Shown piece by piece: positions 1 through 64,000 of a DNA stretch of 64,000 nt (position 1 is the first letter of the stretch; each line of letters opens with the position of its first letter). The DNA is taken from contig CAINOB010000059.1 in the NCBI GenBank assembly GCA_903851365.1, positions 1 through 64,000 of the forward strand. Direction: 5' to 3'. The notes under the pieces were generated by a model, which made no database searches, had not been told where the DNA came from, and saw nothing but the letters and a program-made list of their open reading frames with translations. Source of the DNA: an uncultured Bacteroidota bacterium (GTDB lineage: Bacteria; Bacteroidota; Bacteroidia; Bacteroidales; UBA12481). Made by a program: the position numbers and the translations under genes.

Positions 1-463
1 GAACAAGGTATTGCTCTATAGAATAATCCTTTATAACACCGATTTTCCCAATTTTCTTAGCGTCATCGAGGGTATTCAGAGAAATTTCATCCCCGGAAGC
101 AGTGTAAAACATCCAATCGAGCGATGCTATTGGTCCGGCCCATTTAAACAGATCCTTACGCGTTGAATTCAGTATTGTTGAAAAAAGGACTGCATTATTG
201 GCGCTCTGAACCAGACTGTAACCATCATTCCAGGAAAGCACGCTAACCGAATAAGGAATATTCAGCTTTGCACACACTGATTTAAGAATATCCGGAGCTA
301 AGCCGGTAAGCGTATTATTATCCAGATAATTGAGCGGTGCATAATTTTCCGTGATAAACTGAAACTTAAACCGATAGGTGTCATCGGTCTTTTTATCACA
401 TTGCGAAAAGAGTAATACCAGCGTGGTAATAACGGCGCTGATGAGGAAAAAAGGTTTTTTCAT
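1..463 (-). CDS. Extracellular solute-binding protein family 3-like lipoprotein (partial, runs off window start)
   Basis: Reverse-strand translation from ATG at 463: MKKPFFLISAVITTLVLLFSQCDKKTDDTYRFKFQFITENYAPLNYLDNNTLTGLAPDILKSVCAKL...; lipobox and SBP_bac_3-like N-terminus. Not in the ORF track because it is open at the edge. Confidence 0.75.
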   Translation of the reverse strand, partial: MKKPFFLISAVITTLVLLFSQCDKKTDDTYRFKFQFITENYAPLNYLDNNTLTGLAPDILKSVCAKLNIPYSVSVLSWNDGYSLVQSANNAVLFSTILNSTRKDLFKWAGPIASLDWMFYTASGDEISLNTLDDAKKIGKIGVIKDYSIEQYLV

Positions 464-478
464 AAATAAAAGTGCGGA

Positions 479-1747
479 CTAATTATAAAGAAGTTGAGGT
501 ACCGACTTACCAAAAAGGATGGATTCGGAGTAGGGTCGGGCCAAACCAGTATTTTCATCGCGACCCTGCAAAATATATCGTGGTGCTGCCAGACCGGCTT
601 CATCCACTGCCTGTTTTGATAATTTCCCGATATCGCCACCCTTTACACGGTTCCAGATCAATGTCAGTTTCATATCAGGAAAGCTCGTCGACATTTCATA
701 ATCCCCGTCGCTGTCGCCAGCTGAAAATAAAGGATCCCAATTTTTTCCAAGACCCACTTTAATAGCCTTGTTTATCGCATCCACCTTGCCCTGCCTCTGT
801 GTTTTTACCCATCCGGTTTTATATTCAGGGAGGATCTTTCCATCGGCAGATATCTCCAGTTCCATCGCGATAACATTTTCAGGTGATACATTGTACCCAA
901 AATTTCCTATGCCTGAAAAAACCTCAACGACAGGCTTATAACTTGCAGAAACGATAAATACTCCGATTCCGTGGCTCCTAAAAGTTGAGATCAGATTTTG
1001 CATTTCCGGCAGGACACGCAACCCTGTTTTAAAAGAATAGCTAACGGCCCCGGCACTGGTTTTAAAGTCAGCAGGGGATTGCCAGGTTTGCTTCGTCAGG
1101 CTGTTGGCAAGCTCAAATGAAATAGCCTCCTTAGCCATGGCTTTAACCTCATCAATAGTGTATCCGGCAAATAAATATAGCACCCAGGGATAGCCGTAAT
1201 CGGGCCCGATGTTCGCCATCGAGCAATAACCATCATACAGGAATGGAACCTTTGCGATGAAATCCTGATATTGGGGCTTTTCCCGGATTTGATCCAATGA
1301 CAGGCTGCCATTCATTCCCGAGAAATTATCCGATAAAAAATTAAAATCATTGATCAGATCGGCATTGATATCCTTGAGAACGATGCTATGAAAATCTGAG
1401 GACAGTTGTTTTACTCCATTGATTTCATCCTTGAGTAAATCTGCGAACTGCGACTTGCTGATTTTAAACCGAAGATGGGTCAGCTGATAATGCATCAACG
1501 CCTCTTCGCAATCCAGGTGAGCACAGGTCTGATCCCAGTCGAGAACAACATAAGGAGGCTTTTCCTTATCGAAGTATTTCCCATGGGTGCCATAATTGGT
1601 TATCAGATTATTGAGGACCGATAAATTTCGATCTGACCAGTTCAGCTGATCCAAAGAATCGGGAATGACTTGCTTTTCCTTGATGCATGAAACCGGCAGC
1701 AACGCGAAAGCACAAAATATGAATATGATATAAAGTCTCGTTTTCAA
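479..1747 (-). CDS. HAD-superfamily phosphatase-like lipoprotein
   Basis: Lipoprotein signal (LLPVSC), DWDQT HAD motif I-like sequence, and a GDSDGDYEM acidic motif. Confidence 0.75.
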   Translation of the reverse strand: MKTRLYIIFIFCAFALLPVSCIKEKQVIPDSLDQLNWSDRNLSVLNNLITNYGTHGKYFDKEKPPYVVLDWDQTCAHLDCEEALMHYQLTHLRFKISKSQFADLLKDEINGVKQLSSDFHSIVLKDINADLINDFNFLSDNFSGMNGSLSLDQIREKPQYQDFIAKVPFLYDGYCSMANIGPDYGYPWVLYLFAGYTIDEVKAMAKEAISFELANSLTKQTWQSPADFKTSAGAVSYSFKTGLRVLPEMQNLISTFRSHGIGVFIVSASYKPVVEVFSGIGNFGYNVSPENVIAMELEISADGKILPEYKTGWVKTQRQGKVDAINKAIKVGLGKNWDPLFSAGDSDGDYEMSTSFPDMKLTLIWNRVKGGDIGKLSKQAVDEAGLAAPRYILQGRDENTGLARPYSESILFGKSVPQLLYN

Positions 1748-1757
1748 TATTCCGATC

Positions 1758-2222
1758 CTATTTTTGCTTATAGTCTATCTCTTTTACCTTATGGTCGTAC
1801 TCGTAAAGGGTTTCCTTGAGCCGGCTACCATCCGTATCATACGTGATCCAGGTTCCGTGCAGTTTTCCGAGGGAATAGGTCCCTTCATAAAATTTGAAGC
1901 CGTTTTCGCGCCACACAATGGCTTTGCCATTTCTCAGATCGTTTTTAAAAAACCCTTCGCTCTGCTTCTTGCCATTTTCGAACCAGCTCGTCCATGCTCC
2001 GTCCTTTTTGCCGCCGGCAAATTCACCCTCCATAAGTAATTTCCCATTCTGGTAATAGTTGATCTCCTTTACTTTTTCCTTTTTGTCCCCGGTTACCCGG
2101 TAGTACGAAACTTTATTCGGGCTCCCGTCGGGCCATTTTGTGGTGACTTCCTTAAGCAATTTCTCTTTGCATCCTGTAAGCAAAAAAGCAGCAGCAAGAA
2201 TAATAGTTAAAGCCTGTTTCAT
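1758..2222 (-). CDS. MORN/YwqK-type repeat lipoprotein
   Basis: LLTGC lipobox and repeated NGK..EGxF..GKKDGxWxxWxxNGK units. Confidence 0.8.
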   Translation of the reverse strand: MKQALTIILAAAFLLTGCKEKLLKEVTTKWPDGSPNKVSYYRVTGDKKEKVKEINYYQNGKLLMEGEFAGGKKDGAWTSWFENGKKQSEGFFKNDLRNGKAIVWRENGFKFYEGTYSLGKLHGTWITYDTDGSRLKETLYEYDHKVKEIDYKQK

Positions 2223-2366
2223 TCGTTTTCGCGTTTAAGAGCGTAAAAATAGGAAAATAAGCAGGTGTCCGTCTGAGAAAGCTAATCTTAAAAAAAGTTA
2301 AAGGAAGAACCATGCGATCTCTCTTTTCATAACTTGACACGTTTTTTGACCTAAACTGACTAAATA

Positions 2367-4475
2367 ATGAAAAACTTCCGCAAATTCTGGTTTCTGACTG
2401 GTATGCTGACAGCATTGGCTGTTGGCGCCATGGCTCAGTCTGTTCCTCATTACCAATGGACCTTGCTTGATAAAAAGCTTATGGACCAGGTTATTGGAGA
2501 AGCATCAGGTGAAACTGCCCTTGCCCACGATATTGAGATGGGTGGATATACCCGGAACAGGTTATCCAAAGAGTATCAAACTGTTCTTTGGGAATCGCAA
2601 TATGTGATGGATAAATTAAAAGAATTTGGCATTGCAAATGCGCAGCTAGAGCGTTTCGGGGATATGGCTGCCACCTGGGATGGTATCAGTGGAGAATTAT
2701 GGGAAGTATCGCCGGGGACCAAAAAACTGGCCGATTATAAAGATCAGCCAGCCATGTTGGTGGCCGGCAGTCAGAATGCCGATGTTGAAGCGGAGCTGAT
2801 CTGGATCGGTGAAGGCCGAAAAGGAGATTTTGATACCACGGCGGTGACCGGAAAAATCGTTGTCACTTATGCATCACCAGGACAGGTTTCATCGTTGATT
2901 ACAAAAAACGGTGCGATCGGGATTTTATCTTTCAACTCCCCCCGCCCACTGTCGGATCCAATTCAGATGCCCTATTCCAGCCTAGGCGGACGTGGTGGCG
3001 AAGCAAAAGGATTTGCTTTCCAGATGCCTCCAAGAGAAGGTTATTTGATTCGCGACAGGTTAACCCGCGGTGAGAAAATCCGTGTTCATGCCATGGTTAA
3101 GTCGGCGATGGAAAAAGTTGATCTACAGGTTCCGACCTGCGTTTTGCCAGGCACGGACCCGAATGCAGGCGAAGTGATATTCTCGGCCCACCTTTTTGAG
3201 GGTGTTATCAAGCAGGGTGCCAATGATGATATTTCAGGCTGTGCCAGCTTACTCGAAATGGCACGCATGCTGAATACGATGTACAATGACGGACGCTTAC
3301 CGCGCCCGGCCCGCAGTATTCGTTTTATTTTCGTTCCCGAGTTTTCAGGTACCGGTCCCTGGGTAAATGCCCATAAGGATATCATGGCAAAGACGCTTTG
3401 CAACATCAACCTTGATATGGTAGGTATTCTGCTGAGCAAGAGTCAGTCGTTCTTCAATCTCGAGCGCACAACTTTTGGTAATCCTCATTATATCAATGAT
3501 GTAATGGAGAATTATTTCCGATATGTAGGCGAAACAAACCGCACCAGTCTGGTATTATCAGGACGCGAAGGTTATTTAAACCGGATTGTTGCCCCATCAG
3601 GATCGGATGAACCATTTTATTATTCCATTGAAGGGCATTATGGTGCCTCGGATCACGAAGTTTTCAATGATTGGGGAGTGGGAGTACCTGGAATCATGAT
3701 GATTACCTGGCCGGATCTTTATTATCACACATCACAGGATCTATCCGACAAGCTTGATCCAACTCAGTTAAAACGCTGCTGTGTTATCGGTGCTGCAGCT
3801 GCCTACACAATCGCTTCCGCCGATGCAAACATGGCGTCTAAAATAGCAGGAGAAGTTTATTCCAATGCCATACGGCGGATGGGAATCCAGCAGGGGAGAT
3901 CGATCGATGAACTATCGAAGCTCAAAGCAGATAATCTGGAGTCGGGTTATAAAAGGATCAGGGGCTATATCGAGGGCGCACTTATGAATGAAGTGGAAAC
4001 CATTGAAACCACGCTTCAGCTTGCCTCAAAAGATGCCAACCTTATTGCTACGGTTGCACTGCAGACTGCTCAGCTGAAAAAAATGGCTGAAGGCCAGTTA
4101 TTGATTCTTGATCAGGAGATGAAACAATTGGCGGCCAGGCTGGGTACACCAGCGGTTGTATTTAAGGTGGATGATCTCGAAAAAAAGGCAATGACAATCA
4201 TTCCGGCAGCTACACCAAAAGTTAAAGAATCGGGATATAATGGCTACGGGAAATTTATGCCTACCATGACACGTGAGCAGAGAACTGCTGCCTTTCGCGA
4301 CATAGCAAACACCAGTGAATTGGAGCGCCTCTGCAATGGCAAGCATAATGCTATACAGATCAAACAGATGCTCGACACGGAATTCCCGAAGGAGTCTTCA
4401 CTCAAGGCAATCATTGACTATATCGATCTATTAAAGACTGCGGGGCTTGTAACCCTCGCGAACGCTCGGAAATAG
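2367..4475 (+). CDS. Exported M28-family (Zn) aminopeptidase-like protein with PA-like insertion
   Basis: Signal peptide; metal-site-like segments FSAHLFEGVIKQGANDDISGCASLLEMAR and EGHYGASDHEVFND. Confidence 0.75.
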   Translation: MKNFRKFWFLTGMLTALAVGAMAQSVPHYQWTLLDKKLMDQVIGEASGETALAHDIEMGGYTRNRLSKEYQTVLWESQYVMDKLKEFGIANAQLERFGDMAATWDGISGELWEVSPGTKKLADYKDQPAMLVAGSQNADVEAELIWIGEGRKGDFDTTAVTGKIVVTYASPGQVSSLITKNGAIGILSFNSPRPLSDPIQMPYSSLGGRGGEAKGFAFQMPPREGYLIRDRLTRGEKIRVHAMVKSAMEKVDLQVPTCVLPGTDPNAGEVIFSAHLFEGVIKQGANDDISGCASLLEMARMLNTMYNDGRLPRPARSIRFIFVPEFSGTGPWVNAHKDIMAKTLCNINLDMVGILLSKSQSFFNLERTTFGNPHYINDVMENYFRYVGETNRTSLVLSGREGYLNRIVAPSGSDEPFYYSIEGHYGASDHEVFNDWGVGVPGIMMITWPDLYYHTSQDLSDKLDPTQLKRCCVIGAAAAYTIASADANMASKIAGEVYSNAIRRMGIQQGRSIDELSKLKADNLESGYKRIRGYIEGALMNEVETIETTLQLASKDANLIATVALQTAQLKKMAEGQLLILDQEMKQLAARLGTPAVVFKVDDLEKKAMTIIPAATPKVKESGYNGYGKFMPTMTREQRTAAFRDIANTSELERLCNGKHNAIQIKQMLDTEFPKESSLKAIIDYIDLLKTAGLVTLANARK

Positions 4476-4582
4476 GCTCGCTTACGCTCGCTAATAGGCT
4501 CCCTTCGGTCGCTAATTATTAATTAGTGAGCGCAGCGAACCAATTAGGAGCGCAGCGACCTCTTAACGGAGCGAAGCGGAGT
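4455..4582. repeat. Inverted cluster of ~20-22-bp CTCGCTTACGCTCGCTAATAGG-type units between convergent genes
   Basis: Units 4455-4476 and 4477-4498 (22 bp each) and 4499-~4520, followed by reverse-oriented GTGAGCGCAGCGAACCAATTAG-type units to ~4582. Confidence 0.85.
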
Positions 4583-5107
4583 GTAAAATCGGTGTATTCC
4601 CTCGTTTACCGCTTTTACTTCCTCAACGGTATAGAAGGCTTTGGGATTGAATTCATTGAGGATGGAGGCTATTTTCGGAATTTCCGGTCGCTTGATGATC
4701 GTAAAAACAACATCAACGGTTCCGGTGCTTCCCTGAGCGGTATGATAGGTAACCCCATATCCGGCATCCTTAAGTTGGATGATAAGTGGCTCGGCCGGTA
4801 CACGGCTGATAACACGTATTGCTACATAACCTATGGCGATCCTTTCTTCCAGAATGATCCCGATAAAATTTCCGGTAGCAAAGCCGGAGCAGTAGGCCAG
4901 ATAGTAATACCAACGATCAAGGTTCTGGAGGATTTTGGTCATAGCCATCAGCCAGATAAAAACCTCAAAGAAACCCAGTAAAGGCGCCAGATAACGATAA
5001 CCTTTGGATACGAAAATAATACGGACTGTTCCGATGGAGACATCGCAGATCCGCGCACAAAAGATCAGCAGCGGTACAATGATTATTCCCCAATAGTCGA
5101 ACGCCAT
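4544..5107 (-). CDS. UPF0316/DUF2179-DUF5698 family membrane protein (YebE-like)
   Basis: MAFDYWGIIIVPLLIFCARICDVSIGTVRIIFVSKGYRYLAPLLGFFEVFIWL is characteristic of the family. Confidence 0.85.
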   Translation of the reverse strand: MAFDYWGIIIVPLLIFCARICDVSIGTVRIIFVSKGYRYLAPLLGFFEVFIWLMAMTKILQNLDRWYYYLAYCSGFATGNFIGIILEERIAIGYVAIRVISRVPAEPLIIQLKDAGYGVTYHTAQGSTGTVDVVFTIIKRPEIPKIASILNEFNPKAFYTVEEVKAVNEGIHRFYTPLRSVKRSLRS

Positions 5108-5108
5108 A

Positions 5109-6125
5109 TTACCTCCATTTAATTACTTTTCCTTTATTTCCTGCCATCCAAACGGCCCCCCTGTTGGGTACAACCTCCAGAGTATGAAAACCATCCTTGC
5201 TGATTTCGGTCCAGCTTTTACCCGAATCCTGCGACATCCAAACTCCGGGAGGGCCGCAAGCCACGATTGTTTCCGCATTTATCCAGCAAATACATTCCAT
5301 AAACGGCACTTGCGATGCACCCTCCGGAACAGTAAAGGTAAGACCATTATCAAGCGACAGTGCAATATTGGTTCCGGTAATAGTCATTTTTTGATAATTG
5401 CCACCTGCGGCAGCCAGATGTTCAGCAGCACCTTTAGCGATGGAGAAAGCTCCGGCAGCAGGATCGCCCTGCAAGAAAGGAAGGGCCGATACCTCCCACG
5501 TTTTACCGAAATCTGAGGACCGGAATATGCGGGCAACCGAACCTCCGGTAGCCAGATAACAGGAACCATCAGGATTGACATCCAGACTGGTGCCACTTGC
5601 TGCAAAGGCATATTCACCTTTAATCAGATCAGGTATCCTGTCAGGTTTCAGCCGCGACCAGGTAAATCCCCCATCTTTTGTTTCCAGGAGGTATGGCTTT
5701 TCGTCAACCGGATCACCGATGAGGAGTCCATGCTTTTTATCGAAAAAATCCAATCCATCGAAGAAAGCTTTAGGATCAGTGTTCTGATAAGTGAGGACCC
5801 ATGATTTCCCTGCATTTTCGGTCCTGTAAATGGCAGAGCCTTTACCGGGGCCGGCGCTCATCAGCAAAGCCACGCGGGCAGAAAAGCCTTGAACATCACG
5901 AAAATCAAGTTTTCCAGCACCCGGTATCGTATCATGGTACCAGGTATATCCTCCATTATGAGTTACTGAAAACTCTCCTTTTGTACCCGAAACCCAGATC
6001 ACTTTTTTAGAGACTACGTTGAGCCCCCGGATGGTCCCGGTCATGCCCGACTGCTGGCTGGTGAAGCCGGATTGGGCATTGAGGGATGGGAAGGTAAGGA
6101 GGAGAAGGAGGATTGGTAGCTTCAT
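5109..6125 (-). CDS. Exported YCF48/BNR-repeat (sialidase-like beta-propeller) protein
   Basis: Repeated G..W..RT.N.GKSW.. motifs; signal peptide MKLPILLLLLTFPSLNAQ starts at 6125. The ORF-track start at 6203 lies in repeat DNA. Confidence 0.8.
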   Translation of the reverse strand: MKLPILLLLLTFPSLNAQSGFTSQQSGMTGTIRGLNVVSKKVIWVSGTKGEFSVTHNGGYTWYHDTIPGAGKLDFRDVQGFSARVALLMSAGPGKGSAIYRTENAGKSWVLTYQNTDPKAFFDGLDFFDKKHGLLIGDPVDEKPYLLETKDGGFTWSRLKPDRIPDLIKGEYAFAASGTSLDVNPDGSCYLATGGSVARIFRSSDFGKTWEVSALPFLQGDPAAGAFSIAKGAAEHLAAAGGNYQKMTITGTNIALSLDNGLTFTVPEGASQVPFMECICWINAETIVACGPPGVWMSQDSGKSWTEISKDGFHTLEVVPNRGAVWMAGNKGKVIKWR

Positions 6126-6142
6126 AATCACAGAGTCTTTAT

Positions 6143-6312
6143 GGGGGTGAGGCAAATTAGGGCAAGAGGGCAGCAAGGCAAGACGGCAGGAAGGAAAGCC
6201 CAAAAATAAAAAATTATAAGGCCCACTTAATCAGATTATTACTTACTTATTTAATACTTTACTTTTTGCCTTTCTGCCCTCTTGCCCTCTTGCCCTATTT
6301 TGCCTCACCCCC
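6143..6312. repeat. Inverted pair of GGCA-type octamer arrays (arms 6143-6198 and 6257-6312)
   Basis: GGGGGTGAGGCAAATTAGGGCAAGAGGGCA... on + versus reverse complement GGGGGTGAGGCAAAATAGGGCAAGAGGGCA...; the first 30 bp differ at one position. Confidence 0.9.
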
Positions 6313-6327
6313 GTTCGGTAATAAAGG

Positions 6328-8409
6328 TTATGCCCGGCTTTGAATCAGTACTTCAAGAATCTGGATGGCAGCTTTCGGAATGCTGGTGCCAGGTCCGAAT
6401 ATACCAACGACACCCAGATCATAAAGGTATTGATAATCCTGTGGTGGTATAACTCCTCCGACTATGACCATAATATCATCGCGGCCCAGTTTTTTCAATT
6501 CTTCGATCACTTGGGGTACGAGGGTTTTATGTCCGGCGGCAAGGCTTGAAATACCCAGAACATGCACATCATTGTCAACAGCATCTTTTGCTGCTTCGGC
6601 AGGAGTCTGAAACAGCGGTCCCATGTCCACATCGAATCCGATATCGGCATAACCGGTAGAAACAACTTTTGCTCCGCGGTCGTGACCATCCTGGCCCATT
6701 TTGGCTACCATGATTCTCGGACGGCGACCTTCGAGGGCGGCAAACTGATCGGCCAGATCACGAGCTTTCTGGAAATCTTCGTTTCCAGAATACTCAGATG
6801 CATAAACTCCTGATATAGAACGTATCACAGCATTGTATCTCCCAACAATTTTCTCACAAGCATACGAAATTTCACCCAAAGATGCACGTTTTTTTGCGGC
6901 ATCCACCGCGAGTTCGAGCAGATTACCTTCGCCGGTTTCCACACAGCGCGTAATAGCCTCAAGTGAAGCCTGACATTCAGCTTCGTTTCTTTCGGCACGC
7001 AGTTTATTCAGCCGTTCAATTTGTGAAAGTCTGACCTTGGTATTATCCACATCGAGGGTTTCGATAGGATCCTGCTTATCGAGTTTATACTTATTTACTC
7101 CAAGAATGGTATCCTGACCGCTGTCGATTCGAGCCTGTTTACGGGCAGCAGCTTCCTCGATACGCATTTTTGGCACCCCGGTTTCCACGGCCTTCGACAT
7201 ACCACCTAATTCCTCCACCTCTTCAATTAGCTTCCAAGCTCTTTGGGCCAGTTCATGAGTCAGCGACTCAACATAATAGGAACCTGCCCAGGGATCAACC
7301 GAACGGCAGATTCCGGTTTCATCCTGAATATATATTTGAGTATTACGGGCAATACGTGCCGAAAAATCGGTTGGCAGAGCAATTGCCTCATCGAGGGCAT
7401 TGGTATGCAGGCTCTGGGTATGTCCGAGGGCAGCCGCCATTGCCTCAACGGCAGTACGGGTAACATTATTGTACGGATCCTGCTCCGTGAGGCTCCAGCC
7501 TGAGGTCTGTGAGTGAGTGCGGAGTGCAAGGGATTTCGGATTTTTCGGGTTAAACTGCTTAACGAGTTTGGCCCAAAGCATCCGAGCGGCCCTCATCTTG
7601 GCAATCTCCATAAAATGATTCATGCCGATACCCCAGAAAAAGGAGAGCCTGGGGGCAAAAGCATCAATATCCAGACCAGACTGCACGCCGGTTCTGAGAT
7701 ATTCCAGACCGTCGGCCAGTGTATATGCCAACTCGATATCAGCAGTACCGCCAGCTTCCTGAATATGGTAGCCTGATATGCTTATTGAGTTGAATTTCGG
7801 CATGTTTTTCGAGGTATATCCGAATATATCCGCAATAATCTTCATGCTGAAAGCAGGCGGATAGATATAAGTATTCCGCACCATAAATTCCTTCAGGATA
7901 TCATTCTGAATGGTGCCCGAGAGCTCCTCGAGTTTAGCTCCCTGCTCGAGTGCTGCCACGATATAAAATGCCATGATCGGCAAAACGGCACCGTTCATGG
8001 TCATGGAAACTGACATTTTGTTCAGCGGGATTGAATCGAAGAGCACTTTCATGTCCAGAATAGAATCGATGGCCACACCGGCTTTTCCGACATCGCCCTC
8101 CACCCTTGGATGATCGGAATCGTATCCGCGGTGAGTAGCGAGATCGAAGGCCACCGAAAGGCCCATCTGCCCGGCAGCCAGGTTGCGGCGATAGAAGGCA
8201 TTTGATTCCTCAGCCGTTGAAAATCCGGCATACTGGCGGATAGTCCAGGGCTGCATGACATACATGGTTGAGTAAGGTCCGCGCAGATAGGGAGGCAAGC
8301 CGGCCGCAAAATTAAGATGCTCCATATTAGCCAGGTCATCAGCGCTATATATTGGTTTTACCGGAATCTGTTCCGGGGTCATCCATGGTTTCGAAAAATC
8401 AGGTCTCAT
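6328..8409 (-). CDS. mutB: Methylmalonyl-CoA mutase, large (alpha, catalytic) subunit
   Basis: [74 protein letters not shown] and the C-terminal B12-binding [12 protein letters not shown]. Confidence 0.97.
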
Positions 8410-8414
8410 AACTT

Positions 8415-10283
8415 CTATTTCTTTAAGATGAGAGAGTTGAACGTTGATAAAGTCTGGAGGACATTACTCCTGACATGGATAAAATGCTGAATTCCGGCAG
8501 ATTTCAACTGATCCATAATTTCCTTCGGATATCCCGCAATCACCGGGATGGCTTTGGTGCCAAGGGCAGCGGCAAAAGCGGCGCCTAAGGTGGCATATTC
8601 ATCATCGGAAGAGCAGAGCACAACGATATCGGCTTTCGCTTTAACCGCGGCATCAATCCCCTCTTCCAGGGTAGAAAATCCGGGATTGTCAATGACTTTA
8701 TAACCTGCACAGCCAAAGAAATTGCAGGCAAAAGTTGCACGCGCTTTCCGCATGGCCAGGTGGCCGATTGTCAGCATGAAAGCAACTGGTTTCACTCCCG
8801 ATCTTTCGGTTGCGAAACGAATGGCTTCAAATCCTTCGGCGGCACGGTATAAATTCAGGGGCTGAGCCTCAGCCATATCTGTATCCATGATTTTTGCACG
8901 GACACGGTCGCTATCGGCTTTTTGAAGCATTTCATCTTCCGGATTCGGATATTGGTTGGTTCCGAGCAGAGTCTCTCTCCGGTGAGCAATATTCTGATCG
9001 CGTTCCATCGCGGCGGACACTATCGCATCCTGAATCCTGCCTTCGTAGAATTCATTGGTATAACCTCCAGCCTCCTCAATTTCCTGGAGCAGTTTCCACG
9101 CCACTTCAGCGATGGAAGATGTGAGGGTTTCAATATAATAGGAACCTGCAGCCGGATCGAAAACCTTATCGAAATAAGCCTCTTCCTTAAGCACTACCTG
9201 TTGGTTACGGGCAATCCGCTCAGCAAATTCGGTAGGTACTTCAAACGGAAAATCAAAAGGAAGAACGGTCATGGAATCAACACCAGCCAAAGCGGCTGAC
9301 ATTGCTTCCGTGGTATTTCTCAGTAAGTTGACATAAGGATCGTAAACAGTTTGATTCCAGCGCGATGTTTCTGCGTGGATCTGCATCGGGGGAATTTCGC
9401 TTTTATCCAGCTCATAAGCCTCCAGAAGCCTGCTCCAAAGCATTCTTGCAGCCCGGAACTTCGCTATCTCCATGAAATAGTTCGACCCGATCGCAAAATG
9501 GAACGATATTTTTGAAGCAATCAGTTCAGTCGGTACCGAAAAGTCGCTTAATAAATCGATGTATTGACTCGCCTGCGCAAAAGAGTATGCTAATTCCTGG
9601 GCGATAGTTGCCCCTGCCTGATGGAAATTCCGGCCATGAATACCGATGATTTTTAAGTCGGGAAACCGTTCCGATTTTTCGAGCCAATCGGCTATTTCGC
9701 CAAGCTCGTCGTCTGTTTCAAACTCAAATGAGCCATAAAGGCTGAAACCTCCGAGCATGTCCCATTCGCAGGAGCCATGAACTTTTTCGGGGTTAAGGTT
9801 GCCATTGTCGGCCATTTCATGGAGGACTTCCAAAACTATCGAGGGCATGAATCCTTCGAAATTGAACTCAGCCTTATCAAACGGCAGATCTTTAAAAAAC
9901 TCCCTGACTTCATCTGCGGTATGTGGTTCTTCCAGATTGAAGCCGATAGATTGGGCTCCGCGCTCAATGAACCAGAGGGCTTTTTCCTTTGCCTGATCAA
10001 AATCTGTTATTTCGATATCCTGCCGTATCAACCAGGAATTTGACCGGCCATCATCGGCCTTTAAAAATCCAAACTCCAAAGGATTGAAATCGCTGCTTTT
10101 GAGCTTTTCAAGATCTTCGGCACGATAATAAGGCTTTACCTGAATACCTTCGGGACTGGTCCAAATCAATTTTTTTGCGTAATCGGCTCCCTTGAGGTCT
10201 TTCAGGATCGCCTGTTCCCACTCTGGTGTTGAGATGGGAGGAAACTCGTTGAAAAGCTTCCGGGTTTCATCATCCTTCATCAT
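8415..10283 (-). CDS. mutA: Methylmalonyl-CoA mutase, small (beta) subunit
   Basis: Homologous mutase fold, adjacent to mutB with a 5-bp gap; [23 protein letters not shown]-like N-terminus. Confidence 0.93.
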
Positions 10284-10420
10284 AATTAATCTTCTTTAGG
10301 ATTCGGGCGCAAAGTTACGGGTTTAAAGCGAACGCAAAACGCCGTCAAAACTGACTTTTGTCACTTGGTGCTTATAGAGGTTTTCCTTTCCTTTACTATA
10401 AATTACTAAAACTCAACACC

Positions 10421-11974
10421 GTGAAAACCCGGTTCATCTCTGCAGCAGCAATTATCTTTCTGATCGTTGCACAATTTTCATGTATCCAGGTCCCGACCGA
10501 TCTTACACGGGAGAGCATCATCCCGCGCCCGGTTTTGGTTCAGCCTACTGCGCTGTCATTTAAGCTGACCGATAAAACCGACATTTATGTATCAGGACAG
10601 TCGGATGAAATAAAATCTATCGGCAATTATCTGGCTGACAAGCTAAATCCTTCAACTGGCTTAAGATTTGAAGTTAAAACTACATCGAAAGCTCCACATA
10701 ATGGGAATATCTACCTAATACTAGATCCTGATATTCCGGGCATTGGGGAAGAAGGGTATGAAATCAGCATCACTAAAAAGATGGTACAGATTTCTGCCGT
10801 CAAACCGGCCGGATTGTTTTACGGGGTCCAGACGCTTCTGCAGATCCTGCCTGCAAAGGTTGAATCGCCGACTATTCAGGAGGGTCCATGGAGTCTGGCT
10901 ACCGGTACCATCAAGGATTATCCGGATTATGGCTATCGTGGTGCCATGCTTGATGTTGCGAGGCACTTTTTTAAGGCAGAGGATGTTAAAAGACTGATCG
11001 ATCAGATGGCCCGGTATAAGATGAACCGGCTGCATCTTCACCTTGCGGATGATCAGGGATGGCGCATCGAGATAAAATCATGGCCCAATCTGACCACTAC
11101 TGGTGGCAGCACCCAGGTTGGAGGGGCAGCAGGCGGGTTTTATACCCAGGCAGAGTATACGGATATCGTAAAGTACGCACAGGCACGCTATATCACTATC
11201 ATTCCGGAGATCGATATGCCCGGCCACACCAATGCCGCACTGGCCTCCTATGCCGAGCTGAACTGCAATGGCAAAGCCACGAAACTTTATACTGGGACCG
11301 ATGTGGGTTTCAGCACGCTTTGCACTTCCAAGGAGATCACTTATCAGTTTATTTCAGATGTTTTCCGTGAGATAGCCGTCATAACGCCCGGACCTTATAT
11401 TCATATTGGAGGCGACGAATCGCACGTGACCAAAAAAGAAGATTATATTCCGTTTATCAGCAGGGTGCAGGAAATTGTTACATCGGTTGGCAAAATCCCA
11501 ATGGGATGGGACGACATAGCGCTCTCGACATTAAAACCAGGCACCGTTTGTCAGCACTGGGCAACGGTTGAAAATGCCGTTAAGGCTACCGGTCAGGGTG
11601 CCAAGCTTGTTCTTTCCCCGGCCAGCAAGGCTTATCTGGATATGAAATATGACTCGGCAACCACCCTGGGACTCCATTGGGCCGGGTATGTTGAAGTGGA
11701 CAAGGGATATTCGTGGGATCCCGCGAGCTATGTTCATGGTGTTACCAAAGCCGGTATTCTGGGTATTGAGGCTGCCTTGTGGACCGAAACCATCACCAAT
11801 AAAGAGGAGATTGATTATATGGTTTTCCCGCGTTTGCCGGGATATGCCGAGATTGGCTGGACCCTGTCATCGATGCGGTCATGGGACGAATATAAAGTAA
11901 GATTAGGCAAGCAGGGCGAAAGGTTTAAGGCGATGGGGATCAACTTTTACAGGTCGCCGAAGGTCGCGTGGTAG
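10421..11974 (+). CDS. Beta-N-acetylhexosaminidase, GH20, lipoprotein
   Basis: RGAMLDVARHFFKAEDVKRLIDQMARYKMNRLHLHLADDQGWRIEIKSWP and HIGGDESH; GTG start at 10421 gives lipoprotein signal VKTRFISAAAIIFLIVAQFSC. The ORF track extends to 10358. Confidence 0.93.
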   Translation: MKTRFISAAAIIFLIVAQFSCIQVPTDLTRESIIPRPVLVQPTALSFKLTDKTDIYVSGQSDEIKSIGNYLADKLNPSTGLRFEVKTTSKAPHNGNIYLILDPDIPGIGEEGYEISITKKMVQISAVKPAGLFYGVQTLLQILPAKVESPTIQEGPWSLATGTIKDYPDYGYRGAMLDVARHFFKAEDVKRLIDQMARYKMNRLHLHLADDQGWRIEIKSWPNLTTTGGSTQVGGAAGGFYTQAEYTDIVKYAQARYITIIPEIDMPGHTNAALASYAELNCNGKATKLYTGTDVGFSTLCTSKEITYQFISDVFREIAVITPGPYIHIGGDESHVTKKEDYIPFISRVQEIVTSVGKIPMGWDDIALSTLKPGTVCQHWATVENAVKATGQGAKLVLSPASKAYLDMKYDSATTLGLHWAGYVEVDKGYSWDPASYVHGVTKAGILGIEAALWTETITNKEEIDYMVFPRLPGYAEIGWTLSSMRSWDEYKVRLGKQGERFKAMGINFYRSPKVAW

Positions 11975-11978
11975 TAGT

Positions 11979-12155
11979 AAAGGCAAAAAGGCAGGAGGGC
12001 AAAAAGGCAAGAAGTAAAGTTATAAGTCAAAATTGAAAAGACTTAAGGGTGCATTCTGGAGCAACGCTATTAAAGACGGACACTTAAAACTTTTTTCTCA
12101 AAACTTACTTCTTGCCTTTTTGCCCTCCTGCTCTTTTGCCCTTTTGCCCTTGCAG
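11979..12155. repeat. Inverted pair of GGCA-type arrays
   Basis: GCAGGAGGGCAAAAAGGCAAGAAGTAA at 11991-12017 is a perfect 27/27 reverse complement of 12105-12131; arms extend further with mismatches. Confidence 0.9.
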
Positions 12156-12176
12156 GGGCGGAATTGAGGTGGATCG

Positions 12177-12563
12177 CTACTTGGAGGCAACGATATTGAT
12201 TTCAGCCAGTTCGCGGCCTACCTGTCTGATGCCGTTCATGATTCGTTCCAGTTGAGCTGGAGAAGGTTTCTTTTGTCCGCTGATATATTGAGCCAAAAGA
12301 CTTTGGTTCATTTTGATGCGCTTACATAAGGCAGATGCGTTGATCACACTATAAAACTCAAAAAACTGAGGGAGATCCAGGGAAATACGGATATCTTCCA
12401 GGGTAACAACCTTACCATCATCTTCGAAATGCAAATTTATAGCCTCCAATATATTGGACCGTAATTCTTCCATATCAGATCCAACCGTATATACCATATA
12501 ATCTGTGGCATATGCGGAATACCCAGTATTGGTCACCTCGACGATAAATTCAATTTTCTTCAT
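12177..12563 (-). CDS. hicB: HicB-like antitoxin with C-terminal XRE-type HTH
   Basis: N-terminal HicB-like fold (FIVEVTNTGYSAYATDYMVYTVGSDMEELRSNILEAI) and ALCKRIKMNQSLLAQYISGQKKPSPAQLERI helix-turn-helix; adjacent to hicA. Confidence 0.75.
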   Translation of the reverse strand: MKKIEFIVEVTNTGYSAYATDYMVYTVGSDMEELRSNILEAINLHFEDDGKVVTLEDIRISLDLPQFFEFYSVINASALCKRIKMNQSLLAQYISGQKKPSPAQLERIMNGIRQVGRELAEINIVASK

Positions 12564-12759
12564 TTTGATTCTTCTTAGCTTTATTTACCTGCTTGAGTAT
12601 CTTGCTTTGCAACCCCTTACCCACTTCTTTGGCACCATGCATAGGCACTGTTACCTGAATATCATTTTCTTTGTGCCTCAGAATAAGGTGACTTCCGTTC
12701 TGTCGGACGATGTACCATCCGTTAGACAATAAATACCGAATAAACTGTTTATTTTTCAT
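12550..12759 (-). CDS. hicA: HicA-family mRNA interferase toxin
   Basis: FIRYLLSNGWYIVRQNGSHLILRHKENDIQVTVPMHGAKEVGKGLQSKILKQ, with the catalytic His context GSH. Confidence 0.9.
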   Translation of the reverse strand: MKNKQFIRYLLSNGWYIVRQNGSHLILRHKENDIQVTVPMHGAKEVGKGLQSKILKQVNKAKKNQNEEN

Positions 12760-12828
12760 TACAAAAGTAATAAATTTATTACCTGCGACAAATTCTCAAA
12801 TAGTGCTGCCTGCTAAATGTCATGGTCA

Positions 12829-12859
12829 GGGACGGGGTCCCGTTTTTCAACGGGATGAC
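12829..12859 (-). repeat. Palindromic repeat (copy A)
   Basis: gggacggggtcccgtttttcaacgggatgac. Confidence 0.85.
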
Positions 12860-12957
12860 AAAGAAGGGTTTGGTACAGAGGACACTTCTGAACGATGCTT
12901 TTTGGTACTTCGGGGGGTTTTACTTTTCTTTGCGCCTAAATTTCAAAAACTTATCAC

Positions 12958-13440
12958 GTGAAAATCGAAAACAATCTTGTCGTCCAGATACATTACACCT
13001 TGAAAGATGATCAGGGTGAGATCCTTGACAGTTCAGCCGAACATGGTCCATTGCCTTATATACATGGTGTCGGGGCATTGATTCCGGGACTGGAAAAAGA
13101 GTTGACCGGCAAAAAAGCTGGCGATAAATTCACAGCGGTGATTGCTCCGGCTGACGGCTATGGCGATTACGATAAGGAACAGGTATTTCAGGTTCCGGCC
13201 GATGGTTTCGATGGTGACGACGAACTGGAATTAGGCATGCAGGTTCAGCTCGATTCGGAGAATGGACCGATGACAGCAACGATAACCGCTATCGATGGTG
13301 AAGAGGTAACCCTCGACCTGAATCATCCTCTCGCAGGTGTCAGCCTACATTTCGATGTTGAAGTGGTTGAAGTTCGCGAAGCCACCAAGCAGGAGCTCGA
13401 ACACGGGCACGTGCATACGCCGGGGCATCATCACCATTAG
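12958..13440 (+). CDS. slyD: FKBP-type peptidyl-prolyl cis-trans isomerase, SlyD-like
   Basis: GTG start; VQIHYTLKDDQGEILDSSAEHGPLPYIHGVGALIPGLEKELTGKKAGDKF and His-rich tail GHVHTPGHHHH. Confidence 0.93.
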   Translation: MKIENNLVVQIHYTLKDDQGEILDSSAEHGPLPYIHGVGALIPGLEKELTGKKAGDKFTAVIAPADGYGDYDKEQVFQVPADGFDGDDELELGMQVQLDSENGPMTATITAIDGEEVTLDLNHPLAGVSLHFDVEVVEVREATKQELEHGHVHTPGHHHH

Positions 13441-13484
13441 GATCGAAGAAGAAGATCGGTGGACGAAAGAAAGATCGGCAGAGT
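13441..13484 (+). repeat. Heptad-type array directly after the slyD stop
   Basis: gatcgaagaagaagatcggtggacgaaagaaagatcggcagag, same words as the other heptad arrays. Confidence 0.8.
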
Positions 13485-13485
13485 T

Positions 13486-13516
13486 GTCATCCCCGCGAAG
13501 GCGGGGACCCCGTCCC
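13486..13516 (+). repeat. Palindromic repeat (copy B)
   Basis: gtcatccccgcgaaggcggggaccccgtccc. Confidence 0.95.
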
Positions 13517-13538
13517 TAACAGCGACATTATCTTGAGG

Positions 13539-14924
13539 TTAAACCATCTTCTTCGGATCGACCCAGAGGGTGAATTCGGCGTCGGTGACATAGCCAAGTT
13601 TCATGGCAGCCTGCCGGAGGGATAATCCTTCCTTGTGTGCCTTTTTCGCAATCTCGGCTGATTTTTCGTATCCGATATGCGTATTCAGCGCAGTCACCAG
13701 CATAAGTGAATTTTCCACATGCCGTTCAATAACCGGGTAGTTCGGTTCAATCCCGATTGCGCAGTTATTGTTGAACGATACGCAGGCATCGCCGAGTAAC
13801 CGTGCCGAGGTGAGGAAGTTGGCTATAATAACGGGCTTGAAAACGTTCAGCTCAAAATGGCCGAGCATTCCACCGATACCTATTGCAACATCATTCCCCA
13901 TAATCTGGGCACAAACCATCGTCATTGCTTCGATCTGAGTCGGATTAACCTTGCCAGGCATTATGGATGAGCCCGGTTCGTTTTCCGGAATGGAGATCTC
14001 ACCGATACCGCTTCTGGGGCCTGATGAAAGGACGCGAATATCGTTAGCTATTTTCATGAAGCTGACGGCAAGCATTTTCAGGGCACCATGTGATTCCACG
14101 ATGGCATCATGGGCAGCCAGTGATTCAAATTTATTTTCGGCTGAAACAAACGGATAGCCGGTGAGTTGTGCAATTTTTGCGGCCACGAGTTCGGCATAAC
14201 CTTTCGGGGCATTGATGCCGGTACCCACTGCGGTGCCTCCCAAAGCCAGTTCGCTCAGGTGGGCCAGTGAATTCCGCAAAGCTTTCAGACCATGGTCGAG
14301 CTGCGACACATATCCGGAGAATTCCTGCCCGAGAGTCAGTGGTGTGGCGTCCATAAAATGGGTACGGCCGATCTTGACAATCTCCATAAAGGCTTTTGAT
14401 TTGGCTGCCAAAGTATTGCGCAGCAGCTCAATGCCCGGGATTGTCGTTTCGATCAGGATTTTATAAGCGGCGATATGCATGGCGGTCGGGAAAGTATCGT
14501 TCGATGACTGCGATTTGTTCACATCATCATTCGGGTGAACCAGACGGGTACCTTCGCCCAGTTTATTACCCAACAGTACGTGGGTGCGGTTGGAGATCAC
14601 CTCGTTGAGGTTCATATTCGACTGGGTGCCGGAGCCTGTCTGCCAGATCACCAATGGGAATTCTCCATTGTGCTTGCCAGCCAGTATCTCGTCGCATACC
14701 TCGCCAATTAGTTTAGCCTTTTGTTCTGTCAATACACCCAGGTCCTGATTTGTAAGAGCGGCAGCCTTTTTCAGGTAAGCAAATGCCATGATAATTTCGT
14801 GCGGCATGGAACCGGGCTCACCGATTTTGAAGTTGTTGATGGAGCGCTGAGTCTGAGCTCCCCAGTACTTATTGGCCGGTACTTCAACCGGGCCCATCGT
14901 ATCCTTTTCAATTCTGTATTCCAT
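13539..14924 (-). CDS. fumC: Fumarate hydratase class II
   Basis: [35 protein letters not shown] and the signature [11 protein letters not shown]. Confidence 0.98.
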
Positions 14925-14929
14925 ATCTT

Positions 14930-14985
14930 AATTTGAAAATTTGAAAATTCGACAATTTGGTAATTTGGTAATTTGGTAATTCGGA
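14930..14985. repeat. Octamer tandem array (AATTTGGT-type, 7 units)
   Basis: aatttgaa|aatttgaa|aattcgac|aatttggt|aatttggt|aatttggt|aattcgga. Confidence 0.95.
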
Positions 14986-15109
14986 GAAACTGCGTTAAAT
15001 TTAATGATTAAATCACAATTCACTATATTTACAATTAAGCCTTTGGCAACCTGTAATGTTTTTCTTCGGATGCCAAAATTGTCCTTCTGTCCCCCGGAAC
15101 TTTTATGTA

Positions 15110-16078
15110 ATGAGCATGCAATTTGATCATGGATATTACAACAAGCTGAGCATCGGGTGGATATTCCTTCTGATCATTATCTCGTCCTGTGAAAAGACCA
15201 ATCAGCCACCAGAAGCAAAATTTAAAGTATCGGCTTATCTGGCTGATACCCTTGCTGTCCTTGAGTTTGATGCAACCGCGGTATCGGATCCGGAGGACCA
15301 GCAGCTCGCTCTGTTTGTGCAATGGGATTTTCAGGGCGATGGCAAATGGGATACCGATTATTCCAATCAGAAATTAACCGCATTCCGCTATGATAAAAAA
15401 GGTCTGTTCCACCCAATTCTGCAAGTTAAAGATCAGGATGGCGCGACCGATACCACCTCGATGGAAGTCCTGATTACCGACATCATGAAAGTATCGCAAT
15501 TGGTGGATGCCAGAGATGGAAGATCCTATAAAATAACTTTGATTGAGGATGTTTGGTGGATGTCGGAAAACCTCGATTACGGCTCATGGATAAAGGCACC
15601 GCAGGGGCAGGAAAATAATCGTATCGTGGAGAAATATTATTACGATAACGATTCAACACAATCCATTTACAAAGGCGGTTTATATACCTGGAAAGAAGTC
15701 TCCGGATGGTCAAAGACAAATCTTCCTCAGGGGATCTGTCCGGAGGGATGGCAGCTGCCGGATGGAGTCGCCCTGGCAAAGCTTATTAAAAAAGGTTCTC
15801 TCATTTCGCCTCAAAGGAGGCTGTATGGTCCAGGAGGATTTTGGAATCTTGATTTACCTGATCACGGAGGGAGCTACAGTTGGTATGTGAATTATGAGTT
15901 TTCGATGGGCGAAAGCCACTGGTGGACCGGCGAATGTTATGGTGACTATTCCAGAAATACGCCATGGGTTATTTGGTACCGTGACTATATGAATTTAGTC
16001 TATTCAAATTTTGATGGCGAGGCTACTAACTATTATATGGCAGCATTACCTGTGAGATGCATAAAAAAGGTGCAATAA
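15110..16078 (+). CDS. PKD-like lipoprotein with Fibrobacter-succinogenes-major-paralog (FISUMP) domain
   Basis: IISSCEK lipobox, PKD-like FDATAVSDPEDQQLALFVQWDFQGDGKWDTDYS, VDARDGRSYKITLIEDVWWMSENLDYGSW. Likely start 15110, not the track's 15056. Confidence 0.8.
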   Translation: MSMQFDHGYYNKLSIGWIFLLIIISSCEKTNQPPEAKFKVSAYLADTLAVLEFDATAVSDPEDQQLALFVQWDFQGDGKWDTDYSNQKLTAFRYDKKGLFHPILQVKDQDGATDTTSMEVLITDIMKVSQLVDARDGRSYKITLIEDVWWMSENLDYGSWIKAPQGQENNRIVEKYYYDNDSTQSIYKGGLYTWKEVSGWSKTNLPQGICPEGWQLPDGVALAKLIKKGSLISPQRRLYGPGGFWNLDLPDHGGSYSWYVNYEFSMGESHWWTGECYGDYSRNTPWVIWYRDYMNLVYSNFDGEATNYYMAALPVRCIKKVQ

Positions 16079-17136
16079 AATCAGGGCTTATAGCCTTACT
16101 GGGTCTGGTCATGCTAACGAATTGCGAGACCGATTTCAACCCGGGTATGCCTGCTAAGGATATCCCAGTTATTTATGGACTAATCGATTATGATGATCAG
16201 GAATACCAGGTATCTGTTACCAAGACCTTTCTCCCGGATGGTCCGGGAACTGCCGGTATCGGAACTGATACTGATCTCTACTATGATTCACTGATAGTCA
16301 GCCTTGAATTGCGCATTGATCCGGAAGGTAAAATTTATAGTATAGGATATGGCTGGGAGCAATGGTTAACCGATTATCAACATTACGGAGAGCTGATTAT
16401 CCGGAAGGAAATGCAACCTAAAATGATATTGGATACGGTTAATGGCAAATACAGAAAGGTATACACACTGCCTGCCAGTGAATTTGTCAAGTATGGGACG
16501 TACGGTGTAGGTGGTCTCAATCCCCTGTTTATCAGGCTGGTTGTACAGCAGCCGGGAAGCGGTATTTATGCAGTGGCATCTACACGAATCTGTCCAAGGC
16601 CCTTTTTAATGAGTCTGGGCAAAGCAGCCGCGATGAGTCTGTATAATGATCTGGTGGAATGGTCGTGGGATTCACATGGGTATTATCAGGAGCCCAAGAT
16701 TACGGTTCATTACCAGGAACTACAAAGCGGGATATGGTCGGAAAAACAGCTGACCTGGAATTTCAGCCCGTTTGAGCCAAAGGAATTTATTGGCGATACC
16801 GGATCAAAATTCACCTATTATTCTGGTTTACCATTTACTGAAAGTATCCTGATGCATATCGGAGGCAGGATCAAAGAGAGTCCCGATGTTGAAGCGCGAA
16901 AGCTCATCAGTTATGACCTGGTAGTTTTTAATGCCGATCCGATTTTCGGTCAATATCTGGAATCCGATAAAATTGTATCCGACCAGATTGGCAGGCCCAT
17001 TTCAAACGTTGTCAATGGACTGGGAATCTTTGCATCGACCAGTAAAACAGGTCAATATGGATGGACCTTGGATAACAACAGCATGGATTCGCTGGTCAAG
17101 GGGCGATACACGAAACATTTGAAATTTGTGAAATAG
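16057..17136 (+). CDS. DUF4249-family lipoprotein
   Basis: MLTNCETDFN lipobox; overall pattern matches DUF4249 (PVIYGLIDYDDQEYQVSVTKTF...). Confidence 0.8.
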   Translation: MHKKGAIKSGLIALLGLVMLTNCETDFNPGMPAKDIPVIYGLIDYDDQEYQVSVTKTFLPDGPGTAGIGTDTDLYYDSLIVSLELRIDPEGKIYSIGYGWEQWLTDYQHYGELIIRKEMQPKMILDTVNGKYRKVYTLPASEFVKYGTYGVGGLNPLFIRLVVQQPGSGIYAVASTRICPRPFLMSLGKAAAMSLYNDLVEWSWDSHGYYQEPKITVHYQELQSGIWSEKQLTWNFSPFEPKEFIGDTGSKFTYYSGLPFTESILMHIGGRIKESPDVEARKLISYDLVVFNADPIFGQYLESDKIVSDQIGRPISNVVNGLGIFASTSKTGQYGWTLDNNSMDSLVKGRYTKHLKFVK

Positions 17137-17417
17137 ACTCCTGGATGTTCAATAAACAGACTGAATCCTTATGCGAAGCTTTAGACATATTGGATATCTC
17201 TTTGGATCTGATTTCTAAAAATGGGCTTGATATATTTTAACCTGCAAATATCAACCGGTTTGTCGAATTGCAATTGGATTTCACTTTTTAATTCCATTTC
17301 TAATTCAAAGATAAGTGTTTCCACCAATTACTAAAAGAATTGATTGTCTACCAGTGTATACCAACTGTTAACAGATGGATTCATTAATACGCGGTCGTTT
17401 TACACGAAATCTGAAAT

Positions 17418-18740
17418 TTAAAGACTGGTAGAGAAATCACCTGCTGTTTTTAATCCATAGGCAAAGTAAAGCGGTACAAATTCGAGTTTCTGTTCGGGTA
17501 GCGTTTCAAAATTTGCACCTGAAAGGACGAATCCTTTGGGACAATCGGGATAAGATTTTAGAAATAAATGCAAGCTCCTCAGTTTACCCGATGGTCCACT
17601 TTTCACTTCAACCGGATAGATTTTGCCATTTTTATCCATCAGGTAATCAACTTCAGCCAGACTGCTTTTCGCCTGGCGCGACCAGTAATACAGGTCCTGT
17701 CCGGCAGATAAAAATTCCTGCCCTACAAATTGTTCTGCCAAGGCACCCCGGTACAATGCCAATAGATCATCGGAAAGCATATCAATATCCGAAGAAAGAT
17801 TGCTCAGCGATCTCATTAATCCGATATCAGTCAACAGCGTTTTAAATACTTTCTCCGAAGCTGTTGACGCAAATGGCAACCCGGATCCTGATGCTGCTGA
17901 TATTTTATAAAATACCCATGCGGAACATAATAGATCATACGCTTTAGTGATGGTTGGATTGGTGAAGCCCTCGGCCAGATGCGCATATTTAGTTTGCTGG
18001 CCAACCTTTGTCGCCACCGATGAAAGAACGCTCATGAGGCACCGTTTGTCGGAGTATGGTGCATATTTCGAAAAGTCCTGTCGGAAAGCATGAACCAGAT
18101 CATTTTGAACTTCAAAAACTGCCGTCATACTTCCGGTGCCAGCATAAGTATTCACACACTCAGGCATACCTCCGATAAATAAGTATTTCCGCAGCTCGTC
18201 CATTAAACGGTCATGAACCGCTTCAGACTGCGGTTTTGGACTGGTCAAAATGATATCAGCAAGCATGGGTTGATTTGTCGCCCATAAAAACTCTCCAAAA
18301 TTCATCGGGTACATGTGAATCATCTGGACTCGTCCAACAGGAAAGCTGATATCCTGCAGGGCAAACTCCAGGAGCGATCCTGCAGCAATTACGTGCAAAT
18401 CCGGCAATTGCTCATAAAAGTATCTTAATGCCATGATGGCTTTGGGACATTCCTGAATTTCATCAATAAAGAGCAGGTCTTTTCCGGGAGTTATCCGGGT
18501 ATTCAAAAGGATCTCCAATTCTTCGATGATTCTTCTGGCATCGAGATTGGGTTCGAAAACCCTATGCCAGTCAGGGTGCTTTTCGAGATCTACTACAAGA
18601 ACCTGACCTGGGAAAAAGGTTTTTCCAAAATCGACAATCGACCATGATTTGCCCACCTGCCTTGTTCCCCGTACAATCAGGGGCTTCTTGGTTTCTTGAT
18701 TTTTCCAAGCCAGAAGCTGATCGGTGATTAGTCTTTTCAT
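17418..18740 (-). CDS. AAA_14/DUF4143 ATP-binding protein
   Basis: VRGTRQVGKSW Walker A, LLFIDEIQECPKAIMALRYFYE, and C-terminal DUF4143 nuclease-like YYWSRQAKSSLAEVDYLMDKNGKIYPVEVKSG. Confidence 0.93.
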   Translation of the reverse strand: MKRLITDQLLAWKNQETKKPLIVRGTRQVGKSWSIVDFGKTFFPGQVLVVDLEKHPDWHRVFEPNLDARRIIEELEILLNTRITPGKDLLFIDEIQECPKAIMALRYFYEQLPDLHVIAAGSLLEFALQDISFPVGRVQMIHMYPMNFGEFLWATNQPMLADIILTSPKPQSEAVHDRLMDELRKYLFIGGMPECVNTYAGTGSMTAVFEVQNDLVHAFRQDFSKYAPYSDKRCLMSVLSSVATKVGQQTKYAHLAEGFTNPTITKAYDLLCSAWVFYKISAASGSGLPFASTASEKVFKTLLTDIGLMRSLSNLSSDIDMLSDDLLALYRGALAEQFVGQEFLSAGQDLYYWSRQAKSSLAEVDYLMDKNGKIYPVEVKSGPSGKLRSLHLFLKSYPDCPKGFVLSGANFETLPEQKLEFVPLYFAYGLKTAGDFSTSL

Positions 18741-18807
18741 AGTTTACCTTTAAAAATACAAGGCAAATATAATACTCTTCCTTTAATTTTACAAAGGTAA
18801 TTCAGTT

Positions 18808-19827
18808 TTAGTCTTTGAACTTCCTGGCCAGTTCATTGATTTCTGCATCGGTGAGGTCTCCGCCGATCACAATTTTATATTTGAAAATGATATGCTCTCC
18901 GGGATTGATGGTGAGCTTCACGGTTGTTGCATTCTTGTCGAAGTTGCGGCCACCCAGGTTATTGGTGGCAAACAGGCCGTAGCCGCGCGCATGCGACCAG
19001 GCTGGGTAATTGGGATTTTTGGGATGATCGAAAACCACGATCGTGATCACCTCTCCCTTGTCTGTAGCCCGCAAAGCCACCCAGGGACTCCGGGTCGACC
19101 AGACCGCACCGCCTTTATCGCCCTTTGCATTCCGGTAAACACCGTTGACTCCATCGTTGTTCAGCACCGGCACAACCGTTTCTTTCCCACTGGCATCCAA
19201 AAACTTTTCGGCCTGGGTTGCTGGCTCCTCAAAAGCACGGTCGACCCTCAGACCGAGCAGCCCCTCCTTGTTTTCATTGAAAGTAACTTGTTGAACCGCG
19301 GTCAGGTCCGAGGTGCGTTCGATGGTCCGCTGGTCACCGGTACCGGAAAAAACGAAGGTGGTCACTTCGTTCAGCAGCACCTTTCCATTGATATCCACCC
19401 AGTCGGAACTCGCAACCAGCTCACCTTTCCGGGGATTCTCCGATACCACTTTCCGGAATTTTATAGATCCGTATTTCGGTTTCTCAGAGGCTGCGATGGC
19501 AAATGAATTGTTCCAGAAATCAAGCCCGTTCACATTGCCGAAATTCAGCCAGAGTCCTACCTGATGAGGATGGTCGGTCCGCTCAAAGGGCCTTGGATCC
19601 AGTGGGTACCCACGGGTGATAAATTTCCCTGAAGCGCTCATGATCGGGTACAGCGTCTGCTTCTCCATGTTATCCGGATAAATAAATGCCGTGAAGAGCT
19701 TTCCGCCGATCAGGACCTCGATTTTCTTTTCCTGATCCAGGTTCTTAAACGTAACTCTCTGCTGCTTTTCGCCAAACGTTAACAACGACAGCATAAAACT
19801 GAATATCAGTAGTTTCATATTATTCAA
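18808..19827 (-). CDS. DUF6807/PmoA-like exported protein
   Basis: YPLDPRPFERTDHPHQVGLWLNFGNVNGLDFWNNS and NPNYPAWSHARGYGLFATNNLGGRNFD. Confidence 0.8.
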   Translation of the reverse strand: MNNMKLLIFSFMLSLLTFGEKQQRVTFKNLDQEKKIEVLIGGKLFTAFIYPDNMEKQTLYPIMSASGKFITRGYPLDPRPFERTDHPHQVGLWLNFGNVNGLDFWNNSFAIAASEKPKYGSIKFRKVVSENPRKGELVASSDWVDINGKVLLNEVTTFVFSGTGDQRTIERTSDLTAVQQVTFNENKEGLLGLRVDRAFEEPATQAEKFLDASGKETVVPVLNNDGVNGVYRNAKGDKGGAVWSTRSPWVALRATDKGEVITIVVFDHPKNPNYPAWSHARGYGLFATNNLGGRNFDKNATTVKLTINPGEHIIFKYKIVIGGDLTDAEINELARKFKD

Positions 19828-19843
19828 AAATTACACCAACCTC

Positions 19844-19891
19844 ATTATCAAATTATCAAATTGTCAAATTATCAAATTAGCACATTGGCTA
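19844..19891. repeat. Octamer tandem array (ATTATCAA-type) abutting/overlapping the prfB stop
   Basis: attatcaa|attatcaa|attgtcaa|attatcaa|attagcac|attggcta; prfB stop is 19889-19891. Confidence 0.9.
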
Positions 19892-20981
19892 AAGTACCTT
19901 CCCAAACTCCATCAGAAAGGCCTTGATAAAGCCGTTGAGCTCGCCGTCGAGCACTGCCTGCGGATTGCTGGTTTCGAAGCCGGTGCGAAGGTCTTTCACC
20001 ATTTTATAGGGATGCAACACATAAGAGCGGATTTGCGAGCCCCACTCGATTTTCTTTTTGGTGGCCTCCACTTTCTGACGTTCCTCCATGCGCTTTCTAA
20101 GTTCGATCGCAAACAATTCTGACCGTAATAACCGGATGGCGTTTTCCTTATTCTGCAGCTGACTGCGTGATTCACTGTTTTCAATGATGATGCCGGATGG
20201 TCCGTGCTTCAGTCGCACTGCGGTTTCCACCTTGTTTACGTTCTGACCGCCTGCCCCACCTGAGCGATAAGTATCCCAGGTAATATCAGACGGATTAATA
20301 TCGATTTCGATGGTATCATCCACGGCCGGGGAAACAAAAACAGATGCAAAAGTCGTATGGCGCTTATTGTTGGAATCGAACGGTGATAAGCGAACCAGCC
20401 GATGAACACCGTTTTCTGCTTTCAGATATCCGTAGGCATATTCCCCGATAAATTCCAGGGTGACTGATTTTACACCGGCCTCATCGCCAGCCTGAAAATC
20501 GATCTCTTTCACTTTATATCCATTGATTTCGCCCCAGCGGATGTACATTCTCATGAGCATACCGCACCAGTCGAGGCTTTCCGTGCCACCAGCTCCCGAA
20601 TTGATTTTCATGATGGCTCCGAGAATATCCTCCTCTTTCCGAAGCATATTCCGCGTTTCCAGCTCCTCAATGAGGGCAAGTGTATCAGAATATTGCTTGT
20701 CGACATCTTCCTCCGAGGCTTCGCCCTCCTTATAGAAGTCGAATAGTATCTGGAGATCACCGGCAGCTGACATCACCTGATCATACGCCTTGACCCAGCT
20801 GTTGAGCACCCGGATCTGCTTCATATGTTTTTCTGCCTCTTTGGGATTATCCCAGAAACCCGCGGATTGGGTTTTCTCTTCCTCTTCCTTTAGCTGAATC
20901 TTCTTGTTATCGACGTCAAAGGAACCTCCTGAGCGCTTCGCCGCGCTCAACCATCTCTTTCACCTGATCGAGGGTTATCAT
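19889..20981 (-). CDS. prfB: Peptide chain release factor 2, with programmed +1 frameshift
   Basis: RF2 body with [19 protein letters not shown]. Zero frame starts at ATG 20981 ([21 protein letters not shown]) and ends CTT TGA C; +1 shift continues as DVDNKKIQL... Confidence 0.97.
20915..20930 (-). promoter_or_regulatory. RF2 autoregulatory frameshift site
   Basis: Minus strand AGGAGG-TTC-CTTTGAC: internal SD-like AGGAGG 3 nt upstream of slippery CTT and in-frame TGA. Confidence 0.96.
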
Positions 20982-21027
20982 ATTGGTTTAATTTGCGGCA
21001 AATTTACGATATTTACGGAAAGATGAT

Positions 21028-22152
21028 GTGATGATCCAAACCGGTCTCGATAACCTTCTGCTCTCCCCCGAAGTTCAATCCTTGGTTAAAGGTAAGATTG
21101 CCTATCTCGGCCATGCAGCCTCCGTTTCATGGAGGATGGAAAATGGACTGGATGAGGTGGTCGGACTGTATGGCAGTCGTGTGATCAAGGCTTTCGGACC
21201 GCAGCACGGATTCGGATCCGTGGTGCAGGACAACATGATCGAAACCTCACACATGCTGCATCCCGCTTGGAAAATTCCAGTTTATAGCCTGTATGGCGAA
21301 ACACGAAAGCCAACGGATGAAATGCTGGAAGGTATCGATACTCTGATCATCGATCTGCAGGATGTGGGTACGCGCGTGTACACTTATATATGGACTCTTT
21401 ACCTCACGATGGAGGCTTGTCTGGGCAAAGATATCCGGATCCTGGTTCTGGACCGACCCAACCCGATCGGTGGAATAGTTACCGAAGGAAATCTACCTGA
21501 TCCGGATTGGTATTCCTTTGTCTGCCTGGCACCAATTCCGATGCGTCATGGAAAAACAATCGGTGAAATGGCGGTATGGTTTAAGGAATTGAACCATTGG
21601 GACATTGATCTGCAGGTTGTTTCCATGACTGGTTGGGAGCGGACCATGCTCTGGAAAGATACCGGTCGATTGTGGGTGAACCCCTCACCCAACCTGCCGA
21701 CTGCCGAAGGGTGCCTCGTGTATCCGGGTATGGTTATGTTAGAGGGAACGGTACTTTCTGAGGGACGCGGAACAACCAGAAGTCTGGAACAGTTTGGTCA
21801 TCCGGCTATTAATCCTTACGCCATCCGCGTTGAACTCTTAAAATATCTAAAGGATAATAACTTGGAGGGCATGGTATTACGACCGGTCTATTTCCAGCCA
21901 ACTTTTCACAAATTTGCCGGGGAGGTTTGCGGCGGTTATCAGATCCATGTTATCGATCCTGATAAATTTCAACCCTGGAAAACCATGCTGTACGTACTGA
22001 AATTTCTTTATCAAAATACCAAAATCCGGCCATTCTGGAGTGATAAACCCTATGAATATCAGTTTGATGGGTTCGCGTTTGACTGGATTAACGGCTCTTC
22101 CAGAGAACGAAGGTGGATTGAAGGAAGTGAAAAGTTAAAGATTCCAATTTAG
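21028..22152 (+). CDS. DUF1343 family, exo-beta-N-acetylmuramidase NamZ-like
   Basis: GLDNLL, GPQHGF, IDLQDVGTRVYTYIWTLYLTMEAC, LDRPNPIGG and EGRGTTRSLEQFG motifs. Confidence 0.9.
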   Translation: MMIQTGLDNLLLSPEVQSLVKGKIAYLGHAASVSWRMENGLDEVVGLYGSRVIKAFGPQHGFGSVVQDNMIETSHMLHPAWKIPVYSLYGETRKPTDEMLEGIDTLIIDLQDVGTRVYTYIWTLYLTMEACLGKDIRILVLDRPNPIGGIVTEGNLPDPDWYSFVCLAPIPMRHGKTIGEMAVWFKELNHWDIDLQVVSMTGWERTMLWKDTGRLWVNPSPNLPTAEGCLVYPGMVMLEGTVLSEGRGTTRSLEQFGHPAINPYAIRVELLKYLKDNNLEGMVLRPVYFQPTFHKFAGEVCGGYQIHVIDPDKFQPWKTMLYVLKFLYQNTKIRPFWSDKPYEYQFDGFAFDWINGSSRERRWIEGSEKLKIPI

Positions 22153-22209
22153 AATTCCGAGTTCCGAAATTACAGATTCAAGTATTTGTGAAGTATAAAG
22201 AAATTACCA

Positions 22210-23091
22210 ATGAAAAAGATATTGTCCCTATTAGTTGTCTGCGTTGCAATGCTGTCGTGCACGGAGCAAGTTACAAAACCCGATTTTACGTTTGCGTTTT
22301 TGACCGACATTCACATTACGCCGGACAAGAGCGCGCCGATTGGATTTCAGCAGGCCATTGACCATGTGAACAGTTCGAAAGTCGATTTTGTGATTACGGG
22401 CGGCGACCAGGTCATGGATGCCCTCAATAAATCGCGCGCCGGGGCCGATTCGCTGTATCAGCTGTACAGCAGCCTGATGAAGGGTTTTAAGATGCCGGTT
22501 CACAATACCGTTGGCAATCATGAGCTTTTTGCATTTTACAATAAATCCATCGACACCCTGGATCCGGACTATGGCGAGGGGATGTTTCGACGCTACTTTG
22601 GTAATCCATGGCAATCATTTGATTACAGAGGATGGCATTTCATTCTGCTTAAATCGATTGAGCAAACGCCTGACCGTCATTACGAAGGCAAGATCAATCC
22701 GGTGCAAATGGAATGGCTGAGGCAGGATCTGGCAAAAGTGGATGATAAAACGCCTATCGTGGTATCAGTTCATATACCACTTATCACCGCATACAACCAA
22801 TGGCAGGAGGGCGGTCAGCAGGTTAATGGTGCCGGCTCAGTGATCACGAACGGCAAAGCAGTGATGGACCTGCTTCGGAAGAAAAACCTGAAGCTGGTAC
22901 TGCAGGGACATCAGCATTATTATGAAGATCTGTTTATGGATGGAGTTCATTTCATTACCGGCGGGGCTGTTTCTGCCGGATGGTGGGGCGGCGCAATCGG
23001 CAAAATGGAAGAAGGATATATGCTGATCAAGGTCACTGGCGATAAGATGGAGACGGAGTATGTTGATTATGGTTGGAATGCGAGGAAGTGA
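22210..23091 (+). CDS. Metallophosphoesterase lipoprotein
   Basis: MLSCTEQ lipobox; FLTDIHI, ITGGDQVMD, VGNHE, LQGHQHYY motifs. Confidence 0.9.
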   Translation: MKKILSLLVVCVAMLSCTEQVTKPDFTFAFLTDIHITPDKSAPIGFQQAIDHVNSSKVDFVITGGDQVMDALNKSRAGADSLYQLYSSLMKGFKMPVHNTVGNHELFAFYNKSIDTLDPDYGEGMFRRYFGNPWQSFDYRGWHFILLKSIEQTPDRHYEGKINPVQMEWLRQDLAKVDDKTPIVVSVHIPLITAYNQWQEGGQQVNGAGSVITNGKAVMDLLRKKNLKLVLQGHQHYYEDLFMDGVHFITGGAVSAGWWGGAIGKMEEGYMLIKVTGDKMETEYVDYGWNARK

Positions 23092-23200
23092 CGGGTGACG
23101 GGTGACTGGTGACCGAAGAATCGTGACTCGTGACGCGGGACGCGTGACACGGAGGACGAAGAAGAAGATCGATAGACGCAGGAAAGACCGAAAGACGAGA
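23089..23200 (+). repeat. Heptad tandem array beginning at the stop codon of the preceding gene
   Basis: tgacggg|tgacggg|tgactgg|tgaccga|agaatcg|tgactcg|tgacgcg|ggacgcg|tgacacg|gaggacg|aagaaga|agatcga|tagacgc...; TGA at 23089, 23096, 23103, 23110, 23124, 23131, 23145, all in 7-nt register. Confidence 0.95.
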
Positions 23201-23264
23201 TTCGATGGCCAATGTTGAATTTTGAAAATACAGAATGAAGTTTACCGAATCTGATCGAAGAAGT

Positions 23265-23295
23265 GTCATCCCGGCGAAGGCCGGGACCCCGTCCC
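23265..23295 (+). repeat. Palindromic repeat (copy C)
   Basis: gtcatcccggcgaaggccgggaccccgtccc. Confidence 0.95.
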
Positions 23296-23315
23296 TAACC
23301 ACGAAATCAAGCAGA

Positions 23316-23347
23316 ATCTGAAACCCTGAAACTCTGAAACATGAAAC
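23316..23347 (+). repeat. Octamer array containing the start codon of the next gene
   Basis: atctgaaa|ccctgaaa|ctctgaaa|catgaaac; ATG start at 23341. Confidence 0.8.
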
Positions 23348-25557
23348 ACTTAATCTCATTAACCTTCCTGGTCATCCTGCTTACTGCCTGCCAGCCAGGC
23401 GATCAGCAGACAAACATTTTCCGGATACCCGGAATGTCAGTCAATGTTAGCGGTTCGGGTGAGATTTCCCGGATTGAGTTTACCGGAAAAAATCAGGCCC
23501 GTGAGGTCCGGGCCCTAAGCAGTCTGGCCGATTGCAAGCCCGAAGGAAAGATCAGGGTAATACGCAAGGTTACGCAGATCAGCTTTAAACAAAAATGGGT
23601 GTCACTCTCAACAGGAAATTCCTGCACACTTACCAACCGGTTCAGTCCGGGAAAAGGCAGTGTAAAATGGGAAATCGAGATTACCGGCATTAAAGGTACC
23701 TGGTCAACACCCATTGAGACGAGGTTGATATATCCCGATTCTGCGAAAGCTAAAATTTGGACCGCCTGGGGAGATCCGCGATTAGGTACCATACGTAAAC
23801 AATCCGCTGAGCAGATAGCATCGCTGGGTATTTTACCTTCGGATATTACAGGCAACTGGAGCGACCCGCTGGTACCGATCCCATTTGTCAATGATACTCT
23901 CTGGTACGGCGCTCCGCCATATAGTTATAATAATCCTCGATTAGGTTTCTGCCCCTTTCAGGGCAACCTTTTCGGCATTCCAATGGTATCGGTACTGGAA
24001 GAAGGATCGGGTTTCGGCATGAGCGTGATCTTATCGCCCGAGGATACCCTCCTCGATCTGAATTTGCGCACCAGTACTTCAGGGGAATTGGTTTTCTCAA
24101 GGGAATATAACAGGATATCAGCAGGCAAAACCATTCATTTTTCGATGGATATTGTCGCCCACGAAGCCAGCTGGCGAGGCGGATTGCGCTGGATGACAGA
24201 AAATTATCCCGGATATTTCAACCCGAATATTGAACTCGCAGATCAGATTGCTGGAACCGGGGCCTATTCATCGCTCGAAACGGCGTTTGATCTGAATAAG
24301 ATGAAAAAGATGGCGTTCGGAGTCAACTGGAAGGCCAGCTTCGATTTTCCATACATGGGAATGTTTATTCCTCCTGTTTTAACTGATACAACCCGCTGGC
24401 CGAGATTTGGCGGCGGCATCACATCTATCAGGGATATGCAAGTATATGCTGCAAAAATGAAAAGCCAGGGATTTCATGTGCTGAGCTATTTTAACGTAAC
24501 CGAATTCGGGGCCGGAATCACGGACCCTGCTCCACCCGCTAAAATAGTGGCAGCGCAGGATCTCTGGCGAAATGCCGACAATTTTTTATACGGGAAACTG
24601 GCCGATGCGATCCTTCACGTGCCAGTGGCAGTATCAAAAGAAAAACTCGCATTCTATCCAAAGTCCAGGCCAAACGGGCCCTATTTCACCTGGGGCAACG
24701 GGATCATCATGGATCCGGGCGAGCCGGTTTATCAGGAATATTTAATGGACCAGGCCAGAAAACATATCGAGAAAATCCCTGATGCAGAGGGAATCTGCAT
24801 CGACAGGATGGATTGGCTCAGGATGTATAACGAGCAGCGCGATGACCAGGTGAGTTGGTTCGGCAATAAGCCTACCCGGTCGCTCCTGATCTCCTGGCAC
24901 AGTCTGCTTAACCAGCTCGGGCCGCTGATGCACAAGGCCGGAAAAGCAATCTTTATCAACAATCATGATAAGCGCATTGATCTTCTCAAACAGACCGACG
25001 GATTTTTTGATGAATTCACTTATGGCGGATCACCATTGAACCTGACGGCGCTTATGGGGGTTCGGAGGCCGGTGCTGGGCTGGACGAGTGAGGAAAAAAA
25101 TCTGAGGCCCGATCCCGATGCATTCTTCCAGCGATATCTTTACTTGGGAGTCTATCCGATGGCCCCGTTCCCCGGCAATGATCATTCCTTGCTGCCAAGT
25201 GAATGGGTGGACAAGCAGTATCTCGATTATGGCCCGATGCTGCAGACCCTGAAGGGTAAAAAGTGGGTTCTGGAACCGGATTGCATCTTGGCGGAAGGCA
25301 AATCGGCCAAAGTAAATTTATTTAAAACTCACGACGGTTGGGTGATTCCGGTTGTTTTTGGACCCAAAGAAGGATCTGTTAACCTGATTATCAAGAAGGT
25401 GGTTGGAATGAATGGAACGCTCCGGGCGGAGGTCCTTTACCCGGGAACCGATAAGCCGACGGAGATCGCGATTAACCAGGCGGCTGATGTGATCAGGCTT
25501 GCCGTACCTTTACACAGAGGATGTGCGATAGTGAGGCTTGTGACAGGTGACAGGTGA
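23341..25557 (+). CDS. Putative TIM-barrel glycosidase lipoprotein
   Basis: LLTACQPG lipobox; GICIDRMDWLRMYNEQRDDQVSWFG, FINNHDKRIDLLKQTDGFFDEFTYGG, barrel-like. Confidence 0.55.
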   Translation: MKHLISLTFLVILLTACQPGDQQTNIFRIPGMSVNVSGSGEISRIEFTGKNQAREVRALSSLADCKPEGKIRVIRKVTQISFKQKWVSLSTGNSCTLTNRFSPGKGSVKWEIEITGIKGTWSTPIETRLIYPDSAKAKIWTAWGDPRLGTIRKQSAEQIASLGILPSDITGNWSDPLVPIPFVNDTLWYGAPPYSYNNPRLGFCPFQGNLFGIPMVSVLEEGSGFGMSVILSPEDTLLDLNLRTSTSGELVFSREYNRISAGKTIHFSMDIVAHEASWRGGLRWMTENYPGYFNPNIELADQIAGTGAYSSLETAFDLNKMKKMAFGVNWKASFDFPYMGMFIPPVLTDTTRWPRFGGGITSIRDMQVYAAKMKSQGFHVLSYFNVTEFGAGITDPAPPAKIVAAQDLWRNADNFLYGKLADAILHVPVAVSKEKLAFYPKSRPNGPYFTWGNGIIMDPGEPVYQEYLMDQARKHIEKIPDAEGICIDRMDWLRMYNEQRDDQVSWFGNKPTRSLLISWHSLLNQLGPLMHKAGKAIFINNHDKRIDLLKQTDGFFDEFTYGGSPLNLTALMGVRRPVLGWTSEEKNLRPDPDAFFQRYLYLGVYPMAPFPGNDHSLLPSEWVDKQYLDYGPMLQTLKGKKWVLEPDCILAEGKSAKVNLFKTHDGWVIPVVFGPKEGSVNLIIKKVVGMNGTLRAEVLYPGTDKPTEIAINQAADVIRLAVPLHRGCAIVRLVTGDR

Positions 25558-25624
25558 CGGGTGACCGAAGAAGAAGACCGGTAGACGGAAGACGATAGAC
25601 GAAAGACAGTAGGCAGAAGAAAAT
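25541..25624 (+). repeat. Heptad tandem array overlapping the 3' end of the preceding CDS
   Basis: tgacagg|tgacagg|tgacggg|tgaccga|agaagaa|gaccggt|agacgga|agacgat|agacgaa|agacagt|aggcaga; stop TGA at 25555. Confidence 0.95.
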
Positions 25625-25725
25625 AGTTGATAAGAAATAGCCAGGTTATTCGTTAGTAAGGGAAAGAAATTTTTACTTTGTATCACCAACCGGATTCATA
25701 TTTAGGCTAATATTTTAAGGCATAG

Positions 25726-28700
25726 ATGATAAGAAGAATCATTCTATATTTTGTAGTTGCCGTACTGTTTATATCCTGTAAAAATCATAGTAGCAATGAC
25801 TTAGCTGCTCTGGTTGATCCGTTTATAGGGACAGATGCTACTGGAAACACTTTTCCCGGAGCTTCCATGCCATTTGGTATGGTGCAATTGAGTCCGGATA
25901 CCTATAACAACGGGTGTTGCAGCGGATACCATTACAAGGATTCTGCGATCGTTGGTTTTTCACACACACATTTAAGCGGTACCGGGGTAGCTGATTTCGG
26001 GGACATTCTGGTGATGCCTGCTGTCGGTGAGCGCCGTCCAGCGTCAAAGTACAAGCATTCCAGCGAAGATGCATCACCTGGGTATTACAGCGTTTATCTG
26101 GAAGATTACAAGATTAAGGCCGAACTGACAGCTTCAAAACGAGCCGGGTTGCATCGATATACTTTCCCCAAATCCGATAAGAGCAGTATCCTCTTCGATC
26201 TGGAACATGGAATCATGAGTGGGGATAAACCACTGGATGATTGCTATATCCGTATAGTAAGCCCTAATGAAATTGAGGGTCTACGGCATTCCCAGGGCTG
26301 GGCCTCCGATCAGTATGTATACTTTGTGGCACGCTTCTCGGAATCCTTTACTAATCCCACGCTGATTCTCAACGGAACGACTGATGCTGACAGTAAGGAA
26401 ATCAAAGGAAAATCAGTAAAAGCGATACTCAATTATAAAACCAAGCAAGGCAAGCAGATATTAGTCAAAGTGGCCTTATCGGCAGTGAGTGCGGAAGGTG
26501 CACGACATAACCTCGACAGCGAAATCTCCGGATGGGATTTTGAAAAGATTGTAAACAGGGCCGAAAATGCCTGGAACGCTGAATTAGGGAAGATAAAAGT
26601 TACCGGGGGAAGCGGAGATCAGCAAAAAATATTCTACACCGCACTTTATCATTCCCTGCTGACACCGAATCTTTATTCGGATGCAGACGGGCAATACCGT
26701 GGAATGGACCACCTGGTTTATAATGGCGAAGGTCACGACTATTATACCGTGTTTTCTCTTTGGGATACTTATCGCGCTGTACATCCGCTGTTTAATCTGA
26801 TTGAGCGCGATCGGAACCAGGACTTCATCAAAACAATGATCAAGCAGTATGAGCAGACCGGTTTGCTGCCTGTTTGGGAACTGGCGGGGTGCGAAAATAA
26901 CTGTATGATCGGTTACCATGCGGTGCCTGTAATTGCAGACGCAATATTGAAAGGGTATAAGGATTTCGATGTCGATAAGGCTTATGAGGCTATGCTGGCC
27001 AGTGGATCGCAGAGTACCGAGGGGATTGATGCCTACCGAAAGTTCCAGTTTCTGCCGAAGGAATTATCCACCAATTCAGTATCCAAGGCTCTCGAATATT
27101 CCTACGATGACTGGTGCATCGCCCAGGTGGCCAAAACATTGGGAAAAACAGACGATTACAAGGAATACATCAGGAGGTCGCAGTATTCGCTGAACCAATT
27201 TGATGCTTCCTCCGGGTTGATGAGACCACGTTATTCTGATGGCCGCTGGCTCACCCCATTTGATCCTTTTAAAGTTTCGATGCTCGATCAGGGTGATTAC
27301 ACCGAGGCAAATGCCTGGCAGTATAGTTTTTATGTTCCCCAAAACATCCCTGAACTCATCAGGCTTTCAGGCGGCGACAAACCCTTTATTCAGAAGCTCG
27401 ATACTTTTTTCACCGTAAAATCGAAAAATAAAATTAGTGTCTCCGATTTCGAAGGGATTTTCGGACAGTATGCTCACGGCAACGAACCAAGTCATCATAT
27501 GCCCTACCTGTACAATTATGCGGGTGCTGCCTGGAAAACACAGGAGGTGGTAAGAAAGGCAATGAATGAGTTCTATAAAGCCACTCCGGATGGGCTTTGC
27601 GGCAATGATGACTGCGGACAGTTATCGGCATGGTATGTTTTCAGCGCCCTTGGATTTTACCCGGTGTGTCCGGGACAGGACCAATATGTGATCGGCAGTC
27701 CGATTTTCGACAAAGCCGAAATCACCTTGTCTAACGGCAAAAAATTCACGATCAAAGCACAAAGCGTCAGTAACCGGAATCAATATATCCAGTCAGCATC
27801 GCTTAACGGTAAGGAATATCCGAAATCATACTTAACCTTCACGGATATCGCCAAAGGCGGTGAAATAGCATTGAAAATGGGATCGGACCCGGAAAAGAGC
27901 TGGGGCCTGACTACCTCGAACCGGCCATCGGCACTCCCGATTGAACCTGAAAATTTGCTCAAACCACTGGGAACCGAAAAACTATTTATGCCTTCGATCA
28001 ATGCTGGCGGCACGATGTTCCGGGGGCAGACAAACGTTGAGCTTGCATGTATATCACAAGGGGCTGAAATTCATTATACGACAAACGGAACCGAACCACG
28101 GATAACCTCAGAACTCTATTCGAAACCATTTACGATTTACCGAACCTCGCGTATCCGGGCAAAAGCCTATAAAGCAGGAATTAACGAAAGCGAAACGGCA
28201 GCCGCCGACTTTTATAAAAGCTCGATCGACCCGCAATCACCGCGGCTTAAGGTTACTTATATGGCACCCCCGTTTGAGCGGGATTACCTTGGTAGGAAGA
28301 CTGATGGCAGCTATTCTCCGAACTTTAAGGCCGGTGGAATGATGGCCCTGGTCGACGGCAAAACAGGAAGTGCCGATTATACCGATGGCAAGTGGCAGGG
28401 GTTTGAAGGCAAAGACATGGAAGTGGTGATCGATTTAGGTCGCGAAGTACCGGTTTGGCGTATCACAGCAAGTTTTCTGCAAAGCCTTTCCGTCTGGATT
28501 TTTCACCCTGTAGAAATCAGCTTTTATATCTCCACCGACGGCGAAGATTATAAAATGATGAGCGTAACTGATAATTATCCTGACCGTGCAACGATCAATG
28601 ACGGGGTAAAATTCTTTGAGGTACTGATTTTTGGAGCGCCGGCAAGGTACATCAAGGTGAATGCAAAAAATATCGGACTCTGCCCTCCCTGGCATCAGGG

Positions 28701-28749
28701 TTCAGGAGGCGCGGCGTGGCTCTTCTGCGACGAAGTTATAGTGGAATAG
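25726..28749 (+). CDS. GH92 family alpha-mannosidase-like lipoprotein with chitobiase-C-like and F5/8-type C domains
   Basis: VDPFIGTDATGNTFPGASMPFGMVQLSPDT, GYHYKDSAIVGFSHTHLSGTG, GNDDCGQLSAWYVFSALGFYPVCPG; C-terminal AEIHYTTNGTEP and discoidin-like domain. Confidence 0.95.
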   Translation: MIRRIILYFVVAVLFISCKNHSSNDLAALVDPFIGTDATGNTFPGASMPFGMVQLSPDTYNNGCCSGYHYKDSAIVGFSHTHLSGTGVADFGDILVMPAVGERRPASKYKHSSEDASPGYYSVYLEDYKIKAELTASKRAGLHRYTFPKSDKSSILFDLEHGIMSGDKPLDDCYIRIVSPNEIEGLRHSQGWASDQYVYFVARFSESFTNPTLILNGTTDADSKEIKGKSVKAILNYKTKQGKQILVKVALSAVSAEGARHNLDSEISGWDFEKIVNRAENAWNAELGKIKVTGGSGDQQKIFYTALYHSLLTPNLYSDADGQYRGMDHLVYNGEGHDYYTVFSLWDTYRAVHPLFNLIERDRNQDFIKTMIKQYEQTGLLPVWELAGCENNCMIGYHAVPVIADAILKGYKDFDVDKAYEAMLASGSQSTEGIDAYRKFQFLPKELSTNSVSKALEYSYDDWCIAQVAKTLGKTDDYKEYIRRSQYSLNQFDASSGLMRPRYSDGRWLTPFDPFKVSMLDQGDYTEANAWQYSFYVPQNIPELIRLSGGDKPFIQKLDTFFTVKSKNKISVSDFEGIFGQYAHGNEPSHHMPYLYNYAGAAWKTQEVVRKAMNEFYKATPDGLCGNDDCGQLSAWYVFSALGFYPVCPGQDQYVIGSPIFDKAEITLSNGKKFTIKAQSVSNRNQYIQSASLNGKEYPKSYLTFTDIAKGGEIALKMGSDPEKSWGLTTSNRPSALPIEPENLLKPLGTEKLFMPSINAGGTMFRGQTNVELACISQGAEIHYTTNGTEPRITSELYSKPFTIYRTSRIRAKAYKAGINESETAAADFYKSSIDPQSPRLKVTYMAPPFERDYLGRKTDGSYSPNFKAGGMMALVDGKTGSADYTDGKWQGFEGKDMEVVIDLGREVPVWRITASFLQSLSVWIFHPVEISFYISTDGEDYKMMSVTDNYPDRATINDGVKFFEVLIFGAPARYIKVNAKNIGLCPPWHQGSGGAAWLFCDEVIVE

Positions 28750-28794
28750 TTGGGTTTTAGGTTTTAAACCACAGAGTCACCGAGATTCACAGAG

Positions 28795-28892
28795 CTCCGT
28801 CTACTGCAGACTGAGTACTGCCAACTCTTCCGGTCTTCTTCTTCGTCCACCGATCTTTCTTTCGTCTATCGGTCTTCTGTCTTCCGTCTCCT
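28795..28892 (-). repeat. Heptad-type array between convergent genes
   Basis: ctccgtctactgcagactgagtactgccaactcttccggtcttcttcttcgtccaccgatctttctttcgtctatcggtcttctgtcttccgtctcct; mostly 7-nt spacing. Confidence 0.85.
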
Positions 28893-28894
28893 GT

Positions 28895-30682
28895 TTATCC
28901 TAATTCAGCTTCCTTCTTATCCAGCTCTTTTAGGATTTCGTCGACTTTACCCTGCAGCTGTGTGAGCTTACCTGAGAATAATTCCTTGTAATATTGTATG
29001 CCTTCGCGTATTCCCTGCTGAAATGATTCGAGCGTTTTCTTCTCTTTCGGGTTAGCCGGATTTAAGCGTGGAGTCAGACGGTTTTTCAGGTAATCAACAT
29101 ATATGCTCAGCTCCTTAACAAACATGTGGGGCCTGTCGGTTCGCTCAATAACATTGTTTTTACCATAGATATGCCCTACCATTTCCGGCAGGCTTACTTC
29201 CTTCGTAAAATAGACCAGGTTTGGTCCGGGGCATACCGAAACACCTGCTCCTTCTGCTCTGTGATTCAAATCATTAGCCAATAATGAAGAGGTACCCAGA
29301 CCGACGCAGATACAGGATTTCTCTACGATTGCATCATACTTTGCCTTATATTCCGACTCGCTCAGACCCAAATGATCCAGCTGATCGATCTTCAACTGCT
29401 GATACTCACGTGATGCCGTGCAAATGGCTTTATCGGTAAATTCGGTATCAAGACTGGCATATTGTTTAGGACAAGGACTTCCCGGAGCGCCTTTGACGAT
29501 TCTGGCCTCTTTTTCCACGTCTTTCGAATTGCCGCGGAGTGAATAGAATGGCACTCCCAACGGTGAAATTCCACTCAGGTAAACATCTTCCTCTGTGGAT
29601 TCTATTAATTGCTGACGCGTTTCATGATCCATGGTTACTGCTTCAGGTACCAGCAAGAAAGGTGACCCCCAGCCCACTGAGTCCAGACCATAATAATCCA
29701 TCAAAAATTCCTGTTCATCGGCAGTACCCACGCCTCCCTGGGCAGTAATGCGCATTTCAGGGATTTCGGCTGGCACTGGCCGGTTTCGTAAAACAAGGGC
29801 CTGCGACCAGATTTCGTAAACTTCTCGTGTAAGTTCCTCCCTCGAATTTTTAAAGGCTTCAAGAATCGGTCCGAGCAGGGCACCATCAGTGGCAAAAGCA
29901 TGTCCACCGCAATTTAATCCGGATTCAACGCGATATTCTGATACCCAGATCCCCTTCTTTGCCAGGTATTTTCCCTGGATAATGGCTGACCGGTAATCGC
30001 TAACTTTCAGTACAATTTTCTTTTTCAGGTAACCAGTCTGATCCGGATAGAAATCATCGAAATTCTCCATGTAAGCATACAATCTCGGATTCATCCCCGC
30101 CGACAGAACGATGGATGATTCAAGATTACTCTCGGCAAATCCGCGGAGGGCGGCATGTGCATCATTAAATTCAGCTGGCAGGGTTTCGCCCTGCAGGTAA
30201 TTTTCCTTATCGAGCTTGGTCATGATATTCACATCGATGGAACCCGGGCGAAGACGATTATGTGCCCACTTCCTGATTTCCTGGATGCTGGCTTTGGCGG
30301 CAATGAGTTCATTAAATTCCGTCTTGAGAGTAGAAAAATCGGGAAGCATTTCGATATAACGGTCAAACTCATCCTTCTTTTCAATAGCTGCCTGCCTGAT
30401 CTCTTCGAATTTCTCTTTTACCATGGTATCAACCAGGTTAAGATATGAAGTTATCCGCTTGGCCCTAAAGTCTTTAATCTTTCTGGATATAGGTTGAAAA
30501 GGAATATTCAATTTGTGGCTGTAGAATTCTCTCATCTTCTCCATCAGTATATCATCAACCAATGAAATAACTGAAGAAATACCATAAGGAGCCACCCTCA
30601 CAGCGGTATCTATGGAGTATCCAATGCCCATCACAGGGATATGAAATGTATGAGGATTACCTAAGTGGTTCATTTTGTGCAA
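28895..30682 (-). CDS. Conserved uncharacterised protein, possibly a nitronate-monooxygenase/PfaD-like TIM barrel
   Basis: HIPVMGIGYSIDTAVRVAPYGISSVISLVDD, ESGLNCGGHAFATDG, ITAQGGVGTADEQEFLMDYYGLDSVGWGSPFLLVPEAV. Family assignment is inference only. Confidence 0.5.
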   Translation of the reverse strand: MHKMNHLGNPHTFHIPVMGIGYSIDTAVRVAPYGISSVISLVDDILMEKMREFYSHKLNIPFQPISRKIKDFRAKRITSYLNLVDTMVKEKFEEIRQAAIEKKDEFDRYIEMLPDFSTLKTEFNELIAAKASIQEIRKWAHNRLRPGSIDVNIMTKLDKENYLQGETLPAEFNDAHAALRGFAESNLESSIVLSAGMNPRLYAYMENFDDFYPDQTGYLKKKIVLKVSDYRSAIIQGKYLAKKGIWVSEYRVESGLNCGGHAFATDGALLGPILEAFKNSREELTREVYEIWSQALVLRNRPVPAEIPEMRITAQGGVGTADEQEFLMDYYGLDSVGWGSPFLLVPEAVTMDHETRQQLIESTEEDVYLSGISPLGVPFYSLRGNSKDVEKEARIVKGAPGSPCPKQYASLDTEFTDKAICTASREYQQLKIDQLDHLGLSESEYKAKYDAIVEKSCICVGLGTSSLLANDLNHRAEGAGVSVCPGPNLVYFTKEVSLPEMVGHIYGKNNVIERTDRPHMFVKELSIYVDYLKNRLTPRLNPANPKEKKTLESFQQGIREGIQYYKELFSGKLTQLQGKVDEILKELDKKEAELG

Positions 30683-30741
30683 CTTTTAAAATAATGTGTA
30701 AATGTACGGCGATTTTAACTGTGATAGTCATCACAGCTGAA

Positions 30742-30832
30742 ATAAGGCAAAGGGCAGGAAGGCAGGAAGGCAAATGGAAAGCTTCAAGGCAGAAGGCAGA
30801 AGGCAAAAGGGAAGGAAGAAGGAATAAGGAAG
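30742..30832. repeat. GGCA/GAAGG-type short-period array
   Basis: aaggcaaagggcaggaaggcaggaaggcaaatgg...caaggcagaaggcagaaggcaaaaggg. Confidence 0.8.
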
Positions 30833-30837
30833 AAGTG

Positions 30838-30845
30838 TATCTTTG
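30838..30845 (+). promoter_or_regulatory. Candidate Bacteroidota -7 element upstream of the phosphofructokinase
   Basis: TATCTTTG (TAnnTTTG) 28 nt upstream of ATG 30874; no clear -33 TTTG. Confidence 0.4.
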
Positions 30846-30873
30846 GGGAAGGATTAACGTATCAGGAAATTTT

Positions 30874-32193
30874 ATGAAAGCAGCAGACTTTGAAATCAAA
30901 GAGCTCGGGCGGGCAAACAGCCGGTCGCCGCTGAATGATGAAGGCCGATGTAAGCCACTTTTCGGTTTTGTTACCGACCATGACAGGATTCTTTACGAAA
31001 CATCGCTGCTGAAGTTTGAGAAATTCCGTGAAAGCGGTCAGATCCCAATTTCATTTGAAAAGGCTGGTCCCAGGGAATTCGTTTACTTTCAACCTTCGAA
31101 AACAAAGATCGGAATTGTTACCTGTGGCGGACTTTGTCCCGGACTGAACAATGTGATCCGCAGTATCGTGATGGCTGCGCATTATCGTTATGGAGTGAAA
31201 AACATCATTGGTTTTCAATATGGTTATGAGGGCCTTAATCCTGATCTTGATCATGCGGTTATCGACCTGACTCCTGAAGTGGTTAGTCAGATTCATCATA
31301 TCGGAGGATCCATTCTGGGTTCATCCAGGGGGAATCAGGACGTTTCGAGAATGGTGGACACGCTGGAAATGATGAACATCAATATTCTTTTTACCATTGG
31401 TGGTGATGGCACACTGAGGGGTGCGCATGCCATCCATGAAGAGATCACACGCAGGGGATTGAAAATCGCTGTTGCGGGAATCCCTAAAACTATTGACAAC
31501 GACATTAACCTGATTGATAAATCTTTCGGTTTTGAAACGGCTTTTACCATTGCCAATGAGGTTATCCGGAATGCACATAATGAAGCCTCGGGAGCCTATA
31601 ATGGCATTGCATTAGTAAAATTGATGGGAAGGAATTCGGGATTTATCGCTGCACATGCGGCCTTATCCATTCAGGAAGTAAATTTCGTTCTGGTTCCGGA
31701 AATGTCATTTTCGCTGGATGGCCCCGACGGATTCATTGAGGTTCTTCGTAAGCGGCTGGCAACGAGGCATCATGCATTGGTTGTGGTTGCAGAAGGTGCC
31801 GGTCAGGATTTCTTCAAAGGTGAAGCGATGGAAAAAGATCCATCGGGGAATATCAAGTTAAAAGATATCGGACTATATCTGAAGGACAAGATTTCCGAAA
31901 AATTCAAAGCAGACAAATTTCCATTTGCGCTTCGTTATATCGATCCCAGCTATATTATCCGAAGTGCGCCTGCCAACGCCAATGACAGCAAGTTCTGCAG
32001 CCTGCTGGCACAAAATGCAGTACACGCTGTGATGGCCGGTAAAACTGATTTCGTTGCCGGTCACTGGAACAACGAGTTCACCCTATTGCCGATTCCTGTC
32101 GCCGTGGCCAAGCAGAAAAAAATCGATATCAACGGCGAGCTGTGGTGGAATGTGCTTGAAGCAACGGGTCAGCCAGCTATGAAGGAATGCTGA
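30874..32193 (+). CDS. 6-phosphofructokinase
   Basis: GIVTCGGLCPGLNNVIRSIV, GGSILGSSRGNQD, TIGGDGTLRGA, GIPKTIDNDINLIDKSFGFETAF. True start likely 30874 (MKAADFEIKELGRAN), not 30646. Confidence 0.94.
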   Translation: MKAADFEIKELGRANSRSPLNDEGRCKPLFGFVTDHDRILYETSLLKFEKFRESGQIPISFEKAGPREFVYFQPSKTKIGIVTCGGLCPGLNNVIRSIVMAAHYRYGVKNIIGFQYGYEGLNPDLDHAVIDLTPEVVSQIHHIGGSILGSSRGNQDVSRMVDTLEMMNINILFTIGGDGTLRGAHAIHEEITRRGLKIAVAGIPKTIDNDINLIDKSFGFETAFTIANEVIRNAHNEASGAYNGIALVKLMGRNSGFIAAHAALSIQEVNFVLVPEMSFSLDGPDGFIEVLRKRLATRHHALVVVAEGAGQDFFKGEAMEKDPSGNIKLKDIGLYLKDKISEKFKADKFPFALRYIDPSYIIRSAPANANDSKFCSLLAQNAVHAVMAGKTDFVAGHWNNEFTLLPIPVAVAKQKKIDINGELWWNVLEATGQPAMKEC

Positions 32194-33286
32194 TCGCTTC
32201 TTCCAATTCTTTCGTTAGCTGATCAACCAGTTCCTTTACCGAAACTATTTCGGTACATCGCCATGCGTTTTCACCTGCAAAGACAAATGCCTCGAGCAGT
32301 TGACCTTTTGATGCATCGGCCAGTACTTTGGCAATACAATACGGGGCAACGCGGGGATTGCATGATCGCAGGCAATGATGCGGGCATTTGAAAGGAATAG
32401 TTTCGCCATTCATTGCCCTTACAGTGAATTCATTCCGGATAACACGTCCAGGTAAACCAACCGGACTTTTTATTATGGCGATATCATCTTTTGTCGCAGT
32501 CAGGTATGCCTTTTTAAAATCATCATGAACATCACATTCATCGGTACACACAAACCGGGTAGCCATCTGGACGCCTGATGCACCCAGCTTTAAGAACCTG
32601 GCAATGTCATTTCCATCCCAGATTCCGCCGGCAGCAATTACAGGAATAGTTTCTTCGACCCCCTGAATATATTCAACCAGTTCGGACACCAATTCTTCCA
32701 GTGTTCGTGCCGTGTGGTTATTGATTTCGTCATAAGAAAAACCAAGATGTCCGCCAGCCATCGGCCCTTCCAGAACAACAGCATCAGGAACCCGGTTATA
32801 GTTCTGTTTCCATTTCTTGTAGATGATATTAAAGGCCCTGGCTGAAGAAACAATTGGAATTAATTTTATATCGGACCCGGCAGTAAGCTTTGGCAAATCC
32901 ATGGGAAGCCCCGATCCGCAAATGATCATATCGACCTTTTCCTCAACACAAACTTTTACCAATTCCTCGTAGTTCGATAGCACCACCATCACGTTGACAC
33001 CGATGATGCCATTGGAAAGGGACTTGGCTTTTCTGATCTCAGACCGTAATGCAATATTGTTCAACTCAACAAATTCCGATTTCGCTGCGTCCTCGTAAAG
33101 TCCGAGTCCTACACTCGCAATAATCCCGGCACATCCTTCATTTGCAACAGCTGAAGCCAGTCTTGATCCTGAAACCCTGACGCCCATTCCGCCCTGAATT
33201 ATGGGTGGATAGATATCGAGATTACCGATTTTTAAGGAAGGTATATTTGAGGTTGTCATGTTTTCAATTTTAACTATAACCGCCAA
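32177..33286 (-). CDS. Nitronate monooxygenase (2-nitropropane dioxygenase family)
   Basis: PPIIQGGMGVRVSGSRLASAVANEGCAGIIASVG, PVIAAGGIWDGNDIARFLKLGASGVQMATRFVCTDE. The start may be internal (MTTSNIPSLKIG). Confidence 0.9.
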   Translation of the reverse strand: MAVIVKIENMTTSNIPSLKIGNLDIYPPIIQGGMGVRVSGSRLASAVANEGCAGIIASVGLGLYEDAAKSEFVELNNIALRSEIRKAKSLSNGIIGVNVMVVLSNYEELVKVCVEEKVDMIICGSGLPMDLPKLTAGSDIKLIPIVSSARAFNIIYKKWKQNYNRVPDAVVLEGPMAGGHLGFSYDEINNHTARTLEELVSELVEYIQGVEETIPVIAAGGIWDGNDIARFLKLGASGVQMATRFVCTDECDVHDDFKKAYLTATKDDIAIIKSPVGLPGRVIRNEFTVRAMNGETIPFKCPHHCLRSCNPRVAPYCIAKVLADASKGQLLEAFVFAGENAWRCTEIVSVKELVDQLTKELEEAISIPS

Positions 33287-33331
33287 ATTAAGCGATTTGT
33301 TTTTACATTTATCACAAATAAAGATTTAGAC

Positions 33332-33859
33332 ATGGCAGAAATATTGGGTATTGGTTCAAGAATAAAACACCCTCAAATGGGTAAAGGAGTGATTGTTCAG
33401 GTGCGGTCGGACGCCTATGAAATCGGATTTATCGAGTATGGCGTAAAGCTGATTAAGCGGGATTATGAGGGTTTGGAAGTGCTTGAAGCGGTAGAAACAC
33501 CCGAGGATCTCACCTCTTTTGAAGATATGGAAAAAAGCCTGATCAGGGTACTCACCCGTTTCAGCGATATCCAGCAAACGGTTCAGATCGGCCAAAAATG
33601 GACCGGTGGAAAGATGGTTTTATATCCGGGTGATAAATCTTTAAAAGAGAAAGAAATTCCGATCGAGACATTTTTCCATAAAATAGTAATGATCCGCGAT
33701 CGCGTCAGGGTGATGGAACAGCGCATCAATGCCAGCAATCTGACCGATGAGGAAAAGGTTGACCTCGAGCAATATATCACCAGGATTTACGGCAGTCTTA
33801 CGACCTTCAATGTTTTATTCAAGAACAAGGAAGACCAGTTTACCGGGGCTTCTTCATAG
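33332..33859 (+). CDS. Conserved hypothetical protein with N-terminal SH3/Tudor-like segment
   Basis: GIGSRIKHPQMGKGVIVQVRSDAYEIGFIEYGVKLIKRDYEGLEVLE; complete ORF with coding-like composition. Confidence 0.6.
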   Translation: MAEILGIGSRIKHPQMGKGVIVQVRSDAYEIGFIEYGVKLIKRDYEGLEVLEAVETPEDLTSFEDMEKSLIRVLTRFSDIQQTVQIGQKWTGGKMVLYPGDKSLKEKEIPIETFFHKIVMIRDRVRVMEQRINASNLTDEEKVDLEQYITRIYGSLTTFNVLFKNKEDQFTGASS

Positions 33860-33870
33860 TTTCGCGGTTT

Positions 33871-33901
33871 GGGACGGGGTTCCCGCCTCCGCGGGAATGA
33901 C
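33871..33901 (-). repeat. Palindromic repeat (copy D)
   Basis: gggacggggttcccgcctccgcgggaatgac. Confidence 0.95.
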
Positions 33902-33921
33902 AACTCGCTGAGGGTAATTCC

Positions 33922-34005
33922 TCCGTGTCACGCGTTTCGCGTTTCGGGTCACATCTTCCGATCTTCTTCTTCGTCCCCCGATCTTCTTTGTCGGTCACCC
34001 TGTCA
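33922..34005 (-). repeat. Heptad array overlapping the stop of the DUF2961 gene
   Basis: tccgtgt|cacgcgt|ttcgcgt|ttcgggt|cacatct|tccgatc|ttcttct|tcgtccc|ccgatct|tctttgt|cggtcac|cctgtca; stop at 33995-33997. Confidence 0.92.
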
Positions 34006-35611
34006 CCTGCTTGGCCGAATTAGTTCCGAGGGAAGGCCGTTTTTTGTACCAGCGCTGCATCAGCCTGAAGGAATCGAAACCCAAAGCGTTACCTTCGGAA
34101 TTCGGTGATTTACCGACCGATTCAAACCGGATAGTATGCTTGCCGGTTTTTAGGGTCGCACTACCGAGGTAGTAATCATAAACGTTCAACTTCTCTGAAT
34201 AAAAATTCAATATTCTTGGTTCCACTTTCGGATCCTTGAAATCAAAGTCGATAGTCATTGGCACTCTGGCAATTATGTTCCCATCAATTAACAGCTTGTA
34301 TTTACCATAATTACATTCATGGCTCATTTTCAATAGCAACCCCTGATACTCCTCCTTATTTATCATAAAATCGGCTTCCATCCAGGCTTCATTGGTTGAT
34401 GGTGTAAATAGAATCTGGTGATTGCCGGTCCAGTCAAAACCCTCCTCCAATTTCACGGTTCCTGGGGAGTGCCTAATCGAACCAAACATATCCTTTGCTT
34501 CGATAACAGTTTCAAGGTTAGGAAGCATTCGCTCATCATGGGTTGGCACCATAGCAAACCGTTTAGGCTGCCCCAGCTGATACCAGAAAGCTACGGTAGC
34601 AATATCATCCTCCCGCTCAACATGTCCATCCACTTTTCCAGTTGCCGATTCGTCGGCAGAGATCCATCCGGTATGTTCAATTTCCATGCGGAAGGATTTT
34701 GTAAACCTCAATGGATCCTGTACGTGCCAGCGATAAAGGGTATATTTTGCCCCGAGGTCTTCTTCCCCTTTGCTCATGTAGGAACAACCGGAATAAAGAT
34801 TGAGATTTTCAGTAAATCCCCACGCGCTGAGGAAATAATCCTCGGTACCGGTACCCCATGTTGAAGGATCTTTCTCGCCATCGACATAGTATTTGATATC
34901 CCCTTCACCAAACCAATAGGGGCTGCGCGAGCGGACCGACATCACCGTGCCGACATAATGGCCCTTGCCGCTGATTTCGGCAATAAGATAATCGTGACCC
35001 AACTGTTCCGGAAATTCCTGCCGGTACTGAGCGCAAAAGTATGCTGTGTTTTTTGGAAGATTTTTATACTCTGTATAGTCAAACTGATAATAAAAACTGC
35101 GTGCCGCAATTTTACCATCATTCGTTACCGTTATTTTTGCCGCCTTGTAAAAAGGCATCTGCCAATAGCAGTTGTACCCATCGCCCCCTTCTACCAATAC
35201 CTGAGCCGACCTGACCTCTTGCCGTAGTCCGAATCCCGAAGCAAAAAAATCACCAATCGGGGCCTCCACAGCTGGCTGGGAATCATTATCCCAATACATC
35301 CGGATTATAAGATCAGCCGGTGTCGCCGAGCCTCCTTTCTCGAGCCAGTTTGGTTTGGCATCATTAAATGTCAGCCAGATATGGTTAATGATTCCAGCAC
35401 CTTTAGCATCAAATATCACCGCAGTTTCACCTGGTTTGATATACTGAATGCGATCAGCATTGCTGCCTCCCGGAGCATGCGAACTTATTGCTCTCGACCT
35501 GCCATCCCGTATCTTTGCCAACCCCAAATCCGGGGCGGTAGAAGGATTACTGCAGGAAAACAGAAGTGTCGCCAAAGACATACCAAACAGCGCAGAACGG
35601 AGGTTTTTCAT
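33995..35611 (-). CDS. DUF2961 (GH172-like) lipoprotein
   Basis: LLFSCSNP lipobox; DRIQYIKPGETAVIFDAKGAGIINHIWLTF, EAPIGDFFASGFG, DGEKDPSTWGTGTEDYFLSAWGF. Confidence 0.92.
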   Translation of the reverse strand: MKNLRSALFGMSLATLLFSCSNPSTAPDLGLAKIRDGRSRAISSHAPGGSNADRIQYIKPGETAVIFDAKGAGIINHIWLTFNDAKPNWLEKGGSATPADLIIRMYWDNDSQPAVEAPIGDFFASGFGLRQEVRSAQVLVEGGDGYNCYWQMPFYKAAKITVTNDGKIAARSFYYQFDYTEYKNLPKNTAYFCAQYRQEFPEQLGHDYLIAEISGKGHYVGTVMSVRSRSPYWFGEGDIKYYVDGEKDPSTWGTGTEDYFLSAWGFTENLNLYSGCSYMSKGEEDLGAKYTLYRWHVQDPLRFTKSFRMEIEHTGWISADESATGKVDGHVEREDDIATVAFWYQLGQPKRFAMVPTHDERMLPNLETVIEAKDMFGSIRHSPGTVKLEEGFDWTGNHQILFTPSTNEAWMEADFMINKEEYQGLLLKMSHECNYGKYKLLIDGNIIARVPMTIDFDFKDPKVEPRILNFYSEKLNVYDYYLGSATLKTGKHTIRFESVGKSPNSEGNALGFDSFRLMQRWYKKRPSLGTNSAKQVTG

Positions 35612-35656
35612 AGTTAGGTTATTAGGGTAAAAAGTTCCAGCTTAGATTCGTGGCTT

Positions 35657-35687
35657 GCGACGGGGTCCCGGCTTTCGCCGGGATGAC
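35657..35687 (-). repeat. Palindromic repeat (copy E)
   Basis: gcgacggggtcccggctttcgccgggatgac. Confidence 0.95.
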
Positions 35688-35706
35688 AATGCTCCGAGGG
35701 CCATTT

Positions 35707-35783
35707 CTGCCGACTGCCGACTGCCTACTGCAGACTCTACCGGTCTTCTTTTTCGGTCACCCGTCACTTATCACCCGTCACTG
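35707..35783 (-). repeat. Heptad array (11 units in continuous register) overlapping the stop of the S15 peptidase gene
   Basis: ctgccga|ctgccga|ctgccta|ctgcaga|ctctacc|ggtcttc|tttttcg|gtcaccc|gtcactt|atcaccc|gtcactg; stop at 35778-35780. Confidence 0.95.
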
Positions 35784-37616
35784 TTTAACTGCTTTTGCAT
35801 ATGCATCCGGGCCCCCGATAATCGGCATGACCAGCGAGGTTGCATCCGCATCGACAGTCAGCTCAGTGCCTGGCTCGGGCCAGAGCGTAAAGTCACGGTC
35901 ACTGGAGAAAATCATTAATCCGATCTGTTTCCCGGCCGGGATAATCTGGTCGTCGGGCTCGAGATTAAAGGTCATCTCATAGAACTTTCCGGGTACCAGC
36001 GGTTCACTCTCTCTCAAAGATTTATAATTCTGAGGATCGGCCCATCCCCTGGTGATCAGGTTATCAGTGATTTTGGCATTTCTGGCACCATTCCAAGGCA
36101 ATTCCACCAGATACACCGAAAGGTTGGCTGCTGGTTTGCTACATGCTAACCTGATGGTAATTGACGAGGTTCCGGAGAGGTGAACGTCTTCCTTAAGAAC
36201 TGGTGAAAGGTATATCAGGCGATGATTGGTCCATTCGGCCTGAGCCAGTGCCGTGCCGTTAAAGGAAACGTTATCCACGAATTTCTCTTTCCCCTGATTT
36301 GGCAATTGCACTGTGGTAAGCTCACCTGCTTTAGGAGATCCTGGTTTCAGGTAAAATTTTACCGGTCGGGCTTCAGGATTTGGAAAATCAGCATAGGGAG
36401 TAGGCTTGCTGTTATCGTCGTTTTCACGAACGATATAAGCTTTAGGTCCTTCGAGACAATCATTTGCCACTCCAAAAAGGAAATGCGCAAACCACTTATT
36501 CATCATCTCTGCCGGCGGTTCCCCACCATGGCCGCCCTGGGTATAATAGATTTTTGTTGGTAAGCCTTTGGCTTTTACCGCCTCATATATCCTTAGACTA
36601 TGTTCCGGTACCACATTCCAGTCATTGAATCCGTGGGCCATCAGCATAGCACACTTCATAGGACCCAGGTCGTTTATATAATCACGTCCGGCCCAGAAAT
36701 CGTTATAATCCCCTTTAACGCGGTCCTGACCTTTTGCCATTTCACCATTTTTTACAACAGAATCGCAATAGGCACAATGCTCGGGGTTGCTGTGTATAAA
36801 ATCATATAATACATCGATATCTTCACCCAGATATCCACTTGGAGACCGGACCAGTCCGTTGGTACGATAATAATGATAATAGGAAGTATTCGGTGCAATA
36901 GGAATGATCACTTCAAGACCTGCAACACCAGTGGTAGCTGCAGCCAGTGGAAGTGTGCCATCATAGGAAGTACCTGTCATTCCCACCTTGCCAGTAGTCC
37001 AGTAAGCAAATACCTGCTCATTTCCATCAGGGGTAGTATAACCCTTGGCGCGACCGTTCAGCCAGTCGATGACAGCTTTCGGAGCCAGTGATTCGTTATC
37101 ACCTCCAACAGTCGGACAACCCTGGGAGAGACCTGTTCCCGGAGATTCGGAGTGAACAACGATATATCCCTGTGGAACCCAACGGCCAACCTGTGCCTTT
37201 GAGATTACAGGACGTTGTATCCGCGGAACGATCGGAGGAAACTTCTTGCGCGGCACGGGTACAGAATTCAGTTCCTGGCGCGGATTCCAGAAATACTGCA
37301 AGTCACTGGTCCCGGTACCTGAAAAGTATGGGCTGGATTCATAAATCACTGGAAGCTTCAGCTTTTCCGTTTCCGTCTGCTTTGGCCGGGTAACATCAAC
37401 GTGGACCCGATCGAGTTTACCGTCACCATCCGTATCAAAGCTTGTTTCAACCCACAGGTCCTGAATGATCCAATCGGCAGGAATATTAAATTCCGGAACT
37501 ACCTGGGTCATTCCATCGGCAAATACCGGCCCGGCTTTCTTTTGTGCCCTCGCCTCCTGAATTCCCAGGAAACTGACTGTCGCGGCGATCGCCATCAAGC
37601 AGAATACTTTCTTCAT
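35778..37616 (-). CDS. Xaa-Pro dipeptidyl-peptidase (S15 family, CocE/NonD-like)
   Basis: YIVVHSESPGTGLSQGCPTVGG, GKVGMTGTSYDGTLPLAAATTG, YYTQGGHGG, and C-terminal X-Pro DPP beta domain (LSGTSSITIRLACSKPAANLSVYLVEL). Confidence 0.92.
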   Translation of the reverse strand: MKKVFCLMAIAATVSFLGIQEARAQKKAGPVFADGMTQVVPEFNIPADWIIQDLWVETSFDTDGDGKLDRVHVDVTRPKQTETEKLKLPVIYESSPYFSGTGTSDLQYFWNPRQELNSVPVPRKKFPPIVPRIQRPVISKAQVGRWVPQGYIVVHSESPGTGLSQGCPTVGGDNESLAPKAVIDWLNGRAKGYTTPDGNEQVFAYWTTGKVGMTGTSYDGTLPLAAATTGVAGLEVIIPIAPNTSYYHYYRTNGLVRSPSGYLGEDIDVLYDFIHSNPEHCAYCDSVVKNGEMAKGQDRVKGDYNDFWAGRDYINDLGPMKCAMLMAHGFNDWNVVPEHSLRIYEAVKAKGLPTKIYYTQGGHGGEPPAEMMNKWFAHFLFGVANDCLEGPKAYIVRENDDNSKPTPYADFPNPEARPVKFYLKPGSPKAGELTTVQLPNQGKEKFVDNVSFNGTALAQAEWTNHRLIYLSPVLKEDVHLSGTSSITIRLACSKPAANLSVYLVELPWNGARNAKITDNLITRGWADPQNYKSLRESEPLVPGKFYEMTFNLEPDDQIIPAGKQIGLMIFSSDRDFTLWPEPGTELTVDADATSLVMPIIGGPDAYAKAVKQ

Positions 37617-37709
37617 AGTTTGATATTTAAGATTATCTAAAGATCAGTAATATTTCAATTCAGTGAATAGGTAAGGGTCCCATTCCCGAGTTCGCGAGAG
37701 CAGGTTTTT

Positions 37710-39656
37710 TCATCGGGATAACAAAGCAAAATCGATCATAGCTTCAAGGTTGATAGCACTCTCCCAGGGACGGTACCTAGTACCATTCGGCTGGCCATTG
37801 AGATAGTATTCTGACCATGCTCCATTCTGATCGGCCATGGAAAGTGTTTTATTATATTGGGCCAATGATTCTGGCAGATGCAGCCTGGTCAAAGCTGTCA
37901 ATAAAAAGCCATAATCATACCCAACCGTTCGGTTTTCCTCCTTTTGATGTGCAATTTCCACGACAGCCGGTTTTAACACATCATAAGGCATTAAGCTGAA
38001 ATTCATATAAAATGGTTCCAAAGCCACCGACAGAAGATTATAAGTTCTCGCAACAACCCGAGGCAATGGGCTCGTAGTGATGCAGTTTGCACAAACATAA
38101 CGGTCGTTTTCATTGCGTTCGGTCCAGACAATTCCGCCATACTTTTTCATGAGGCAGTCGGGACCGGCAGCTTCGCATACGCCATGCCTGTATCTTGGTA
38201 ATTCGGCCACTTTTGCTCGTTCGGGATTGTTGGTCATCAAAGATCCATTGTGCCAGAAGTTTTTTTTAAAGTTCGATTTTACGCGCTCGACCAATGCCCT
38301 GTTTTTTGAAATTTCCTGGGCTGGCCTGAGCTTCTGTCCGGCCACCCAATCCAGATATTTTTGCCCGCTTTCGATAAAGAGCATGGTGGCTTCGGCTGAG
38401 CCGTCATTGAGCGCTGATCGAGGCACCATTCCACCGGCAACATAAGTTTCATCACCATTGAAAGGCAGCATATCGTTGACCAGGTGTTTTCTCTGACTAT
38501 TAAAAGCCCATTCGAGCATCGGATTAATTTTTGCCAAAAAGGCATTATCCCTGGTGGCATTTAACAAATCGAAAGCCTGAAGGATAAGGTAGCCGGTAAT
38601 CTCCACCTCATCATTTTCGTGTATGTGAAAAATCCCCTCTACCCCGATCGCCTGTGCATTATGAATATATCCGTACTTTTTCCAGATTTCCCAATAGAAA
38701 TTCAGTATCGACCTTGCTTCATTATACAAACCCAGAGCCAGCAGACCTCTGGATACTCCATATTGATCGCGGACATAACCCAATGGATACGGATAACCCG
38801 CAAGTACGGCACCTTGAATGCTCTGTTGGGTTTTCAGGAGAACAGCAACATCATCTATCGTTTGCAATAACTTTGTTCGTGAAGGTGCTGAAGAGGGGAG
38901 CAAAGTGTTAAAATCTTTCCTCTCCTGTGTGAATTTTTGCCAAAAAGCAGTTGTCCTGGTCAAAATCTTCTCCGGAGTTGATCCCAATATCTGCTTCGTA
39001 TTGTTCATTACGTCGGGATATTCAGGCCCACCGATCAAACAGATCGTGCTCTCACCCCGATCGCAGGTTATTTCGATAATCCCAGAATCAGGAATCCTTG
39101 AGATTTTCGCTTTTCCTGTCACAATAAGTTCGCTGTAAAAAATCCTGGGATAAACATAAGTCTGATAAATCGTCGACCCTGATGGCAAACTAAACAGGAT
39201 CCCGCTTGCTGCCCTGCCAGATTTCAATTGGTTGGAATTGTCGGTTACCTGAAGGTTTTTAGCCAATTTTAACCGAAACACTATCTGGCTCTGTGCATTC
39301 ACTTTCCGCAAAAAACAAGGGGTTTCAGCATCAACGAAATCAATCAGGCTGGCTATTTCTGAAGTACCGGCAAAAAAATTATGGGTCCATATAGCAGTTC
39401 CGGTCTGCCGCACAGACTGCGACTCAGCACTGGCTCCTTTTACCCATTCCGCGGTCAGAAATGAAGGTGAAGAATAGGGCCCTGTGTAGGCTGCGATAAT
39501 ATCCGGACCTTTTTCATAGATGCACATTTTACCGTTTCCGAGGGACTGCACCGCGCCAGGATCTTTGGAAACAGGTTGGGAAAAAGAAGGGAATGAAGAG
39601 ATTAAAAGGAGGAAAAATAAAAGCAGCTTTGCCCGGTTGACACTGCTTTCGATCAT
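37710..39656 (-). CDS. Exported six-hairpin (GH15-like) glycosidase
   Basis: Signal MIESSVNRAKLLLFFLLLISSFPSFSQ starting at 39656; GYPYPLGYVRDQYGVSRGLLALGLYNEA, toroid-like repeats. The ORF-track start at 39734 lies in repeat DNA. Confidence 0.65.
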   Translation of the reverse strand: MIESSVNRAKLLLFFLLLISSFPSFSQPVSKDPGAVQSLGNGKMCIYEKGPDIIAAYTGPYSSPSFLTAEWVKGASAESQSVRQTGTAIWTHNFFAGTSEIASLIDFVDAETPCFLRKVNAQSQIVFRLKLAKNLQVTDNSNQLKSGRAASGILFSLPSGSTIYQTYVYPRIFYSELIVTGKAKISRIPDSGIIEITCDRGESTICLIGGPEYPDVMNNTKQILGSTPEKILTRTTAFWQKFTQERKDFNTLLPSSAPSRTKLLQTIDDVAVLLKTQQSIQGAVLAGYPYPLGYVRDQYGVSRGLLALGLYNEARSILNFYWEIWKKYGYIHNAQAIGVEGIFHIHENDEVEITGYLILQAFDLLNATRDNAFLAKINPMLEWAFNSQRKHLVNDMLPFNGDETYVAGGMVPRSALNDGSAEATMLFIESGQKYLDWVAGQKLRPAQEISKNRALVERVKSNFKKNFWHNGSLMTNNPERAKVAELPRYRHGVCEAAGPDCLMKKYGGIVWTERNENDRYVCANCITTSPLPRVVARTYNLLSVALEPFYMNFSLMPYDVLKPAVVEIAHQKEENRTVGYDYGFLLTALTRLHLPESLAQYNKTLSMADQNGAWSEYYLNGQPNGTRYRPWESAINLEAMIDFALLSR

Positions 39657-39761
39657 TCTTCCGTGTTTCGCGTTTCGTGTCACGTCTTCCGATATTCTTC
39701 TTCGTCTATCGATCTTTCTTTCGTCACCCGTCACTTGTCACCCGTCACTTGTCACCCGTCA
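39657..39761 (-). repeat. Heptad array (15 units in continuous register) spanning the gap between two same-strand genes
   Basis: tcttccg|tgtttcg|cgtttcg|tgtcacg|tcttccg|atattct|tcttcgt|ctatcga|tctttct|ttcgtca|cccgtca|cttgtca|cccgtca|cttgtca|cccgtca. Confidence 0.95.
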
Positions 39762-40656
39762 CATATTTCTGAAACTCCTCGGCAATTTTGGCGGTCTTAG
39801 TGTCGCCGCTATGAACCAGAACACGATACTTCATATGGAGCGCATCACCCTTTTTAAAGGTTGTTCCCGCGGTTTCATCGGCTGGCCAATACATGGGTGT
39901 CGGTGAAAAAAATCCATAATCGCGTGTAAACCAAGGTGACGGATACCATGGATTGGATGGATGCTGGAGAATTGCCATGCCTTCGGTTTTTCCGTTGCGA
40001 GTTCCATAGCAGTCCATCCAAGGTGATTTTTTCCCAAAGGTGCCATTATCCCCTGTCTCGCCACTGTTTCCTTCGGCATTCACAGCCGTACCACCATTCA
40101 CCACCGAAAGATCTGGCGCCATGCGGCCGCTGAAGAAAGAGTGGTTGGTCTTCTCGATTTTTACGTCCATGAGAATATCCAGGCGAATATCAAAATCGAT
40201 TTGATAGAGATCCTTGTAAGGAGCTGTGATCGTGATCAAACGAACATCACGGATAGGAGATTCAGCCCCGGGCCGGCTCCAGATACATTCGTTGGCAATC
40301 ACCACTGAGTCTTTGCCTGACTTCAGGATTTCAGCCCTGAGGGTGCGTATCCTGCCCCTGTCGATCCCTTCCTGCCAATAATTGCCGCCATTTACCCTGT
40401 CGCAGCCAAAAAATAGAGAACTATGGTGTGGATAGAGGCTGTTCCTCATCGAGGTAACACTAAAACCGGATGGTCCGTTTACCGGGAAGAAAAACGGATA
40501 CTTTTCGTCTTCCGAAAAGATGTATTGGGTAAAGAGGTTGTCCTTGATTGATACATCGATACGATTACCAACCTTTACTGCAGTTACCTGTGAATGAGAG
40601 GCAAAGCTGGTCAAAAGCAACATGCCTGAAAGGCAGGCAAGTGAACAAAGTTTCAT
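39745..40656 (-). CDS. DUF6807/PmoA-like exported protein
   Basis: SMRNSLYPHHSSLFFGCDRVNGGNYWQEG, HPSNPWYPSPWFTRDYGFFSPTPMYW; paralogous to 18808..19827. Confidence 0.8.
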   Translation of the reverse strand: MKLCSLACLSGMLLLTSFASHSQVTAVKVGNRIDVSIKDNLFTQYIFSEDEKYPFFFPVNGPSGFSVTSMRNSLYPHHSSLFFGCDRVNGGNYWQEGIDRGRIRTLRAEILKSGKDSVVIANECIWSRPGAESPIRDVRLITITAPYKDLYQIDFDIRLDILMDVKIEKTNHSFFSGRMAPDLSVVNGGTAVNAEGNSGETGDNGTFGKKSPWMDCYGTRNGKTEGMAILQHPSNPWYPSPWFTRDYGFFSPTPMYWPADETAGTTFKKGDALHMKYRVLVHSGDTKTAKIAEEFQKYVTGDK

Positions 40657-40705
40657 TTTGTGCGTTTTAATTAATTGCCGACGTCAAATTAGCAATAAAA
40701 AAGTA

Positions 40706-41461
40706 ATGGAAGTGCACAAACACCCCCGTCATGTTACCCATCCAAAAAAATGGGCAGAATACTTTCTGGAATTTTTCATGATATTTTTTGCCGTTTTTAT
40801 GGGTTTTCTTGCGGAAAATATCAGGGAACATGTTGAGGAGCGAAAAAAGGGAGCGGAATATCTGAATGCCTATCTGCATGATCTGCTTCAGAATCAAATT
40901 ACGTATAAGAAATATGACAGTTTATTTACCGCTTTGCTGCCCGTTTATGACACCATCACTGAAATTTATCACGAGGGTAAGGAGAACTCAGAAATTAAAA
41001 ATCTGGCTGCATTACTGATAAAAGGAAAGAGGACCATTTCTGTTCCGCTGAGCACCACCAATTATTTCCAGCTCGTAAATTCAGGGAGCATGCGACTTAT
41101 TGAGAATGAATCTATTACGTTGGCCATGGGTAAGTATATTGATGAGATAACTGCCTTCAGGGACTATGATTTACAGATAAAAAACATGCGCAGCAATTTA
41201 TACCCTGAAGTACTGAAAATTGAGGACTTGCATGATTTTTACACGTCCGACAGCGTTGGAAACATCAGCAAGGACCATATACCACAGATGGACCGGTTTC
41301 CATTACTGAGTGCTGAACAGCGACGAACCCTGGTTAATTACTACAGGCTTTATATTGCCCAGACTAAGAATGAGCTGAGCGGACTAAAAAACCTGGCAAA
41401 ATCTAACGATGAGCTGATAGCGATGATTAATTCTTCTTCACAGGTATCAGGAAAACATTAA
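40706..41461 (+). CDS. Conserved membrane-anchored hypothetical protein (DUF6090-like)
   Basis: WAEYFLEFFMIFFAVFMGFLAENIREHVEERKKGAEYLNAYLHDL; ATG at 40706. Confidence 0.65.
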   Translation: MEVHKHPRHVTHPKKWAEYFLEFFMIFFAVFMGFLAENIREHVEERKKGAEYLNAYLHDLLQNQITYKKYDSLFTALLPVYDTITEIYHEGKENSEIKNLAALLIKGKRTISVPLSTTNYFQLVNSGSMRLIENESITLAMGKYIDEITAFRDYDLQIKNMRSNLYPEVLKIEDLHDFYTSDSVGNISKDHIPQMDRFPLLSAEQRRTLVNYYRLYIAQTKNELSGLKNLAKSNDELIAMINSSSQVSGKH

Positions 41462-44036
41462 CCGAATGGCCTGGCACCGAAACTGAAAAATTGGCAGCGC
41501 AGTTTTTAATTTCACTTTCTACTGGCAGGATTCTTTTGGGCTCGGTCAGGTTATTCTCATCGGTCACATTATCAGAGCGGATAATTATCTGGCGACCATT
41601 TGATTCAACCGATTCAGCACCATTAATTGCGATATCTGTTCTTATGGGTTCGGAATTATAATTCACAACTTTCAACACAACCATCTTCTTTCCCCTGTCG
41701 TAACCGGCAATCGAAAAAACTGACTGCATCGGTACCAGGGTGGCTGTAGAAAGCAATTGCCCATTGAGGTACATATCGGCACGATTATGTCCGATAACTA
41801 TTTTTAAATCGTACCAGCGATTATTTTCGATCCCTCCACGAGTGCTCTTGACCGATTTATAGGCATAGCCCTCGGGTGCTCCCCAGGCCTGCATTTCGGA
41901 AAAGGAATTTCCTGCGGCACCGTAGTTGGCAAAGAAAAACCGATCGTTATTTTCAACATTCAGATATACAAGAAATCCTTCTGATCCTCCCGTGCGGCGT
42001 GCCTTTACCCGGATTTCACCAGTCGTAATTTTTACCGATTTCAAAAACATGCGCGCAGCCGCAACTTCCGGATCTGTTTGCTTAAGTACCCCACCCTCAA
42101 ACTTCCAGTTACCTTCCACCGGTTTTTCCCATTGACCGGTATGCTGAAAATTATCCCTGAAAATAAGCTTTCCATTTTCATCCAGAACTTCCAGATTTTT
42201 GAATTCGGTTTGGGTATTCCAGGACCCCAGGCCGATTCTGCCACCGAGCAAAGGGCTGACAGTATCCGGTTTTGGCATAACATCCAGAGTCGACGCCAGG
42301 TTTACCGAAGGGCGGGTTTCATTGAAAACTTTCTGGACATAATAGGATGCTCTGGCATAACTCCCGGAAGCATTATACTCAATGAGATTGACATCCCAGC
42401 TCCGGTCGTTGACATTACAGAAAAGTGGTGCGTAGCTGGCCATTTTCACGAGATCTCCGTTCTTTTCCATCATCATCAGAAACGTGGCATCGCCCATATC
42501 ACAATACCAATCACCTTTGCCTCGCTGCGACGCATATTCCCCAACATAAACATCCCAAGGGGTACGCTTGTACTTATCGAAATAATCGAAATGTGTTCTT
42601 ATCCAGTTCCCATCCCGGTAGGCATGTTCATCTATCCTGTCGATATTTGCCTCACCAGCCTTAGCAATAGCTGGTCGGTTGATACCGCTCCAATACATAC
42701 TCATCAGAACGATCATATCCGGGTATTTTGCCTTGATGGCGGTTCTGAATTTGGTATAATAATCGCCATAAATGGCAGCATAATGCTCATTGCCGACCTC
42801 AACATACTTCAGTGGGAACGTATCCGGATGTCCCATTTTTGTTCGCTGCGCGCCCCATTTCGAGGTCACCGGTCCAATAGCATACTCAATGGCATCGAGC
42901 GTTTGTTGAATGAGGGTATCGAGGTTATTCACCGGCCAGTTATTCTCCGGATGAACAGTCATGCCGGCAAATGCGACATACATTGCTTTTGCCCCGATTT
43001 GCTCGCAAAATTGCAGAAATTCATGGTATCCAAATCCATCGGTTGACCGGTACTTCCAGTATCCCCACATACCGGGACGCTGTTCAGGTGGTACCACCAT
43101 TTTTCGCCAGTCGGGAGCAGATTCCCAAGAAAGGCCTTCCACATAACATCCGCCGGGATAGCGTATAAAATCTGGTTTCAGGTCGGCAAGGTAAGTAGCC
43201 AGATCGGGCCGCAAACCGTTGGGTGTATTTCGGAAAGTGGGCGGGAAAAGGGATACCCAATCGATCTGGAAAGTACCGGCTCCCTGAAAATTCAACACCA
43301 GGTGTGCTTCCTTATCACTTCCGGCAGCAAGGAGTTTCGTAGCCAATTTTTGCCATGATCTTGATTTTTTGATCGGTTCGAAAGTAAATCCGGCCAACCT
43401 GGTCCCATCTTTAGATTCCAGCGAAACTGTTATTGTTCCTTTGAAGGCAAACGGTCGCAGATAAAATGTAAAGTCGTAAGAATTGTCCTTAACGATATTC
43501 ATACCCCAATAACCACTGTTGATCAATGAAGTACTCGCGGTGCCCTTTACAGCAGAAGTCATGCTGATTTCCAACGACCTTTCAGAGGCTTGATTCATGG
43601 GGTTTGCGGAGGTCAGTTTCATAGCACCGGCGGTTCCTTCAGCATTATTCAGGCTCCATCCCACCAGCTCACGAGCAGGATCCCAGGCACAGTTTCCGTT
43701 CCAGGGCCACGGCATTGGCCAACTCTTTTCAGGTACTCCAGCGGGCAGCGATTTCAGTTCCATACGAAGGTTTCCATCATCCCCCTTGACCAGCTTCATT
43801 CCCGGAGGGACCATCCCCTCTTCAAAGCTCCGGTTCTGGACCAGTTCTGCATAAATTCCTCCATCAAAAGCATGGCTGATCTCCTCCATAAAAATTCCTG
43901 ACAGGCCCTTCTGAACCGGTGCCTTTTCCTCTTTCAGGTCAACGCGGATAGTAGCATGGAAATCCTTTGCAGGAGTTTGGGCGCACAAAGGAAAACCAAT
44001 CAAACTGAAGATTATCAGGAAGTTATATTTCATCAT
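41427..44036 (-). CDS. Alpha-L-arabinofuranosidase, GH51, with inserted concanavalin/DUF1080-like domain
   Basis: SHAFDGGIYAELVQNRSFEEG, FIRYPGGCYVEG, KYVEVGNEHY, YVGEYAS; internal LamG-like segment DNFQHTGQWEKPVEGNWKFEGGVL. Confidence 0.93.
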   Translation of the reverse strand: MMKYNFLIIFSLIGFPLCAQTPAKDFHATIRVDLKEEKAPVQKGLSGIFMEEISHAFDGGIYAELVQNRSFEEGMVPPGMKLVKGDDGNLRMELKSLPAGVPEKSWPMPWPWNGNCAWDPARELVGWSLNNAEGTAGAMKLTSANPMNQASERSLEISMTSAVKGTASTSLINSGYWGMNIVKDNSYDFTFYLRPFAFKGTITVSLESKDGTRLAGFTFEPIKKSRSWQKLATKLLAAGSDKEAHLVLNFQGAGTFQIDWVSLFPPTFRNTPNGLRPDLATYLADLKPDFIRYPGGCYVEGLSWESAPDWRKMVVPPEQRPGMWGYWKYRSTDGFGYHEFLQFCEQIGAKAMYVAFAGMTVHPENNWPVNNLDTLIQQTLDAIEYAIGPVTSKWGAQRTKMGHPDTFPLKYVEVGNEHYAAIYGDYYTKFRTAIKAKYPDMIVLMSMYWSGINRPAIAKAGEANIDRIDEHAYRDGNWIRTHFDYFDKYKRTPWDVYVGEYASQRGKGDWYCDMGDATFLMMMEKNGDLVKMASYAPLFCNVNDRSWDVNLIEYNASGSYARASYYVQKVFNETRPSVNLASTLDVMPKPDTVSPLLGGRIGLGSWNTQTEFKNLEVLDENGKLIFRDNFQHTGQWEKPVEGNWKFEGGVLKQTDPEVAAARMFLKSVKITTGEIRVKARRTGGSEGFLVYLNVENNDRFFFANYGAAGNSFSEMQAWGAPEGYAYKSVKSTRGGIENNRWYDLKIVIGHNRADMYLNGQLLSTATLVPMQSVFSIAGYDRGKKMVVLKVVNYNSEPIRTDIAINGAESVESNGRQIIIRSDNVTDENNLTEPKRILPVESEIKNCAANFSVSVPGHSVNVFLIPVKKN

Positions 44037-44767
44037 TATTGTTTTTTTGCTTTTATTATGCATGGCTGTGATTGCGAATTTAAAGGATCCTTATTAAAGC
44101 TGCCATATTGTTCTATTTCACAAAAACCTGAATCTGCAACAATCTTAAGCAGGTGAGCCGGTCGAATCGCCAGCAGAGGTACATTATTTTCTATCACCTG
44201 CCCCGTATTCCTGATGGTCAATTTAGTTTGGAACTGAATGTGATTCGGGTTTTGCGGATAATGATATTTTCGCTCAAAACGGCATACTCCATTCTCGATA
44301 GAAGGCAAACCATCAAGTTTCTGATCCAGTATTCGATCATAATTAATTATTTGAATCAATATTATTCCATTTGGTTTGAGAACCCGGAAGGATTGCTGCA
44401 AAAACTCTGCAACTTCTTCTTCAACAGATAAATGTGGAAGTGTATTCCCAAAACATATAAGCCGGTCGACTGATTCCGGAGCAAGTTCTTTATCCAAGTC
44501 CAGCATTCCCGCCTTTAAAAACCAGGTACCAACAGGTTTAGAAGTCGCTTTCTGACGGGCAGATTCGAGCATATCTTCATCCGGGTCCATGCCAGCGGTA
44601 GAGCGGAATATTTCGGCAAGGGCCACAATGAGGCTACCGGTACCACAGCCAACATCCACTATCGAGAGTGCTGGATCAGCTCCGTAGGAAAGCACGAAAT
44701 CAAGCTGTGCCGGAATGAACGGGAAGATTAGATCGTACCAGGGGCGAATGGAGGGGTAGAAGGGCAT
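44036..44767 (-). CDS. Class I SAM-dependent methyltransferase
   Basis: SIVDVGCGTGSLIVALAEIFRSTAGMDPDEDMLESAR. Confidence 0.92.
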   Translation of the reverse strand: MPFYPSIRPWYDLIFPFIPAQLDFVLSYGADPALSIVDVGCGTGSLIVALAEIFRSTAGMDPDEDMLESARQKATSKPVGTWFLKAGMLDLDKELAPESVDRLICFGNTLPHLSVEEEVAEFLQQSFRVLKPNGIILIQIINYDRILDQKLDGLPSIENGVCRFERKYHYPQNPNHIQFQTKLTIRNTGQVIENNVPLLAIRPAHLLKIVADSGFCEIEQYGSFNKDPLNSQSQPCIIKAKKQ

Positions 44768-44830
44768 TGGGTTTCGGGTATCGGGTTTCGGGTATCAGGT
44801 TTTGATGAAGAAGATCGGGGGACGAACGCA
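44768..44830 (+). repeat. Heptad array (GGGTTTC/GGGTATC) plus GAAGATCGGGGGACGAA module
   Basis: gggtttc|gggtatc|gggtttc|gggtatc|aggtttt|gatgaag|aagatcg|ggggacg. Confidence 0.85.
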
Positions 44831-44973
44831 AAATCGCCCTTACAATTTTAAGGAAATATCCGGGTTCAGCCAAGGATAGATTTCAACAAACCCCGGTTAA
44901 AGCTGACAATAGGGGATTCCATCTAAACCCCGGTATTCATAGGTCAAGGGCCATTCTTCAGAAGGAATAATGG

Positions 44974-45429
44974 CTAGTTGAGATCTTTCATTACCCGGAG
45001 TGCGAGATCTACTTCGAAGCCCCGGCTCTGGGCAAATTTCAGGAGTTTCTGCTTTTTGTTGTGCGGATTGGATTCACCTTTCAGCTCCCTTGATTTTTTT
45101 TGGAGCAGTTCTTTAAGAGTTTCTGCATAGAGCTCCTCATCAATATCGGCCAGGACCTGATCGATAACCGAATGCCGAACCTTTTCCATGGAGAGCATAT
45201 AACGGATTTTGATGCGACCCCAATGATTCAGGCGAACTTTGTCCTTGACATAAGCATTTGCAAACCTTAAATCATCGATAAATTTCTCCTTAATAAGATG
45301 TTCAATTACGGTTTCGATATCCTCCGCTGAGGTATCCCAGTATTTAAGTTTCCCCCTGATATTAGCTTCACTGTATTCTGTTCTGGAGCACAGTTCCATA
45401 GCTCTGCTTAGTGCCTGTATTTTATCCAT
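44974..45429 (-). CDS. recX: Regulatory protein RecX
   Basis: AMELCSRTEYSEANIRGKLKYWDTSAEDIETVIEHLIKEKFIDDLRFANAYVKDKVRLNHWGRIKIRYML. Confidence 0.9.
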   Translation of the reverse strand: MDKIQALSRAMELCSRTEYSEANIRGKLKYWDTSAEDIETVIEHLIKEKFIDDLRFANAYVKDKVRLNHWGRIKIRYMLSMEKVRHSVIDQVLADIDEELYAETLKELLQKKSRELKGESNPHNKKQKLLKFAQSRGFEVDLALRVMKDLN

Positions 45430-46327
45430 GATATGCTCGAATCATACGGTCCTTGCCGTGAATATCTTTATGAAGTTCAACTTTGGAAAACCATTTGCGG
45501 AATATTTCTGCAGTCTCCTCACCTAAACGATCGTGAATCTCAACATATACCTGCCCGCCGGGATTAAGGTTTGATGCCGCAAATTCCGCTATAGCCTTAT
45601 AAAATAACAATGGGTTTGCGTCAGGAACAAACAGTGCCATTTCAGGCTCATACCTGATGACATGCAGATCCATCGACGTCATTTCGGATAAAGGCACATA
45701 GGGAGGGTTTGAGACGATGATATCAAAAGGTTTCGTGGTAAGGGACGGGGTCCCCGCCTCCGCGGGGATGACAAGGCTATCGAGGGTAAGGATGTTAAAG
45801 TAAGCTATTGATAGTTCGACCTTATTTATTCCGGCATTTTCTTTTGTGAGTTGGAGTACTGCCTCCGAAATATCTGAGGCAACCACTTCGGCATCCGGCA
45901 GGTGCTTTGCCAGGGCAATTGCAATTGCCCCGCTCCCGCATCCAATATCTAATATTCGCAACCTTTTCCCAACTGGCTCAACTTCACTTGTCATCCCGGC
46001 GAAAGTCGTAAGTATCCACTCAACGAGCTCTTCGGTTTCCCCTCTCGGAATCAGCACTCCTGATTTAACATTAATTTTTAGCCCATAAAATTCAGTCTCA
46101 CCAAGGATATACTGGATTGGCTCATGCATTTTCAACCGAACAATTATGTCTGAAAGATGACTTTCCTGATCTGGAGGAAGTTGATTCGCCTGATTCAGCC
46201 TAATCTGCACCCAGCTAAGCCCTGTTAGGGACTCCAGCACCAGCCGTCCAATCGAATCGATTTCGCGGACCGGATACAGACCGTTCAAAGCTTCAGCCAG
46301 GATTCTTTGGATATCCGAATATCTCAT
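45422..46327 (-). CDS. prmC: Peptide chain release factor N5-glutamine methyltransferase, carrying in-frame repeat insertions
   Basis: VLIPRGETEELVEWIL, ILDIGCGSGAIAIALAKHLPDAEVVASDIS, FDIIVSNPPYV. Confidence 0.95.
   Translation of the reverse strand: MRYSDIQRILAEALNGLYPVREIDSIGRLVLESLTGLSWVQIRLNQANQLPPDQESHLSDIIVRLKMHEPIQYILGETEFYGLKINVKSGVLIPRGETEELVEWILTTFAGMTSEVEPVGKRLRILDIGCGSGAIAIALAKHLPDAEVVASDISEAVLQLTKENAGINKVELSIAYFNILTLDSLVIPAEAGTPSLTTKPFDIIVSNPPYVPLSEMTSMDLHVIRYEPEMALFVPDANPLLFYKAIAEFAASNLNPGGQVYVEIHDRLGEETAEIFRKWFSKVELHKDIHGKDRMIRAYHG
45742..45772 (-). repeat. Palindromic repeat (copy F) inside prmC
   Basis: gggacggggtccccgcctccgcggggatgac, translated as VIPAEAGTPSL. Confidence 0.95.
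45990..46008 (+). repeat. Partial palindromic repeat (copy G) inside prmC, antisense
   Basis: gtcatcccggcgaaagtcg, read on the coding strand as TFAGMT. Confidence 0.75.
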
Positions 46328-46337
46328 CGCTTGATTC

Positions 46338-46357
46338 CCCCGGATTGAAATCCGGGG
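46338..46357. repeat. Hairpin CCCCGGAT-TGAA-ATCCGGGG
   Basis: Perfect 8-bp stem in the prmC/M3-peptidase gap. Confidence 0.85.
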
Positions 46358-46376
46358 CTATTAATAAGCTCTATCA

Positions 46377-48482
46377 TTAGTTCAGAAATCCGCGATTACG
46401 CATCAAAGGTGTGATATCAGGTTTTCTGCCACGGAATTTTACGAACATATCAAGCGGATCAGAAGTGCCATTTTTTTCAAGCACATTTTTCCTGAATGAA
46501 TCAGCAGTTGCTTTGTCGAAAATTCCTTTTTCCTTGAAAGCCTCAAAAGCATCGTTATCCAAAACAGCCGACCATTCGTAGCTGTAATATCCAGCATCAT
46601 ATCCTCCGGTAATATGGGTAAAATACCAGCTGTGATATCGAGGTTCGATCTCTGGTATCAACCCGATTTTGCTAAAGAGATTCTTCTCAAAACTGGCTAC
46701 ATCAACCGGTACCGTATCCTTTTGCATATGATAAGCCATATCAAGATAACAGGCCGAAAGAAACTCTACAGAAGTGAATCCCTGATTAAATTTACCTGCC
46801 TTTTCCATTTTTTCGATCAGCTTATCAGGGATCGGTTCACCGGTCTGATAATGCAGGGCATAGGATTTCATCACTGCGGGTTCGATTGCCCAATGTTCCA
46901 TAATCTGGCTTGGTAATTCCACGAAATCACGGGCCCGGTATGACGACTGCATGGTTTTCTTGGAGAACAGGTTATCCAGCGCATGACCGAATTCGTGAAA
47001 CAAGGTGCGCGCTTCGTCGATGCTCAGCAACGCGGGTATGTCGCCGTTGGGCAGGGTGAAATTGCATACCATGGTAACAACCGGTTTTATTTCTACCCCG
47101 TTTTGCACTGCATGACTGCGATAGCTCCCACACCAGGCTCCCTGGCGCTTACTGGCCCGGGGATGAAAATCCTGGTAGAGCACACCCAGAGATGTGCCAT
47201 CGACATCCTTAACTTCAAAAGCCATAGCATCCGGGTGTGGCTTTGGAATATCCTTGATCTCATGGAAAGTAATGCCATAAAGTTTGTTCGCCACATCAAA
47301 AGCCCCCTTCTGAACGTTGGCCAATTTAAAGTACGGACGGAGTTCATTCTCATCCAGGTTAAATTTCTCTTTTCTCAATTTCTCAGTATACATCCACCAA
47401 TCACTGCTTTCGATATTAAATTTTCCTCCTTCACGCTTAACCATTTGTTGAATCTGATCCCGATCATTAATCGCCGCTTTAAGGGCAGGAGCCCAAACTT
47501 TATCAAGCAAATCCATAACGGCGCTTGCATTCTTCATCATCCGGGATTCCATCACCATATCAGCATGAGTTTGAAATCCAAGCAATTGAGCTTTCTTGGC
47601 CCTGGCACTCATCATCTTAGCCAGAATTACCTTATTGTCCTTATCGTTACCGTGATTACCCCGCATGAGCCAGCCGTCATATAATTTATTCTTGAGGTCG
47701 CGGTTTACCGAATATTGCAGAAAGGGTATCCAGCTGGGCTTTTGAGCAGTAAATACCCATTTCCCATCCAGACCGCCAGCTTTGGCAGTTTGGGCGGCAG
47801 CATCGATCGATGACTGGGGCAACCCTTTCAGGTCTGCGGGATTATCCACCACCATTTTAAAGGAATTGGTTTCGGCCAGAACGTTCTGTCCGAATTTCAC
47901 AGCTAACAAGGAAAGCTCCTGATTGAGCCCTTTTAGGATTTCCTTTTTTTCGAGTGTCAGATTGGCACCATTTCTGACAAATTCCTTGTATTCATTTTCC
48001 AGGATATAACTCTCTTCTTCCGTGAGTTTCAGTTTATCACGATTATCATATACCGCTTTGATGCGCTCAAATAATTTTGGATTCAGATTGATCTCATCGC
48101 TGTGGGCGGCAAGTTTCGGCGATATCTCAAGTTGGATTTTCTGGAGCTCATCATTTGTATTTGCTGCACTCAGACCCCCGAAAACAGAGCTCACTTTTGT
48201 CAGCAGTTCGCCACTTTGATCAAGTGCCCGGATAGTATTTTCGAAGGTCGGCTTTTTAGAATTATTGACGATAGCTTCTACCTCTTTCTTCTGTTCCAGC
48301 ATTCCCTGCTCAAAAGCCGGCACATAATGAGCATTGGTTATTTTATCGAAAGGAGGAACCTCAAAAGGGGTGTTATACTTGCTGAAAAAGGGATTACCCG
48401 GATCCAGCACCGTTTTAGTTTCGGTTTTACATGAAGTCAGACTTATTGCTGCCATGCAAATCAGTATTAAATAATTTTTCAT
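46377..48482 (-). CDS. M3 family oligopeptidase (Dcp-like) lipoprotein
   Basis: ISLTSCKTE lipobox; TLFHEFGHALDNLFS zinc site. Confidence 0.95.
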   Translation of the reverse strand: MKNYLILICMAAISLTSCKTETKTVLDPGNPFFSKYNTPFEVPPFDKITNAHYVPAFEQGMLEQKKEVEAIVNNSKKPTFENTIRALDQSGELLTKVSSVFGGLSAANTNDELQKIQLEISPKLAAHSDEINLNPKLFERIKAVYDNRDKLKLTEEESYILENEYKEFVRNGANLTLEKKEILKGLNQELSLLAVKFGQNVLAETNSFKMVVDNPADLKGLPQSSIDAAAQTAKAGGLDGKWVFTAQKPSWIPFLQYSVNRDLKNKLYDGWLMRGNHGNDKDNKVILAKMMSARAKKAQLLGFQTHADMVMESRMMKNASAVMDLLDKVWAPALKAAINDRDQIQQMVKREGGKFNIESSDWWMYTEKLRKEKFNLDENELRPYFKLANVQKGAFDVANKLYGITFHEIKDIPKPHPDAMAFEVKDVDGTSLGVLYQDFHPRASKRQGAWCGSYRSHAVQNGVEIKPVVTMVCNFTLPNGDIPALLSIDEARTLFHEFGHALDNLFSKKTMQSSYRARDFVELPSQIMEHWAIEPAVMKSYALHYQTGEPIPDKLIEKMEKAGKFNQGFTSVEFLSACYLDMAYHMQKDTVPVDVASFEKNLFSKIGLIPEIEPRYHSWYFTHITGGYDAGYYSYEWSAVLDNDAFEAFKEKGIFDKATADSFRKNVLEKNGTSDPLDMFVKFRGRKPDITPLMRNRGFLN

Positions 48483-48531
48483 GATGTTGTTTGGTTTTAA
48501 TCATTGACAGACTTTAAAAATAGCGAATTAT

Positions 48532-48539
48532 TATCTTTG
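48532..48539 (+). promoter_or_regulatory. Candidate Bacteroidota -7 element for ribD
   Basis: TATCTTTG (TAnnTTTG) 6 nt before the ATG at 48545. Confidence 0.45.
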
Positions 48540-48544
48540 GGGCT

Positions 48545-49576
48545 ATGACCCTGACACACGAAGATTATATGCAGAGGTGCCTCGACCTGGCCCTGAACGG
48601 TTTAGGTTCGACGGCCCCGAATCCGATGGTCGGATCGGTGATGGTGAATAACGAACGTATCCTTGGGGAAGGATATCATACCGGATTCGGCAAACCCCAT
48701 GCTGAAGTAGAAGCGATTGCCCAGGTAAAAAACCCTGCGTTGTTGACTGAATCAACGTTATATGTAAATCTCGAACCTTGCAATCATCAGGGGAAAACTG
48801 GTCCGTGCACAGATCTTATTCTTGAAAAAGGGATCAGGAAAGTAGTTATCGGCCAGTGCGATACAAACCCGGTGGCAGGTGGAGGAGTGGAAAGATTGCG
48901 TAATCATGGCGTTGAAGTGATCACTGGTATTTTGGAAAATGAATGCCGGTTTCTCAATCGCCGTTTCAATACATTTCATGAACATCAACGACCTTACGTG
49001 ATCCTTAAATGGGCGCAGACGACCGATGGTTATGTTGATTCAGACCGGGCTGGGATCCAGGGTTCGGGTCCTGCATGGATTACCGACGAAACCTGTCGCC
49101 GCCTGGTTCACAAATGGAGATCCGAAGAGCAGGGTATCCTCGCAGGTTCGCAAACTATCCTGCTCGATAATCCGCAGCTGAATGTGAGGTCATGGTCAGG
49201 CCGCGATCCCGTGCGCATTACCATTGACAGGACAGGAAAAATACTTGCTGGAACATTACCGACGATAGTTTATACTTTTATCGATCAGCAAAATAAACCG
49301 AACCTCAATTTTGTCAGGATATCACCTGTTTCACCAGTTTGGCCCCAGGTTTTTTCAGATTTATATCACCGCAATATCCAATCGGTATTGATCGAAGGTG
49401 GCCCCACTCTGCTGAACACCCTGATAAAAGAAGATTACTGGGATGAGGCCCGCGTTTTCATTGGTCCAGGATGGTTCGGAAACGGTGTAAAAGCCCCGGA
49501 GTTTGCATTCACCCCATCAGAGGAAGAGAAAATTGGTAACTCAAGGCTCCTTATTTTTAAAAGGAATGGAGCTTAG
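48545..49576 (+). CDS. ribD: Bifunctional diaminohydroxyphosphoribosylaminopyrimidine deaminase / 5-amino-6-(5-phosphoribosylamino)uracil reductase
   Basis: HEDYMQRCLDLALNGLGSTAPNPMVGSV, HAEVEAI, NLEPCNHQGKTGPC. Confidence 0.97.
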   Translation: MTLTHEDYMQRCLDLALNGLGSTAPNPMVGSVMVNNERILGEGYHTGFGKPHAEVEAIAQVKNPALLTESTLYVNLEPCNHQGKTGPCTDLILEKGIRKVVIGQCDTNPVAGGGVERLRNHGVEVITGILENECRFLNRRFNTFHEHQRPYVILKWAQTTDGYVDSDRAGIQGSGPAWITDETCRRLVHKWRSEEQGILAGSQTILLDNPQLNVRSWSGRDPVRITIDRTGKILAGTLPTIVYTFIDQQNKPNLNFVRISPVSPVWPQVFSDLYHRNIQSVLIEGGPTLLNTLIKEDYWDEARVFIGPGWFGNGVKAPEFAFTPSEEEKIGNSRLLIFKRNGA

Positions 49577-49662
49577 CACATATTCACATTAGCACATCAT
49601 TCGTCTGCTCTTTAGCATTCCATCGGATTTGACGATTTCGTACCTTTAGTAAAAATTAGCCT

Positions 49663-49809
49663 ATGAAAACTTCTGCCCCACTTAACCTTAAAGTATTCAG
49701 GTCGATAGGTCTATTATTCATTTTCCCGGCAGAATATCTGTCTAAAGGTACCCGTAATATTCCCGAGGCTGAATGGAAGGCCTTTTTAGAAAAAGTGGAG
49801 CCGATTTAA
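49663..49809 (+). CDS. Small 48-aa ORF (hypothetical)
   Basis: MKTSAPLNLKVFRSIGLLFIFPAEYLSKGTRNIPEAEWKAFLEKVEPI*; below the ORF-track length cutoff. Confidence 0.4.
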   Translation: MKTSAPLNLKVFRSIGLLFIFPAEYLSKGTRNIPEAEWKAFLEKVEPI

Positions 49810-49834
49810 TTAGAAATTTAATAACCAGCAGATT

Positions 49835-51496
49835 ATGAAAACAAAGAGAATTGCTGGCTTGATCCTGCTGTTCTCATGCAGCATGATAGCTTTTAGCCAG
49901 AATAAAGGAGTTAAAACCATTACCGAAGGAGAGCTTCGTTATCACCTGGGCTTTCTGGCCTCGCCGGAGTTTCGGGGCAGAATGAACCCTTCAGCCGAAC
50001 TCGATATTGCCACGGTCTATCTCGGTAACTGGGCTAAGAATTCCGGACTAACACCCCTCTTTCCGGATGGATCTTACTATCAGCCCATACCCACGAAAGT
50101 TTCCTGTGTTTCAGAACCCAATACCCGCCTCCGTATCATTAATAGTAAAGGTGAGCAGGTATATTATTACAGGAAATCTTTTGGTGGTAATTTTTCTGTT
50201 TCCGGCAGTTACAGTGGAGAAGCCGTTTTCATCGGACTGGGAATAACCAATACTGAAAAAGGTTGGGACGACCTGAAGGACATCGATTTATCGAACAAGA
50301 TGGTTATCCTGTTGGATGAGCCCATGCCTGGCCAAAAAACAGAGCTCGGATCCACCTATGCTTACCGGTTAAGCTCACGGATCAGCCTTATCCGGGAAAA
50401 AGGGGCAGCCGGCGTTCTTGCAGTGATACCCCCAGAGCTTGAATCAAAACACAGTCATGGTGTTAATATTTTTGACAGGATACCCAGCGGCCGGATGACG
50501 GATTATTTCGATACCCAGCGCAGGGGTACGCCTCCGGCGACTGCCACCCAGAATCAGCCGCAGCAACCTGTCCGCAGGCCTTCGCTCCCGTTCGGACAAG
50601 CCGCAGTGAGCCATGATCTCGCTGCAGCTATCCTGGGAATTTCCGTTGAAGAGGTTGGCAAAATGTTTCAGACTATCAGGCAGGGGATTGAAGTACCCGG
50701 TAAAATAGTGACTGGTACAACAATCCAGTTGAATGTTGAAATCGAAAACCAGGACCGGACTTCACGAAATGTTATTGGTATGATTCCCGGTTCCGACCCA
50801 AAACTTAAGGATGAATATATTGTGGTCTGTGCGCATCACGATCATCTGGGAATAAGCGATGGGCAAGTCATTGCGGGTGCCGATGATAATGGTACCGGAA
50901 CCGTGGCACTTCTTGAAATTGCCCAGGCCCTTATGACTGAGAGGCCAAAACGATCTGTAATTATTGCCTGGTTTACCGGTGAAGAAGAGGGCATGAACGG
51001 ATCGCACTTTTTCGTGAATAATTGCCCGGTTCCCATCGAAAAAATCAGCGCCTGCCTCAACCTCGACATGTTGGGCCGGAACAATACCGACAGCCTGTAC
51101 CTGGTGGGATCTAACCTGTTGAGCTCCGAACTCGATGCTTCCATCCACAAGGTTAATACGCAATCAGGAATCAATTTCGGATTCAATTACCTGTATTCCA
51201 ACCTCACACATCCTCAGCGGGTTTATTTCCGAAGCGATCATTATCCATTCATCCGCTTTGGCATCCCCTCTGTCTGGATCTTTTGCGGATTTACTCCGGA
51301 TTACCACACGCCCCGGGATATTCTGGAATTCATTAATTATCCCAAATTTCTGAAAGTCACTAAACTCACTTATCTCACGGCTTATGAGATTGGGAACAAA
51401 CCTGAATTATTAAAACTGGATGTTAACCCGGAGGTCAAGTCGCGCGGCAAGCATAATATGCAGACAAGGAGCCTTTTTGAGAATGTTAAGCAATAG
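49835..51496 (+). CDS. Exported M28-family metallopeptidase
   Basis: VVCAHHDHLGISDGQVIAGADDNGTGTVALLEIAQAL, AWFTGEEEGMNGSHFF, FRSDHYPFIRFGIPSVWIFCG. Confidence 0.95.
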   Translation: MKTKRIAGLILLFSCSMIAFSQNKGVKTITEGELRYHLGFLASPEFRGRMNPSAELDIATVYLGNWAKNSGLTPLFPDGSYYQPIPTKVSCVSEPNTRLRIINSKGEQVYYYRKSFGGNFSVSGSYSGEAVFIGLGITNTEKGWDDLKDIDLSNKMVILLDEPMPGQKTELGSTYAYRLSSRISLIREKGAAGVLAVIPPELESKHSHGVNIFDRIPSGRMTDYFDTQRRGTPPATATQNQPQQPVRRPSLPFGQAAVSHDLAAAILGISVEEVGKMFQTIRQGIEVPGKIVTGTTIQLNVEIENQDRTSRNVIGMIPGSDPKLKDEYIVVCAHHDHLGISDGQVIAGADDNGTGTVALLEIAQALMTERPKRSVIIAWFTGEEEGMNGSHFFVNNCPVPIEKISACLNLDMLGRNNTDSLYLVGSNLLSSELDASIHKVNTQSGINFGFNYLYSNLTHPQRVYFRSDHYPFIRFGIPSVWIFCGFTPDYHTPRDILEFINYPKFLKVTKLTYLTAYEIGNKPELLKLDVNPEVKSRGKHNMQTRSLFENVKQ

Positions 51497-51521
51497 GCAG
51501 TCGGCAGTTGGCGGTAGGCAG
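51494..51521 (+). repeat. Heptad array beginning at the stop codon
   Basis: TAGgcag|tcggcag|ttggcgg|taggcag; stop TAG at 51494. Confidence 0.9.
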
Positions 51522-51570
51522 TGGTTTATGTGAATATTATAGATAAACTTACAAGGAAATCGAATAAATC

Positions 51571-52353
51571 ATGATAGTCGGATACATTCAAAACTCACCC
51601 GTTTTTGGTGATAAAACCCACAATTTTTCACAGATCAGTGATCTGGCAAAGGGCATGAAAGCCGATTTGCTGGTTCTGCCCGAACTGTTTGCCACCGGAT
51701 ATACCTTTACCTCAAAAGAGGAAGCATTTAGTATGGCTGAGGACGCCTCCGGATTAACCTGCGGGTTTCTGAGTGGGCTATCGATCGATACCGGTGCCGT
51801 TATTGTTGCCGGCTTTATTGAACAGGAAAAGGAAAAGATTTACAATGCAGCTATCATGATTTATGGCGATAAGGTCATCGGCACCTACCGGAAAATCCAT
51901 CTTTTTAATAAGGAAAAACTGTGGTTCTCGCCTGGAAACAAGCCGTTTGAAGTACATCAGGTGAATGATATGAAGATTGGAATGATGATCTGTTTCGATT
52001 GGTTTTTTCCGGAAGCCGCCCGCACGCTGGTTCTGAAAGGTGCCCAATTGATTGCTCATCCATCAAACCTCGTAATGCCCTGGTGCCAAACAGCCATGGT
52101 TACCAGATGCCTGGAAAACAGAGTATTCGCAGTAACGGCTAACCGTATTGGACGTGAAGTGCGTGGTGATGATCATTTTAATTTTACTGGCGGCAGTCAG
52201 GTTACCGGTTTCGACGGCACCATTTTATCAGCTGCACCAACAGATAAAACTTGTGTAAAAACGGTGGATATCGATATCCATAATGCAGATAACAAATTAA
52301 TTAACCCCTTTAATGATTTGATTGGGGATCGAAGAAAAGATTATTATTTATAG
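51571..52353 (+). CDS. Nitrilase-family (omega-amidase-like) carbon-nitrogen hydrolase
   Basis: LLVLPELFATGY, GTYRKIHLFNKEKLWFSPG, GMMICFDWFFPEAAR. Confidence 0.93.
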   Translation: MIVGYIQNSPVFGDKTHNFSQISDLAKGMKADLLVLPELFATGYTFTSKEEAFSMAEDASGLTCGFLSGLSIDTGAVIVAGFIEQEKEKIYNAAIMIYGDKVIGTYRKIHLFNKEKLWFSPGNKPFEVHQVNDMKIGMMICFDWFFPEAARTLVLKGAQLIAHPSNLVMPWCQTAMVTRCLENRVFAVTANRIGREVRGDDHFNFTGGSQVTGFDGTILSAAPTDKTCVKTVDIDIHNADNKLINPFNDLIGDRRKDYYL

Positions 52354-52365
52354 CAATTACCATAC

Positions 52366-54615
52366 ATGAAAACTTCCAAACTTTTATTCGCTGCATGCCT
52401 TACCATCCTGTCGGTTACAGGATTACGGGCACAGGGAACGGCGGCTGATTACGACAAAGCCAAAAATTTCGGAAAACTGGTAGCCGACAAAACGCTTCAT
52501 GCCAGTGTCAGACCAGAGTGGATCGGAAAATCCAATACCTTCTGGTATTCTACCGTCACCGAAAAAGGAACCGAATATTACCTTGTCGATGCGGCAAAAG
52601 CTAAAAAGGCACCTGCTTTTGATGCGAATAAGCTGGCCGCTCAGCTATCAACATTAAGCGGAAAGCCAGCCAAACCTTTTGAACTGGCATTCCGGAATAC
52701 AAAATTCAGCGATGACCTGAAAACCTTGACCTTCAATTCAGATGGTTTTGAATGGACCTGGGATCTGAAGAAAAACCAGCTGGCAAAAGGTAAGGCGGTC
52801 TCCATGGAACGTGGTGGCCCGCGCCAGGCACGAAACTGGAGCGAAAGCGCTGATCAGCTTGATAATAAACCAGTCGTTTCGCCCGACAGCTTATGGGATG
52901 CCTTCGTCAGGGATTTTAATATCTGGATAAAGCCTCATAAAGGTGGCAGCCCAGTTCAATACAGCAGAGATGGAGTACCGGGATTTTATTATTCCTCTTA
53001 CAAGATTTACTGGTCCCCGGATTCCAAAAAATTAGTCACCATAAAATTCCGGCCCGCATGGAAAAGGATGATACATTATGTTGAGTCATCACCACTGGAT
53101 CAGGTACAACCGAAATATTCCGAAGTGGAATATGCAAAGCCAGGCGATGAAGTACCTTATCAGTTGCCGGTACTATTCTTGCGCGAGGAGAAAAAGCAAT
53201 TCGTAACTAAAGATGATTTGTTCTCACAGCAATATGATATCGACAGGTTTGAATGGAGAAAGGATAATAAAGCCCTGACATTTGAATATAATCAGCGCGG
53301 ACACCAGGTTTACCGGGTCCTTGAAATCGATGGCGCAACTGGAATTGTGAAAACACTTATCGAGGAAACCAGTCCTACATTCATCAATTACAGCGGCTAC
53401 AGATATCGTTTTGATACCGGCGATGGATCCCAGATTATCTGGGCCTCTGAGCGTGACGGCTGGAACCATCTTTATCTTTTTAATGGAAAATCCGGTCAGT
53501 TGATCAATCAGATAACAAAAGGTGAATGGATGGTCAGAAGAGTCATATCTGTTAACGAAGAAAAAAAGCAAATCACTTTTGAAGCGAGCGGCAAAGAAGC
53601 AGGTCAGGATCCCTATTTCATTCATGTATACAGGGTCAATTTCGATGGCACCGGCCTCAAGCGCCTCACTGAAGGTGACGGCAATCACACCGTCATATTC
53701 TCAGCAGACGAGTCGGTACTCATTGATACCTGGTCACGGGTGGATCAACCAGCCATCACCGTTCTGAGAAAAGCAAGCGATGGATCGGTCATCCTGGATA
53801 TTGAAAAGGCCGACATCACCAAACTTCTGGCTACCGGATGGAAACCTCCGATTGTATTTACTGCCAAGGCCCGGGATGGTAAAACGGATATCTGGGGAGT
53901 AATCATTCGACCGGTAAATTTCGATCCGAATAAAAAGTACCCGGTGATTGAAAACATCTATGCCGGTCCGCAGGGATCCTTTGTTCCAAAAACTTTTTCC
54001 ACTCAAAACGGCATGCAATCCTACGCTGAACTGGGCTTTGTCGTTGTTCAGATCGACGGCATGGGTACAGCTAACCGCTCGAAAGCCTTCCATGATGTAT
54101 GCTGGAGAAATCTTGGAGATGCCGGTTTCCCCGACAGGATTCTCTGGATGCAGGCAGCTGCAAAACAGTATCCGTATATGGATATCACACGTGTGGGGAT
54201 TTACGGCACATCTGCTGGTGGTCAGAACTCCACCGGGGCCGTTCTTTTCCACCCGGAATTCTATAAGGTAGCGGTGTCATCGTGCGGGTGCCAGGATAAC
54301 AGGATGGACAAGATGTGGTGGAACGAGCAGTGGATGGGTTACCCTATTGGCGACTGGTACGAAGCCAGCTCCAACGTGGTGAATGCTTCGAAACTGAAAG
54401 GCAAATTGCTCCTGATTGTTGGGGAAATGGACCATAATGTTGATCCTTCATCAACCATGCAGGTTGTTAATGCACTGATAAAAGCCAACAAGGATTTCGA
54501 TTTGCTGGTAGTTCCAGGAATGGATCACTCGGCTGGCGGAACATATGGCGACCATAAAAGGATGGACTTTTTTGTCAGGCATTTACTCGGAGTAAATCCG
54601 CCTGCCTGGGAATAA
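52366..54615 (+). CDS. Exported S9 prolyl oligopeptidase / dipeptidyl peptidase IV-like protein
   Basis: DPPIV N-terminal propeller; GIYGTSAGGQNS nucleophile, LLIVGEMDHNVDPSSTMQ, GMDHSAGG. Confidence 0.93.
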   Translation: MKTSKLLFAACLTILSVTGLRAQGTAADYDKAKNFGKLVADKTLHASVRPEWIGKSNTFWYSTVTEKGTEYYLVDAAKAKKAPAFDANKLAAQLSTLSGKPAKPFELAFRNTKFSDDLKTLTFNSDGFEWTWDLKKNQLAKGKAVSMERGGPRQARNWSESADQLDNKPVVSPDSLWDAFVRDFNIWIKPHKGGSPVQYSRDGVPGFYYSSYKIYWSPDSKKLVTIKFRPAWKRMIHYVESSPLDQVQPKYSEVEYAKPGDEVPYQLPVLFLREEKKQFVTKDDLFSQQYDIDRFEWRKDNKALTFEYNQRGHQVYRVLEIDGATGIVKTLIEETSPTFINYSGYRYRFDTGDGSQIIWASERDGWNHLYLFNGKSGQLINQITKGEWMVRRVISVNEEKKQITFEASGKEAGQDPYFIHVYRVNFDGTGLKRLTEGDGNHTVIFSADESVLIDTWSRVDQPAITVLRKASDGSVILDIEKADITKLLATGWKPPIVFTAKARDGKTDIWGVIIRPVNFDPNKKYPVIENIYAGPQGSFVPKTFSTQNGMQSYAELGFVVVQIDGMGTANRSKAFHDVCWRNLGDAGFPDRILWMQAAAKQYPYMDITRVGIYGTSAGGQNSTGAVLFHPEFYKVAVSSCGCQDNRMDKMWWNEQWMGYPIGDWYEASSNVVNASKLKGKLLLIVGEMDHNVDPSSTMQVVNALIKANKDFDLLVVPGMDHSAGGTYGDHKRMDFFVRHLLGVNPPAWE

Positions 54616-54624
54616 AATCGACTT

Positions 54625-56007
54625 TTACCGGCCCTGGCTGATCTCCCTGGCTTTTGTTGTGAGCCAGTATTTTGCCAGCATATTCGGGACTTCCCATGGA
54701 GGAAGGCTGCCTTCTGTAAGGTACCTTAGGTAATTCTGTGTCACCTGGGCAAAATGTGCTTCATGTCCGGGCCGCATGGAATCAGGTATAATTATCTGGT
54801 ACCCGTTTTCTACCGTCTCCACTGATATTCCCGGATATTTCGACGAGAGTGTTTCAATGGCACTGCTTAATCCGTCGAGGTATACCTGATCGGCATTTTC
54901 TGGAAAAATATAAAGTTCCGGCTTGAACTTCTGCTCCGGTCCCTGTCGGATTTCCAGTCTGGCCAGGGTGCCCTTCATGACCGAATAGTGGGTGTCGCCC
55001 CCACCTTCGGGTGGTTTATAATTCCAGGTTACGGATACCCTTACGTTGATGCCTTTAAGCCGGTAATTAATTTCACCGTTCGAAAAGATCTGCAAAACAG
55101 AATCAGAATTCACATAAGGAATGAGGTACTCGGGGTAGGAGGTCAGGCCAGTGACCTCCATGAACTGATCGCGCCGGATATCGGTTTTCCAATGACGGGC
55201 CGAAGAGATCTGTATATCTTTATGATAATCAATTATTTGATCTGGAAAACAAGCCCATTGGACCAGGTCGATAAGATGCGTTGTGACATCGGTAATTCCC
55301 TCACCTTCCTGCTCGGTATCGAAAAACCAGGGAGGTCTGATCAGCCTGGCACCCGAAACAAATTTGAAAAAATGGTGCACACTTTCGCTGGAGACCCCGG
55401 GATTTTTCGATGACCCTGCCAGCTGATTTCCGTACACTTCGGGAATCATCGACAATTCCTTTTGCAGAAGTGAGGTGATCTCAAACCTCTCGGTCATGAT
55501 GTCATACAGAAGCACTCCCTTTTTTCGAGCTATCGCAAAAGCTTTTTCCAGTTGATTAAAATTTGCCGAATTAATTGCCATCGGCTTATCAGAAAACACG
55601 TTTATGCCGTTTTGCACAGCCTTAAGGATATAATCGGTCTTTTTACGGTTATTCCCTGCCAGGATAAGGACATTACCGGGCTTTTCTTTAATCATGCGCT
55701 CAAAGAAATCAGGTCCGCGAAATTCCTTGATTTCCCAAAGCGCAGGGCTTTCGGTCCTGGTCCGGTATCCTTGCAACCGGGTACTGAAATCCACCAGTTC
55801 AGGGCCATCGGGCGCATAAACAAATACTTTGGGGCTGACATCCTGATAGATCGATTTCAGGACAAGTGCCGCATGAAAATGACCCGGGTCGGCCACCATG
55901 AAAGTCACGCGCGAATCTTTGACAGGTGCACTGCAGGAAGAAATAAGGAGTAAAGCCGTCAGTATAAAAAAGCTGACAGGTCTATTTCTATAAGTAATCC
56001 GTCCCAT
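54625..56007 (-). CDS. Gfo/Idh/MocA-family oxidoreductase-like lipoprotein
   Basis: LLISSCSAPV lipobox; NVLILAGNNRKKTDYILKAVQNGINVFSDKPMAI. Start at 56007 or 56070. Confidence 0.82.
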   Translation of the reverse strand: MGRITYRNRPVSFFILTALLLISSCSAPVKDSRVTFMVADPGHFHAALVLKSIYQDVSPKVFVYAPDGPELVDFSTRLQGYRTRTESPALWEIKEFRGPDFFERMIKEKPGNVLILAGNNRKKTDYILKAVQNGINVFSDKPMAINSANFNQLEKAFAIARKKGVLLYDIMTERFEITSLLQKELSMIPEVYGNQLAGSSKNPGVSSESVHHFFKFVSGARLIRPPWFFDTEQEGEGITDVTTHLIDLVQWACFPDQIIDYHKDIQISSARHWKTDIRRDQFMEVTGLTSYPEYLIPYVNSDSVLQIFSNGEINYRLKGINVRVSVTWNYKPPEGGGDTHYSVMKGTLARLEIRQGPEQKFKPELYIFPENADQVYLDGLSSAIETLSSKYPGISVETVENGYQIIIPDSMRPGHEAHFAQVTQNYLRYLTEGSLPPWEVPNMLAKYWLTTKAREISQGR

Positions 56008-57370
56008 AGGGTTTGCGCTGCGGCCTTGACAACATTTTGTTAGCTTCATCGCTATTGGTAAAGTGCTCATGTACAGGATCCCACTTCAATTTTTTTGGCA
56101 CTTTCATGGCAATATGGCTGAGCAGGCAGGCAGAGCATGAACGATGTGCCACTTCCACCGGGGCGATTCCCTGAGTGTTTGATTTTATGCTATCAAGCCA
56201 GTTTCCGTAATGGTTGTCACTCTTAACCAGATGAATCTCATCGGGTCCGATCACGCTGGTAATTATTTTAGGATCGCTGGCGTCCAGCGATTTTCGGTTT
56301 GCATCAAAAGTTACCGGATCGCTTTTGGTGGCCTGATAATTTCCGCGGGTCACAAAAATCCATCCCTCAGATCCCTCGAACTTGACACCATTCGGGCGAT
56401 CGCCGCTCACGAACATATTAACTCCATTGGCATAGGTTGCTTTCACTTCGAAATTTCCGTGCACGTTCCAAAGACCTGATTTCGGAAATTCAGCCTTGGC
56501 TTCAATTTCCACCGGTCCGGAATATTCCATTCCCATGCCCCAATGTGCAATATCCAAATGATGGGCACCCCAACCGGTAATCATGCCCGCACCGAATTGC
56601 TCGCAGCGGAGCCAGCCCGGGCGTGAATAATCAGCCTGAGGATGCACTCTTTTCTCTGTATAATAAACCATAGGTGTTGAACCCAGCCACATCTCATAAT
56701 TCAGGTTTTTCGGCACCGGCATTTCTACTTCTACCTCACCCGAAGGATCGCCCGGCAGTCCGATTTGTATGGTATGAAGCTTGCCAATACGGCCATTCCT
56801 TACCAATTCACAGGCATACCTGAACTGTTCCGATGACCTTTGCTGACTTCCGATTTGAAAAATCACACCACTCCTGTGCACCATATCGCTGAGTTTGCGG
56901 CCTTCGGCAATCGTCAGGGAGGTTGGTTTTTGTAAGTAGATATGCTTGCCGGCAAGTGCAGCCTCAATGGCCGGTTGCGAATGCCAGTGGTCAGGCGTGC
57001 TGATCACCACTGCATCGATAGCCGGATTCATCAGCATTTCGCGATAATCACCATAGAGTTTAATATCAACCTCTTTCCGGCCGTACTTTTTCTGATAGAA
57101 ATCCTCGATGAATGGCTTGGTTTCATTGAGCCTTTTTGAATCGAGGTCGCAGGCGGCAATGTACCGGGCCTGATCAAAAGGCATTACACCCACCATATCT
57201 GCCTCGTGACCGATACGTCCGCATCCGATTTGCCCTATCTGAATACGATTGCTTGGGGCACTTTTACCAAAAACGGAGGAGGGCACGATGCTTGGAATAA
57301 CAATGGTTCCGGCAGCTGCCAGGGAACTGATCCGAAGAAAATCGCGGCGGTTGAGATTAGATCGCTTCAT
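55988..57370 (-). CDS. Gfo/Idh/MocA-family oxidoreductase with Tat signal
   Basis: NRRDFLRISSLAAAGTIVIPS twin-arginine signal; IGCGRIGHEAD, AVVISTPDHWHSQPAIEAALAGKHIYLQKP. Confidence 0.95.
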   Translation of the reverse strand: MKRSNLNRRDFLRISSLAAAGTIVIPSIVPSSVFGKSAPSNRIQIGQIGCGRIGHEADMVGVMPFDQARYIAACDLDSKRLNETKPFIEDFYQKKYGRKEVDIKLYGDYREMLMNPAIDAVVISTPDHWHSQPAIEAALAGKHIYLQKPTSLTIAEGRKLSDMVHRSGVIFQIGSQQRSSEQFRYACELVRNGRIGKLHTIQIGLPGDPSGEVEVEMPVPKNLNYEMWLGSTPMVYYTEKRVHPQADYSRPGWLRCEQFGAGMITGWGAHHLDIAHWGMGMEYSGPVEIEAKAEFPKSGLWNVHGNFEVKATYANGVNMFVSGDRPNGVKFEGSEGWIFVTRGNYQATKSDPVTFDANRKSLDASDPKIITSVIGPDEIHLVKSDNHYGNWLDSIKSNTQGIAPVEVAHRSCSACLLSHIAMKVPKKLKWDPVHEHFTNSDEANKMLSRPQRKPYGTDYL

Positions 57371-57387
57371 ATTAGAGATGTTATGTT

Positions 57388-57407
57388 CCCCAGGCTGAAG
57401 CCTGGGG
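57388..57407. repeat. Hairpin CCCCAGGCT-GA-AGCCTGGGG
   Basis: Perfect 9-bp stem followed by TTA. Confidence 0.85.
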
Positions 57408-57431
57408 TTAGTCAGCCTCTAAGATATGAAT

Positions 57432-59606
57432 TCAGCAGAGGTATCGCAACCGGTCAAGCAGAATTGGTATCTCTTCGGGATCGAGGCCTTGCTTGATCAG
57501 CTGATCGCGGTCCTGGTCGAAAATTGTCAGAAATTCATCGAAATCAATTTTCCCGGCTGCCAGTCCTTTCCGATAGCACTCGATAGCTTCATTTCTTTTC
57601 CCTTCGCACCATTCCAGATGGCCCAGACTAATCAGGTCGTGATGAGTGGGTTCTCTCTCAATCAGCTTATCGTAATATTTCCGGGCCTGATCGAACCGTC
57701 CGAGAACAAAAGAGCACCACGCTATCGGTCGCCAAACTTTATTGTTCGCCGGCAGGAGATATTCCACCTTATAATATGATTTCAGAGCACCCTCATAATC
57801 CTGCAGATCAAGCAGGCAGTGCCCAATGGAAATTTCCGTTTTTAAATCATCAGGATCCTGCAGTTCTGCTTGCCGATAATAAGGAAGTGCGAGTTCCGGC
57901 TGCTTAAGATAGCGGTAGCAAAGACCTATTTTCTTGAGATTCCATAGGTTTTCGCTGAGCAGAAGATCAGCTTTCAGATAGTAATCCAGCGCCTTTTGGT
58001 AGTTGCCGGTCTTTTGCCAGGCATATCCGAGCTTCTGCAATACCTCAGCACTCATATCGCCCGACTGCTCGAGGATGCCATAGGCCTCTGCTGCATCGCG
58101 ATAATTCTTTTTCTGCAGATAAAAGCCAGCTATGGAATAGAGAGCATCGATATCTCCCTGGAACAATTCGCGGTAAAAACTTTTCCGGTAAAAATCGAGC
58201 TTCCAACTGAATAGGTCATCAAATCCCTGCTTATCCGGATAAAAACGATAGAACCGGTACAGATCCTGAATATATTGCCTGATCACGCGCCGCGATTGCT
58301 GCAGTGGATCAAGTATCTCATCCCCGTCGAGCATCTCTTTCATCTGCTCGGCTTCAGCATGCAATCCGTCGGAAAGGAACTTCTGCATATCAGTAGGCAT
58401 CGAGCGGATCCCGAAGCAAATACTGTATTTATCTGAATTGCATAAATAAAAGCTCTTATCCACCGAATCCAGAAAACCCTTCATCCAGGCCAGATCTCCA
58501 GATTCCTGCAAAGCAAGGATTTCGGGATGATTGGGGGTAAAGGGGAAAAACCAGTTGATCAGGTGGCGAAAAAACGGAAATCCCTTGAGCATCTGGAAAG
58601 TTCCGATAAACACATCGTCGCCCTCCATCTGCATCTCCGACAGTTCCTGCATTTTATCTTTTAATCCCGGAGCATCATCAAAAATCTCCTGCCATTCTGG
58701 GTTTTCCTCATCGCTCAAGCTCTCTCCCATGAGCAGATCAAGGTCGAGCTTATTTCGAATCTGCGGTGAGAGTTTTATCATTTCAGGGAGGATCTCCTCC
58801 TGCATCCGCCGGCTGAGCTGATCGGTATTGCGGCCCCTGATCATCTGCATAATTACTTCCTGAACCAGTTTCTTGAAATTCTGATATTCATCCATTACCA
58901 GGAATCTTCCCCGGATGGCAGGATAATAAACCAGGCGGGCATCGTAGCGATAAAAGGCGAGCAGTAAGCCAATCAGGGCCCTTTGCCGGATCTCCTCTTC
59001 TGATGAATCAAAAAATTCGAACAACAGCTCAAACTTCCTCTTATCAAAATATCGTAATATACTGAAATTCAACGCAGTTACAAGCATTGCCTTTTCAGGT
59101 ACCGTTAACGTAACCGAATCCTTGACGGTCTCCACCAACTCTACCTCACGGTCGTGGAACTCGTCAGTCAGCCATATCATATGAAACAACCTCGATAAAT
59201 CCCGAAGATATTCCGGATCGGATGGCGCAATGCGGTCAGGCTCGCTGAGGAAACTCAGAATGTACGATTCCAGGCCAGGATCATCTCGAAAGATCCGTTT
59301 TCTGACATGAACATATTGAGTCGACAATTTTGTTAGTAAAAACTCAGATACCCGATCATTCAGTTCATACAGATCGGCGACAATTTTTCGGTAAACTTTC
59401 TGACGTTCAGGATCTTGAATACCCTTAACAGTATACTCTAGCATCACCTGATAGGTAGTATCGATCTGCTCCAGTCCCTCGATCCAGGCATTGACACCGG
59501 CTGTAACCAGCATTGGGCGCAGGTCGGTCATGGCCTCCTTCAACCGCTTCACTGACAAAAGGTCATGTATGCGGCGTGTACTGCTTAAAATTTCCTTTTC
59601 AGTCAT
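57432..59606 (-). CDS. Tetratricopeptide-repeat protein
   Basis: C-terminal TPR units (DAAEAYGILEQSGDMSAEVLQKLGYAWQKTGNYQKALDYYLKADLL...). Confidence 0.88.
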   Translation of the reverse strand: MTEKEILSSTRRIHDLLSVKRLKEAMTDLRPMLVTAGVNAWIEGLEQIDTTYQVMLEYTVKGIQDPERQKVYRKIVADLYELNDRVSEFLLTKLSTQYVHVRKRIFRDDPGLESYILSFLSEPDRIAPSDPEYLRDLSRLFHMIWLTDEFHDREVELVETVKDSVTLTVPEKAMLVTALNFSILRYFDKRKFELLFEFFDSSEEEIRQRALIGLLLAFYRYDARLVYYPAIRGRFLVMDEYQNFKKLVQEVIMQMIRGRNTDQLSRRMQEEILPEMIKLSPQIRNKLDLDLLMGESLSDEENPEWQEIFDDAPGLKDKMQELSEMQMEGDDVFIGTFQMLKGFPFFRHLINWFFPFTPNHPEILALQESGDLAWMKGFLDSVDKSFYLCNSDKYSICFGIRSMPTDMQKFLSDGLHAEAEQMKEMLDGDEILDPLQQSRRVIRQYIQDLYRFYRFYPDKQGFDDLFSWKLDFYRKSFYRELFQGDIDALYSIAGFYLQKKNYRDAAEAYGILEQSGDMSAEVLQKLGYAWQKTGNYQKALDYYLKADLLLSENLWNLKKIGLCYRYLKQPELALPYYRQAELQDPDDLKTEISIGHCLLDLQDYEGALKSYYKVEYLLPANNKVWRPIAWCSFVLGRFDQARKYYDKLIEREPTHHDLISLGHLEWCEGKRNEAIECYRKGLAAGKIDFDEFLTIFDQDRDQLIKQGLDPEEIPILLDRLRYLC

Positions 59607-59634
59607 ATTACCGAATTACAGCAAAAACCGGACC

Positions 59635-59669
59635 GCAGCAGTTGGCAATCAGCAGTCGGCAGTCATCGA
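59635..59669 (-). repeat. Heptad array at the stop codon of the downstream CDS
   Basis: gcagcag|ttggcaa|tcagcag|tcggcag|tcatcga; stop TGA is 59663-59665 on the minus strand. Confidence 0.88.
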
Positions 59670-61630
59670 TTAACGTACAAATACCGTATCCGGCAGGCGC
59701 GGCCAGTGCTTTTGGCGTTTTTTTCAGAGGCCATCCTGATTTGGATTTCGTGTTTGCCCACTGAAAGCGCGGTGCCTAACGTATAAAACCAAGGTAAATG
59801 CAGGCCAGCGCTCCAGACGGTAAACAGGTCCTTTTTCATCCAGGTCCCTCCATCAATGCTGTATTCAATGATACCGGCATCCGGACCGGCTGCAACTGCA
59901 ATTCCGACGGCATTTCCCGTAAAACGATATTTTAATATGCCGGAATTGCCCTCATTCACCAGCATAGGAACATCAGTATAATTATCGCGGGTTCCCTTGC
60001 CATCTTTGGGCTGCCATTTCTCATCAACCGTCCAACCTTTCGCGGCTTTAATCTGATGTATGTCGATTAAAGCACCGGTCCCGTAATTTGAATTATCAAG
60101 GGGAGCCGGCAGATAATGATCAGTCGCAATTTCACCTGCCGGGGATCCGCTCCAGGCTTTGTCGAGGAAGGCTTTCATCGACCGAAAATAAATATGCTGC
60201 CCAAAAGGCGATGGATGCAAATCTTTGAAGTCCTTCTCCCAGGTAAATTCGTCGGCATTGATGCGTTCAGTCACCTCCCTGGCCAGATTAATAGTCGGCA
60301 CCTGATAATGCATCGCAACCCGTTCATGGTTCTGAATAACCAGTGGAACCTGACCTTTCCGATACATCTCAATTTTTCCGGGATCCACAAAATGCATGAA
60401 AACAATATCTGCTTTGGGATTATTTGTCAGCGTGTGCCTGACAATTCCCTCCATAGCCCGGATCTGCTCAACGGTAGGAAATTCATTGGTGTCATCATTA
60501 ACTGCAGCCTCCTCAAAAAGCAGATCGACCGGTCCGTGCGACAATACATCCTGCTCCATACGGAAAGCGGCAGGCGTACTGCCCATCGATGGGACACCGG
60601 CATTAATAAATTCAAATTCAGTAGATGGGAATCTCTTTTTCAGATAATTGCAGATACTATCGCGCCAGCCGCCACCCCAGGTGATCGATCCGCCAAGAAA
60701 GGCGACCCTGCCCTTTCTATCCCGTTCAAACCGGATCAGACTGTTACGAAGTCCGCTCCTCAGCTCATGGAATACTGTTGGATCGAGAATTGGTTTTGGT
60801 AGTATCGTGCTGCAAATGATAAAATTAGCCGCAATTCGAGGCGTTTCAATAGGAAAATGATGTCCCATCAGGTCTTGCTTTCCAAGCGTGCATGGCACGA
60901 GCATCGCCGGACCTCCGAGCCTGGCATATCTTTCAAAAAGAATACTCGTGTTTTCATCCGGCGGAACCACTTTATCTTCCAGCCCTATCATATGGATCAG
61001 AGGCACTTTGGCGGTTGCAAGTTTATCGAGATGATCATAAGCCAGATCTGCATAAGCTTTTGCCTCCTCATCGGACTTGAAACCAAACTCCTTTTTCAGC
61101 AGGTCCCAGTCAGCCTTGCTTCCGACACCCTTGCCAAAACCTCCCGGCCAGCTCTTAAAATCGCACACCGGCGCTTCGCCATAAATGGCATTTACCCGCT
61201 CAGGGTGTTTCTTAGCCCAGGAATAAACATACAGCCCACCGCGGCTCACACCTTCGAGCGAGACTTTCTCATTCAGGTGATACTGACTGCGCAGAAAATC
61301 GTAAAAACGGTCCCAGATACCCACCGCTCTGGGACTGCCGAACATGTCGACCGCATCAACATAAGCAACATGAAAACCCTCGGATAACAGGATGCTGTCC
61401 ATTTCGTAATGCCAGTCGAAAAACATGGCCTTCCAAATCCAGGGGTTTCCGGGGAGAGGTTTAGCGGGTTTCACCAAAAATGCGATCATTCCCTCAAAAG
61501 GAAATTCCAATCTTTCATATCCCTTCCAGATGGATGTTTTTGGTTTGGGCTGGTTCTGGGCCAGTCCTTTTTCCTGATACATACCGGTGAACAGAATCAC
61601 CAGGAAGCTACAGAGAATCAATTTTCGCAT
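59663..61630 (-). CDS. Exported two-domain esterase: alpha/beta hydrolase fused to SGNH/GDSL hydrolase
   Basis: GVSRGG nucleophile elbow in the N-terminal half; FLGGSITWGGGW and DLHPSPFGQ SGNH blocks in the C-terminal half. Confidence 0.85.
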   Translation of the reverse strand: MRKLILCSFLVILFTGMYQEKGLAQNQPKPKTSIWKGYERLEFPFEGMIAFLVKPAKPLPGNPWIWKAMFFDWHYEMDSILLSEGFHVAYVDAVDMFGSPRAVGIWDRFYDFLRSQYHLNEKVSLEGVSRGGLYVYSWAKKHPERVNAIYGEAPVCDFKSWPGGFGKGVGSKADWDLLKKEFGFKSDEEAKAYADLAYDHLDKLATAKVPLIHMIGLEDKVVPPDENTSILFERYARLGGPAMLVPCTLGKQDLMGHHFPIETPRIAANFIICSTILPKPILDPTVFHELRSGLRNSLIRFERDRKGRVAFLGGSITWGGGWRDSICNYLKKRFPSTEFEFINAGVPSMGSTPAAFRMEQDVLSHGPVDLLFEEAAVNDDTNEFPTVEQIRAMEGIVRHTLTNNPKADIVFMHFVDPGKIEMYRKGQVPLVIQNHERVAMHYQVPTINLAREVTERINADEFTWEKDFKDLHPSPFGQHIYFRSMKAFLDKAWSGSPAGEIATDHYLPAPLDNSNYGTGALIDIHQIKAAKGWTVDEKWQPKDGKGTRDNYTDVPMLVNEGNSGILKYRFTGNAVGIAVAAGPDAGIIEYSIDGGTWMKKDLFTVWSAGLHLPWFYTLGTALSVGKHEIQIRMASEKNAKSTGRACRIRYLYVNR

Positions 61631-61641
61631 GTCAATATTTA

Positions 61642-64000
61642 TTATAATCCATCAACCAGAAATACCGATTTTACAGGATCGAGCTTCAGATTTATCCGGG
61701 TAAATTTCTTACCCGACCGGGTTTCCGCGACCGCCTCACATCCCGACATCTTTCCATTATTCGGGTCCCAGATCTGTGGTTTATGATCACCCGATAAAAA
61801 AACCGGGACATCGATTTTATTATCCGATGAATTGGCAAAGAACCAGATATTCCTGCCGCTCAACACCTTGTGAATATAAGCAAGATTTCCGCCAGTGACG
61901 GCAATATCCTGATCAAACCGAACATCCCAGGTTATTCCCGTATCATCCAGAACAGTTTTCAGCACAGTCGGATTGGGAGCCGGAATAAACCAGGCCTTTC
62001 CTCCTTTGCTGTTGGTGTGCAGCGTATAGGCTTTCAAATCCTGAAGGATATTATGGTTTTGCGAGTCGAGCATCTCAATCTCGGCAATGTTCATTTTATT
62101 CACTGCGCCGCTATCCTGGCAGATCAGGATTTCCTGGTAAGGCTCGATTGGTCCTGATTCCACGATCGTTTCACTTTTCATTCCCTTAACACCGGAGATT
62201 ACAATATTTTCTCTGATAGCCTTCTCCTGCCCGAGAGCTTTTCTCCATACAACATCGCAGGTGAAGGGCTTCTCGTCGCCGTTTGTAATTTTTATCCGCA
62301 GATCTTTCCTTTCCTGGCCCAACCGGATAACGACCCAATCGCCCCTGAAATTCCCCTGCGACGGTTTCCATGAGGTTTCCGTTTTTCCATCGATGGCATA
62401 AGCGGGTATAAAACCACCCGTATTCCAGCTGCTCGATGCCGTTACCCCAATCAAACCTGGCGTATCATATGCATCAGCCCCAAACATTTCTTTTATAATA
62501 CTCTTCACCTCCTCACCCTTATCCTTCTCAGCCGCTTGATCGGGCAACATTGAGGTGGCAATAACCTTCCCTCCCTGGTCATAGAATTTCTTGATTTTCT
62601 GCAGATTGCTGAGTTGAATAGTCTTGGAGCCGGGGATCATGATTATTTTAAAATTCTCCTGATTGACCTTGTTTATCAACTGAATTTCATCCCCCTTGAT
62701 GCTGCATCTTTCGTCGAGGATCTCCGGATGGATATAGGTAAAATCCCTTCGGATGTTCAGCGAAAGCATCTCGCCGATATCCTGATAATCTGCTTCACCC
62801 GGAATAATTCCGCCCATACCGGGGTCGCCCGGACCGAAATGATAGCTGCCCTGTAGCGAGGCAATCGGATAAAGCACAGCGATATCTGCAACATGCCGTC
62901 CACCCTGCAGCATCGTTTGCAGCCGGCCGATATATTCATTGTAAGCCGGCAGCAACGGTCCGAACTTCTTGCCCGAAGGGGACAGTTCGGGCTGGATATC
63001 CACCGCATCGGTATACCACACGGCATGAGGCTCCATTAGGCTGATCCCTTTGGCAAACTGGTCCATTGCTTCCTGATAAAGGATTTTCTCCGACATCTTG
63101 CCCATCGCGCCATAACATTCAGTAGCCATTATGGGCTTATCATAATTGTATGCCGATGAGCTTATTACCTTATAAATAGCCGATGATCTCCCATAATGAA
63201 AGATCTCATCAACAGCAGGTATATCCTGATATTTAAATGCCTTCATGAGGTCGCCGCACGTAGCTACCGGGTTCACAATTTCCTCCTGATCGACGTGACC
63301 GGTGAGCCTGATTTTATGTGCCCGGCACCAGTCATTGATGGTTTTTGGAAACCCTTCGGCATACAATTCTGCCCTGAAACCAAGCAGTGCATTACGGGCG
63401 GCTTCAGTCTCAGGACCGATATCAAACCATAAGGATGGATAATACAACACCGGACTGTACCCGTATCTGGCCTTGAATTTATTATTGAATTCACCGGTCC
63501 AGGTTCGGGCGCCATCCACCCAACGCAGGCAGGGCTCATCATAAAATGCGATATCGATAGTGGTCCCGAACTGTTCGGGAAATGTTTCGTAATACTTATC
63601 GTAGGTGAGGTTAATAAATTTGCCAACAGCCTCCGGACTAAGATAGTCACAGTGCTTCCGGTCCGAGGAGCTATCTGCGACAACTGTGAAAATCATCACA
63701 TTCCATTCACCTGCGGGCAGGTTTGCGGTTAATTTTCCGTTGCCCGCAAAAGCCGAAAGGTCGATCCTTTTCTTTGATTCCTTTTCCATACCCATCGCAC
63801 CCATAAAAACTCCTGCCGGTAGAACGTGGGTAAAGGTTTTAGGGCCGGTCACATCATTGGTTTCCATATCGAGACGCTTGCTGAGTGCTTCCGGATATTT
63901 CTTCACCAGGTTACCTCCGGCACTCCCGCTGGGAAAATAAAATTCATCGTACAGGCACATTTTCATACCCAGGCTATCGGCAATCTCAATGGCCATCTTG
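61642..64000 (-). CDS. GH106-like (alpha-L-rhamnosidase-type) glycoside hydrolase, partial
   Basis: GMKMCLYDEFYFPSGSAGGNLVKKYPEAL, DIAFYDEPCLRW, RLTGHVDQEEIVNPVATCGDLMKAFKYQDIPAVDEIFH; open at window end. Confidence 0.75.
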   Translation of the reverse strand, partial: KMAIEIADSLGMKMCLYDEFYFPSGSAGGNLVKKYPEALSKRLDMETNDVTGPKTFTHVLPAGVFMGAMGMEKESKKRIDLSAFAGNGKLTANLPAGEWNVMIFTVVADSSSDRKHCDYLSPEAVGKFINLTYDKYYETFPEQFGTTIDIAFYDEPCLRWVDGARTWTGEFNNKFKARYGYSPVLYYPSLWFDIGPETEAARNALLGFRAELYAEGFPKTINDWCRAHKIRLTGHVDQEEIVNPVATCGDLMKAFKYQDIPAVDEIFHYGRSSAIYKVISSSAYNYDKPIMATECYGAMGKMSEKILYQEAMDQFAKGISLMEPHAVWYTDAVDIQPELSPSGKKFGPLLPAYNEYIGRLQTMLQGGRHVADIAVLYPIASLQGSYHFGPGDPGMGGIIPGEADYQDIGEMLSLNIRRDFTYIHPEILDERCSIKGDEIQLINKVNQENFKIIMIPGSKTIQLSNLQKIKKFYDQGGKVIATSMLPDQAAEKDKGEEVKSIIKEMFGADAYDTPGLIGVTASSSWNTGGFIPAYAIDGKTETSWKPSQGNFRGDWVVIRLGQERKDLRIKITNGDEKPFTCDVVWRKALGQEKAIRENIVISGVKGMKSETIVESGPIEPYQEILICQDSGAVNKMNIAEIEMLDSQNHNILQDLKAYTLHTNSKGGKAWFIPAPNPTVLKTVLDDTGITWDVRFDQDIAVTGGNLAYIHKVLSGRNIWFFANSSDNKIDVPVFLSGDHKPQIWDPNNGKMSGCEAVAETRSGKKFTRINLKLDPVKSVFLVDGL

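Follow-up and report, generated by a model that had tools for sequence, protein, structure and literature searches.

REPs tagged by an unpaired CGTC tetranucleotide, or by its TGTC and CCTC variants, have been described in five phyla including Bacteroidetes (Di Nocera, De Gregorio, Rocco 2013; PMC3733652). They include the dRS3 repeats of Neisseria and the RPE-4 and RPE-6 repeats of Rickettsia. That study defined two REP super-families; it found the CGTC REPs without a dedicated transposase and the RAYTs not flanked by CGTC REPs, and it suggested that the autonomous elements of this class had been lost (the word GIY-YIG does not occur in it). Another kind of dispersed repeat is the heptamer simple-sequence repeat. 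TAACTGA repeats are known from Beggiatoaceae, Cyanobacteria, and Bacteroidetes, and the stops that they place in all three frames were noted earlier (MacGregor 2015, PMC4679880), a work that also cites the long simple repeats of Mrazek et al. 2007. We describe here a bacterial genome in which both kinds of repeat are joined in a recurrent order.

The window, i.e., the whole stretch of 64,000 nucleotides that we analysed, lies on contig C59 of the genome G000 (5.23 Mb, 130 contigs). Counts for this genome come from a sample of 1.24 Mb (about 24% of the genome, in 60 stretches), of which one part consists of unbiased or whole contigs and another was picked by motif matches. Its congeners, G001 to G007, are draft MAGs, and about 80 kb per genome was sampled from G006, G001, and G004. 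Genes of G000 and its relatives were called with a codon-usage script made for this analysis. The phosphofructokinase has its closest named relatives in Bacteroidales MAGs (98% and 81%).

Identity of the Palindromic Unit

The palindrome reported by the first-pass annotation is real, but the conserved unit is longer than the 31 bp then given. Indeed, the alignment of 53 copies delimits a unit of about 62 bp, CCCTCGnAGAGTTGTCATCCC(G/C)(G/C)CGAA(A/G)GC(C/G)GGGACCCCGTCCCTTACCACGAAATTA. A TGTC tag stands directly before the GC-rich stem, as part of TTGTC, with T at -1, GT and A invariant and C nearly invariant over the 53 copies. The stem has 7 bp above a mismatched A-C at its base and encloses a loop of 4; in the CGTC class, it is 8-9 bp long, begins with A-T pairs, and encloses a loop of 4-5. 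The stem is followed by ACCCCGTCCCTTACCACGAAATTA instead of a CCA tail; canonical CGTC REP forms with the CCA tail are present in other Bacteroidota. On these sequence features, the palindrome is a variant, of about 62 bp, of the CGTC/TGTC-tagged, dRS3-like REPs. It also occurs alone, inside genes and beside nuclease genes. Its orientation along genes shows only a moderate bias, with counts of 16 to 3 or 14 to 6 under two gene-calling settings, and no replication-strand bias was found (25 to 23).

Several other identities were considered. A RAYT partner, which the earlier annotation had proposed to look for, was rejected: neither Y1 transposase gene of G000 is flanked by the palindrome within 1.5 kb on each side, and these genes have other inverted repeats nearby. 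The arrangement of GTAG REPs, where a RAYT is flanked by the same repeat, was thus not found. Unlike a MITE, the unit shows neither terminal inverted repeats nor a clean target-site duplication; a separate inverted-repeat element (GAGATTCGAGGACCAATTTTGAATTTTGAAATT) is present and sometimes encloses the palindrome. An RNA element was also discarded, as Rfam gave no match of note in 12500-46500 and two folded REP units were no stabler than shuffles (z -0.2 and -1.3).

Modules of the Window

Four composites of a heptad array followed by a palindrome had been annotated in the window, and on re-reading their coordinates, order, and strand were all confirmed. Their agreement in "4 of 4" cases was obtained, on the other hand, from a chosen set, the window holding six palindromes in all, two of them without arrays, in addition to palindrome-free arrays (Table 1).

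Table 1. Repeat modules and palindromes of the window
Feature	Position	Strand	Remarks
Lone palindrome, GTTGAAAAAC subtype	12829..12859	-	no array
20-bp-unit array	13441..13485	+	directly after stop of 12958-13440 gene (GATCGAAGAAGAAGATCGGTGGACGAAAGAAAGATCGGCAGAGTT); unit-to-palindrome spacing 42 bp
Palindrome core, TGTC-tagged REP, CGCGAAGGCG subtype	13486..13516	+	entire unit about 13466-13530
TGACGGG heptad array	23089..23116	+	stop of 22210-23091 metallophosphatase gene supplied by first TGA
CGAAGAATCG and second heptad type (TGACRCG)	23117..23156	+	
20-bp-unit module	23157..23190	+	
Half of terminal-inverted-repeat element (GAGATTCGA..CCAATGTTGAATTTTGAAAATACAG..)	23191..23252	+	retained in G006 without palindrome
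Palindrome core	23265..23295	+	not in orthologous gap of G001, G004, G005, G006
TGAC heptads and 20-bp unit, no palindrome	25541..25580	+	heptads provide stop (25555-25557) of 23341-25557 gene
20-bp-unit module, no palindrome	28831..28845	-	
Palindrome core	33871..33901	-	also at orthologous G001 site; not in G006
TGAC heptads and two 20-bp units	33959..34005	-	3' of DUF2961 gene; stop codon within heptads
Palindrome core	35657..35687	-	orthologous G001 site without full motif, with a different, diverged GTCATCC hairpin
TGAC heptads, 20-bp unit, then GCAGTCG heptads	35705..35783	-	TGAC heptads hold stop of 35778-37616 gene
TGAC heptads and 20-bp unit, no palindrome	39690..39761	-	G001 orthologue: heptads then palindrome
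Lone palindrome	45742..45772	-	no array; in frame within 45422-46327 gene (NPPY-motif methyltransferase, PrmC-like), encodes VIPAEAGTPS

In the 1.24 Mb of G000, palindromes number 53, the CGAAGAAGAAGAYCG unit has 95 copies, and 36 arrays consist of TGAC heptads. CGAAGAAGAAGAYCG proved to be one part of a tandem unit of 20 bp. Among tandem periods, seven is the most frequent (39 arrays over the same 1.24 Mb), and the arrays, made of tandem 7-bp units and mostly intergenic, are heptamer simple-sequence repeats. Tandem 7-bp units that contain TGA stop each of the three frames. Every module type is preferentially located at gene ends, and the TGAC arrays abut stops. The succession "stop codon, then array" is better described as an array that includes the stop: 14 of the 18 TGAC arrays that follow a gene of the same direction include its stop, which is the first, second, or third TGA of the array.

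Order, Strand, and Junctions

From 5' to 3', the usual order is TGACGGG heptads, 20-bp units, optional further modules, CCCTCGnAGAGTT, and the palindrome. The optional modules, upstream of CCCTCGnAGAGTT, are TGACRCG, AGACGGA, or GCAGTCG heptads, or the half inverted-repeat element. An exception was seen at position 24704 of contig C63, where the 20-bp unit precedes the heptads and the palindrome comes last. The fixed order and orientation that had been claimed hold for the 20-bp unit: it lies upstream and on the same strand for all 13 palindromes of G000 that have one within 200 bp, and for 22 of 22 when G000, G006, G001, and G004 are pooled, using a palindrome motif slightly wider than for G000 alone. 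They hold more loosely for the TGAC arrays, which are upstream on the strand of the palindrome in 14 of 18 cases in the pooled genomes. In 10 of the 22 ordered pairs, the composite runs against the genes or lies between divergent or between convergent genes; in these cases gene directions do not impose the order, so anchoring at gene ends is not the reason for it.

Moreover, the junctions are conserved. The junction CGAAAGAAAGATCGATAGAGTT, or near variants of it, is common to seven loci in three genomes, where the spacing from unit to palindrome is 41, 42, 42, 42, 42, 61, and 61 bp. The upstream flanks also align in register with the palindrome, with 14 pairs (some of them orthologous loci of two genomes) reaching at least 65% identity, against a mean of 0.7 in shifted registers. 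The sampled parts of the genome and of its relatives thus bear out that order and orientation are no coincidence, and the conserved spacing and in-register flanks support the view that several composite subtypes have been copied as units.

The further claim, of one composite mobile element, finds no support in the same counts. Within 200 bp, 40 of the 53 palindromes of G000 have no 20-bp unit and 48 have no TGAC array, and most arrays have no palindrome nearby. There is no single obligate element; the gaps behind genes hold a polarised mosaic.

Turnover at Orthologous Gaps

Comparison of orthologous gaps showed that modules are gained or lost separately. In the gap between 23091 and 23341, TGACGRG heptads follow the stop in G000, G004, G005, and G006, and TGACGGA heptads in G007; the palindrome is found only in G000, and G006 keeps the flanking modules without it. 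The palindrome of the gap 33859 to 33995 is common to G000 and G001 and missing in G006, that of the gap 35611 to 35778 is complete in G000, G001 having there the diverged hairpin of Table 1, and in the gap 39656 to 39745 it is present in G001 and missing in G000.

Of 8 congeneric genomes, 5 contain the palindrome tail, which was not detected in any of 23 more distant genomes. The tandem arrangement of the 20-bp unit (one unit, then the next) was detected in G000, G001, and G006 only; G004 has palindromes and none of the 20-bp tandem arrays. Taken with the differences between gaps, these distributions mean that the palindrome also stands without the arrays and that it moves or disappears on its own, which, like the lone palindromes inside genes, speaks against one composite element. 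No clean target-site duplication was found at the compared gaps, whose flanks are too repetitive. A GH92 gene was rejected as a clean empty site: several relatives hold palindrome remnants in the loop concerned, and gain and loss are not separable there.

GIY-YIG Nuclease Genes Bracketed by the Palindrome

The first-pass annotation had also envisaged a transposase gene of another kind, and this line led to small stand-alone GIY-YIG nuclease genes bracketed by the palindrome. The first case, an open frame of about 96 residues between two palindromes, came from the comparison of orthologous gaps. Three stand-alone genes of G000 match PF01541 with 63, 60, and 53 bits (cut-off 22.6), and all three are bracketed by matching REP copies; one of them lies at 37563-37850 of contig C1. 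The nearest known group is that of the stand-alone GIY-YIG nucleases (COG2827/YhbQ); the closest solved structure is BH0048 (1zg2), a weak match. Across the genus, stand-alone genes were observed near REPs in G000 (3), G001 (2), G003, G004 (2), and G006, at distances of about 80-260 bp. The REP is present on both sides, except at one G004 gene (on contig C168) with two copies on one side only; the copies at one G001 gene (on contig C43) have longer loops, missed by the motif scan and seen in the gap comparison.

None of the 14 UvrC/exonuclease-type GIY-YIG genes of the genus has a REP nearby. G002 and G005 have neither the REP nor a stand-alone gene, and G007 has no REP, its sole GIY-YIG gene being of the URI type with no REP nearby. 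Of the REP subtype found at the G006 nuclease gene, we counted 14 copies in G006 itself, a single copy in G000, and another in G001; the five remaining genomes have none. Such a distribution, centred on G006, is expected if gene and REP belong together. The nuclease genes all lie outside the window and have no composite array beside them, so that their link to the composites is indirect.

Extension to Other Bacteroidota and to Proteobacteria

The bracketing of GIY-YIG genes extends to other Bacteroidota and to Alpha-, Beta-, and Gammaproteobacteria. A related GIY-YIG gene is present in 168 of 396 Bacteroidota genomes and the canonical REP in 57, of which 53 also have the nuclease gene (Fisher p = 5.5e-18, relatedness not corrected); the four other REP-positive genomes have no nuclease match at 1e-10. 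At 30 Bacteroidota loci, chosen as the best-scoring genes by similarity to one protein, tagged hairpins reach a density of 2.58 per kb up to 300 bp from the gene, against 0.06-0.46 per kb at greater distances. The corresponding densities are 4.17 near the gene versus 0.12 per kb in 14 plasmid or misfiled chromosome records. Genes with tagged hairpins on both sides were found in Azospirillum, Shinella, Sinorhizobium meliloti, Rhizobium, Sphingobium, Neisseria, and Aeromonas; at the Novosphingobium gene no tagged hairpin was found.

Identity between the left and the right REP of a gene is 92%; shuffling the REPs among genes lowers it to 48% (0 of 5000 shuffles). When no motif was assumed, 19 of the 30 Bacteroidota loci proved to have a repeat of at least 14 bp common to the left and right sides (the other 11 have none), against 0 of 26 far windows and 9 of 300 mismatched pairs. 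In Azospirillum lipoferum, a unit is inserted between sufB and sufC of the suf operon, and five congeners have this operon without the unit. The GIY-YIG protein of A. lipoferum is WP_014249537.

Proposed Origin of the Mosaic and Rival Explanations

We consider it probable that the mosaic comes from a non-autonomous CGTC-class REP spread by a cognate GIY-YIG nuclease, with arrays sometimes co-copied. Its downstream part is the REP of about 62 bp, and its upstream part consists of the 7-bp arrays, the 20-bp array, and the half inverted-repeat element. The nuclease would recognise the tagged hairpin and cleave, and the REP would be copied during repair or replication, as GTAG REPs are thought to spread via RAYTs. 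We infer that the nuclease spreads the REP. Now and then the REP would carry adjoining array DNA, so that combinations of array, junction, and REP would be copied and their order inherited. The arrays would grow and shrink through slippage, and those at gene ends would persist thanks to the stop that three TGA heptads provide in every frame. More generally, CGTC-class REPs (dRS3, RPE-4/6, and many others) may depend, as non-autonomous partners, on small stand-alone GIY-YIG nucleases that recognise the tagged hairpin and drive its copying, which would make them a second REP system, parallel to RAYT/REPIN, in several phyla; we give this wider proposal an even chance.

The main rival treats the GIY-YIG genes as selfish homing genes for which REPs already in place serve as landing sites, the REPs themselves spreading by other means. 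The weak matches of the protein are indeed GIY-YIG homing and intron endonucleases, and gene and REPs are found together in all the cases that fit. We nevertheless judge homing unlikely, since genome G416 has just two copies of the 24-base REP motif, one on each side of the nuclease gene, and the sole copy in G272 adjoins a nuclease gene; moreover, REPs match within the pair at one gene but not from gene to gene, and the REP type at the G006 nuclease gene has multiplied only in the genome holding that gene. The repeats could also accumulate independently at gene 3' ends, each at its own distance from the stop, without any coupling, as the preference of all modules for gene ends, the abutment of TGAC arrays on stops, and the separate coming and going of modules would allow. 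Given the assigned gene directions, this reading is largely refuted by the 10 of 22 pairs whose order gene anchoring does not predict and by the conservation of junction spacing and sequence between loci, and it seems improbable.

Two further explanations concern the composite itself. One ancestral composite may have moved whole and left the present variants by internal deletions; nearly all modules stand in order at the fullest locus, 23089-23316, of which most other loci are ordered subsets. The palindromes of G004, which lack the 20-bp tandem arrays, those standing alone in genes and beside nuclease genes, and the deviating order on contig C63 make such an origin quite improbable. We give very little credence to a selected 3'-UTR cassette, in which a three-frame stop array would be combined with an RNA hairpin acting as a terminator or stabiliser of transcripts: heptads do stop all three frames and palindromes lie mainly downstream of genes, but composites are also found against or between genes, the folded REP units gained no stability over shuffles, and the sites differ among related species.

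Comparison with Known Systems

The heptad arrays resemble the TAACTGA repeats and the long simple repeats, as far as these are presented in PMC4679880, in being intergenic 7-bp arrays with three-frame stops that overlap gene ends. Unlike the heptamer repeats presented there, they comprise many unit sequences per genome and stand in a fixed order with a REP downstream. This ordered mosaic provides an example of simple repeats and a REP becoming joined and then copied together in intergenic gaps.

The palindrome shares with the CGTC REPs (PMC3733652) the TGTC tag, a loop of 4 bases, a location downstream of genes with some intragenic copies, and the lack of RAYT flanking; its stem, at 7-8 bp, comes close to the length of about 8 bp in that class. 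It differs from them by the A-C instead of A-T base of its stem, the missing CCA tail, its conserved flanks and 3' extension (about 62 bp), the ordered arrays, and the GIY-YIG bracketing. This bracketing by matching CGTC REPs reopens, as a testable matter, the 2013 conclusion that they have no dedicated transposase (PMC3733652).

The nucleases, of about 95 residues and above the curated cut-off of PF01541, are like other stand-alone GIY-YIG nucleases, from whose described members they differ by being consistently bracketed by REPs. We found no description of such bracketing in the literature searched, which covered few subscription journals and is weak evidence of novelty. The closest parallel is RAYT/REPIN: in both systems, a small nuclease gene stands between inverted REPs of its own subtype, further copies of which are dispersed over the genome. 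Unlike the GTAG REPs, which are associated with an HUH tyrosine transposase, the REPs described here are tagged by CGTC or TGTC and accompany a GIY-YIG nuclease.

Palindromes within Genes and across Contigs

The GH92 gene of the window has orthologues in the congeneric genomes G001 and G004 that carry palindrome sequence within the gene, at an identical loop position. A remnant is possibly present at this same position in the G007 gene, and the window gene has no palindrome there. A PrmC/HemK-like methyltransferase gene (NPPY motif) of the window contains an in-frame palindrome, which encodes the peptide VIPAEAGTPS; its protein also contains the sequence FAGMTSE, apparently a remnant of a further REP.

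Palindrome density in contigs C1, C30, C46, and C129 of G000 (14–52 per 100 kb) is several-fold higher than in long contigs, for example C14 and C103 (0–0.7 per 100 kb). At two G000 loci, palindromes are enclosed by inverted copies of the GAGATTCGAGGACCAATTTTGAATTTTGAAATT element, a dispersed element with terminal inverted repeats, distinct from the palindrome, for which we know of no transposase.

Location of palindromes, genes, and example tandem arrays
Feature	Sequence	Position
GH92 gene	window	25726-28749
Palindrome in GH92 gene	L119 (G004)	2809
Palindrome in GH92 gene	L237 (G001)	about 700
PrmC/HemK-like gene	window, minus	45422-46327
In-frame palindrome	window	45742-45772
Palindromes within inverted GAGATTCGAGGACCAATTTTGAATTTTGAAATT copies	G000 C18	31197-31334
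Palindromes within inverted GAGATTCGAGGACCAATTTTGAATTTTGAAATT copies	G000 C18	56978-57103
Period-7/8 array	window	12112-12151
Period-7/8 array	window	14929-14981
Period-7/8 array	window	19844-19879

Tandem Arrays and a Plasmid-Borne GIY-YIG Gene

Genome-wide in G000, the commonest tandem periods are 7 and 8, with many unit sequences, including the heptads AAGGCAC, GTCGGCA, GGAAGAC, and CCCGATA and the octads CTGAAACC, AATTTGCT, AGGGCAAG, and ATTAGCAC.

On a Planktothrix agardhii plasmid (L374, NZ_LR882964.1 17341-20616), GTCATTCTGAGTGAAACGAAGAATCTC repeats flank a GIY-YIG gene, which lies between genes for an MmeI-type restriction-modification enzyme and DISARM drmA.

Follow-up and report, generated by a model that had tools for sequence, protein, structure and literature searches.

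Mosaics of the BIME/REP type are ordered composites of repeats located at gene 3' ends. Heptameric repeats are over-represented in several bacteria and have no accepted explanation. G-rich heptads, GGGAATC in Xanthomonas and GGGGA(C/T)T in Nostoc, were described by Rehm et al. 2015 (PMC4692102); they are intergenic and transcribed, lie by preference on the sense strand and at most 50 nt from a stop codon or over it, and their function was not found (PMC4692102). Direct repeats of a single word, TAACTGA, are intergenic in Beggiatoaceae, mostly just before start codons, and were proposed as translational sites (MacGregor 2015, PMC4679880); they are also present in some Bacteroidetes, with other heptamers alongside (PMC4679880). 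Cyanobacteria carry the STRR heptanucleotide repeats (Mazel et al. 1990, as cited in PMC4692102).

The window analysed here is a stretch of 64,000 nt from contig 59 of a 5.23 Mb genome which, among named genomes, is closest to MAGs of uncultured Bacteroidetes. It contains a repeat array that fills the gap between two genes, and the analysis of this array turned a one-gap curiosity into a genome-wide rule on gene ends in an uncultured bacterial group.

Structure of the array and of other arrays in the window

The 88-nt gap separates two minus-strand genes and is repeat DNA throughout. Indeed, the repeats begin at the base beside the ATG (39656), span the gap and cover the last 18 nt of the upstream coding sequence, stop codon included. 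The components of the locus are as follows:

39745..40656, minus strand: upstream gene of the DUF6807 family (Pfam PF14100, 2.1e-59; orthologs), with a 3' end made of the array
39721..39762, minus strand: six GTGACRR heptads with spacers GG, AA, GG, AA, GG and GA (from the sequence and TRF)
39684..39720, minus strand: GA-rich module AAGAAAGATCGATAGACGAAGAAGAATATCGGAAGAC, 37 nt, without a 7-nt register and with a weak 20-nt period
39657..39683, minus strand: GTGACAC GAAACGC GAAACAC GGAAGA, roughly three heptads from a different class, up to the base that adjoins the ATG
37710..39656, minus strand: downstream gene, GDE_C-like (amylo-alpha-1,6-glucosidase-like; weak GDE_C match), with its start at or inside repeat DNA

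Identity at lag 7 over the 105-nt array is 55/98, a value matched by none of 20,000 shuffles, and TRF independently identified a tandem repeat at 39722-39762. This identity reaches 25/35 in the GTGACRR part (42 nt) and is weaker in the remaining 63 nt (27/56, P = 0.008); in a 43-nt stretch spanning the GA-rich module, it is 13/36 at lag 7 versus 13/23 at lag 20. The GA-rich module is dispersed in the genome, where it usually lies 3' of GTGAC arrays. The GTGACRR heptads encode the last five residues of the DUF6807 protein, VTGDK, and its TGA (39745-39747), located in the third unit. The initial annotation had counted fifteen heptads in unbroken register, which is an overcount since the GA-rich module (39684-39720) has no such register; about nine to ten heptads are recognisable. 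Its main observation holds: the array fills the gap exactly, with repeat DNA over all 88 nt from the base beside the ATG, and this is beyond chance. It was also correct in including the stop codon of 39745..40656 in the array, but the first unit begins at 39762, one base further than it had proposed.

Several other arrays are present in the window:

35754..35777, minus strand: second GTGACRR-class array, TGACGGGTGATAAGTGACGGGTGAC, which starts where the S15 peptidase gene (35778..37616) has its stop codon
23088..23136, plus strand: GTGACRR array with the upstream gene's TGA in unit 1 (offset -4)
25540..25567, plus strand: GTGACRR array holding the stop codon in unit 3 (offset -18; protein tail VTGDR)
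51496..51509, plus strand: GGCAGnn array beginning in the TAG stop codon of the upstream gene (offset -1)
19849..19886, minus strand: AATnTGnn octad array beginning 2 nt past a TAG stop codon

The array at 25540..25567 is followed by an AGACnnA array at 25583-25610. No match to the Rfam covariance models was obtained in the window at gathering scores. Sites of REP-like palindromes or hairpins were observed at about 35620-35660 in the window, at about 2790-2840 in L072, a related locus described below, and in many 3' flanks. Furthermore, octads of the GAAACnCT type end at start codons in the window (23320-23341) and at two other loci (offsets -1, -1 and 2; n = 3), a placement opposite to that of the other classes and seen in three cases only.

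Flanking genes and ownership of the array

The GDE_C match of the downstream gene scores 20.7 bits, slightly below the Pfam cut-off of 21. In Loclat_bin-16290 (L071), the DUF6807 protein is 92% identical and its gene is followed by that of S15 peptidase, with no GDE gene; the same composite array follows DUF6807 and runs straight into the S15 peptidase gene, broken by insertions (GTGAC units, GACGAAAGATCGAAAGACGAAGAAGAAGATCGG, ACACGTGACACGAA, CGCGAAACACGGAAGAAT). L072 (Kiruna3_bin-0623), apparently genome G001, has the GDE gene together with a short array, after which comes a REP-like palindrome. No array was found at this locus in L073 and L074. Because the array persists in L071 without the GDE gene, it is tied to the end of DUF6807, and these comparisons indicate that it forms the tail of the upstream gene and not a start signal of the downstream gene. 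The emphasis that had been placed on the downstream gene is therefore not retained, all the more since arrays are anchored genome-wide to stops and not to starts.

As the array fills the gap and the next gene starts at its edge, initiation of this gene would take place inside the repeat DNA or at its border, as had been deduced previously from the same anatomy. The proposed start at 39656 is sustained in one respect, as a signal peptide follows the ATG, but not in another, as this ATG is not conserved in G001, where the only starts of the open frame are a GTG within its own array or a TTG within the signal peptide. The ATG is thus a plausible start, yet not a conserved one. As part of the explanation developed below, which as a whole has about an even chance of being correct, the adjoining start would be a by-product of the short intercistronic gap.

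A separate observation concerns gene content: the GDE_C-like gene between DUF6807 and S15 peptidase is present here and in G001 and absent from L071 and L074, and its gain or loss falls exactly beside an array (window 35778-40656).

Arrays at stop codons across the genome

Genome statistics were obtained from 1.25 Mb of the 5.23 Mb (24%) with a home-made gene caller, and one genome was used per species. At a score of at least 12, 0.86 Mb contained 87 lag-7 and 55 lag-8 segments, versus 0, 8, 11 and 3 for lags 5, 6, 9 and 10. About ten classes were distinguished, with units of 7 nt (GTGACRR, GGCAGnn, GGCAnAA, AGACnnA, GGTnTCn, CGnAACr) or 8 nt (GGGCArnA, AATnTGnn, GAAACnCT, GGTGAGGA). These classes were defined after viewing the data and sorted by eye, a bias avoided by a motif-free anchoring test, in which 58 of 145 period-7/8 segments start between -20 and +10 nt from a stop codon, versus 13.1 expected from random non-coding placements (binomial P ~1e-23). 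No overall excess of arrays was found near start codons. Arrays are carried by 75 of the 808 called genes (~9%, about 1 in 11).

The stop codon is frequently supplied by the array itself. Indeed, (i) the stop offsets of GTGACRR arrays are -4 (seven genes), -11 (four) and -18 (five), that is, the TGA lies in unit 1, 2 or 3, a distribution expected if a TGA-bearing 7-nt unit is entered in any frame; (ii) GGCAG arrays use TAG in 10 of 10 cases, versus 23% usage in the genome; and (iii) GTGAC arrays use TGA in 20 of 22 cases, versus 28%. Unrelated proteins are thereby given common C-terminal tails (VTGDK, SDK), by which annotation may be misled. A role of VTGDK-type tails at the protein level was considered and is unlikely, since all three frames are used.

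The arrays run in the sense of the gene, and their sense strand is purine-rich (A 0.36, G 0.29). The sequence GTCACNNGTCACNNGTCAC occurs 89 times in the genome and not once read backwards; among the seven members of the genus that were compared, six have it frequently, as does one further genus of the family. Neither tandem nor convergent gaps are depleted of arrays. Of 11 tRNAs, several of which end in intrinsic terminators, none has an array beginning at its 3' end, a comparison of low power.

Beyond this genome, stop-anchored arrays with other units (AGGATAA, AGGTTAA) are present in G034, from another family of the order, and stop-anchored TGATGTGA octads in G007. Array density varies, since contig C345 of G006 has almost no arrays. 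No GTGAC array was found genome-wide in G002 (same genus, 2.6 Mb), nor any 7/8-nt array in 39.6 kb of it, and this genome constitutes a natural control for the role of the arrays.

Pairs of GGGCArnA or GGCAnAA arrays were also encountered in inverted orientation, about 100 nt apart, and could form long hairpins:

contig C85, 20164-20314 and 22389-22535 (L058): inverted array pairs
contig C85, 111835-111978 (L062): inverted array pair
contig C62, 116536-116672 (L052): inverted array pair
contig C18, 45283-45426 (L037): inverted array pair

Class turnover and core conservation

At orthologous stop codons, the array class differs by species, and the stop codon often changes alongside. In this comparison, apart from profile-matched genes, the genes are what we take them to be from reading their sequences. 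At the end of the ROK kinase gene, GTGACRR units are found in G000, G001 and G006, CGTGACA-type units after TAA in G004, GTGAAAC in G005 and GGCACAA after TAA in G007. The cytochrome oxidase I gene ends with GTGACRR in G000 and G001, CGTAACA in G006 and GGAGGTGA-type octads in G005, and has no array in G007. The gene ending at 25540 carries GTGACRR with TGA in G000, GGCAGTC with TAG in G001 and G006, and GGGTGAA with TAA in G005, and the gene ending at 23088 carries GTGACRR in G000 and G006, GTGAAAC-type units in G005, GGATGAC in G007 and no array in G001. Besides these arrays, the isopropylmalate isomerase orthologs L126 (G005) and L119 (G007) have C-rich low-complexity tails, HPHLHPHP and DYTQPNP, which from their sequences represent another kind of gene-end replacement.

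Where the class is kept, its units are unequally conserved. In ten ungapped ortholog pairs, which were aligned by eye and selected for the presence of a GTGAC array in both members, a choice that favours conserved cores, 5 of 185 core positions changed, versus 26 of 74 spacer positions (Fisher 1e-11; 17 of the 26 spacer changes are transitions). The fourfold sites of the same genes are nearly saturated (316/652 changed). These alignments show, for the GTGAC class, a conserved 5-nt core and a variable 2-nt spacer. At least some arrays are inherited, as spacers differ at 35% of positions versus 53% expected for independent draws (P = 0.0015). Neighbouring spacers, 87% of which are RR, are identical in 14 of 63 cases versus 14.0 after shuffling; adjacent spacers being no more alike than shuffled ones, there is no sign of fresh slippage, and neighbours are not more alike than distant units, as they would be in a simple slippage microsatellite.

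Possible role and origin of the arrays

The location of the arrays, their sense orientation, their supply of the stop codon, the turnover of their classes and the contrast between core and spacer are observed features. The explanation that we favour, to which we give about as much credence as to all others together, is that the arrays are a constrained sense-strand 3'-end element with a putative reader, the window array being the stop-anchored one at the end of DUF6807. The array would act in the transcript just past the end of translation, as a purine-rich sense-strand 3'-UTR element; short cores at a 7- or 8-nt pitch would be contacted by a putative RNA- or transcript-associated factor, and would be maintained by selection. 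Since neither 7 nor 8 is divisible by 3, translation entering an array of a stop-holding class in any frame would terminate in three units or fewer, and arrays could in this way take the place of native gene ends. This explanation is consistent with (i) the array after DUF6807 in L071 despite the missing GDE gene, (ii) the motif-free anchoring and the GTGACRR offsets, (iii) the class-specific stop codons and their change together with the class, (iv) the order core, spacer, fourfold sites in rate of change, with spacers lacking signs of slippage, and (v) the purine-rich sense strand and the ordered modules. However, no reader was found; some ten classes per genome and class switching are hard to reconcile with one sequence-specific factor; the alignment of the pairs was made by eye, and the pairs were selected for their arrays; the same class could have originated repeatedly and independently; and the system is dispensable, G002 lacking GTGAC arrays and, in 39.6 kb, any 7/8-nt array. 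Array-bearing 3' flanks also fold no more strongly. A wider reading is more tentative and somewhat improbable: a general 3'-end element in these Bacteroidota, made of short tandem cores every 7 or 8 nt, which replaces native gene ends, brings its own stop codon and exchanges its classes while position and spacing stay fixed, and which would have a dedicated reader, an RNA- or transcription-associated factor.

Among the candidates considered, anti-Shine-Dalgarno pairing of the arrays is no better than that of shuffled sequences. For Rho, YC dimers number 3.9 per 100 nt in sense, 16.4 in antisense and 11 in flanks, a difference that the purine skew itself produces and that adds no evidence of its own. 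Single-RRM proteins were rejected as reader, as two to three copies are present in all genus members, including one without GTGAC arrays; none was found in G009, which has arrays and a genome only 80% complete.

The alternative that survives best, although clearly less probable, is that the arrays are a neutral by-product of mutation (slippage, R-loops or single strand left exposed as ribosomes come off the transcript), by which purine-rich arrays of 7/8-nt units would arise again and again at gene ends, their sharp edge being due to selection on coding sequence, which trims them at the stop codon. It would account for different classes, or none, at the same orthologous stop, for sense purine richness such as R-loops would give, for the indifference to tandem and convergent gaps and for a 14-nt duplication pattern in the window array; it fits poorly with cores that hardly change beside nearly saturated fourfold sites, with neighbouring spacers no more alike than chance and with classes that share one core genome-wide.

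It is rather unlikely that the arrays belong to a composite mobile repeat, a BIME-like mosaic of array, GA module, further heptads and REP palindrome copied into 3' ends, with the stop codon region as landing site. The modules do follow a fixed order, GTGAC preceding the GA module (14:2), AGAC (8:0) and GGCAG (5:0), with REP last; REP-like hairpins follow 24% of arrays versus 5% of controls, and near-identical composites occur at unrelated genes. However, many arrays stand alone, without other modules. In 3' flanks, the final position after the arrays tends to be taken by REP-like palindromes (GTCATCCCCGCGAAAGCGGGGACC type) and by another repeated hairpin (GTAGGGGAGGACCCGTGAGTCCTCCC type).

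A role as fail-safe stops, whereby stop-holding 7/8-nt units are kept because they give extra stops in three frames, is quite improbable: a TGA is present in every GTGACRR unit, and TGATGTGA, GGTGAGGA and AGGATAA units are also stop-bearing, but the stop-anchored classes GGGCArnA and GGCACAA hold no stop, conservation of the core extends to the G and C on either side of TGA, and in a survey of eubacteria additional stops were not under selection (PMC6764699). The weakest reading is that of the initial annotation, in which initiation of the downstream gene is controlled by the array, as the site of its promoter or ribosome-binding region; the array does abut the ATG and contains in-frame GTG codons, but its persistence in L071 without that gene, the genome-wide anchoring to stops and the non-conserved ATG make it most improbable.

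Stop pinning, a conserved core, a free spacer, the use of three frames and species-specific classes together lead to sharp predictions. Functional arrays would constitute a 3'-UTR signal of a new kind, whereas neutral ones would mark a repeat-generating process tied to translation termination.

Comparison with known repeat systems

Among described systems, the ordered composites at 3' ends, often with REP-like palindromes after the arrays, recall BIME/REP mosaics, whereas the main component here is a direct-repeat array overlapping the stop codon and not a palindrome. Like the cyanobacterial STRR (Mazel et al. 1990, as cited in PMC4692102), the arrays are tandem 7-nt units dispersed in a bacterial genome, with different sequences. 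They share with the TAACTGA repeats the heptameric direct-repeat form in intergenic DNA, but they sit at stops, only the GAAACnCT class (three cases) being near starts, and the TAACTGA word is absent among the classes detected in the genome sample. The heptads of Rehm et al. are likewise 7-nt tandem units (cf. the lag-7 excess), on the sense strand and near or over the stop codon (58/145 versus 13.1 expected here). In contrast to those heptads, the present arrays comprise about ten classes including octads, supply the stop codon, change class between species at orthologous stops and belong to a different phylum. Furthermore, GTGACRR is not quadruplex-forming, as its unit has no runs of three or more G: the GTGAC core with its RR spacer gives at most GGG across the unit join and no regular G-tract per unit, and AA and AG spacers are common. 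No paper describing stop-supplying, class-swapping arrays in Bacteroidota was found in a literature search made mostly outside subscription journals. In summary, stop-proximal heptads are already known from Xanthomonas and Nostoc, and the stop-supplying, class-swapping arrays of these Bacteroidota are a variant of them.

Follow-up and report, generated by a model that had tools for sequence, protein, structure and literature searches.

The prmC gene of this uncultured Bacteroidales bacterium carries a complete copy of a dispersed palindrome, which keeps the frame of the gene and is read in a frame of its own free of stop codons; the peptide that it encodes is absent from the relatives without the repeat family. 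We consider it very probable (about 0.85) that this palindrome is a mobile element resembling the CGTC-tagged REPs, restricted to one genus among the genomes searched and present in about 100 copies here, which inserted in prmC and was tolerated there. The case of prmC is no single oddity: it is one of at least 14 in-frame copies in the genome, complete elements being dispersed and residing in frame in many genes, within loops or linkers in the cases examined. Judged from the comparison of orthologues, at least one in-gene element appears to persist across species. What is new here is that the same loops of several species are filled by different repeats.

The covariance model of the palindrome (R1), built from 30 copies including that of prmC, detects 98 full-length copies in the 5.2-Mb genome (G000), i.e. 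the prmC copy and 97 others, and a strict pattern search gives 31 matches in the genome versus none with the reversed control, so that a chance origin of the match in prmC is excluded. The alignment of the copies delimits a conserved unit about 59 nt long, approximately CCCTCGNNAGAGT followed by TGTCATCCCCGCGAAGGCGGGGACCCCGTCCC and TNACCACGAAAT, whose conservation runs past the hairpin on both flanks; the proposal that the nucleotides flanking the prmC palindrome are shared with intergenic copies is thus borne out. By folding and pair counts the hairpin has a stem of 7 bp and a loop of 4 nt. An unpaired tag TGTC, invariant in the 30 aligned copies, stands at one end; the A that precedes the stem faces C or T, the T-A pair of the stem is present in 30/30 copies, and an unpaired CCC then a conserved GTCCC follow the stem. 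The stem covaries across the copies: 99.5% of cells are paired, and two-sided changes (13, against 2.3 in shuffles) back four of the seven pairs. Although the stem covaries, a function of the prmC stretch as RNA was rejected, its folding being no stronger than that of shuffles (z -0.5). The window, i.e. the whole stretch of 64,000 nucleotides analysed, also holds five intergenic copies (Table 1). Other short intergenic repeat families, dispersed or tandem (CGAAGAAGAAGATCGG, GTGACGGGTGAC), lie in the window at 13444-13482, 23157-23195, 25566-25604, 23088-23120, 35749-35782 and 39716-39763.

The prmC product contains the Pfam domains PrmC_N and methyltransferase, and its N-terminal domain, SAM motif and active-site NPPY place it in the PrmC/HemK family; the best match among solved structures is 2b3t, the E. 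coli PrmC complexed with RF1 (TM 0.83). The open reading frame is uninterrupted, as the original prediction held, and the complete palindrome is found where it had been placed, the limits given by model R1 being slightly wider than 45740-45792. This element, at what we call site 2, scores 77 bits (E 4e-11, model R1, whole genome, contig C59) and differs from the commonest core by one mismatch in 32. It encodes PrmC residues 180-200, LTLDSLVIPAEAGTPSLTTKP; read in the prmC frame it gives TLDSLVIPAEAGTPSLTTKP at residues 181-200, and FDIIVSNPPYV comes directly after. A second copy, partial and reversed, occupies site 1, about 200 bp upstream of site 2 within prmC, and encodes FAGMTS near residues 109-114; a 15-nt match was obtained in 0/500 codon shuffles. 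This partial copy had been missed earlier, like at least 13 other in-frame copies in the genome. The palindrome CCCCCGGATTGAAATCCGGGG at 46337-46357, just upstream of the prmC start, is exact over 20 nt beside prmC in G006 and has no second copy in the window.

Table 1. Features of the prmC region, intergenic copies in the window, and other genes of the genome carrying in-frame copies
Feature	Position	Strand	Basis
prmC, release factor glutamine N5-methyltransferase, 301 aa, intact	45422..46327	-	ORF; Pfam; structural match
Complete 59-nt REP-like element, prmC site 2	45728..45786	- (forward relative to prmC)	model R1
Hairpin of site 2 element: 7-bp stem, 4-nt loop, unpaired TGTC + A before	45751..45768	-	fold, pair counts
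Partial reversed element, prmC site 1	45988..46005	+	18-nt exact match to other copies
Intergenic palindrome copy	12815..12873	-	model R1
Intergenic palindrome copy	13472..13530	+	model R1
Intergenic palindrome copy	23251..23309	+	model R1
Intergenic palindrome copy	33857..33915	-	model R1
Intergenic palindrome copy	35643..35701	-	model R1
IspG, two in-frame copies, opposite orientation	L042:544-1830 = G000 C1:30921-32207		
GltX, one loop with a full copy, another with a degenerate reversed piece	L185:1291-3033 (G000 C126)		
M1 peptidase, in-frame copies	L153:1100-3319		
E2 acyltransferase linker, in-frame copies	L172:590-1915		
FeoA-FeoB linker, in-frame copy	L179:2-1822		
GH20 hexosaminidase, in-frame copy	L151:1630-4320		
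PQQ-type propeller protein, in-frame copies	L145:726-2696		
Unnamed protein, in-frame copy	L193:1033-2133		

Peptides of the element are found in 3 of 110 Bacteroidota PrmCs (G000, G003 and G004), all from repeat-bearing genomes of the same genus, and no orthologue from a repeat-free genome has these residues among the 110. Model R1 detects 17 to 109 copies of the element in six of the eight genomes of the genus, one copy in G005 and none in G002, nor any in the 33 genomes searched outside the genus. The copy in prmC, its frame and the relatives devoid of the peptide together support the insertion in frame that had been proposed by analogy with the Rickettsia palindromic elements (RPEs). Its size is another matter. 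The loop from DIL to FDxI was measured on 77 PrmC proteins, with a pattern that ran too far in a few of them; its median length is 10 residues. It is 20 residues long in G000 and 10 in the family members outside the genus; compared with the usual loop the net gain at site 2 is thus about 10-12 residues, and not the 17-19 originally given. As this gain is smaller than the number of residues encoded by the element, the insertion was not clean or was trimmed later; the element seems to have taken the place of part of the ancestral loop. Moreover the PrmC of G002 lacks the element peptide and yet has a loop of 19 residues, so that the loop may already have been longer in the genus before the insertion, which makes the exact net gain uncertain.

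AlphaFold (53 sequences) predicts that the PrmC of G000 keeps the fold of the family, with a mean pLDDT of 91.9 and values mostly above 90 outside the inserts. Residues 111-120 and 181-200 have a pLDDT of about 63 and no regular structure bar a short turn; mapping on the structure, which had been suggested as a check, thus places both inserts in low-confidence loops. Strand 124-128, the strand of the SAM motif, follows site 1, and strand 201-206, with NPPY at its end, follows site 2; in the methyltransferase sheet these are strands b1 and b4. In the class I methyltransferase fold, these two strands are neighbours, with the SAM and glutamine sites at the opposite strand ends. The PrmC bearing the insert has probably retained its methylation of RF1 and RF2, and the insert most likely has no function of its own.

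With a genome assembled in 130 contigs, and since repeats are a cause of breaks in assemblies, one may ask if the repeat wrongly joined two fragments. However, both halves belong to one PrmC in one frame, and four other assemblies of the genus have in-frame expansions of the PrmC loops at the same places; such an artefact is hardly credible. It is also very improbable that prmC is a decaying gene in this lineage, its insertions marking a lost constraint. PrmC was indeed not found in G001, G005 and G007, three of the eight genomes of the genus, where the profile search gave other methyltransferases only. On the other hand the frame is intact in the five species having PrmC, with invariant NPPY and SAM motif, the codon usage is normal on either side of the insert, the flanks are 74-79% identical to those of G006, and gltX and ispG display the same pattern. 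Besides, the three genomes without PrmC are fragmented assemblies (160-960 contigs), and in G001 and G006 a contig ends within ispG, at the repeat or beside it; perhaps the absence of PrmC is due to repeats breaking these assemblies.

By a strict codon-usage test applied on both sides, 14 of the 98 copies of G000 lie in frame inside coding ORFs: those of ispG (2), prmC, gltX, feoB, a 2-oxoacid dehydrogenase E2 acyltransferase (2), a GH20 hexosaminidase, an M1 peptidase (3), a PQQ-type propeller protein (2) and an unnamed protein. A LanC-like protein is an additional case, beyond the 14. Thirteen of the 14 copies are read in one or other of the two frames in which the whole consensus is open, and those of FeoB (FeoA-FeoB linker) and E2 fall in linkers between Pfam domains. 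As about 0.93 of the window is coding, 14 of 98 is very few (p ~1e-83): the element is strongly avoided in genes, or purged from them, and this scarcity could reflect a preference of insertion as well as selection. Six same-strand candidates for genes broken by the element were examined and none is clear. Neighbouring in-gene copies, paired within prmC, ispG, gltX, the M1 peptidase and E2 of G000, are in opposite orientation in six of seven pairs (p = 0.06), these pairs being few and not independent. In IspG, the element of loop 1 is at the same place and in the same frame in G000, G001 and G004, hence it seems to have been inherited across species. In GltX, the degenerate reversed piece is a weak match (E 0.077). 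Three other genes deserve mention. In an RND-type periplasmic adaptor (L051:1458-2582) the element is just ahead of the lipoprotein signal sequence and a later start codon is possible; a glycosidase-like protein (L002:1447-3030) and a glycosyltransferase (L040:1954-3345) have peptides resembling the translation of other repeat families (SPLPGIREGSGEG, SPTSPSLFEGGVGVG).

The filling of the PrmC loops differs between species of the genus. The PrmC of G003 has the element at both sites, in a short and reversed form at site 1, and in full at site 2, there in a different reading frame that gives CHPREGGDLVP. In that of G004, a GGCTCAAGG-type tandem repeat fills site 1 and two successive copies of the element fill site 2; in that of G006, each site is filled by tandem repeats, those of one site being the reverse complement of those of the other over 25 nt. 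With its 90 extra residues, the PrmC of G006 is predicted by AlphaFold to have the same core, the site 1 insert extending a helix and the site 2 insert being disordered. The same loops of GltX that the element occupies in G000 contain CTCAAGG-type repeats in G006, G004 and G007 (86, 80 and 73% identical); in G005, a genome with a single copy of the element, the GltX loop occupied in G000 is free of repeats. Outside the genus, a distant Bacteroidales MAG (L107, JAOZQN010000194; PrmC at 120-1172) has an unrelated palindrome, CACCCNCTCACTTNAAGTGAGNGGGTG, at both PrmC sites; it is dispersed in its own genome, with 15 matches versus none with the reversed control. L065, where both PrmC sites hold simple repeats, is another possible case. 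These different repeats in the PrmC and GltX loops of the genus, as well as the palindrome of L107, had escaped the first inspection. As a general test of the DNA that Bacteroidota PrmC loops share with their surroundings gave no difference from control stretches beyond the genus and L107, we claim the recurrence for the named cases only.

Such recurrence might be taken as a sign that the insert is adaptive, i.e. that it tunes PrmC through its stability, the binding of a partner or the speed of translation via an mRNA hairpin, and is kept by selection: related species fill the same loops again and again, and the IspG loop 1 element is kept in at least three species. Nevertheless the filling is a REP in one species and a CCTTGAG-type tandem repeat or something else in its sister species, and its length and reading frame vary likewise; the inserts are predicted to be disordered, and the RNA folding, as indicated above, is no stronger than that of shuffles. 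In addition, the guanylate kinase of R. conorii bearing an RPE was active with a changed affinity for its substrate, which is read as neutral or slightly detrimental (PMC2229807). We find an adaptive insert unlikely.

The preferred reading, a tolerated mobile palindrome, would involve insertion at many sites by a machinery acting in trans. Most insertions in genes would be lethal or harmful and be lost, while the in-frame and stop-free copies that fall in loops far from the active site would be tolerated and could be inherited for long. A dedicated transposase was sought among the Y1_Tnp genes of the genome and of the genus, and rejected: none of the 14 Y1_Tnp matches in the eight genomes is directly flanked by the element, and the one copy lying about 580 nt from such a match is at a distance expected by chance.

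The element shares with the CGTC-tagged REPs, described by Di Nocera et al. 2013 (PMC3733652) in bacteria including Bacteroidetes, an unpaired tag (here TGTC, which replaces CGTC in many of their repeats), a GC-rich stem and a 4-nt loop, within the 4-5 nt of these REPs. Like them it occurs in Bacteroidetes, is mostly intergenic with some copies in frame in genes, and has no flanking transposase, the CGTC REPs having no linked transposase (PMC3733652). It differs by its 7-bp stem (the first A being unpaired) instead of 8-9 bp, perhaps by its tail, CCC where CCA is usual, and by its conserved flanks that extend the unit to about 59 nt. As the published definition requires one or two more pairs in the stem, we name the element CGTC-REP-like and do not file it as a member. 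The element also lacks the GTAG tag and flanking RAYT gene of the RAYT-associated REPs, having TGTC and no flanking Y1_Tnp gene. RPEs (Ogata et al. 2000, as related in PMC2229807 and PMC10969869) are likewise selfish palindromes found in frame in many unrelated conserved genes, whose host proteins are presumed to work; according to these accounts they occur in Rickettsia and the majority measure 105-150 bp, whereas the element is shorter and belongs to a Bacteroidales genus. Judged from the reading frames, the element would be translated within conserved genes as RPEs are; its hosts are uncultured Bacteroidales and not Rickettsia, with no copy in the genomes searched outside the genus. RPE-6 and RPE-4 have themselves been equated with CGTC families (PMC3733652). 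In Rickettsia, a guanylate kinase that carries an RPE is translated, and it is active with an altered substrate affinity (Abergel et al. 2006, as summarized in PMC2229807).

Translated palindromes within genes have been reported in Rickettsia and in several other species (PMC3733652, PMC10969869). The original prediction knew of no description for this element, which is too strong for the class, as intragenic CGTC REPs have been listed in several species (PMC3733652); for this bacterial group our search, mostly of open-access articles, found no paper on translated intragenic palindromes. The nearest precedent for a repeated filling is recB of Xanthomonas, where different REPs stand at about the same position in two species (PMC3733652). 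Here the recurrence concerns at least two enzymes, PrmC and GltX, and several loops and species, with repeats of unrelated kinds, tandem ones included.

The insertion of palindromes in frame is best known from Rickettsia and is often ascribed to reduced, weakly selected genomes. Here it takes place in large genomes (5.2 Mb), outside Proteobacteria, in usually essential enzymes and in several species per gene. The system lets one ask which loops accept foreign sequence, at what rate this sequence turns over and at what cost to the enzyme. It is also a warning for annotation: VIPAKAGTP, CHPREGGDP or DGVPAFAGMT within a protein can be a translated REP. Selfish DNA seems to rewrite repeatedly the loops of working proteins, and the chances appear evenly balanced that, in this lineage, any dispersed repeat active in a species keeps replacing the sequence of the permissive loops of its essential enzymes. 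If so, sister species with enzymes 71-86% identical would share nothing in these loops, and new segments of protein would continually arise from selfish DNA at the same fixed positions.
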